From the IMG/VR virus record IMGVR_UViG_3300027770_003655, positions 1-31,983 of that record: a DNA stretch of 31,983 bases; one strand, 5' to 3'. The position numbers and the translations under genes are program-made. The stretch comes from a virus. Below the pieces are notes generated by a model. It worked only from the letters and a program-made list of their open reading frames with translations, was not told the origin of the DNA and ran no database searches. Shown here in pieces: positions 1-31,983 of this stretch; the stretch's first letter is position 1; the number at the start of each line of letters is the position of its first letter.

Positions 1-2008
1 ATGATTCATCTTCCATAAGCAATCTACGAAGATTAGTACCACCACTCATAAGATGGATTTTTTGATTGACAATATCTTGAAGCCATTGTTCTTTTGCTGC
101 TTCATAAACTTGTTGAGAAACCACCAAATTAGATAATCTATTTTTGAATATTTCTGATAAGTAAGGAATATCTCCATGAGTTCTTGCATACATTTCAGAA
201 GGATTCAATAAATAAGCTTCTTCTTTAGTTACTTCTGGATTCATTAATTCAGATGGAGTTGTCATTACGTCTCCTACTGCCAGATAATGCAAAGCATGAG
301 CTATTTCGTGTCTTCTTGTTCCTTCTGTAAATTTGGTATGTGCAATACCTAAATTTTCAGCTAACTGCTTGTGATGCTCTAAAGAATCATAAGTATCAGT
401 TCTGATGACAATTGCAGGTAAAAAGCCTTCAGATTTTGTTGGGAAACGAGGAACAAATAATCCTCTCCAATTACCATCGACAAAATCAATACCGTTAATT
501 TGCAATTTATTAATTTTATTTTCTTTTAAAAACCTTCTTAAATGATTACCATCAAATTCCAAGATTATTAATTTCTTTGCATAGTTTTCCAAATTTTCTT
601 TTGAGACAGTAGTGAATTGTCTTTCTTGTTCCATTCTGTCTGCATAACTTTGTTGAAAATTTGTAAATATTTGATTAGCAGAATTTTGTATTTCAAGTTC
701 TCTTTTTTGAGTGTCTGTCATTCTTGGAGAAACATATTTTCTATCAACCTTGGGGTCATAATCTTGATTCCAAGTTTTTTCAAAAGGATCAATTTTATGA
801 ATAACACCATCCTTGGTAGCTTTATCTATTACATCTAATCCATCTGCTAAAATTACATTTTGAGCTTGTATGCTTTTTTGCTTCAATGCTTGTAAATTTG
901 GGAGCAATCTTGTAGCAGCTGGTTTAAAATCACTTAACTTTTCTGGGAATTGTTCAAGATATTTCAGCATAGTTTCGACAGTAGAAAAACCATTGAATAA
1001 CCATATATCTCTTATATTCAACCCACGTTCTTCACAATCTAATTTAAAGTCTCTGTTTTGTCTTAATTTTTCAAATTGAGATTCGGTGATTGTGTATTGG
1101 TTAGCATAATTACATATAATTTTTGAAAATTCATCTATGTAATATCTTTGATTTGTTTGTTCTATACATATAAATAAGAATGTTTCAATTTGATTATCAG
1201 TGTCAGTAAATAAAAATATATCTTTTACAAGTGATTCATTAAATACGCCAATCATTTCAGAAATAAGAGACATAAATTTATCTGGAGTCAATCCGCTTCT
1301 TGAATATGCTTTAAAAAATTGACCAAGTTCATATTGTCTTTCATTACTTATTTCAGCAGTTTGCAAGTATCTCAATATGCCTTGGTGAGATTGAAATAAT
1401 CTTAATACTGGTTCGCCTTCTGATGCTTTTTCAATAAGTTCTTTTCTGTCTTCATTGTTTGGATTTGCTCCTAATTTAACATCACCATTTCTCATCATAA
1501 ACATCATAGAAGAATCATTTATTTTTACTCCTCTGCTGTTCAAAAGATTGAGAGTCTTATATCCAATTGACAAAATACCTTTCATTTGCTCATTCATAGA
1601 TTCTTCAGAAGAACCCTCATTGCCAATTTCAACATCACCAGCTTGAAATCTTTTTAATAATTCAGTGATTTTTCCAAGGTAATCTAAAATAAGAAATGTT
1701 TCAGAATCTGCGGAACCAATCTTTTTCAAGTGGTTGTCTACAAACTTAACAATATTTCTTCCAAAAAACTTTAAGTCATCTTTGTAAGAGTTTATATTTT
1801 TTTCAGCCATTTTCAAATAATTAATTTGAGTAGCATACTTTACAAGCTGCGCCATTGTAAAAACAGTAGGCATTTTATTTGGATCATTGAAGTCAGCCTT
1901 TTTTAATGTTTCTTTAAATGAACCTAACCATTCAAATTTGGGAGAGGATAAAACATCCCATGCGTCAGCTGCTTCAACTATTTTTTTAGATCGTTTGTAG
2001 TTCCACAT
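1..2008 (-). CDS. Zincin-like metallopeptidase-domain protein (3' end cut by window edge)
   Basis: One uninterrupted reading frame of 669 codons runs from an ATG at 2008 off the left edge, so the C-terminus is missing. The first ~500 residues are charged, Asn/Lys/Glu-rich and probably helical; I recognise no family there. Near the visible end is HEIAH (residues 567-571, bases 296-310), a zincin HExxH motif. It is followed 34 residues later by NPSEMYAR, whose Glu605 could be the third zinc ligand, an arrangement seen in metallopeptidase domains of phage polyvalent and toxin-like proteins. It is therefore probably a zinc peptidase, perhaps a virion-carried or host-directed effector; that role is inference. 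The frame is closed upstream by TAG and no earlier ATG exists. No good Shine-Dalgarno precedes the start. It is divergent from the head genes. Confidence 0.8.
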   Translation of the reverse strand, partial: MWNYKRSKKIVEAADAWDVLSSPKFEWLGSFKETLKKADFNDPNKMPTVFTMAQLVKYATQINYLKMAEKNINSYKDDLKFFGRNIVKFVDNHLKKIGSADSETFLILDYLGKITELLKRFQAGDVEIGNEGSSEESMNEQMKGILSIGYKTLNLLNSRGVKINDSSMMFMMRNGDVKLGANPNNEDRKELIEKASEGEPVLRLFQSHQGILRYLQTAEISNERQYELGQFFKAYSRSGLTPDKFMSLISEMIGVFNESLVKDIFLFTDTDNQIETFLFICIEQTNQRYYIDEFSKIICNYANQYTITESQFEKLRQNRDFKLDCEERGLNIRDIWLFNGFSTVETMLKYLEQFPEKLSDFKPAATRLLPNLQALKQKSIQAQNVILADGLDVIDKATKDGVIHKIDPFEKTWNQDYDPKVDRKYVSPRMTDTQKRELEIQNSANQIFTNFQQSYADRMEQERQFTTVSKENLENYAKKLIILEFDGNHLRRFLKENKINKLQINGIDFVDGNWRGLFVPRFPTKSEGFLPAIVIRTDTYDSLEHHKQLAENLGIAHTKFTEGTRRHEIAHALHYLAVGDVMTTPSELMNPEVTKEEAYLLNPSEMYARTHGDIPYLSEIFKNRLSNLVVSQQVYEAAKEQWLQDIVNQKIHLMSGGTNLRRLLMEDES

Positions 2009-2157
2009 AATACTTATTATGTTTTGTAAAAGAAGTAAAAAATCCTATGGAATAATTTTTACAAATGTTTGTATTATACTTATATGTTCCAAGAAAAACC
2101 TTAAGACACGCTACAGCTATGTCTTTGGGTTTATTTTCTTTTAAGGGGAGAATCACT
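2009..2157. promoter_or_regulatory. Divergent intergenic region with inverted repeat
   Basis: This gap lies between the leftward metallopeptidase gene and the rightward head block. It holds the inverted repeat TACAAA-tg-TTTGTA (2060-2073), followed at once by TATACT (2075-2080), a plausible -10 for the rightward genes with no clear -35. A strong ribosome site, AAGGGGAG (2143-2150), lies 7 bases before the GTG at 2158. Promoter and operator roles are inferred from sequence only. Confidence 0.35.
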
Positions 2158-2871
2158 GTGGTTGAAAAAAATACATCCGATGACATGATTTATAATTGGC
2201 GCAACGAGTTGCGCTCAAATAAAGATGGCGTAGTTGTTGTGGCCAGTTCCCAAGCAGCACAGTATAAGGCTCAGGGCTACAATAAATCAGAAGTGGTTGA
2301 GCTTCTTGCAGCAGATCAATACGATATTGATCTTGCAAAGAGAGTAGCTTCTAAGTTGTTTGATTCACCAACTACTGCAATTAAGGAAACTATTCAAGTT
2401 GCCGTAGTTCCAACAAAATATGATGATTGTGTTCCAGTGATTGAAAAATCCTTGGAAAAATACAGTGCAAAAGAATTTGTCAAGAAACTTTGCACAGGAT
2501 CTCATTCTATTGTAAAAACAGACGATAAGGGTATTCAGACATGGCTTAGAGCTGCTGAATTAGCTAAAATAAACTCTAACGGTAGAGTCAATTTGCATGC
2601 AGCATTGAAGCCTTGGGTAGAAGAAGCATTATTAAATTCTGTATTAGTTGCTGAATCTGAAAAACCAGAAGTTAAAACAGCTTCAAAGAATAAATATGTT
2701 GTTAGCAACAGAAAAGGTACTGTTGAAGTTGACCTTTTAAATGCAACATCTACTGGCGAAAAATTTACAAAAGGGAACTATGCTGACTTTGGCTTAGCTG
2801 ATGAATATATGGTTGGTGCTGCTAATTCAGTTTCTCCTTACCAAAGATTAAAAAGAGCATTGAAAGACTAA
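2158..2871 (+). CDS. Hypothetical protein at the head of the morphogenesis block
   Basis: A 237-residue protein of no family I recognise. The frame stays open back to an ATG at 2065, but AAGGGGAG sits 7 bases before the GTG at 2158 and the upstream residues look non-coding, so GTG is chosen. It is mixed alpha/beta, with a Val/Ala-rich early segment (residues 24-37) and a conserved-looking stretch YNKSEVVELLAADQYDIDLA around residues 41-60. It carries the tetrapeptide KTAS at 173-176, a motif that recurs in two other large proteins of the block. It is the first gene after the divergent gap and is closed by a strong terminator, so it may be transcribed as its own unit. A virion or assembly role is possible but unproven. 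Confidence 0.75.
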   Translation: MVEKNTSDDMIYNWRNELRSNKDGVVVVASSQAAQYKAQGYNKSEVVELLAADQYDIDLAKRVASKLFDSPTTAIKETIQVAVVPTKYDDCVPVIEKSLEKYSAKEFVKKLCTGSHSIVKTDDKGIQTWLRAAELAKINSNGRVNLHAALKPWVEEALLNSVLVAESEKPEVKTASKNKYVVSNRKGTVEVDLLNATSTGEKFTKGNYADFGLADEYMVGAANSVSPYQRLKRALKD

Positions 2872-2890
2872 TCAATAAAAACTTCAAAAT

Positions 2891-2922
2891 AAACAAGCCG
2901 CTTTATGCGGCTTGTTTTGCTT
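2891..2922 (+). terminator. Rho-independent terminator
   Basis: A perfect 11-bp stem (2891-2901 with 2907-2917) with the GC-rich core caagccgc/gcggcttg, loop TTTAT, and a T-rich tail. It lies 20 bases after the stop at 2871 and just before the terminase genes. Confidence 0.85.
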
Positions 2923-2938
2923 TTGTATAAAATTTACT

Positions 2939-3625
2939 ATGTCAGATAAAAATGAAGAGATTGTTGATGCAATTGTTCCCGCATCAGAAAAAGTAATAAT
3001 TGGACCTTCTAAGTTATTCAGAGAATTAAAGGAAACAGATAAACCTTATCATCCTTTGCCTCCTGATAATATGAATGACATTTCTTATCCACAATTTTTA
3101 GAACCAAGATGTTCCATTTGTTCTTCGCCTTTTAGAGATTTAGCAGAACACGTATTTCTTGAAAGTGGTAAGAAGCCCCAGTCTGTTATTCAATTTTTTG
3201 CTCATTATTTTGATGCAAAACTTAACTGGATGCAGATTAACACACATATGGAGCAGCATTGTGACTTCAAAAAAATATCAACATCTGGTTTAAAAAACTA
3301 TGAGCAAAGAGAAGAATTAATAGCTCCTTGGATTTTTAGAGAAAATCAATTAGCATTAATAGCTCTTCTTGTTGAGCTTGATGATGTAAGAGGCATGGAT
3401 TGTTCTAAAAATAACGACCTCAAACTTAAAAGAGCTGCAATGGTAGAAAAACTAATAAGCAAAATCTTATATGTCAAAGAACAAAGAGATAATCAAGGAG
3501 TTTTTGCTATCAATATTTTTGAAATTCTTGTTAAATTGCATGAACAAATGGAAAATGAAGGCGATAAGAAAATTATAAGAGATGAAATGCAATTCTTAAG
3601 ACAAAAAATACAAGCTGAGAATTAA
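2939..3625 (+). CDS. Putative terminase small subunit
   Basis: A 228-residue protein that ends in a TAATG overlap with the large terminase gene, the usual place for a small terminase subunit. A zinc-site-like set of ligands is visible: CSIC (Cys58, Cys61) and HMEQHC (His103, His107, Cys108). Between them lies a helical segment (SGKKPQSVIQFFAHYF) that resembles a DNA-binding helix-turn-helix. The C-terminal half is helical and charged, as expected for an oligomerising subunit. Expected role: recognise the viral DNA and present it to the motor. The call rests on position and architecture, not on recognised family identity. ATG 2939 is preferred to the TTG at 2912, which falls inside the terminator stem. 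Confidence 0.6.
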   Translation: MSDKNEEIVDAIVPASEKVIIGPSKLFRELKETDKPYHPLPPDNMNDISYPQFLEPRCSICSSPFRDLAEHVFLESGKKPQSVIQFFAHYFDAKLNWMQINTHMEQHCDFKKISTSGLKNYEQREELIAPWIFRENQLALIALLVELDDVRGMDCSKNNDLKLKRAAMVEKLISKILYVKEQRDNQGVFAINIFEILVKLHEQMENEGDKKIIRDEMQFLRQKIQAEN

Positions 3626-5742
3626 TGAGAAAACCTAACCCTCAAAAAACTCAGCAGAATGATGCAAAATCTCAACTTCTTCAACAAGCATCTGAAGTTG
3701 AAAAGTTTTTTAAAGAATCAGAATATGCTGAAGAGTTTTCTGATGATATTGTTCCTGCAACAAGATCAGAAGTAATCCCCCCTCATCCACCTGAAAAATC
3801 AAGATTCAATCCAGATAGAATTGTTGATATAATTACTTTCATAGAACACCCTTATTTTTGTAATCTTAAACCTTATCCTTGGCAAAAACTTATTCTTAAA
3901 TGTTTTTATATGGGACAAGAAGGAAATACAAATCTTGTAATCAATGAAAAAAAAGAAGAAAGTGGATGTAATGGTTGTGTTTGGAACTATGTCAAAGAGA
4001 ATGAAGATCTATTCTACAAAACAAGAAAAAGCCAAAAACAAATCAAAACTACGTTTTCAGTAGTAAACTCTCCATGCTTAACTTGTACTCGTTTAGATGA
4101 TGAAGTAAGAATAGAAAGATACGAAGCTGCAAAAGAAGAAGCTACAAATCCAGATGCTGAAAGACAAGTTGAAGAATTGTCGCAAAGAGCAGTACTTGAT
4201 AATTTTGAAACAGAAAATGATCTTTTATACTCTGATGAATTTGATCCCAAATTAAGAGTTCAAGTAAAAGAAAAAAGCTCAAAAAGATACAAATTTCAAG
4301 AATTAGTTTTAGTGCTTGGTAGACGTTCAGGAAAATCATTCTTAGTGTCTGCTATGGCACTTTATGAGCTTTATAGACTTATTTCTATGGGACATCCACA
4401 AGCAAGATATGGCTTGATGGAATTTGATGAAATAGTTTTATTGAATGTAGCTCGAAATGAAGAACAGGCAAAGAAAGCTATCTTTTCCAAAATCAAACAA
4501 ACAGTTTTAGCTTCTCCATTCTTTCAACCATATATTGGAAAAGACACTGAACTTGAAATGCGATTTTACACTGAAAATGATGTGAAAGAAAATGAAAGAA
4601 GAGCGTCAAGAAGTTTAAATCCTTTTGCTGGATCTTTGGTTTTAAGATGTGGTTCAAGTAATGCTTCAGGTCTTGTTGGTCTTACTTGTTGGTGTATTAT
4701 CATGGACGAAGTTGCAGCTATGGCAGGAGACAATCCTGATTCTGGTGTTGACTATGCTCTTTATGATGATTTGAAACCTTCTTTAGCTACATTTGGCAAA
4801 GATGGAAAAATGATGATGCTTTCCAACCCTAAAGGGCCTCTTGGATTGCTTTATGATTTGCATGAAAACAGATTAGACGATCCAGCAACTCTTGTTATGA
4901 GATTGCCAACTTGGTTAACTAATCCAAATATTGACAAAGCTTGGTTGGATGATCAAAAAAAGAAAAACCCAGTTGAATTTACAATGCAGTATGGTGCAGA
5001 ATTTGGCGCTGCGTCATCAGATCCTATGTTTGACCAAGACTCAATAAGAAGAATGTTTTCATCTATGAGAATGGTGCCAAGATCAGAGTTTGCCCAGCCT
5101 CATATTGATTATTATTGCCATTTAGATCCAGCAAGAACTTCGGATTACTATGCATTGGCTATTTCACATACAGAAGAAATATATGGTTCAGTAGGGCCTG
5201 ATTTCAAGCCACTTAAAAGAGTAGTCATTGACCACATTCATTTTTGGAATCCTCAAACTAAAAATCAACCTATCTCTGAAAGAGAAGTTGAAAATTACGT
5301 TATTGACTTGCACAAAAGATTTAGATTTAAACAAGTTAGTATTGATCAATGGAATTCACAATCTTCTGTTATCACTCTTCAAAGTAGAGGAGTTCCAATT
5401 ATTGAAAGACAGTTTAATAAAGAATACAAAGAAAAGATTTACACAGAACTTACTCAGCTAATAAGAGAAGATAGAATTGATATATACGATCTTTCAAGTG
5501 GTGCTTATTTAGATACGCAAAATAATAAACATAATCTCAATGAAGTAGAAGAAGCCAAAACTCAATTTTTGTTTTTACAAAAGAAATGGAAAGGTAAAAG
5601 ATATATTATAGAAGCTTTGTCTGGATATAAAGATGATATCTGCGATGCTGTGGCTGCAGTTTGTTACGAAGCTTTAACAAACAGAATTATTACAAGATCT
5701 CCGAGAAATAGAATGGTGAGTTTCGGTGGCAGGTACAGATAG
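3625..5742 (+). CDS. Terminase large subunit (packaging ATPase/nuclease)
   Basis: 705 residues. The ATPase domain has Walker A LGRRSGKS (231-238), Walker B IIMDE (358-362) and a coupling-motif-like MMLSNPKG (397-404). The C-terminal RNase-H-fold nuclease shows its acidic residues in CHLDPART (Asp501), VSIDQWNS (Asp574) and YKDDICDAVAA (Asp670/671, Asp674). It powers DNA translocation through the portal and cuts the concatemer. Unusually, two CxxC pairs (CNGC 115-118 and CLTC 151-154) lie in an insertion before Walker A and look like a zinc finger. Translationally coupled to the gene before it by a 1-base overlap. Confidence 0.95.
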   Translation: MRKPNPQKTQQNDAKSQLLQQASEVEKFFKESEYAEEFSDDIVPATRSEVIPPHPPEKSRFNPDRIVDIITFIEHPYFCNLKPYPWQKLILKCFYMGQEGNTNLVINEKKEESGCNGCVWNYVKENEDLFYKTRKSQKQIKTTFSVVNSPCLTCTRLDDEVRIERYEAAKEEATNPDAERQVEELSQRAVLDNFETENDLLYSDEFDPKLRVQVKEKSSKRYKFQELVLVLGRRSGKSFLVSAMALYELYRLISMGHPQARYGLMEFDEIVLLNVARNEEQAKKAIFSKIKQTVLASPFFQPYIGKDTELEMRFYTENDVKENERRASRSLNPFAGSLVLRCGSSNASGLVGLTCWCIIMDEVAAMAGDNPDSGVDYALYDDLKPSLATFGKDGKMMMLSNPKGPLGLLYDLHENRLDDPATLVMRLPTWLTNPNIDKAWLDDQKKKNPVEFTMQYGAEFGAASSDPMFDQDSIRRMFSSMRMVPRSEFAQPHIDYYCHLDPARTSDYYALAISHTEEIYGSVGPDFKPLKRVVIDHIHFWNPQTKNQPISEREVENYVIDLHKRFRFKQVSIDQWNSQSSVITLQSRGVPIIERQFNKEYKEKIYTELTQLIREDRIDIYDLSSGAYLDTQNNKHNLNEVEEAKTQFLFLQKKWKGKRYIIEALSGYKDDICDAVAAVCYEALTNRIITRSPRNRMVSFGGRYR

Positions 5743-5765
5743 AGATAATTTTATAATAAACAAAT

Positions 5766-6791
5766 ATGTCTTCAAAAAATATCAAAACAGCTCAATTTGG
5801 TGGTGTAGGTGGTGGCGGAAACGGATCACCTTTCTCACCAGGAAAAAGTCCTATTGGATCAGGTGGAAAAAATCCAGGTGGCTATGAAGTTAATTCTGAC
5901 TGGGATGAAAATCTGACACTTGAAAAAATGTTGACAAAAACTCATGAAGACATGGATGTTTCAGACAGGAACATGGAATCAAGACTTACACCTCAACATA
6001 AGTTTTTTGAAGAAAATAAAGCCTATGTTTTAACTCGAGAAGAAAGATTAAAAGAAAAATTTAGAGCTGAATTACATGCTTATAAAAAATCTTTAGAAGA
6101 ACATGCAGACAGTTTGCATAAGAATTCAGTCAAATATATTCAAGATCATTACAAGCTTACCGATAATGATTTGCAAACTATGGAACAAAGATTGCATCAA
6201 AGAAGGCATTTTGATGATTCTAAGAAAAGAGAATTTAAATACGAAGACCAAGTTCCAGATCAAATAAAAGCAGAAAGAACTCACTCAATATTGTCTGATA
6301 GACAATTAAATCGTATTGCTACTATTGTCATGAGAGATAAATTAACTCAAGAAAATGATGAAGATGTAGAACAAAGAAATATTTTTGATATAAAAAGATT
6401 TGAATACGCTCCAATAGGAAGAACACCTATACTTACTCATGGAGATGAATTGCATCAATATTTTGAAGATATGTTGCATGAGTACACACCAGAATCAAAT
6501 GGAGCTATGGAAGTTGGAGATCTTATAACAGATGAAACCAATCCTGATTATGAAGCAAATTTTCATCCAAGAAATGAAATAGCCAATGAATTTAATGACG
6601 AATTAAAAGAAATTAATGTTTTTCAAACATTAGAAGATAATTTGCATAATAAGAAAATGCCTGATAATCAATTTGACAGAAATAACATGTCGTCTGATAA
6701 AGAAAAATACGGTAATGAAGACATGGGTGTTGAAACTGTTTACGAAGGATCTGCTTGGTTTGGATCTCATACACCAGCATCATTTGGATAA
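5766..6791 (+). CDS. Hypothetical charged protein downstream of terminase
   Basis: 341 residues, family not recognised. The first ~45 residues are Gly/Ser/Pro-rich and probably disordered (several GG runs). The rest is very hydrophilic, rich in Glu, Asp, Lys, His and Asn, with long predicted helices around residues 85-150. No membrane segment, signal peptide or catalytic motif is seen. It starts 24 bases after the terminase stop on the same strand, so it is probably co-transcribed with it. A structural or assembly role is the natural guess from position, with no direct support. Confidence 0.7.
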   Translation: MSSKNIKTAQFGGVGGGGNGSPFSPGKSPIGSGGKNPGGYEVNSDWDENLTLEKMLTKTHEDMDVSDRNMESRLTPQHKFFEENKAYVLTREERLKEKFRAELHAYKKSLEEHADSLHKNSVKYIQDHYKLTDNDLQTMEQRLHQRRHFDDSKKREFKYEDQVPDQIKAERTHSILSDRQLNRIATIVMRDKLTQENDEDVEQRNIFDIKRFEYAPIGRTPILTHGDELHQYFEDMLHEYTPESNGAMEVGDLITDETNPDYEANFHPRNEIANEFNDELKEINVFQTLEDNLHNKKMPDNQFDRNNMSSDKEKYGNEDMGVETVYEGSAWFGSHTPASFG

Positions 6792-6807
6792 TTTGTAAAA
6801 TAATCAT

Positions 6808-7932
6808 ATGATGTATGATTATTTAGTAATTGGCGCTGGTTTATTTGGATCTATTTTTGCATATGAAGCAAATAAATTAGGCAAAAGTGTATTAGTAATA
6901 GAGAAAAGAAATCATATTGGTGGAAATTGTTACACCGAAGAATATGAAGACTATCATATACACACTTACGGTCCACATATTTTTCACACATCCCAAAAAT
7001 ATATATGGGACTATATAAATCAATTTACAGAATTTAATAATTATTCTCACAGAATAAAGTCTAACTATCAAGGCAAACTTTATTCCATGCCTATTAATTT
7101 AATGACTTTGCATCAAGTTTGGCCTGAAATTATTACACCAGAAGATGCTAAAAAGAAAATAGAATCCGAAATTATTCCTTGTGAAAATCCTAAAAACTTA
7201 GAAGAACATATCTTAAGTATGGTTGGCCCCACTTTGTATCAATACTTCATTCATGGATATACAAAGAAACAATGGGGAACAGATCCTAAAAATCTACCAG
7301 CTTCTATTATTAAAAGATTACCCATAAGATATAACTTTAAAGATCGATGGTTTCACGATCATGATATTTACGAAGGTATTCCTGTTAATGGATATACTCC
7401 TATTTTCCACAAGCTTTTAGAAGGCATAGAAACCTTCACTAATATTGATTATTTTGCAGATAGATCGTATTGGGATTCAAAAGCTCATAAAGTTGTTTTT
7501 TCAGGCCAAATTCAACAGTATTTTGAATATATGTTTGGCGATTTAGAATACAGAACATTAGAATTTAACAATTACAAAATACCCAATTCTGATTTTCAAG
7601 GATGTTCAATTGTTAATTATCCTGATCCTGAAACAAGATGGACAAGAATAACTCAACATAGACATTTTGTAAATTCAAAATCATCTAATGATTATGTAAC
7701 TTATGAATACTCAAAAGACTATGACAAAAATAATCCAGATCATATTCCTTACTATCCTGTAAACACGGATAAAAATAATGAAATTTACAGAAAATACAAA
7801 GAATATTTAGAAAACAATCATTCAAATATTATTGTTGGTGGAAGATTAGCTAATTACAGATATTACGATATGGATATGACAATAGGTAATGCATTAGCTA
7901 CCGTAAAGAAAGAATTTGCAGGAATGTATTAA
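6808..7932 (+). CDS. glf: UDP-galactopyranose mutase
   Basis: 374 residues, the normal length for this flavoenzyme, which interconverts UDP-galactopyranose and UDP-galactofuranose, the donor for Galf-containing glycans. Visible family features are the N-terminal FAD-binding Rossmann motif GAGLFG (about residues 8-13), IEKRNHIGGNCY (about 31-42), YGPHIFHT, YTKKQWG, and the C-terminal GRLANYRYYDMD segment that closes the FAD site. The fold appears complete, so the enzyme is probably active. Two ATGs are adjacent (6808, 6811). It sits between unrecognised head-block genes, away from the sugar cassette at 24.5-32 kb, so its product may be needed late or it may have been inserted here. It probably acts in the cytoplasm. 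Confidence 0.95.
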   Translation: MMYDYLVIGAGLFGSIFAYEANKLGKSVLVIEKRNHIGGNCYTEEYEDYHIHTYGPHIFHTSQKYIWDYINQFTEFNNYSHRIKSNYQGKLYSMPINLMTLHQVWPEIITPEDAKKKIESEIIPCENPKNLEEHILSMVGPTLYQYFIHGYTKKQWGTDPKNLPASIIKRLPIRYNFKDRWFHDHDIYEGIPVNGYTPIFHKLLEGIETFTNIDYFADRSYWDSKAHKVVFSGQIQQYFEYMFGDLEYRTLEFNNYKIPNSDFQGCSIVNYPDPETRWTRITQHRHFVNSKSSNDYVTYEYSKDYDKNNPDHIPYYPVNTDKNNEIYRKYKEYLENNHSNIIVGGRLANYRYYDMDMTIGNALATVKKEFAGMY

Positions 7933-8016
7933 CTGTAATACAAAAAACATATTATGTCTGTCTCTTCAATGAACCTAAAAACAAAAAGAAGACAAATATT
8001 TTAATGGAACCACACA

Positions 8017-8469
8017 ATGCCACAAAAAATATCTTCAGAAATTAAAAATCTAATTAAAAAAGCAAAAATTTTAGATCTAATAGGCAAGTACAAAGAGTCA
8101 GATAATATTTTTGTAAAGTTATCCCAATATTACGTAGAACAATCAGTCACCAAAGTACCATCTGTTCAATATTTTGAAATGGATGATATTGCTGATGAGT
8201 ACGAAGAAAATGAAAAAAACTATCGTACCAAAAAACCTAATCTTAGAGTGCCAGAATATTTTGACTTAGGTGTTGGTGAAGATGAAGAAAACTTAGAAGG
8301 CAAACTCCATGGTCCTGATAGTGTCCCTGGTCCTGCATATATAGATCCAGGTAATCTCGCTTCAAGTCCATCTATGGCTGGAGATGTTGATTGTTTTACT
8401 TGGGAAGAAACTTATGAAAAAAATGTTGATGAAGGCAATGGATGGAAAAACAGAATTCCATTGAGATAG
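8017..8469 (+). CDS. Hypothetical protein with TPR-like N-terminal helices
   Basis: 150 residues, family not recognised. Residues 5-40 form a helical hairpin with a tetratricopeptide-like look (LDLIGKYKESDNIFVKLSQ). The remainder is acidic, with Pro/Gly-rich segments (GPDSVPGPAYIDPG) and probably extended. No strong ribosome site precedes the ATG; the 84-base gap before it contains only 16- and 13-codon reading frames. It is followed 9 bases later by the next gene. Function unknown. Confidence 0.6.
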   Translation: MPQKISSEIKNLIKKAKILDLIGKYKESDNIFVKLSQYYVEQSVTKVPSVQYFEMDDIADEYEENEKNYRTKKPNLRVPEYFDLGVGEDEENLEGKLHGPDSVPGPAYIDPGNLASSPSMAGDVDCFTWEETYEKNVDEGNGWKNRIPLR

Positions 8470-8478
8470 GAGAAAATT

Positions 8479-8970
8479 ATGCCAATTCCAATTAAACCAG
8501 TTCATTCATTAGATTTGCATGCTGAGATATTTGATTCACCCTCAATGGAAAATTTAGGTTTATCAGACATTCAAATTCAACTTTTAGGAATGAATTCTGC
8601 ACCTAAAAAAGAAGCTTCTGTAAAGTTAAGTGAAAGATATATTTCATTGCTTACTGATATTGACAAGAATATCAATGAAGTTGTCACTGCTGCAAACGCT
8701 ATTGTAAATAATAAAGATGGCAAAGTTTGCACAGTTCCAAATGAAATTTCAGACAATGAACTTTTGGCTCTTAAAACTGCAGGATTGATTAGTGGTTATG
8801 GTAGATCTGTCTCTCTAACTGACAAAGCAAAGTTAGCTTTGAGAGATTTTTATCTTAGCTCAGATGCAACAAATGAATTCAGAAAATCAAGATCAAAAGA
8901 AAAATTTGATTTAAATGAAGCAAGAACAGTTAAAGTTTCTAACACAAAATTTAGACGTGTTGCAACTTGA
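8479..8970 (+). CDS. Hypothetical protein ending at a TGA that precedes an in-frame DUF192 domain
   Basis: 163 residues with a good ribosome site (AGGAGA) 6 bases before ATG. The middle (about residues 90-125, DNELLALKTAGLISGYGRSV followed by SLTDKAKLALRDFYL) resembles a winged-helix pattern: a helix pair, a Gly turn, then a helix. That is weak evidence for nucleic-acid binding. The tail is basic (NTKFRRVAT). The stop is TGA, the only TGA among the plus-strand genes here, and the same frame continues straight into a DUF192 domain. The protein may therefore exist in short and read-through forms (see the next entry). Confidence 0.7.
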   Translation: MPIPIKPVHSLDLHAEIFDSPSMENLGLSDIQIQLLGMNSAPKKEASVKLSERYISLLTDIDKNINEVVTAANAIVNNKDGKVCTVPNEISDNELLALKTAGLISGYGRSVSLTDKAKLALRDFYLSSDATNEFRKSRSKEKFDLNEARTVKVSNTKFRRVAT

Positions 8971-9342
8971 CTGAACAAGTCTGACGAACTGGATGTTCGT
9001 TTCATAGCAAAAGATGATCATTCAAGGGCAAAAGGCTTGATGCATGCAAAACCCTTGGAAGAATTTGAAGTGGCTTATTTTATATTCCCTGTAGAAGATT
9101 GCCATTCATTTTGGAATAAAAATGTAGATTTCTCATTAACTTTAGCTTTTTTAGATAAAAATGATGAGATTGTTGATTTCAAAGATTTAGAAAAGCAAAG
9201 TCCTAAACTTGTTAGCCCAGATTCAAACAGAATTAAATTTGTTGTAGAAGCTAATAAAGGATTATTCAAAAAATTTGGAATTAAAATTGGGGATAAACTT
9301 ATCCTTAAAAATAATAAACTTATAGTTGAAAAAAAATCATAA
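8971..9342 (+). CDS. DUF192-family domain, in frame after TGA; no ATG start
   Basis: The open frame runs from directly after TGA 8968-8970 to TAA 9342 (123 codons). The DUF192 (COG1430) pattern is clear: an N-terminal strand RFIAKDDHSRAKGLMHAKPL, then FIFPVED-HSFWNKN, FLDKNDEIVD, and a C-terminal FGIKIGDKLIL. The first ATG (9040) and the TTG before it (9037) lie inside the conserved GLM motif and would remove strand 1. No ATG, GTG or TTG with a ribosome site lies upstream; only CTG codons (8971, 8989) are possible starts. The domain is therefore made by TGA read-through from the preceding gene, by a rare CTG start, or is cut off by a nonsense mutation. The molecular function of DUF192 is not established. 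Confidence 0.7.
   Translation: MNKSDELDVRFIAKDDHSRAKGLMHAKPLEEFEVAYFIFPVEDCHSFWNKNVDFSLTLAFLDKNDEIVDFKDLEKQSPKLVSPDSNRIKFVVEANKGLFKKFGIKIGDKLILKNNKLIVEKKS
8984..9000 (+). promoter_or_regulatory. RNA hairpin 13 bases after the TGA
   Basis: Perfect 6-bp stem ACGAAC/GTTCGT (8984-8989, 8995-9000) around loop TGGAT, inside the coding frame of the DUF192 domain. It starts 13 bases after the TGA, a position where stem-loops can promote read-through or, in bacteria, selenocysteine insertion. The role is inferred, and such short hairpins also occur by chance. Confidence 0.35.
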
Positions 9343-9445
9343 AACAAAACCTTAAAGGAAATTGAACCTTTTTTTTAGAAGGTTTTAATAAACCCCAACT
9401 ACGTATTTAGGGTGCTGTTTGAAATCTTGAGGAGAAAAAATAATT

Positions 9446-10468
9446 ATGGCTGATAGAATTTTCCCAAACAGATATCAAGAGGAACCTCTTGATTCTGACT
9501 TGGTCTACCAAGCAATTAACTGGGATAACTTTAACACCAAACTCGCAGAAGTTCAAAATGGTGACAATTTACCAGAACTTCCAGCTGAGTTCAAGGAAGT
9601 TCTTGCAAAAAAGAAATCCGAAGACATGCCAGATGAAGTTGAAGAAATGTTCAAAAAGAAGAACAAAAGAGACGATAAAGATGCTGATGATCTTTCTGAT
9701 GTCCCTGAACAACTTCGCGAATTTGTAAAGAAGAAGCAAGACAACGCTAAAAGCAAGAAAGCTGAAACATGTAAATGTGGCAAAACGCCATGTGAATGTG
9801 ATGATGAAATGCCAGTTAAAACAGAAGAAGCAGATGGTAAAAAAGGCAAGAATATGAAGAAAGCAAATACTGTTGTTTTCAATCATCCTTCACAATTGTC
9901 TGCAGAAGCTGTTGAATCAGCTATAGCTGAAGGCGATCAAGAATTAGCAAATGCTATTCTTGCTGCAAGACATGAAAGAAGAGTCAGATTAGCTGGCAAG
10001 ATCGAAACAAGAATTGCAGAAGAAACTGAAAAATCAGTCAAGCTTGCACAAAGAAGAGTTTACAGAGAAAACTTAGTTAAGATGGCAGCTGCAAATACCA
10101 AGACTGTCAGAACTTCTAACAAGACTCAAGCACAACCAGAAGATGGATTTGTCAAGGTTTCTCAACTTGACAATCGTTCCAAGAAAGCATTTGCTTCTAA
10201 GGCAATTGCGCAAGGTTTCCCAAAAGAATATGTTGATGCTATTTTAGGTGAATCCAAGCCAGTTGTTGACAATACATCAGAAATTAGAACAGTTATGTCT
10301 TCTAAATTAACTGATAATGTCAAGAAAGCAGCTGTTTCTTCAATGGTCAAAGTTGCAACCCTTACAGATGCTGATTACTCCAGATTAGTTGATTACTGGA
10401 AGAATGAGCTTGGTTATGGCGATCAAGAGTGGATCGACGCACTCTTTACCAAAAAGTACGATAAGTAA
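9446..10468 (+). CDS. Hypothetical Lys/Glu-rich protein with a Cys knuckle
   Basis: 340 residues, family not recognised. A strong ribosome site (GAGGAG, 9429-9434) precedes ATG 9446. Residues 45-105 are highly charged (Lys/Glu/Asp), probably coiled or disordered. CKCGKTPCEC (Cys109, 111, 116, 118) is a compact metal-binding-type cluster. Residues 145-215 are helical and basic, with an Arg-rich stretch. The C-terminus ends in a small folded-looking segment (LVDYWKNELGYGDQEWIDAL). It is bracketed upstream by a 103-base gap and downstream by a strong hairpin. Probably a virion or assembly protein, from context only. Confidence 0.75.
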   Translation: MADRIFPNRYQEEPLDSDLVYQAINWDNFNTKLAEVQNGDNLPELPAEFKEVLAKKKSEDMPDEVEEMFKKKNKRDDKDADDLSDVPEQLREFVKKKQDNAKSKKAETCKCGKTPCECDDEMPVKTEEADGKKGKNMKKANTVVFNHPSQLSAEAVESAIAEGDQELANAILAARHERRVRLAGKIETRIAEETEKSVKLAQRRVYRENLVKMAAANTKTVRTSNKTQAQPEDGFVKVSQLDNRSKKAFASKAIAQGFPKEYVDAILGESKPVVDNTSEIRTVMSSKLTDNVKKAAVSSMVKVATLTDADYSRLVDYWKNELGYGDQEWIDALFTKKYDK

Positions 10469-10483
10469 TTCCTCAAGATTAAA

Positions 10484-10510
10484 ATCCCAGGAGATTTATT
10501 CTCCTGGGAT
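10484..10510. terminator. Strong hairpin between head genes
   Basis: Perfect 11-bp stem ATCCCAGGAGA/TCTCCTGGGAT with loop TTTAT. No T-run follows on the plus strand (AAAATTG), so it may act as a weak terminator, a processing site or an mRNA-stabilising 3' end rather than a full stop. Confidence 0.55.
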
Positions 10511-10545
10511 AAAATTGTAGGAAATAAATATCCAGGGAAATAAAA

Positions 10546-11361
10546 ATGAGTAAATTCAGAAGAGTACAAGAAACCGAAAACATACCAAATTTTATTACTA
10601 ATAAATTTGTTGGTGCTTCTGTTGAAATTGAAGATGATCCATACGCTGAACTTAAGAAAAATTCAACAGAAAATAGAATCAAGATTTCTAAGCAACAAAT
10701 TGGTATGACAAAGGAAGCTGCAAGTGTAAGTAAGCCTTGGGAAAAGATCTCTGGTGCTTCAATGTATGACGATCTTCGTCCACAATCATTTGAAGAAAGA
10801 CTTGCAAATATTGAAGTCGGATCTATCAGAAGATCTGATTATGCTTATGACAATGGTGATAACACCAGAACTACAACAAGTGGTCTCAAAGCATTTTCAA
10901 GTGAAGATTATATGAACGCTATGCTTTCAAGATCAGCTTCAATTTTCAACCCAGACATGATTTCAATATCTGAAGAATTTCTTAATAGCCAAGAAACAAC
11001 ATCAAGTCAAGCAGTTTTAGAACAATCTACAAAAAGAGAAGCTAAAGCATCAAAACATCAAGCTTGGGAAGAAAAGAATTTAGGATCTCTTAGACAATCA
11101 AAGGTTGTCAATTCAAGAGCTAATTCAATCTTAAGAACTTCTGCTGATTCAGAATTCAATTCTCAATTTGGAATGATTGACCCAAGTCAATTAGATCAAA
11201 GAGAAACTTTGAGAGTTGCTAATCAAGAAAAGATTAGAGAACAAAGATTATCTATTAAGAAAAACTTTAATGAAGAAATCTTAAGAAATTCTCAACAAAG
11301 ACCAAAGACATTGTCAGAAATTTATAACAGTATCAATTTAGATTTTGAAGATATAGATTAA
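10546..11361 (+). CDS. Hypothetical protein
   Basis: 271 residues, family not recognised. It is hydrophilic, rich in Ser, Glu, Gln and Arg, with no membrane segment or recognisable catalytic motif. The C-terminal third (about 160-260) is strongly helical with many Gln/Arg/Glu, resembling a coiled region of a structural or scaffolding protein. An AGGGAAAT ribosome site lies about 6 bases before ATG. Its stop at 11361 is one base before the next start, so the two are translationally close. Role unknown. Confidence 0.7.
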   Translation: MSKFRRVQETENIPNFITNKFVGASVEIEDDPYAELKKNSTENRIKISKQQIGMTKEAASVSKPWEKISGASMYDDLRPQSFEERLANIEVGSIRRSDYAYDNGDNTRTTTSGLKAFSSEDYMNAMLSRSASIFNPDMISISEEFLNSQETTSSQAVLEQSTKREAKASKHQAWEEKNLGSLRQSKVVNSRANSILRTSADSEFNSQFGMIDPSQLDQRETLRVANQEKIREQRLSIKKNFNEEILRNSQQRPKTLSEIYNSINLDFEDID

Positions 11362-11362
11362 T

Positions 11363-12271
11363 ATGAAAAAAATGTCAAATATGCCAATTGGTTCTAATCC
11401 GGCTACTGCACCTGAAGAAGCAATCAATAATCAATTGAATGCACCTGAAGCTGGAATAACTTCTAAGGAACTAACAGAATTTCTTAATAAATTAATTCGA
11501 CATGGGACTAAGCCCCCACAAGAACTTTTAGAGGAATTAGGCAATTTGTCATCATCAGATAAAATTAAGAGCGACAAAATCAAAGACGAGCTTAGAAAAA
11601 TTGGTAACGCTTATATTCATGGTAAGGGTCCAAAAACAAGAGATCCATTGAGTGGCAAAACGGATCCTTCAGGTCAAGCATTGTCTAAAAGATTGTTGGA
11701 AAAATTGCCAGGATTAACTGAAAACAATCAACATCAAGTAATCGCAGAGGGAACTAACGTGTACAACAACAGAATTGCACAAAATGTCAAAAAGAAGAAA
11801 AAGACAAGAGGAAATCCTTTTAGAGTATTAATGGGCAAAGTTGGAAAATTACTTGACCATGGTGTTGAAAAAAATGACATAGTTCGCTATATTGCAAAAT
11901 TAAAATACTGGAATAATGAAACTATTGAAAGAGCAGTAGATATTGTTAGAGATTACAATAAAAAGAAAAAGAAAAATACTAATAATACCAAAGAAACATC
12001 AAAAAAAGCTTCATCAGAAACAAGGAATGTCGTAGCTGCCCTGGATTACGATAAACAACCAGATTTTCACAAGAGATCTACTGGTGAACTTATTTATAGA
12101 GCTTGTTTTTTATTAGATGTTTTAGAAACTGAAAAAGAAACTGTTCAGCCTTTAGACAAGCCTACTGTTGGTAAGAAAGAAGCAAAAGCAGAATTGGCTC
12201 TTGTAAAAAAAGCTCTTGTTGATAGAGGCTTAGATCAAGAAGAACTTTTACTTTTGGGTATAGGAAAATAA
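11363..12271 (+). CDS. Hypothetical Lys-rich protein
   Basis: 302 residues, family not recognised. It begins with a flexible Asn/Pro/Ala-rich stretch. Then come helices (about 35-80), a basic block RIAQNVKKKKKTRG (about 133-146), a helical segment (GKLLDHGVEKNDIVRYIAKL) and a second poly-Lys block (about 200-206). The C-terminus is helical (KKALVDRGLDQEELLLLGIG). Two lysine blocks suggest contact with nucleic acid or the acidic partner protein of the block; this is inference. It is tightly packed, 1 base from each neighbouring gene. Confidence 0.7.
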   Translation: MKKMSNMPIGSNPATAPEEAINNQLNAPEAGITSKELTEFLNKLIRHGTKPPQELLEELGNLSSSDKIKSDKIKDELRKIGNAYIHGKGPKTRDPLSGKTDPSGQALSKRLLEKLPGLTENNQHQVIAEGTNVYNNRIAQNVKKKKKTRGNPFRVLMGKVGKLLDHGVEKNDIVRYIAKLKYWNNETIERAVDIVRDYNKKKKKNTNNTKETSKKASSETRNVVAALDYDKQPDFHKRSTGELIYRACFLLDVLETEKETVQPLDKPTVGKKEAKAELALVKKALVDRGLDQEELLLLGIGK

Positions 12272-12272
12272 G

Positions 12273-13913
12273 ATGAGCGATAAATATAAAATAAAAATAC
12301 ATTCTCATAATCCAGAAGTTGCACAAAAATTAATTAATGGTACAGGCTTATTTCGTATGCTTCATGACACTATTGCTGGTCTTGGAAAGCAATTAGATGA
12401 AAAAAGATTTATGCCAGCTGATTCTCCTTTTTTTGCACTTACTAAATCTGATTTTGACATAGATGACCCAATAGTCTCCAAGTTCTTTGACAATGGTGGC
12501 TTGAATAATGCTGTTAAGGTTGTTAAGCTTAATCCTTCAGAAGCACATGGAAAGATGATTGAATGTTATAATAATTTATATTCTTTTAGAACTTCTTCTG
12601 TAGCTAACAATTTACGTAAAGCTTATAATGCTTTACAAAATGCTATTGACTCCACAAATGATGCTGTGAGAGTTGAAAGAATAGCAAATAAAATTCAACA
12701 AAGATCTTCTGGTTTTTGGCAGATTGAAACATTAAATGCTATTGACGAAAGTCTGAAGTTAGCTAATACCTCTGAACTTAAAACATTAAGATATGCGAGA
12801 GAATTGGTTTTGTCTGGAGATAGAGACTTCTATGCGACAGCTTCAAAATTAGTTAAGAGTATTTTTGCAGAAGCTTATCCAAAAGCTAATACAAGAGTAG
12901 CTTACACAACTTTGAGCACACAGGACAACGAGCCATTTTTAATGTGTCCTAAGGGCATTTATCAAGGCAAACATACTGTGCCAATGGAAGTCAGCAAATG
13001 TAGAGAAAACTGCATAGACTCCAGAGTAAGTAAAGATGGTGTAGTTTCTTGTGCTTACCAAGAATGGTTAAATACAGCATTTGAACCACATGCAAAAGTT
13101 ATGGCAAGATTGGATGTTTACAGACACCCTGACAATGACGAAAACCCTATGGAAATTGCAGAGGGAGAAAGGGGTCATAAACTCAAGGATACAGATTTTG
13201 GTTATGAAGCAAGATTTGATAATTCTGACCGTGGATCAAATAAGCTAAGAGATAAGCAAAATGTTACCCAGTCAAGAGAAAAACAACTTGAGGATTTAAA
13301 ATCTACTTCCTATGGTCATACTCGTGAAGATGAACCAAGAAAAAGACCAAAGCAAGCTCAAACAAATTCTACAAAAGTTATTGAAGATCAATTGCCAAGA
13401 ACACAACAAAAAGGTGATCATTTCTTAGAAGCTTTACTAAATAAATTAAATAGAAATGAATCCATCACTGATGATGTAAGAGAAAATCAATTAGAAGATA
13501 AATCTCTTTATAGCAGAAAAGGTGATATGGAAGATTCTTACCCTGTTCAATTAGAAAACAAAAAACAAGAAAGCGTTGATTATAAAGCTGAATTAAATAA
13601 AAATGACAATGAGCCTTCTGATTCAATTGCGCATATGTTGAATAAAACTGCAAATACAAAAGATACAACTCTCAATGGAGAGCTTGAAGGGTCAAGAAGA
13701 AATATCAAGACTGATGACACCAAAGAAATGCAGTTAAAAGAAAATAGAACTATCAATAAAGATGCTGATATTGATAAGAATATTCAGTCTCTTTTAGATG
13801 AAGATGATGATTATCATCAATTTTCTGATGAAGATCTGAAGCACTTTGCTCATGAATTAGGGTTGGACAGTTACCTTGAGGATTCAAGAACTGAAAATGA
13901 TTTAGAGTCTTAA
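12273..13913 (+). CDS. Hypothetical protein with a four-Cys cluster and low-complexity tail
   Basis: 546 residues, family not recognised. The N-terminal ~290 residues look folded, with helices at 95-200. A cluster of four cysteines (Cys225, 243, 247, 260; pattern C-x17-C-x3-C-x12-C) could bind zinc or an iron-sulfur cluster. From about residue 295 to the end the chain is almost all polar (Lys, Glu, Asp, Asn, Gln, Ser), with a weak repeated pattern of K/R-x-x-Q-L-E and acidic patches, and is probably disordered. The ribosome site TAGGA is inside the end of the gene before it. It lies one base after that gene and one base before the next. Confidence 0.7.
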   Translation: MSDKYKIKIHSHNPEVAQKLINGTGLFRMLHDTIAGLGKQLDEKRFMPADSPFFALTKSDFDIDDPIVSKFFDNGGLNNAVKVVKLNPSEAHGKMIECYNNLYSFRTSSVANNLRKAYNALQNAIDSTNDAVRVERIANKIQQRSSGFWQIETLNAIDESLKLANTSELKTLRYARELVLSGDRDFYATASKLVKSIFAEAYPKANTRVAYTTLSTQDNEPFLMCPKGIYQGKHTVPMEVSKCRENCIDSRVSKDGVVSCAYQEWLNTAFEPHAKVMARLDVYRHPDNDENPMEIAEGERGHKLKDTDFGYEARFDNSDRGSNKLRDKQNVTQSREKQLEDLKSTSYGHTREDEPRKRPKQAQTNSTKVIEDQLPRTQQKGDHFLEALLNKLNRNESITDDVRENQLEDKSLYSRKGDMEDSYPVQLENKKQESVDYKAELNKNDNEPSDSIAHMLNKTANTKDTTLNGELEGSRRNIKTDDTKEMQLKENRTINKDADIDKNIQSLLDEDDDYHQFSDEDLKHFAHELGLDSYLEDSRTENDLES

Positions 13914-13914
13914 A

Positions 13915-14430
13915 ATGTGGTACAGAAAAGTATTAGCAAGTTTGCCAGGAATATCAACTTCTGCTGACAATAAAACAAACAATCTTGATCAAGACATTGA
14001 AGGCTTAGGTGTAGGAGCAAACCAACTTTACCCTGAACTTGAAAAAATGCTTAAAGAAATGAATTTTGATCCAAAAGAATATGAATCATTACCTGATCAT
14101 GCAAGAAAAAATATTTGGGACATTATAGTTCACAAATATGATACAAATTTATATAACACATTTGAAGATTCTGACACTCCTGGATTTGATGCAACAGAAG
14201 CAAGGAGACATTCTCCTTACCATACCAATCCAACATTTACTTCAATTGAAGAACAATTAGAAGCTACAAGACATCAAAGTGTTGACCGTGAGCCTAATAA
14301 TATGCTTCAAGCAGAGAAAGGCAATGGTGGTATGTCAATGCTTAACGGACAAGGTGTTCCACAATATGCTTCTGGTAAGGGAGCAAGAATGTTTTATGAC
14401 AATCTTCCTTCTAATCAGACATTGGTATAA
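13915..14430 (+). CDS. Hypothetical protein upstream of portal
   Basis: 171 residues, family not recognised. A short N-terminal segment (MWYRKVLASLPGIS) precedes a helical core (about residues 30-80, LYPELEKMLKEMNFDPKEYE). A polar, Gly/Asn-rich C-terminus follows. No signal peptide or enzyme motif is evident. It lies 8 bases before the portal gene, so it may encode a portal-associated or head protein. This rests on position alone. Confidence 0.65.
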   Translation: MWYRKVLASLPGISTSADNKTNNLDQDIEGLGVGANQLYPELEKMLKEMNFDPKEYESLPDHARKNIWDIIVHKYDTNLYNTFEDSDTPGFDATEARRHSPYHTNPTFTSIEEQLEATRHQSVDREPNNMLQAEKGNGGMSMLNGQGVPQYASGKGARMFYDNLPSNQTLV

Positions 14431-14438
14431 TATATGTT

Positions 14439-16778
14439 ATGGCAACAAGAAATTCATTGGCATCAGCAATCAGAACATCGGCGCATTCTGTCACTGGTGA
14501 ATCTATAAAAGGATCTGGATTTAATCAAGATCGAAATTATGCAAGCAGTAGAATAAATCCTGGCTTGGGACCAAGTGTCAGACAAGCTTCTATGAACACT
14601 GTCACTACTTCTCCTAACTTTTATTCTCCATTCCTTACTCCTTCTTCATTTCAAATACCTAATGCACGAAGAGAAGTTTACCTTTGGGCAAACTGGTGGG
14701 TAAACAATGAGCCAAAAGTTGCTGCAGCCATAAACTTTTACACTAATTTCCCTTTTTCAGGTTGGGAATTAGAATGTTCTTCAACTTACGTTAAAGACTA
14801 TTTTGAAAAACTTGTCGAAAAATTAAACTTTCAAAAATGGCTTCCTCAAATTGCTCATACCTATTATCTTTTAGGTGATTCTTTTGTTCTTCTGTCCATT
14901 CAATGTGAAAATTGTAATGGAAGCGGTTGGAACGAAAAGAAAAATGAAGACTGCACTCATGATGGCGCTTCTTGGAAATCTATTTCTGTCTTAAACCCTG
15001 ACAGCGTATTAAAAACACCAGGTATGTTAGACCAAGAAGGCACTTATGTTTATAGGCCAAGTGCAGAAGAAATAAGGGTTGTCAATGAAAGACAACCAAA
15101 AGAAATTTATGATTCAATTCCTGACAGTGTAAAAAGAATGATCTTGAAGGGTGATCCAATTAAGCTAAACCCTTTGTCTATTCATCATTTCAAACACGGT
15201 TCAAATCCATGGGAAGATTATGGTACATCTTTGATTAGGCCATTGTTCCCAATTCTTACATACAAAGATAAGTTACGCCAAGCTCAGTTTATGATTGCTG
15301 ACAGACTTATTCTTCCTATTAAGGTAGTCAAAATTGGTTCTGACACAAGACCGGCATCACAAGAAGATATTGATGGTGTGCAGGACGAACTTGCAGCATT
15401 AGCATCTGATCCTAACTTGACTCTTGTAACTCACCACAATTTTGATCTTGAATGGTACGGAGCTAATAGTAAGTTCTATGTTGTAACCCCTGAATTTGAA
15501 GAGATCAATTCTGAACTTTTAGATGGCCTTATGCTATCAAAAGCTCTCTTGAATGGAGAAGGTCCTACTTATGGCAACGCTCAGGTAGGTCTTATGGCTA
15601 TGGCTCAAAGATTAGAGACATTTAGAAGAGAAGTAGCTCACTGGATTGAACTCAAGATATTTAGACCAGTAGCAGAATGGAATGGATTTGTTGTTGAAGG
15701 TGAAAGAGGGCAAGAAGAAGTTATTTACCCAACAATTAAATTCAATGACTTGCAATTAAAAGATGATTCACAAAAATTGCAAATTATGGCTACTGCAAAT
15801 CAACAAGGCGTTATATCAAACACTTCTTTGATTGAAGCTTTTGGGCTTGATGTTGACCAAGAAATTGAAAGACTTAGATTTGAGCAAGGTGCAAGTTTCA
15901 TGAAAGAAGGGAACTTTGGAGTTCCAAGTTTTTCAATGAATCTTCAATCTGGAGCTGTCACTGGTCAAGGTTTTGCAGGACAAGCAGCACCGCCAGGGGC
16001 AGCTCCTCCAGGTGGTGGAATGCCAGCAATGCCAGGAATGGAAGCTGGTGGAATGATGCCTCCATTAGCCTCTTCTAAGGAAGAAAATTATCGTTTAGCT
16101 TTTTCTGCAATAAAGCAACTATACGATGATGCATTGGAAACAAAAAGTGAGCTTTACGGTAAAAGATATGCATCAAAAAGAATTAAATCAGCAGCGCATG
16201 AAGGTTTCATACAATCAATCATGCCAGTCACAGGAAGGGGCATACATGGACCTTTGCCTGAAAAGTACGATGGTTTTAATAAAACATTAATTCCTGAACT
16301 TCTCGGTGGGTCTATTTGTTCGCCATTAAATATTGAGGCTAAGTTTGAATACAGAATAGCAGCAATCTCAAATGATGAAAATATCAAGATAGCTTTCAAA
16401 CAAAAACAAGAAATGAATCAGCCAAGCTTATATACATCTATTGAAAGGAAACTTTATGGTTTATTGCTTTCCTTAAATATGCCATATTCTTTATTTGCGC
16501 AGTATTCAGCTGGCCCTACTGGTGATTACACATTAGATGCAGCTATTCCCCAATTAGGAATTGGAATAGAAGCAGATGGGGAAATTTGGCATAATAATTT
16601 TGACAAGATTGCAAAAGACAAAAAAAGAGATAGCGAATTAGCAAATAATGGATGGGTTATTTTAAGATTTACTGACAAGGAGCTGAACGATCACCCTAAT
16701 GATGTATTAAACGTAATAATGCAAGGAATTAGAAAAAGAACAGGACAATCTTCTAACCCAGAAGAACAAACATTATAA
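14439..16778 (+). CDS. Portal protein fused to a C-terminal PD-(D/E)XK nuclease domain
   Basis: 779 residues. Residues ~60-485 match a phage portal: YLWANWWVNNEPKVAAAINF near the start of the core, the IHHFKHGSNPWEDYGTSLIR region, then clip/stem-like helices and GPTYGNAQVGL. The portal forms the ring through which DNA enters and leaves the head. An insertion with CENC (156-159), Cys172 and His174 could bind zinc. A Pro/Gly/Met-rich linker (~509-545) leads to residues ~560-779, which end in a DUF559/Vsr-like nuclease. Its signature is Glu669 (SIER), Asp700 (YTLDAAI), Glu711-x-Asp713 (GIEADGE), His718, Arg730-Asp731 and GWVILRF. All expected acidic residues are present. One unbroken frame covers both parts. 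Portal call firm; nuclease domain likely. Confidence 0.9.
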   Translation: MATRNSLASAIRTSAHSVTGESIKGSGFNQDRNYASSRINPGLGPSVRQASMNTVTTSPNFYSPFLTPSSFQIPNARREVYLWANWWVNNEPKVAAAINFYTNFPFSGWELECSSTYVKDYFEKLVEKLNFQKWLPQIAHTYYLLGDSFVLLSIQCENCNGSGWNEKKNEDCTHDGASWKSISVLNPDSVLKTPGMLDQEGTYVYRPSAEEIRVVNERQPKEIYDSIPDSVKRMILKGDPIKLNPLSIHHFKHGSNPWEDYGTSLIRPLFPILTYKDKLRQAQFMIADRLILPIKVVKIGSDTRPASQEDIDGVQDELAALASDPNLTLVTHHNFDLEWYGANSKFYVVTPEFEEINSELLDGLMLSKALLNGEGPTYGNAQVGLMAMAQRLETFRREVAHWIELKIFRPVAEWNGFVVEGERGQEEVIYPTIKFNDLQLKDDSQKLQIMATANQQGVISNTSLIEAFGLDVDQEIERLRFEQGASFMKEGNFGVPSFSMNLQSGAVTGQGFAGQAAPPGAAPPGGGMPAMPGMEAGGMMPPLASSKEENYRLAFSAIKQLYDDALETKSELYGKRYASKRIKSAAHEGFIQSIMPVTGRGIHGPLPEKYDGFNKTLIPELLGGSICSPLNIEAKFEYRIAAISNDENIKIAFKQKQEMNQPSLYTSIERKLYGLLLSLNMPYSLFAQYSAGPTGDYTLDAAIPQLGIGIEADGEIWHNNFDKIAKDKKRDSELANNGWVILRFTDKELNDHPNDVLNVIMQGIRKRTGQSSNPEEQTL

Positions 16779-16810
16779 GCAAAAATACTTTATAAATTTA
16801 GTATATTCGT

Positions 16811-16841
16811 AAACCCGTCGAATTCGACGGGTTTTGTTTTG
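16811..16841 (+). terminator. Rho-independent terminator after portal
   Basis: A perfect 10-bp stem AAACCCGTCG/CGACGGGTTT around loop AATT, followed by GTTTTGTTTT. It lies 32 bases after the portal stop and separates the portal transcript from the protease gene. Confidence 0.85.
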
Positions 16842-16931
16842 TAGGTTTTTAAGGCTTTAATGCAGAACTATTTTTATTAGCCTCAATCCATTAATTAGGT
16901 GGATGTGGATCAAAAAGTAAGGAAAAGTGTA

Positions 16932-19900
16932 ATGAAAAAGGTTGCAAAAGGTGGAGCAATTACTATCAATAGTTTCTTAAATGAAGGTGATAGAAATGTA
17001 GCCAGAACTCACATGCTAAAGACAGCCTCTTCTAATATGAGAGAAGCTGCAAAAATTGGTTTGCAATCATTATATGCTGATCCAAAAGAAGTTTTAGAAA
17101 AATACAAAGATTTTGACATTGTCAAAGAAATGCAGGCTCGTAAAGGAGCTAAATTACTTTGGGTAAGAGCAAGAGCAATTGACGCTGATACAGTTAATGC
17201 TAATGGAGACTATTTTTCAAAAGAAGAACTTCTTAAGGAACATGAAATTAAGGGAGAAAAAATCCCTTCATATAAAACTTTTGAAGGCGTTCCAATTTAC
17301 ACCAACCATAAAAATGACGATATTGAACAAGCTAAAGGAATGGTTGTCTACGCTGAATGGGACGAAAAAGAAAATTGCGTTTATTGCACATTCTTTGTAG
17401 ATGAAGAAGCTTATCCTGACATTGCAAGAAATATTAGAACTGGTGTTATTCATGATGTCTCAATGGGATGTTCAGTAGACTATGGCATTTGTTCTAAGTG
17501 TAAAAATAAAGCTTACACTGAAAAAGATTACTGTGAATGTTTAAAAAAATATAAGGGCAAGACAGATCCTCAATCTGGCAAAAAAGTTTATGAAGAAAAC
17601 TATAAGTTGAAATTCATTGAACTTTCCTGCGTAGGTGATGGTGCTTTTGAAACTTGTGAAATTCAAGAAATTTATGATGTTGATGACGTTTTAAGTGCAG
17701 CAGAAGATTTAGAAAAGAAAGCTAACGAAATTTGTTCAAATATTGTTTTAGCTTTTGATGGGTCTCCTACAAATCCAGCTGAAAGATCGGCATACGAGAA
17801 TTGTTTAAGAACCGCTCAATTTGCCTCAAAAACAGCAATTAAACTTGCTCAAAATGCTGGTACTTTAGTGGGTGGTCCTTTATTAGCTGGACCCGGTGCA
17901 AATCAAAATTCTACAGTAGCTGCAGTTCTTCAAGGTTTAGGTATAGACCCAAGATCAGGACTTAATGTATTAGACTTGATCAATTTGTCATTAAATTTCC
18001 TTGAAGTTGGTGTTATGAATTTATTTGCAAGAAAAGATAATGTTGATCTTACACATGTTGGTAAGATTACTAAAGCAATGGCTGATTTGCAAGGCACCAT
18101 GCAAGACATGATTGACGATGGTGTTGACGTTGGGAGTGGTCAAAGACCACAGCCAATTAATGCAGGACAACAAACTCAACAAGCTCAACAAGCTGTTGCT
18201 CCTGCTCAGAATCCAACAAATGCTAATGTTGGATTAGCAAACTACACTAATACTGGAAATGTTGGAAGAATTATGGATTTTTCAAGTCCAATAGAAACAA
18301 ATCCTGTCGGTGGTGGTGTAGCCTTGGCAAGTTCGAATATAAACTTAGTTTGGGCTTCGAAAGATGGTAAAAGAGAAGTATTTGCCAGTACAAGTAATAA
18401 TGTCAGAGAACCATCAAGCAAAGTTTTAAGACTTACAGAAAATTTATTATCTTTAAAGAATGCACTAAACGATAGTGAAATTCAAAAGAGAGTAGAGACA
18501 GTCATTAGAATTTCTAATGAGAGAAATAAAAACATAAAAACTAATACGCCTATTTTGGCGGGGGGCAGAAATCAAATGGATCATTTTGCAAAAATCGCAT
18601 CAGAGCAAAGAAAAAAGCTTGCTGCTGCTGTTACCATCGACTTTAAGGTTGAAGATGGTTCTGGTAATAGAGTTGTTTTATCTACTGATGGATCTATAAC
18701 TGGATACACTGGCGGAAAAAGAACAACTTGGGAGCCTATTTTAACTGAAAACCAAATCAATATGATGGAAAGTGGTCAAGGTACAAGAGTTGCCGCTGAA
18801 CTTTTAAATGAGTATGGTAAGTTTGTTAAAACTGCTTTGCTTGATGTTAAAGAAAGATTAGAAGATAGAAATACTCAGCTTGATGAAGTTAGATCTGGTG
18901 AAGGCTATGAAGGCCAATCAATATATGACGCTATTTCTGCACAACACAAACCAGAAAACAACGTAACAAGAGAAGAATCTTTGAAAGATAAGCGAACTGG
19001 AAAAGGCGCTGATGATGTCAAAGAAAAATTACTTGCAGATGCTGGTCTTTATGGCAGAAAAGTCAAGAATGAAGATGTTATGAAATCTTTGTTTACATTA
19101 ATTGATGAAGTAAACAAAGGCGTTCCAACAGAAGTTATTGAGAAAAGACTACAAGAATGCAGAACAGATGGTAAAGCTTCTGCTCATGAGATCATGTCTG
19201 CAACAATTAATGCTTTAGGTAAGGCTGTTGTTACTGCAATGGAAACTCCTAATACTATTATGAGAGTTGCTCAAACTCTTGTAAATGAAGAAGCTCTTCC
19301 TGAGATGGTTGAAACAGCTGCTGCTACTGTACCAATGGATGAAGCTAATGCAGAAAAAGCTGAATTCTTCGGAACAGATGAAATGCCTATGGATTCTGTA
19401 ACTGCAGTTCTCAAACAACTTGGTGCTGCTGTAAGTTCTGAGATAACTGCTAAAGATTTATCTGATGCATTGTCAGTTGCAGTTGAAGAAGGCGAAATTA
19501 CAAAAGAAGGCGTTACAAGAATTGCTGAACTTTTGATGGCTGATGTAAATATTCCTGAAGAAGGACTTGGAGTTGAATCAACTCCATCAAAAAATGAAGA
19601 ACTCAAGCAAGCATTAACAAGTGCAGTTGATGGAGACAAGAATCTTATTTCCAAGGAAGACCTGAAGTCTGCAATTTCTGCAATGGCTATGTCTGCAGAA
19701 GACTCTGGTGTAACACCTGATGAAGTGGTCGATACTGTTGATGGTATGCCTGAAAATCAACTTGTAGCAGCTATCAATAGAGCAAAGACAGCTTCCGCAA
19801 CTGATGCAAGATTGAGAGCAAGAGCAAGAAGAGAATTCTGGGGTGTAAAAACTGCATCAACAAAAGACGTCAATAATAATGTAATTGGCTGGCTTGCGGA

Positions 19901-21140
19901 CTACTCTACAAACTTTGACATTTCTACAAAGAAAATTGCTTTAGCGGCTAAGAGACTTTGTGAAGATTACGAAGTTGCTGAAAGATTAGTTGCAAAGGCT
20001 ATTCAAACTAAGAATTCCATGGAAAAAACAGCTGGTATGAAGGTCACTCAGAATAAATCTGAATGTTTGACCTTTGTTTGCAGAGCTGAAGATTTAGATG
20101 GTGTTTCTCCATCAGATGAAGGTTTTGAAGAAGCGTTCAAGCAAAAAGCAATCTCTGTTCTTCAAGGTCATGGTTTCACCGTTGACCCAGGCACTTTTAC
20201 ATTTACAGATCTTAATGTTTCCAGCAGTGGAGATATTACTGCAAGAGTTTCGACTGCTGTAAGTAAATCATTTGATGTTGATGAAGATACTGAAATGAAT
20301 TCCGAAATGCCAACTGAAGGGCTAATTGAAGGCCCTGCAGAGAGCGAGATTGTCATGACTGATGCAGCAAGAGTTGCAAGAAGAGAAAGAAGAACACAGC
20401 TTTTAGCAAGATACGCACAGGTTCCAGGAATGGGAGCTGCACCAGCCGGACCTGCTGCTGGACCAGTAGATCCTAATCTTGGTATTGGGGCTGCACCAGC
20501 TGCAACTGATCCTGGTATTTTAGGAATGACAGGCGGAATGCCAGAAGGTGTTTCAGACGAAGATCCAATGGTAGGGGACACAGAACCAGGCGAAAAGAAA
20601 CCTTGGGGAAGTATTTGTCCAGTTTGTGGAGCAGATGATGTAAATATATCAGAATCAAGTGCTGATTGTCAATCTTGCGGAACAACCTATAAAATTCTTC
20701 AATCAATTGAACTTATTTCACTTGGTGAAAAAGGCAAAGATGGTACTGAAGAAATTGGTGAAGATCTCATGAGCGGTTTGGGAGAAATGACAGCTCCAGC
20801 TCAGGCACCAATGGCTGGCGCAGAGGCTGGTATGGGTGGCGGCATGGGTGCTCCTGCTGCTCCAGGAATGGCACCTGTAGCTAATTTCAAATCAATGTTT
20901 AGATTAGCTACAACTGTAGATTCTGATGTTTATCTCAGAACTGCTATGCCTGATTTTGACAAAGCAACAGAGAAGAGATTACCAGTTGGTATGATCTGTC
21001 CAAGTTGTGGTTCAAGAGAAGCACACAAGGTAAGCAATAACACATTCTGCTATGATTGTGGAAATTATTCAAAAACAACAGTTGCATCTAACAAGAAGAA
21101 CCCTTCGAAGCTTGATGTCACTATTACATGGATTGATTAA
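16932..21140 (+). CDS. Prohead maturation protease fused to a ~1,150-residue scaffold-like, zinc-ribbon extension
   Basis: 1,402 residues from ATG 16932 (AAGGA 8 bases upstream); a GTG at 16899 would add 11. Residues ~75-245 resemble a herpesvirus-assemblin/HK97-type capsid protease: VPIYTNHKND with His126 and IHDVSMGCS with Ser177 as likely catalytic pair. A CxxC-x10-CxC zinc site (Cys187, 190, 201, 203) follows. The middle is long, helical, Ala/Glu-rich with a Gln/Ala linker (~405-435) and looks scaffold-like. Near the C-terminus are two zinc ribbons (CPVC...CQSC, 1229-1249; CPSC...CYDC, 1356-1376) separated by a Gly/Ala/Met/Pro-rich linker. KTAS occurs at 30-33, 952-955 and 973-976. Such proteases are usually a few hundred residues long. 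It may be processed into protease, core and zinc-ribbon products. The protease call is likely; the rest is inference. Confidence 0.8.
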   Translation: MKKVAKGGAITINSFLNEGDRNVARTHMLKTASSNMREAAKIGLQSLYADPKEVLEKYKDFDIVKEMQARKGAKLLWVRARAIDADTVNANGDYFSKEELLKEHEIKGEKIPSYKTFEGVPIYTNHKNDDIEQAKGMVVYAEWDEKENCVYCTFFVDEEAYPDIARNIRTGVIHDVSMGCSVDYGICSKCKNKAYTEKDYCECLKKYKGKTDPQSGKKVYEENYKLKFIELSCVGDGAFETCEIQEIYDVDDVLSAAEDLEKKANEICSNIVLAFDGSPTNPAERSAYENCLRTAQFASKTAIKLAQNAGTLVGGPLLAGPGANQNSTVAAVLQGLGIDPRSGLNVLDLINLSLNFLEVGVMNLFARKDNVDLTHVGKITKAMADLQGTMQDMIDDGVDVGSGQRPQPINAGQQTQQAQQAVAPAQNPTNANVGLANYTNTGNVGRIMDFSSPIETNPVGGGVALASSNINLVWASKDGKREVFASTSNNVREPSSKVLRLTENLLSLKNALNDSEIQKRVETVIRISNERNKNIKTNTPILAGGRNQMDHFAKIASEQRKKLAAAVTIDFKVEDGSGNRVVLSTDGSITGYTGGKRTTWEPILTENQINMMESGQGTRVAAELLNEYGKFVKTALLDVKERLEDRNTQLDEVRSGEGYEGQSIYDAISAQHKPENNVTREESLKDKRTGKGADDVKEKLLADAGLYGRKVKNEDVMKSLFTLIDEVNKGVPTEVIEKRLQECRTDGKASAHEIMSATINALGKAVVTAMETPNTIMRVAQTLVNEEALPEMVETAAATVPMDEANAEKAEFFGTDEMPMDSVTAVLKQLGAAVSSEITAKDLSDALSVAVEEGEITKEGVTRIAELLMADVNIPEEGLGVESTPSKNEELKQALTSAVDGDKNLISKEDLKSAISAMAMSAEDSGVTPDEVVDTVDGMPENQLVAAINRAKTASATDARLRARARREFWGVKTASTKDVNNNVIGWLADYSTNFDISTKKIALAAKRLCEDYEVAERLVAKAIQTKNSMEKTAGMKVTQNKSECLTFVCRAEDLDGVSPSDEGFEEAFKQKAISVLQGHGFTVDPGTFTFTDLNVSSSGDITARVSTAVSKSFDVDEDTEMNSEMPTEGLIEGPAESEIVMTDAARVARRERRTQLLARYAQVPGMGAAPAGPAAGPVDPNLGIGAAPAATDPGILGMTGGMPEGVSDEDPMVGDTEPGEKKPWGSICPVCGADDVNISESSADCQSCGTTYKILQSIELISLGEKGKDGTEEIGEDLMSGLGEMTAPAQAPMAGAEAGMGGGMGAPAAPGMAPVANFKSMFRLATTVDSDVYLRTAMPDFDKATEKRLPVGMICPSCGSREAHKVSNNTFCYDCGNYSKTTVASNKKNPSKLDVTITWID

Positions 21141-21144
21141 TTGC

Positions 21145-21182
21145 AATAACATTAGGGAGATTTTTATCTCCCTAATGTTATT
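21145..21182 (+). terminator. Long perfect hairpin after the protease gene
   Basis: 16-bp perfect arms (21145-21160 with 21167-21182), one more A-T pair possible, loop T-rich. It begins 4 bases after the stop. The T-tract is poor (TTATTTAATG), so termination may be partial. Confidence 0.7.
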
Positions 21183-21225
21183 TAATGCAGGTTTGAAAAA
21201 TAAATTTGTAGAATAAAAAAGAAGT

Positions 21226-21258
21226 TTCTTGATATACAAGAATTTTGTATTTTATAAG
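21226..21258 (+). promoter_or_regulatory. Inverted repeat and promoter-like hexamers before the scaffold/capsid genes
   Basis: The inverted repeat TTCTTG-atata-CAAGAA (21226-21242) overlaps TTGATA (21230-21235), which is 17 bases from TATAAG (21253-21258), a sigma70-like pair. However, TATAAG overlaps the ribosome site AAGGG used by ATG 21273, so a start from this promoter would leave almost no leader. Either it is a real short-leader promoter or a chance match; the repeat could be an operator. Confidence 0.3.
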
Positions 21259-21272
21259 GGAAGCAGCGAATA

Positions 21273-22892
21273 ATGGAAAAAATGAAGAAAGCCACTAATC
21301 AAGATAAATTCAAGGCCCTTCGTCTTGCTGAAATTAAGCTCACTGACCAAGAAGATTACAAAAATTGCGTAAATGACATGACTAAAACAGCTTCCCTTAA
21401 TAAGGCTGAAGCACTGGTTGTAGCAAACGCAATTAGATCTAAGTATCTTCCAAATGTGCTCAGGGAAGCTGGATTTGAGCCAGTAGATGTAAAACCTATG
21501 GTTAACACCGATTCAGAGGCAGAAGAGACTACAGACTTCGCAGACGATGAAAATAACGACGATATGGAAGATATGCATCATTTTGAAGATGATGAAGACG
21601 ATTTAGAAGAAGATTTTGAAGAAGACTCAGACGAAGTAGACGATGAAGAAACAGCCAAATTTGAAATAGAAGTTCCCGCTGATATGGTTGACGCCGCACA
21701 AAAAGCTGTGCAAGAGGCGCTCGACAATCTTCTTGGCGGAGAAGATGACATGGATATGGACGATGAAGACGACATGGAAGATGAAGATGAAGATCTTGAT
21801 GAAGACATGGACGAAGATGAAGACATGGACATGAAAGATGAAGATATGGAAGAAGATTCCGAGCCAAAAATGCACACATCAAGTACTGGAGTTAATAAAA
21901 TGACAAAACAAGCATTGGCAGCTCGCCGTGCTCAAAGAGAAGCAATCTTAAAGAAGATCGCTTCTGAAGAAGAGAAGTATCCGGCGTCTGGCACATTTAA
22001 GTATAACGAAGATTTATATAACATGGAAGGTGAAGTAGATTACCCTTCTATGACATTGGAAGGCAGTGAAGGAAACAGTCTTAAGGAACAAAACCCATCA
22101 TGGGCAGAGCAAAAAGTTCCTACAAATAATGTTGATTCATTACAATTTCCAGATGTTACAAAGCCTATGAAATTTGAGGGATCTGGAAATGGATCTTTAG
22201 AATACACTGTAGACTGGGATTCATTGGAAACTCCTTCAGAAGGAATGGAAGATGTCAACATGTTTGATGTCCCAACTCAAATGCCTTCAATGCCACACAA
22301 AACCACAGTTCCACAAGCAAGAGTTGCTTCTTACGGAATGGAAGCAGAATCTAATATGAAGCATGCCGTTCAATGTTCAGCATGTGGACACAAAACAATG
22401 ATGACACAAGCTGAAATGGATTCAGACAAAACTAAGTGTCCTAATTGCGAAGGCGAAGAACATTCTGATGGCGATAATGAAGAAGTTGAATCTGATGTTC
22501 AAGTTAAACCAATGGGTCAATATGTTGATATCAAAACTTCTGCTGCATTGGATACTGCAAGAATCAAGACAGCTTATTCTTGCTCAAGCAAGTTAGCACT
22601 TGCTGGAATCATAGAAAGTTCAGACATTGATTCATACGCTGAGCAAATGCTTAACGACGAACTCAAAGCTGATGCAATGATTAGACAAACTAAACTTTTA
22701 CTTTCCGCTGCTCAAGCATCAACTGAAAGAGTTGCTGCAGCTGCTGCTGAAAGAATGAGTGTTAGAACCGCTTCTACAAACGGAATTTCTACATCCCCTG
22801 CATTTACTGGCAGCTCTGCTGCTAATAGTGCATCTCTTGACATTCAAGGTGCCTTAAGAGGCACTTGGACAATGCCAACAATCGAGGATTAG
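21273..22892 (+). CDS. Acidic scaffold-like head protein with zinc ribbon
   Basis: 539 residues, no family recognised. Residues 1-70 are helical and contain KTAS (38-41). Two very acidic low-complexity tracts follow (about 80-127 and 157-198, nearly all Asp/Glu/Met) around a small folded segment EIEVPADMVDAAQKAVQEAL. A basic helical stretch AARRAQREAILKKIA (216-230) comes next. A zinc ribbon (CSAC 368-371, CPNC 389-392) lies near the middle of the second half. The Ala-rich helical C-terminus carries RTAS (498-501). It lies just upstream of the decoration-like and major capsid genes, where scaffolds usually sit. The acidic tracts may mimic DNA and the [KR]TAS sites may be cleaved; both are inference. 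Confidence 0.7.
   Translation: MEKMKKATNQDKFKALRLAEIKLTDQEDYKNCVNDMTKTASLNKAEALVVANAIRSKYLPNVLREAGFEPVDVKPMVNTDSEAEETTDFADDENNDDMEDMHHFEDDEDDLEEDFEEDSDEVDDEETAKFEIEVPADMVDAAQKAVQEALDNLLGGEDDMDMDDEDDMEDEDEDLDEDMDEDEDMDMKDEDMEEDSEPKMHTSSTGVNKMTKQALAARRAQREAILKKIASEEEKYPASGTFKYNEDLYNMEGEVDYPSMTLEGSEGNSLKEQNPSWAEQKVPTNNVDSLQFPDVTKPMKFEGSGNGSLEYTVDWDSLETPSEGMEDVNMFDVPTQMPSMPHKTTVPQARVASYGMEAESNMKHAVQCSACGHKTMMTQAEMDSDKTKCPNCEGEEHSDGDNEEVESDVQVKPMGQYVDIKTSAALDTARIKTAYSCSSKLALAGIIESSDIDSYAEQMLNDELKADAMIRQTKLLLSAAQASTERVAAAAAERMSVRTASTNGISTSPAFTGSSAANSASLDIQGALRGTWTMPTIED
21741..21861 (+). repeat. Degenerate GA(T/C)-rich coding repeat
   Basis: Imperfect tandem units of the type GATGAAGACATGGAC encode the Asp/Glu/Met tract of the scaffold-like protein. 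The repeat is purine-rich on the coding strand and generates long spurious antisense reading frames. Confidence 0.7.
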
Positions 22893-22921
22893 TCCTCACA
22901 AAATTTTAGGAGAAATATAAA

Positions 22922-23596
22922 ATGGCTATTCGTGCTTTAAACTCAGTAGTTGTCGCTAACTACGAAACAACTTCAACCGCTGCATGGTCAGCAGGTGCAG
23001 TTCTTTGCAGAACAACAACCGGAAACCAAGCGGCACTTGCTGCAAGAGTTGTTCTTGCTAATGGTTCTATTGGGTGTACTGGTGGAGTACTTGGTTTTTC
23101 TGCAGATGATACTGCAAGAACTGGTAATACCATGATCTTGGCTGATCCAGTTGGTGCATCATTCGTTGATGCTTCTGGAGTTCTTCAATCTAATAACAAC
23201 GGTTATTATGTTGTTAGCAAAAGAGCTATTGGCGATTTCCAAGCTGAAAATGTTAATGGATTAACCAACCCAACTGCTGGATCTTCAGGTTATGAAGGAC
23301 CAAGAAGAGGTGTTGGCGTCTTCAACACTCCAAGTGGACAATTTATCACAGATATGTTCTTGACTGGTACTGGCTCTTCAACTTCCACTGGTATCGCTGA
23401 CGCTGGTACTGCTACATACGTGCCAGGTGCTTTACTTACAGTTGCTAACAATGGTTCTGGTAAACTTGTTGAATTAAACGGAGCACCTGCTGGAGCATTC
23501 GGTAATGCTGTTGGAACTGGATGTTCACTTCCTATTGTTGGTGTTGTTGATCGTTACGATTCAGCAGCTGCCCTTCTTTACTTTACCCAAAAGTAA
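22922..23596 (+). CDS. Putative capsid decoration/head protein
   Basis: 224 residues with an excellent ribosome site (AGGAG, 10 bases before ATG). It is rich in Gly, Ala, Ser, Thr, Val and Asn with few charges, and shows alternating beta-strand patterns throughout (for example ALLTVANNGSGKLVELNGAP). There are no helices of note, signal peptide or catalytic motif. It sits directly before the major capsid gene. A small beta-rich protein in this place is typical of head decoration (cement) proteins. The assignment is by composition and position; I recognise no specific family. Confidence 0.65.
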   Translation: MAIRALNSVVVANYETTSTAAWSAGAVLCRTTTGNQAALAARVVLANGSIGCTGGVLGFSADDTARTGNTMILADPVGASFVDASGVLQSNNNGYYVVSKRAIGDFQAENVNGLTNPTAGSSGYEGPRRGVGVFNTPSGQFITDMFLTGTGSSTSTGIADAGTATYVPGALLTVANNGSGKLVELNGAPAGAFGNAVGTGCSLPIVGVVDRYDSAAALLYFTQK

Positions 23597-23629
23597 TAAT
23601 ATAGGACTTTTTTAAGGAGAAAAATTAAA

Positions 23630-24484
23630 ATGTCAATGATTAAAAGAAATACAAATGAGCAAAGAGAAGCCATTATTGCAATGGCTCTCGAGACCCCAGA
23701 AGGTCGTACAGCTCTCGCACAAGCTATGGTCGAGCCAATCAAGACTTCCTTGATGTACCAAGCTATTGGTAGAAAGCTTCTCATGGTCGATGAGCTCCCA
23801 CAAGGCGCTCTTGCAAGATATGAGAGAGATGTAGCTGTCAAGTCCTATGTCATTCCTAAGAGAGGCGCAGTCCCAACAGCTGAGGTTGAAGCAGAAGAAC
23901 TTATTGTTCCAACAATTGAACTTGCTGCACATCCACAAATCAGACTTAATGAGATTCGCCAAAGAAGATTCTACATCGTCGATAGAGCTCAAGTCCGTGC
24001 TAAGGACTCCCTCCAAAGACAAGAAGATACAGAAGTCTTCAAGGTTATCAATGCCGGTGTACCAACCGACCAATCAATCTCCGTTTCTGGTACTCTTCAA
24101 CCAGAGAATATCAACCTCGCGTTGACTCTCATTGAAGAGCACGAGTTAATCGGTGCTAAGGTTGTTCTTCACCCACAAAGATACAAGGATATCAGAAACT
24201 GGGGCAAGGAATTCTTCGATGAGGCAACTCAAAGAGATATCCTTATGACTGGTCTCTACGGACATATTTATTCCGCAGACATCCACGTTTCCACCATGGT
24301 TCCTAAGAACTCAGTTTACGTTCTTGCACCAGCACAGTTCTGTGGCGCACTTCCAGTTCGCCAAGACATTACTGTTCTCCCAGCAGACGATCCAAAGAGA
24401 CTTAGACTTGGATGGGTTGTTTACGAAGAGCTCGGTTTTGCTCTTATCAACGACTACGCAGTTTCAAGAATCACTGTTTCCTAA
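23630..24484 (+). CDS. Major capsid protein (HK97-fold type)
   Basis: 284 residues behind a strong ribosome site (AAGGAGA, 9 bases upstream). The pattern fits an HK97-fold capsid subunit: a short N-terminal helical arm (NEQREAIIAMALETPEGRTA), an extended-loop region with VIPKRGAVPTAE, spine-helix-like segments around 118-170 (RAKDSLQRQEDTEVFKVINA; INLALTLIEEHELIGA), an A-domain with YKDIRNW and a C-terminal beta region (GWVVYEELGFALINDYAVSR). No long pro-arm is present. Codon use differs sharply from neighbours: CTC, GTC, ATC, AAG, GAG and TCC are common where other genes use TTA, GTT, AAA and GAA, as expected for the most abundant phage protein. It is the last plus-strand gene before a terminator. 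Confidence 0.85.
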   Translation: MSMIKRNTNEQREAIIAMALETPEGRTALAQAMVEPIKTSLMYQAIGRKLLMVDELPQGALARYERDVAVKSYVIPKRGAVPTAEVEAEELIVPTIELAAHPQIRLNEIRQRRFYIVDRAQVRAKDSLQRQEDTEVFKVINAGVPTDQSISVSGTLQPENINLALTLIEEHELIGAKVVLHPQRYKDIRNWGKEFFDEATQRDILMTGLYGHIYSADIHVSTMVPKNSVYVLAPAQFCGALPVRQDITVLPADDPKRLRLGWVVYEELGFALINDYAVSRITVS

Positions 24485-24501
24485 GTTTATCTTCTGGAGA
24501 C

Positions 24502-24540
24502 AAAAAAATGGAGGATGTTTATCATCCTCCATTTTTATTT
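24502..24540. terminator. Bidirectional terminator at the convergence point
   Basis: A 14-bp perfect stem (24504-24517 with 24523-24536), core TGGAGGATG/CATCCTCCA, loop TTTAT. An A-run lies on the left and a T-run on the right, so it can stop transcription from both the capsid gene and the leftward sugar cassette. Confidence 0.9.
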
Positions 24541-24550
24541 AACTTGATAT

Positions 24551-24841
24551 CTAAAAAGGAACCTTTCCTCTGATGATGTCAAATAGCATAATCCAATCTG
24601 CGACTTTGGCTTTGATTGGATCTTTGAATGTTGCTGGTTTATTTTTTTCAAAAAAGAAATGACCAGACCACGCAAATGGATAGACTATAAATGGAGCAAA
24701 GATCAACAAGATGTAAAGCTTACAATATATACATCCTACAAACCACACAATGGTAAATAATTGACCTAAAACATGCAACCGTCTACATACTTTATTTTGA
24801 TGTAAAGTAAGATACATTGCGTAATAATCTTTCATATTCAT
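24551..24841 (-). CDS. Mpo1/DUF962-like membrane protein
   Basis: 96 residues. The family pattern is good: YYAMYLTLHQNKVCRRLH at the start (His14, His23), then two hydrophobic membrane segments (about 27-39 and 42-58), then WSGHFFFEKNKPATFKDP (His61) and a final amphipathic helix with DWIMLFDIIRG. Yeast Mpo1 of this family is an iron-dependent dioxygenase acting on 2-hydroxy fatty acids; bacterial members are mostly uncharacterised. The ATG overlaps the TGA of the kinase-like gene before it (ATGA), so the two are translationally coupled. An upstream GTG at 24850 is possible but less likely. A role in modifying membrane or lipid-linked acyl groups is conceivable, but only inference. Confidence 0.8.
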   Translation of the reverse strand: MNMKDYYAMYLTLHQNKVCRRLHVLGQLFTIVWFVGCIYCKLYILLIFAPFIVYPFAWSGHFFFEKNKPATFKDPIKAKVADWIMLFDIIRGKVPF

Positions 24842-25605
24842 ATAGTACACACACCCTTTTTTTGAACAACTACTGTTGCACAGTATTGAGCATATTTAAT
24901 TGATTTGACAATATTGTTAGTTCTTACATATTCACATGCTAAAGCTGCTATAAAAGTATCGCCTGCTCCAGAAACGTCTTTAATTTCTACTTTTTTTACT
25001 GGATAAACAATACCTTGATATTCACAACCATCACCTGATCTGGTAATAATTAATTTATCAACAATATTGAGTTTTTCAAGTGTATGCTGAGTTCTGTCAT
25101 ATTCTATGTGATTTATTTTTATGAATGAAACATTTTTACACCAATTGCCTAAAAGTTTCTTTGTATCTAAAAAGACATTCTTGTTATTTCTTGCGATAAA
25201 ATCTATGTCTTCTTCGCTTAAAAAACCTTTACAATAATCACTTACAATAACTGCATCATAGTAAACACCCTCATAAAAATTATCCTTAATTTCATTAAGT
25301 ATACCTTTATCAATACTTGAAGCCTTGTCATTTGTATCAACTCGAAGCAAGAGAGAGTTTGTTCTTTCATCAACATATCTTGTTTTTACAATCTCTTCTT
25401 TTTGTGTGATAAGAAATGGCTCAGATCCAATGACTTTTACATTTGACTTAACGTTTAAAGCCATTCCTCCATTTTCAGTACTTCTTTCTGGATTGAAGAT
25501 GGGTATTGGACCTTCCGGAGCTAACCTATACACAAAACCGTAATTAAAAATGTCACTACAAGAATCACCAACAATTAATATTTTAGAATTAGAATAATCT
25601 TTCAT
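24838..25605 (-). CDS. PfkB-family sugar kinase, heptose-7-phosphate-kinase-like
   Basis: 255 residues. The opening KILIVGDSCSDIFNYGFVYR followed by LAPEGPIPIFNPE matches the start of the HldE/RfaE kinase domain (ILVVGD-x-D, then SPEAPVPV). KTRYVDERTNSLLLRVD and the C-terminal DVSGAGDTFIAALA (210-223, catalytic Asp216) agree with a PfkB kinase that phosphorylates a sugar hydroxyl. The family domain is usually ~310-320 residues. Here the part between GGMALNVKSN (46-55) and KTRYV is far shorter, losing much of the region after the GG motif, so activity or substrate may differ. AAAAAGG lies upstream of ATG. The TGA stop overlaps the next gene. Confidence 0.8.
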   Translation of the reverse strand: MKDYSNSKILIVGDSCSDIFNYGFVYRLAPEGPIPIFNPERSTENGGMALNVKSNVKVIGSEPFLITQKEEIVKTRYVDERTNSLLLRVDTNDKASSIDKGILNEIKDNFYEGVYYDAVIVSDYCKGFLSEEDIDFIARNNKNVFLDTKKLLGNWCKNVSFIKINHIEYDRTQHTLEKLNIVDKLIITRSGDGCEYQGIVYPVKKVEIKDVSGAGDTFIAALACEYVRTNNIVKSIKYAQYCATVVVQKKGVCTI

Positions 25606-25644
25606 TATAGTAGCCTTTTTCTATTATACCGTATAAAATGTATA
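25606..25644. promoter_or_regulatory. Divergent promoter-like palindrome
   Basis: The 39-base gap between divergent genes contains the palindrome TTATAC-c-GTATAA (25624-25636). It supplies a consensus-like TATAAT on the minus strand (25628-25623) and TATAAA on the plus strand. No clear -35 elements are seen, so this is a candidate shared core promoter only. Confidence 0.35.
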
Positions 25645-26604
25645 ATGAATTTTATGAAGAATATACTTATTACAGGAATAAATGGGTCAGGAGCAACTTA
25701 TTTAGCTGAATTTCTTTCAACTATACCAGATGTTAAAATTCAAGGCATTTCAAGATGGCACACTGATAGAAAAAACAAACCTGGAGTTTTTTCAAAAGTA
25801 GAAATATTCGAATGTGATCTTACCGATCTTGGAAGTGTCATCAGAACATTAGAAATAGTTAAACCTGATGTGATTTTTCATTTGGCTTCTAATGCAAATG
25901 TTAAATTATCTTTTACTACACCAATTTCTGTTTTCAACAATAACGTGAATGGTACTTTAAATCTCCTTGAAGCTCTGAGAATTTTAAACCAAAAACCCCT
26001 GATTCAATTTTGCGGAACATCTGAAGTTTACGGACAGGTCAAAGAAGATGAAATTCCAATCAAGGAATCTCAAAGTATTGACCCTGTTAATGTCTATGCT
26101 ATTAGTAAATTGACACAAGAAAAATTAGTAAAATCTTATTTTAATTCTTATAATATTCCTTGTGTTATAACCAGAGCCTTTGGATATATAAACCCAAGAA
26201 GACCTGATATTTTTTCAAGTGCTTTTGCTAAACAAATAGTTGATATTGAAAGAGGAAATCAAGATGTTTTGTATCACGGCAATTTGGATTCTGTTCGTAC
26301 TTTATTAGATGTAAGAGATATTGTGGAAGCTTACTGGATAGCAGCAGAAAAATGTGATTTAGGAGAAGCTTATAATATAGGATCAACAGTTCCAGTTAAG
26401 GTTGGTGATTTTTTAGAAGAACTTAAAAAACAAGCCAAATGTAAAATTGTGACAAAAGAAAATCCTGATTTACTTCGCCCAGTAGATGTCACCTTGCAAA
26501 TTCCAGATGTATCTAAGTTTGCAAATAAAACAGGATTTCTTCCCAAATATTCTTTAGAGAATAGTGTAAAGTTGCTGTTAAACTATTATCGTTCCCAGAA
26601 TTAA
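25645..26604 (+). CDS. NAD(P)-dependent sugar dehydratase, GDP-mannose 4,6-dehydratase-like
   Basis: 319 residues, extended short-chain dehydrogenase fold. The nucleotide-binding GINGSGATYLAEFL (11-24) resembles the GITGQDGSYLAEFL start of GDP-mannose 4,6-dehydratase. FCGTSEVYG gives the Thr125/Glu127 dehydratase pair, YAISK the catalytic Tyr151 and Lys155. RTLLDVRDIVEAYW and LLRPVDVTLQIPDVSKF are typical of GMD/RMD proteins. Expected reaction: GDP-mannose to GDP-4-keto-6-deoxymannose, the entry step for fucose, rhamnose and colitose sugars. A second ATG (25654) just before the first strand may be the real start. It is the only plus-strand gene of the cassette, and its stop overlaps that of the convergent ColD-like gene by 4 bases. 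Confidence 0.85.
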   Translation: MNFMKNILITGINGSGATYLAEFLSTIPDVKIQGISRWHTDRKNKPGVFSKVEIFECDLTDLGSVIRTLEIVKPDVIFHLASNANVKLSFTTPISVFNNNVNGTLNLLEALRILNQKPLIQFCGTSEVYGQVKEDEIPIKESQSIDPVNVYAISKLTQEKLVKSYFNSYNIPCVITRAFGYINPRRPDIFSSAFAKQIVDIERGNQDVLYHGNLDSVRTLLDVRDIVEAYWIAAEKCDLGEAYNIGSTVPVKVGDFLEELKKQAKCKIVTKENPDLLRPVDVTLQIPDVSKFANKTGFLPKYSLENSVKLLLNYYRSQN

Positions 26605-27761
26605 TTCAGTACTTCTAATAACTTGATAATTTTTTCGTATTCTAATCCAGGATAGTTTCCAATATACCAAGAGTAATTGTGTATGTGCTCAATTATTGGG
26701 AAGTTTGAAAAATCTTTGTAAGCCGATTTAAAAAATGGCTGTCTCATTTGATTTCCACCACCCGACAAACCTCTTCTAAATTCAATACCATTTTCTCTTA
26801 GTTTATTTTCTAATTCATTTCTTAGATTAATGTTATTTTCTTTTAGAATTACAATGAACGCATAATTACAATTACCTTCTGTATCAATAGCAACATGATA
26901 TTTGTCAGGATTTAAATTTGAAATAAATAAATCAAAATTATCTTTTCTTTCTTGATTTTTTGCGTCAAGTTTTTTAAGTTGAGACAAACCAATAACAGCA
27001 TTGATTTCTGTGCATCTAAAATTATGAGCTGGTCTAAGAAAAATAAAATCTGGATTCAAATCAGGATTAGAGTCAATTGCCTGTTGTCTCATAGAAACAT
27101 CGGTCATTTCTCTTGTCATACCGTGAGATCTTAAAGCACGACAAACTTGGTAAAATTCCCAGTTGTTTGTGCTTATCATTCCACCTTCTATTGTTGACAT
27201 ATGATGAGCAAAATAAAAACTGAAATTACTTGCAAAGCCAAAATTTCCTACTTTACATCCTTGAAATGTTGTTCCGTGTGATTCGCAAACATCTTCAATC
27301 AATAAAATATTTTTATCTTCACAAATTTTTAACAACTCATCTGTCAAACCGTTGATGCCTAAGACATGAGTAAGGAAGATAGCTTTTGTCTCAGGAGTGA
27401 TTGCTTTTTTAAGCTTTTCAATATCAAATGATAAATTTGTAAAATTCACATCAACAAAAACAAGTTTATGGCCAGCAAATAATACTGATGAAATATCGGA
27501 AATCCAAGTCAATGGTGGAACAATAATTTCTCCTTCACCAATAATATGTGCGAGAGCAAGCATGGTTAATTCATTTGCAGATGCTCCAGAATTGACCATA
27601 AGATTGTATTTTGTTCCAAGCCAGTCGCCCCAAGCATTTTCAAATTCTAAAACTTTTGGCCCGTTTGTAAGTTTTGGGATTTTATTTTGAGAAAGAAAAA
27701 TAATAACTGAATTAATATCTTCTTTATCTATATTGTCATTCATTAATGGTAAATAAAACAT
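26601..27761 (-). CDS. ColD-like PLP-dependent 3-dehydratase (DegT/DnrJ/EryC1 family)
   Basis: 386 residues, the usual length for this aminotransferase fold. NSGASANELTMLAL (57-70), the Pro-Pro-Leu-Thr-Trp segment and LLIEDVCESHG (153-163, Asp157) build the PLP site. At the place of the Schiff-base lysine (normally SFYATK or similar) the sequence is SFYFAHHMSTIEGG (181-194), with His187 instead of Lys. That substitution is the hallmark of ColD (GDP-4-keto-6-deoxymannose 3-dehydratase) and of RfbH, which remove the C3 hydroxyl to make 3,6-dideoxyhexoses. The surrounding STIEGG favours ColD, as does the GMD-like neighbour. AAGGTG precedes ATG. Downstream of the E1 pair by 12 bases, so probably co-transcribed. 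Confidence 0.88.
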   Translation of the reverse strand: MFYLPLMNDNIDKEDINSVIIFLSQNKIPKLTNGPKVLEFENAWGDWLGTKYNLMVNSGASANELTMLALAHIIGEGEIIVPPLTWISDISSVLFAGHKLVFVDVNFTNLSFDIEKLKKAITPETKAIFLTHVLGINGLTDELLKICEDKNILLIEDVCESHGTTFQGCKVGNFGFASNFSFYFAHHMSTIEGGMISTNNWEFYQVCRALRSHGMTREMTDVSMRQQAIDSNPDLNPDFIFLRPAHNFRCTEINAVIGLSQLKKLDAKNQERKDNFDLFISNLNPDKYHVAIDTEGNCNYAFIVILKENNINLRNELENKLRENGIEFRRGLSGGGNQMRQPFFKSAYKDFSNFPIIEHIHNYSWYIGNYPGLEYEKIIKLLEVLN

Positions 27762-27773
27762 ATTTCACCTTAT

Positions 27774-28700
27774 CTATGCTAAAACTGTAATTTTATTTTT
27801 GATATTTATCAAGTAATCAGCAATTATTTGAGCAGTTGGGGGAAGCACATCGACTTTATTATAAAATCCTGATGTTTTATCTTCCAGTCCTAAACATCTA
27901 ACAATTTTATTAGAAGATATTGATAATTGATTTGCAATATGCGATTGACACCCACTTGCGTAATCATCATCTAAAACTAATCCTCCAAATTTTGAATTAA
28001 TTAGACTATTTATAGATTTATCGGATATTTTCAATGGTTTTATCCACATTAGATTAGATATATTTATTTTGACATCATGCTCTTTAAGTATTTCACGTAA
28101 GTTTTGCATTTCGAACCTTGTAATTGAAATTGGAAAAATTGTAAAATCAGGATTTTCATTTTCAAATACATCATTTAATTCAAATGTATTGTCATAACTT
28201 TTCCTATGTTCTGATATATAATAAGGCTCATCATCTGACATGAATTTATCATAGCATTCTGTGTATTCGTCTGGTGACATAGGGCATGCTACCTTGATAC
28301 CAGGCATTCTGTATACAAGAGAGTGATGAGAAGAGCCAGCCACTGGCCCAATTCCACCCTCCATAGCGATAGACCTAACTAACACTGGACATGGCCTTTT
28401 CCAAATAGATTTAGATTTGGCAGCATAATTAACAATAGAAACACAATTATACCATTGAAATCCTTGGTATCTGACTACATAAATTGGTCTACTTCCTGCT
28501 AAAGCAGAACCCACTACTATAGCTCCACCTGCAACGTCCGCCATTGAGAGTTCCACCATACCATCTTCTTCATATAGTTCTGGCAAAGTACCACCAACCC
28601 AACCTACTGCCGTTAAACATTGGCCGTAAACTTTCCCTTTTTTGCCCAACAAATGATATTTTACAATTGACTTTATAGTGTCTCTAAGCGTGATTGCCAT
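27774..28700 (-). CDS. Thiamine-diphosphate E1 beta-like subunit (transketolase-type)
   Basis: 308 residues, resembling the beta subunit of E1 2-oxoacid dehydrogenases. Visible features are the N-terminal MAITLRDTIKSIVKYHLLGK, then ELSMADVAGGAIVVGSALAG, RPIYVVRYQGFQW, VLVRSIAMEGGIGPVAGSSHHS (split here by the family's Gly-rich turn) and the PGIKVACPMSPDEY segment. A transketolase C-terminal-type domain follows. In E1-beta proteins the catalytic Glu lies in TPITE; the aligned position here reads SMAD, apparently Asp. It overlaps the alpha-like gene by 28 bases, so the two are coupled. No E2, E3 or lipoyl domain is near, arguing against a dehydrogenase complex. Alternative: half of a split transketolase. 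Confidence 0.82.
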   Translation of the reverse strand: MAITLRDTIKSIVKYHLLGKKGKVYGQCLTAVGWVGGTLPELYEEDGMVELSMADVAGGAIVVGSALAGSRPIYVVRYQGFQWYNCVSIVNYAAKSKSIWKRPCPVLVRSIAMEGGIGPVAGSSHHSLVYRMPGIKVACPMSPDEYTECYDKFMSDDEPYYISEHRKSYDNTFELNDVFENENPDFTIFPISITRFEMQNLREILKEHDVKINISNLMWIKPLKISDKSINSLINSKFGGLVLDDDYASGCQSHIANQLSISSNKIVRCLGLEDKTSGFYNKVDVLPPTAQIIADYLINIKNKITVLA

Positions 28701-29503
28701 AATACCTCAACTTTATTTTTGTTTTCTTCGTCAATGAAATAAGCTTTGAACTGTGATGTTTCTTTCATCCATTCATACCTATCAAAATAATCGCCATCAA
28801 CACCAGCTCCTGAGTGCCAGTATTTTCTTATAGTCCTTACGTTTAATAACAAAGGAGCATTAAACACATTCTTCATGCAATCGGCAATTTGAACAGGATT
28901 ATCTTCAATATCGTAAGCTTCAACTTTGTATGCATTTGCAAGCTCGTGCATTTCCCAGTTTCTTCTTACTTTCTTTTCAGTTAGAATTGATAAATTATTA
29001 TCTTCCACAACAAACAAAATAGGTAGATTTTTAGTTGAAGCCCATCCTATAGCTGCTCCAACATAATCTTCTTCTGCAGAAGCATCGCCCATAAAAACAA
29101 TAGTTGGTTGTTTTGTTTGATAGCAATGTCCAACAGCAATAGGAACTTGAGAGCCCATTAAACCATCATGACCAAAAATATTTTTTTCTAACGATTGAAT
29201 AGATGCAGAACCACCCATGCCAAATGCACAACCAGAATCTAAACCTAATAATTCATCAATTAGTTTTTCAGGAGATGCTTCAAAAGCTAAATATGTTGAA
29301 TGCCCTCTGTGTTGAATGAAAATATTTGGTTCAATATTTTTATCTTTCAAGTAAACTGAAATTGAACAAGGAGTACTTTCTTGCCCTGCTGATAAATATA
29401 CCGGAATTTTAATAGTTTTATCTTGAATTTTTTTGTAAACATATTGTTCAAAATGTCTGCAAAAAGAAACTTTTTTAAAAACTTTTTCTAAATAGTTATT
29501 CAT
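28673..29503 (-). CDS. Thiamine-diphosphate E1 alpha-like subunit
   Basis: 276 residues, resembling E1-alpha: YLSAGQESTPCSISVYL, IQHRGHSTYLAF, a Gly-rich GMGGSASIQ, then FGHDGLMGSQVPIAVGHCYQ and the ThDP motif GDASAEED (139-146) ending at Asn169/Asn170. With the overlapping beta-like gene it should form an alpha/beta enzyme that decarboxylates a 2-oxoacid and carries a hydroxyethyl or larger ThDP adduct. Shorter than typical E1-alpha (about 320-400). In avilamycin biosynthesis a similar pair (AviB1/AviB2) attaches a two-carbon branch to a deoxysugar, and this cassette offers a suitable keto-sugar. This function is inference. No good ribosome site precedes the ATG. Confidence 0.85.
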   Translation of the reverse strand: MNNYLEKVFKKVSFCRHFEQYVYKKIQDKTIKIPVYLSAGQESTPCSISVYLKDKNIEPNIFIQHRGHSTYLAFEASPEKLIDELLGLDSGCAFGMGGSASIQSLEKNIFGHDGLMGSQVPIAVGHCYQTKQPTIVFMGDASAEEDYVGAAIGWASTKNLPILFVVEDNNLSILTEKKVRRNWEMHELANAYKVEAYDIEDNPVQIADCMKNVFNAPLLLNVRTIRKYWHSGAGVDGDYFDRYEWMKETSQFKAYFIDEENKNKVEVLWQSRLETL

Positions 29504-29504
29504 A

Positions 29505-30185
29505 TTAATTTAAATTTTCAAATAAAATTACAAATGTGTTTTCTTTTACTTTGTTAAATACAGTTTCAATTTTTTGCAGTATTTCAATTTTGACTATGTC
29601 TCCTGGGCAAACAATAAGCACTTCATAATCAGTAACAATACCACCAGTTAAAACCATGACATTTTTTTGGGATTCTAAGCAAGTCAAATCAGTAATGTTC
29701 TTTACATTTAGAATTGTAAGTTTACAATTAGAAAAAGGTATTTGCTTATTTTCATACACAGAAAGATTTTCTAACCAAAGACAATCATCTTGTTTTGGAT
29801 TTTCATAGGACGAATCTTCATAGGGTAAACCTTTTCTCCCGTATGAATCTTCTAATCTAACTAAATCTAATTTGTCATTTGGAGTTTCTATTTCAAAAAG
29901 TTTAGTTCCATTTTCTGAAATGGAAGTTGTGGAATGAAACATGCCTTTTCTAATCATAATTTTATCAAGTTTATCCAAGGAATTTTCATTGTTGAAAAAA
30001 TCTACTTGTGCTTTGCCATCTAAAATTATTAAGCCTGTAGTTTTCTTTGGATGAGAGTGCAAAGATGTTTTATGATTTGAAGCAATATATAAAAACCAAA
30101 GAGCTATATTAGCATCTTGATATACAAGGTACTCGTAGCCCCAAGGTTTCTTTATTATATTGTTATTATGAGATTCTATTTGCAT
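29505..30185 (-). CDS. Cupin-fold protein of sugar cassette
   Basis: 226 residues from ATG 30185 (an upstream TTG at 30194 is less likely). The first half is a cupin: KKPWGYEYLVYQ, SLHSHPKKTTGLIILDGKAQ (the metal-binding HxH with downstream residues), IRKGMFHSTTS and KLFEIETPNDKLDLVRLED. This pattern resembles the cupin region of mannose-6-phosphate isomerase/GDP-mannose pyrophosphorylase-type and nonulosonate-cassette cupins. The second half is a degenerate beta-rich repeat and may be a second cupin barrel. Likely role: a sugar isomerase, epimerase or binding protein of the pathway; the exact reaction cannot be read. It overlaps the DJ-1-like gene by 20 bases and ends 1 base before the E1-alpha start. 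Confidence 0.75.
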   Translation of the reverse strand: MQIESHNNNIIKKPWGYEYLVYQDANIALWFLYIASNHKTSLHSHPKKTTGLIILDGKAQVDFFNNENSLDKLDKIMIRKGMFHSTTSISENGTKLFEIETPNDKLDLVRLEDSYGRKGLPYEDSSYENPKQDDCLWLENLSVYENKQIPFSNCKLTILNVKNITDLTCLESQKNVMVLTGGIVTDYEVLIVCPGDIVKIEILQKIETVFNKVKENTFVILFENLN

Positions 30186-30708
30186 GAACTTCAAATGCTG
30201 TTTTTAACCACAGCCCCATGAAATCATAATGTGGGCAAGAAATAATATTTTCATCTACTACTACAGGACTTCTATCATATGTAGCTCCCGCATTCTCAAT
30301 ATCAACATCAATAGAATAATATCCTGACATAGTTCTGCCATTTAAAATCTTAGCTGAAATTAATAATTGTGCTCCATTACAAATACAGAAAATAGTTTTT
30401 CTTGCTTTATTCCACTGCCTAATAAATTCTAAGACACCCTTCTCTTGTCTGACTTTTTCAAGTGCTTTTACACCGCCAGGAATTACAAGGATTTCATAAT
30501 CATTTAGAGCTTTTTCAATATTTTCTAAACTTTCAAATTCAATAGTCTCTCGTGTGCAGAGCATATGAGTTCCTAAACTTCCCCAAATTTTACCTACCTT
30601 ATTTGCCATGATGTCAACTTCAAATCCATGTTCTTCAAGAGAATAATATGGATAAATTAGTTCATGGTCTTGATATTTTTCCCAAGTTATAACGAGTGCT
30701 TTCTTCAT
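30166..30708 (-). CDS. DJ-1/PfpI-family protein
   Basis: 180 residues, standard family length. MKKALVITWEKYQDHELIYP opens the Rossmann-like fold with Glu16, LVIPGG (74-79) follows, and FCICNGAQLL carries the nucleophile-elbow Cys110. The usual DJ-1 motif is C-H-G or similar; here it is C-N-G. Family members include glyoxalase/deglycase-like enzymes, amidases, proteases and chaperones, so the reaction is open. In a sugar cassette it might repair aldehyde damage or act as a lyase or hydrolase on an intermediate. AAAGGA precedes ATG by 7 bases. It is coupled by overlap to the cupin gene. Confidence 0.85.
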   Translation of the reverse strand: MKKALVITWEKYQDHELIYPYYSLEEHGFEVDIMANKVGKIWGSLGTHMLCTRETIEFESLENIEKALNDYEILVIPGGVKALEKVRQEKGVLEFIRQWNKARKTIFCICNGAQLLISAKILNGRTMSGYYSIDVDIENAGATYDRSPVVVDENIISCPHYDFMGLWLKTAFEVHANRIS

Positions 30709-30720
30709 TTTAGTATCCTT

Positions 30721-31677
30721 TTATTTATTAACTATAAACCAATCAATGGTTTTCTTCAAACCTTCTTCTAATGATGTTTTTGCTTCCCATCCTAATTCAT
30801 TTTTAAATCTTGATGTGTCAACTAATCTTATCGGAATCATCGTTGGCTTAGATGTATCAAAATTGAATTCAGGCTTGTATCCATAAATGTTGGTGATAAT
30901 TTCAACTAATTCTCTAACTGTTGTAGCTTTCCCTGATGCGCAATTGTAAGGTCTAGCAGTTGCAGATTTTTCCACGACTGTCATCACGCCATCAACTACA
31001 TCATCAACATATATAAAGTCTCTTACCTGTGAGCCATCTCCCCAAACTTCGAAAGGATTCATTTTTGAATTAGCTTTCAATATTAGTTGGGGAATTACAT
31101 GGCCATTGTCATTAAACGCATCATGTGGGCCATATATTGCAGTTGTTCTAATGATTCCAAACTTTACTTTTGAAATATCTTGATAATATCGAATCACTTC
31201 TTCACAATATCTCTTCATCCAACCAACGCCTCTATAAGTTGGATGCGGTGAGTCATTGTAAGCCTCATCTTCATTGACTGGATGCGCTACGTCAGGATAC
31301 ATAGTAGAACTTCCTATGAAGCCGAATCTATCTATGCCTGATTTAATTGCTGCATCAAACATATTGATTGACGGGAATAAGTTATTTCTCACCAAGTCTA
31401 AATAATTTGAATTATCAGTTTGTCCTTTTGCCCCTCTAATATAAGCTACAAAATTGAAGCAAATATCCATTCCATTTAATGCTTCTAGACAATCTGAATG
31501 TTCCATCAAATCTAAAGATACTATTTCTAAATTTTTATGTTCGAGACAAAGTTTTCTATTTTTGCCAATAACAGCTCTGACAAATGCACCTTCATCAAGC
31601 AATCTTCTAACTGCTGATTGACCAGTTATTCCAGCTGCTCCAGTAACTAAAACGTTTTTATTTTGATAAAAGCTCAT
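30721..31677 (-). CDS. Sugar-nucleotide SDR, GDP-fucose/colitose-synthase-like
   Basis: 318 residues, the length of GDP-L-fucose synthase (WcaG). It has GAAGITGQ (13-20), IGSSTMYPD (121-129), GHVIPQLILKAN, FEVWGDGSQVRDFIYVDD and a C-terminal PTMIPIRLVDTSRFKNELGW. Fucose synthase and its relative ColC epimerise C5 (and C3) and reduce C4 of GDP-4-keto-deoxy-mannoses, so this could finish a colitose-type sugar. One oddity: the catalytic Y-x3-K is not standard. The lysine at 155 is preceded at -4 by Val151 (HPTYRGVGWMKRY), the nearest Tyr being 148. This may shift chemistry, or alignment here may be off. AAGGAA overlapping the stop of the preceding gene serves as ribosome site. Confidence 0.85.
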   Translation of the reverse strand: MSFYQNKNVLVTGAAGITGQSAVRRLLDEGAFVRAVIGKNRKLCLEHKNLEIVSLDLMEHSDCLEALNGMDICFNFVAYIRGAKGQTDNSNYLDLVRNNLFPSINMFDAAIKSGIDRFGFIGSSTMYPDVAHPVNEDEAYNDSPHPTYRGVGWMKRYCEEVIRYYQDISKVKFGIIRTTAIYGPHDAFNDNGHVIPQLILKANSKMNPFEVWGDGSQVRDFIYVDDVVDGVMTVVEKSATARPYNCASGKATTVRELVEIITNIYGYKPEFNFDTSKPTMIPIRLVDTSRFKNELGWEAKTSLEEGLKKTIDWFIVNK

Positions 31678-31686
31678 TTTTGTTCC

Positions 31687-31983
31687 TTAATGAAATACAT
31701 TATACCTTTTATTAATTAAATTTTTATTTTCTAAGTACCAATCAATTGTTTTATTGATGCCTTCTTTTAAAGAATATTTATGCGTGAAACCAAAACTTTT
31801 TGCTCGATCCATATCCAAAATTCTTATAGGATCACCTGTCGCTGCGTCAGTTTTGTATACTATTTCTTTAAAAAATCTGCTGGCTACAATTTCAGCAATT
31901 TCACTAATAGCCACGCCAGAACCACTTCCTAAATTCAATGGATTATTGATTTTGTTTTCTACTGCAAAAAGCATACCTCTAGC
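31687..31983 (-). CDS. C-terminal part of a second fucose-synthase-like SDR (5' end cut by window edge)
   Basis: The frame is open to the right edge (99 codons visible, reading ARGMLFAVENKINNPLNLGS from the edge), so the N-terminal Rossmann part lies outside. The NLGSGSGVAISEIAEIVASR segment, GDPIRILDMDRAKSFGF and the closing YSLKEGINKTIDWYLENK are the C-terminal substrate-binding part of GDP-fucose synthase-type SDRs. The internal Met at 31974 is not a start. It is the first visible gene of the leftward cassette, 9 bases from the next, and looks like a paralogue of that gene. Confidence 0.85.
   Translation of the reverse strand, partial: ARGMLFAVENKINNPLNLGSGSGVAISEIAEIVASRFFKEIVYKTDAATGDPIRILDMDRAKSFGFTHKYSLKEGINKTIDWYLENKNLINKRYNVFH

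What the first reader, a model, noticed from the sequence alone, without database searches (positions are those of the whole stretch)
14439..16778. Portal protein carries its own C-terminal PD-(D/E)XK nuclease
One unbroken frame joins a complete portal (residues ~60-485), a Pro/Gly/Met linker and a DUF559/Vsr-like domain with Glu669, Asp700, Glu711-x-Asp713, His718 and GWVILRF. A nuclease tethered to each of 12 portal subunits would sit on the DNA path. It could nick during packaging or genome-end formation, cut host or rival DNA on ejection, or act in head-full sensing alongside the terminase nuclease. I know of no described role for such a fusion, though I cannot check databases.
Basis: partly seen in the sequence, partly recalled or inferred. 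Interest (0 to 1): 0.8.

Follow-up and report, generated by a model that had tools for sequence, protein, structure and literature searches.

The report
Phage portal protein carrying a nuclease
In a lineage of giant bacterial viruses, the ring protein through which viral DNA enters and leaves the virus head carries, in the same chain, a DNA-cutting enzyme domain that has been kept intact over a long time; the DNA gate therefore seems to have its own built-in nuclease, whose job is still unknown.

Summary
Window 14439-16778 (+) is one unbroken 779-aa frame: a portal protein (residues about 60-489), a disordered Gly/Pro/Met linker (490-544), a fast-evolving middle region (545-655) and a C-terminal nuclease domain (656-770). 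The predicted nuclease fold matches Vsr, I-Bth0305I and DUF559 proteins (EDxHD branch of PD-(D/E)XK); the portal part matches solved portals at Z 15-19.

It is not an assembly error: 60 distinct ORFs from metagenomic viral contigs (up to 441 kb) share it, down to 40% overall identity. Six putative active-site residues are invariant in 51 of 51 distinct nuclease domains, dN/dS is about 0.14, and portal and nuclease were inherited together. Phage-G-like portals (about 30% identical) lack it.

The nuclease follows the crown, so by homology it lies inside the capsid, not in the channel. The terminase nuclease triad is intact. The domain is neither mobile nor polymorphic, which argues against an active homing element or a MuF-type toxin. 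Most likely it acts on phage DNA at the portal vertex during packaging or head completion (about 0.4); a cargo nuclease ejected into the host is the main rival (about 0.25). No earlier report was found in the open library searched.

The parts
14439..16778 (+). Fusion gene: portal protein with C-terminal nuclease, 779 aa
   Evidence: One open frame; same architecture in 60 distinct related ORFs
14616..15905 (+). Portal part, residues 60-489 (wing, stem, clip, stem, wing, crown helices)
   Evidence: Portal_Mu, PHROG portal families, model aligned with solved portals over 73-441, Z 15-19.5
15906..16070 (+). Gly/Pro/Met/Ala linker, residues 490-544, predicted disordered
   Evidence: pLDDT under 50 over 482-544; low identity among relatives
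16071..16403 (+). Middle region, residues 545-655, fast-evolving, partly helical, fold not resolved
   Evidence: dN/dS about 0.35; low pLDDT in much of it
16404..16748 (+). Nuclease domain, residues 656-770, Vsr/EDxHD/DUF559 type
   Evidence: DUF559, 3r3p by sequence, fold matches, dN/dS about 0.14
16443..16619 (+). Putative active-site codons: E669 16443-16445, D700 16536-16538, E711 16569-16571, D713 16575-16577, H718 16590-16592, D727 16617-16619
   Evidence: Invariant in 51 of 51 distinct nuclease domains
16811..16834 (+). Terminator-like hairpin after the fusion gene
   Evidence: 10-pair stem followed by a T-rich tail
3625..5742 (+). Terminase large subunit with intact nuclease Asp triad (context)
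   Evidence: PHROG terminase; triad conserved in relatives
16899..21140 (+). Head maturation protease domain with a very long C-terminal extension (context)
   Evidence: PHROG 18299 head maturation protease over 97-252
23630..24484 (+). Major head protein (context)
   Evidence: PHROG 2522

Best explanation
Shown by sequence: a jumbo-phage portal protein with a C-terminal Vsr/EDxHD-type nuclease domain on a flexible linker, inherited as one unit. Inferred from homology: the nuclease enters the head with the portal ring and hangs from the crown into the capsid interior. Inferred and uncertain: it is a selective (structure- or site-specific) nuclease that acts on the phage's own DNA at the portal vertex during packaging or head completion, nicking or trimming branched, flapped or terminal DNA, beside the terminase nuclease. 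It would be a covalent counterpart of packaging-associated nucleases that other phages make as separate proteins (T4 gp49 bound to portal gp20; T4 gp4).
For: Invariant putative active site in 51 of 51 domains and dN/dS near that of the portal mean the catalytic centre is under selection. Portal and nuclease co-inherited: distance correlation 0.94, one strong conflict. Always in the head/packaging module, fused in 60 distinct ORFs. Six contigs of 300-441 kb each have one DUF559 domain, the portal one. Precedents: portal-bound gp49 resolvase releases stalled branched DNA in T4 (PMC9958956); gp4, a TnsA-like REase-fold nuclease of the T4 virion, is needed for packaging (PMC7824862). Fold kin include mismatch-nicking Vsr.
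Against: No activity data. A lumen-side nuclease is on the wrong side of the terminase to debranch DNA before entry, as gp49 does. A RusA-like resolvase is present in four of six fused contigs (two above cut-off), so the portal nuclease is not the only junction-cutting candidate. Related phage-G-like portals do without it, so it is not a general packaging need.
Confidence: 0.4

Rival explanations
1. Cargo nuclease: fusion to the portal is a way to load the enzyme into the head; the maturation protease frees it there and it leaves with the DNA to act in the new host (host DNA breakdown, competitor exclusion or repair of the entering genome).
For: Nuclease is on the lumen side of the portal by homology. 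K/R-x-A-S/T/N motifs lie at 48 and at 552/576 in many relatives, flanking the portal core, and K/R-x-A-S/T is enriched in head-region proteins (23 against 8.4 expected; positions). Head protease gene is next door. Portal-linked MuF proteins with nuclease domains have been proposed to be delivered (PMC5576092).
Against: The motifs are not shown to be protease sites; enrichment is weak in most single relatives' proteins and one portal copy (304) is inside the portal core. No ejection data. No obvious means of sparing phage DNA.
Confidence: 0.25
2. Homing endonuclease remnant or active selfish element captured by the portal gene.
For: Closest solved relative is the phage homing endonuclease I-Bth0305I. 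Portal and terminase genes of the lineage also carry inteins, those of the portals with LAGLIDADG domains, so homing elements do target these genes.
Against: No patchy distribution at or above 40% identity, trees agree, not within an intron or intein, and the putative active site is kept without visible mobility. It can still be the evolutionary origin.
Confidence: 0.1
3. Catalytically silent or purely structural/DNA-binding domain, for example a lumen-side DNA sensor for the full head.
For: REase folds can be reused for binding; a domain on the crown is well placed to sense DNA pressure.
Against: All six putative catalytic residues invariant in 51 of 51.
Confidence: 0.1
4. MuF-type polymorphic toxin.
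For: MuF toxins are encoded next to portal genes and over half have nuclease domains (PMC5576092).
Against: No MuF domain in the protein, no variety of C-terminal domains in the lineage, no immunity-type ORF downstream.
Confidence: 0.04
5. Assembly chimera or annotation artefact.
For: Metagenomic contig.
Against: 60 distinct ORFs from many metagenomes with the same architecture.
Confidence: 0.01

Closest known systems
Bacillus phage G portal gp14 and IMG/VR relatives (L228-L235)
   Same: Same portal family, about 30% identical, Pro/Gly-rich C-terminal tail
   Different: Ends in the tail; no nuclease domain
I-Bth0305I (EDxHD homing endonuclease), Vsr and DUF559 proteins such as NGO0050
   Same: Fold and active-site layout
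   Different: Here fixed to a portal, vertically inherited, with no visible mobility
T4 gp49 (endonuclease VII) bound to portal gp20
   Same: A nuclease held at the portal during packaging (PMC9958956)
   Different: Separate protein, unrelated fold, acts on branched DNA outside the head
T4 gp4 head-completion nuclease
   Same: REase-fold virion nuclease needed for packaging (PMC7824862)
   Different: TnsA-like, separate protein, not fused to the portal
MuF polymorphic toxins
   Same: Portal-associated, often nuclease domains (PMC5576092)
   Different: No MuF domain, not polymorphic, no immunity gene

Membership tests
Tailed-phage portal protein | Sequence profile match | tested here: met
   Portal_Mu 40.4 bits against 23.9; PHROG 16240 5e-36
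Tailed-phage portal protein | Portal fold | tested here: met
   Z 15-19.5 to many solved portals, about 270-325 residues aligned
Tailed-phage portal protein | Gene in terminase/protease/head-protein module | tested here: met
   Terminase, protease and major head protein in the window
Tailed-phage portal protein | Dodecameric ring at one vertex | not testable with these tools
   Needs microscopy
Vsr/EDxHD/DUF559 nuclease superfamily | Sequence profile match | tested here: met
   DUF559 33.3 bits against 20.6
Vsr/EDxHD/DUF559 nuclease superfamily | Fold | tested here: met
   3hrl Z 11.8, 3r3p 11.6, 1cw0 9.6
Vsr/EDxHD/DUF559 nuclease superfamily | Conserved E, D, E-x-D, H, D residues | tested here: met
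   51 of 51 distinct domains
Vsr/EDxHD/DUF559 nuclease superfamily | DNA cleavage | not testable with these tools
   Needs an assay
EDxHD homing endonuclease | Mobile: patchy distribution, independent of the host gene's tree | tested here: not met
   Co-inherited with the portal; no empty site at or above 40% identity
EDxHD homing endonuclease | Extended modular DNA-binding region beside the catalytic domain | tested here: inconclusive
   Middle region 545-655 has no Pfam match and an unresolved fold
MuF polymorphic toxin | MuF domain | tested here: not met
   No MuF match in Pfam
MuF polymorphic toxin | Variable C-terminal toxin and adjacent immunity gene | tested here: not met
   Same domain throughout the lineage; terminator-like hairpin then the protease gene downstream
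Sole phage Holliday junction resolvase | No other resolvase in the genome | tested here: not met
   RusA-like matches in four of six fused contigs, two above cut-off; RuvC absent and Endo VII none above cut-off

The most novel reading that the evidence does not exclude
A DNA gate with its own nuclease ring: up to twelve tethered nucleases on the inner side of the portal that process the packaged genome, or that are clipped off at maturation and ejected with the DNA as one of the first enzymes to enter the host. Either would be a new enzymatic role for a portal protein.
Probability: 0.5. Interest if true: 0.8.

Novelty: new variant of a known kind. Interest (0 to 1): 0.6.

Why it matters
Portal proteins are usually treated as conduits and pressure sensors without enzymatic activity. 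A deep lineage of jumbo phages has kept an apparently active nuclease covalently on the portal for as far back as the lineage can be traced. That makes two questions testable: whether some packaging machines need a second nuclease inside the head, and whether portals can load enzymes into virions. It also gives a sequence tag (portal plus EADGEIWH) for recognising the lineage.

Tried and rejected
Chimera or misassembly: rejected, 60 distinct ORFs with the same architecture. Free nuclease from an internal start: no in-frame ATG with a convincing ribosome-binding site seen in 16050-16430 (reading, not tested further). Portal nuclease as replacement for the terminase nuclease: rejected, triad intact. 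As the only resolvase: rejected, RusA found; an apparent swap with RuvC, present in phage G, did not hold because the other unfused G-like contigs searched lack RuvC too. T7 endonuclease I: none above cut-off. Relatives in cellular genomes: one free-standing archaeal protein with a NUDIX-like C-terminal part. Named phages: the nuclease part resembles only domains annotated in helicases and methylase neighbourhoods. Papers on portal-nuclease fusions: none in the open library; subscription journals could not be searched.

Full report
Observation. Pfam finds Portal_Mu over residues 219-470 and DUF559 over 668-764, both above their curated cut-offs; PHROGs finds portal families. The best solved relative of the C-terminal part by sequence is the catalytic domain of the phage homing endonuclease I-Bth0305I.

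Structure. A model of residues 541-779 built on 28 relatives is confident in the nuclease region (10-residue means mostly 80-93) but not in much of the middle region. Its best matches are NGO0050 3hrl (Z 11.8, rmsd 1.8 over 93 residues), I-Bth0305I 3r3p (Z 11.6) and Vsr 1cw0 (Z 9.6). The full-length model (mean pLDDT 67) aligns residues 73-441 with solved portals at Z 15-19.5 and has a disordered stretch at 482-544. The nuclease therefore follows the crown. In T4 the crown, wing and stem are inside the capsid (PMC9958956), so the domain should be inside the head; this is inference from homology.

Distribution. Five scans of viral contigs and domain searches of all ORFs in the loci give 60 distinct ORFs with portal and nuclease in one frame, on contigs up to 441 kb. 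Seven more portal ORFs are cut by a contig end before the nuclease would begin. The only relative at or above 40% identity that breaks the rule, contig 3300012000_000088 (L151/L209), has an in-frame TGA in the linker followed at once by the rest of the frame; this may be an error, readthrough or a natural split. Portals of phage G and its relatives, about 30% identical, and those of LR745208 and Tunturi_5 end without a nuclease. The domain was gained on the branch leading to this lineage, or lost in the others.

Selection and inheritance. In 51 distinct nuclease domains E669, D700, E711, D713, H718 and D727 never change. Median dN/dS is 0.09 in the portal, 0.14 in the nuclease and 0.35-0.40 in middle region and linker (dS is high for many pairs, so these are rough). 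Portal and nuclease distances correlate at 0.94, 24 of 43 splits are shared, and one of 16 well-supported nuclease splits conflicts with a well-supported portal split. The two parts have travelled together; the nuclease is not an actively moving element.

Genome context. The terminase keeps its Asp triad in the relatives aligned, so the portal nuclease is additional. Six contigs of 300-441 kb each hold one DUF559 domain, on the portal. None has RuvC, and Endo VII gives only one match, below cut-off, but four hold RusA-like matches, two above cut-off. These contigs may be incomplete. Downstream of the fusion come a terminator-like hairpin and the head protease gene, not an immunity-type ORF.

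Mechanism. The evidence shows a conserved, presumably active nuclease carried by the portal. It does not show what is cut. I favour action on the phage's own DNA at the portal vertex, because the domain is invariant in kind and vertically inherited, and because other phages recruit separate nucleases to the same machine: T4 gp49 at gp20 and gp4. The lumen position speaks against gp49-like debranching outside the head, and for processing of DNA that has entered or for a cargo role. For the cargo role, K/R-x-A-S-like tetrapeptides lie on both sides of the portal core (48; 552 and 576) in many relatives and are enriched in head-region proteins of the window; whether they are protease sites is untested and the evidence is weak.

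Novelty. Both domains belong to known families. Their fusion was not found in the papers that could be searched, but that library is partial and domain-architecture databases were not available. I rate it a new variant of a known kind.

Noticed in passing
L120:1833-5357, L126:1086-5471, L127:215-5191, L226:3101-6652: Portal genes of the same lineage carry intein-like inserts (one, two, three and one), LAGLIDADG domains in the three that were scanned; all keep the C-terminal nuclease.
   Followed up: partly
L245, L246 and L250 (terminase genes of contigs 3300007171_000004 and 3300032116_000001): Terminase large-subunit frames of 1077 and 1085 codons match the window's terminase in two separated pieces, as an intein would give.
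   Followed up: no
L151:7660-7680 (also L122, L209): In-frame TGA in the Ala/Pro linker separates portal (565 codons) from middle region plus nuclease (219 codons): error, readthrough or split gene.
   Followed up: partly
L227:5677-8724: A phage-G-like portal of 1016 codons whose C-terminal part resembles phage G gp15, the gene after the portal in phage G, with Cys/His motifs; by eye only, no PHROG match.
   Followed up: partly
window 2065-24484, e.g. residues 48 and 576 of the portal; 41, 963 and 984 of the 16899 protein: K/R-x-A-S/T tetrapeptides are enriched in head-region proteins (23 against 8.4 in shuffles; 1 against 1.5 in the sugar genes); possible maturation protease sites.
   Followed up: partly
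window 16899-21140: A 1413-aa protein with a head protease domain near its start and a very long, mostly unmatched C-terminal extension ending in zinc-ribbon-like Cys motifs.
   Followed up: no
window 6808-7932 and 24838-31974: A gene that looks like UDP-galactopyranose mutase lies inside the head module, and a block of sugar-nucleotide and surface-glycan-like genes, mostly on the minus strand, follows the major head protein (names from reading the sequences).
   Followed up: no
window 21273-22892: Acidic, scaffold-like protein with a CxxC-type zinc motif that weakly matches phrog_559 (HNH endonuclease), the same family that weakly matches the portal's nuclease, at another part of the profile.
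   Followed up: no
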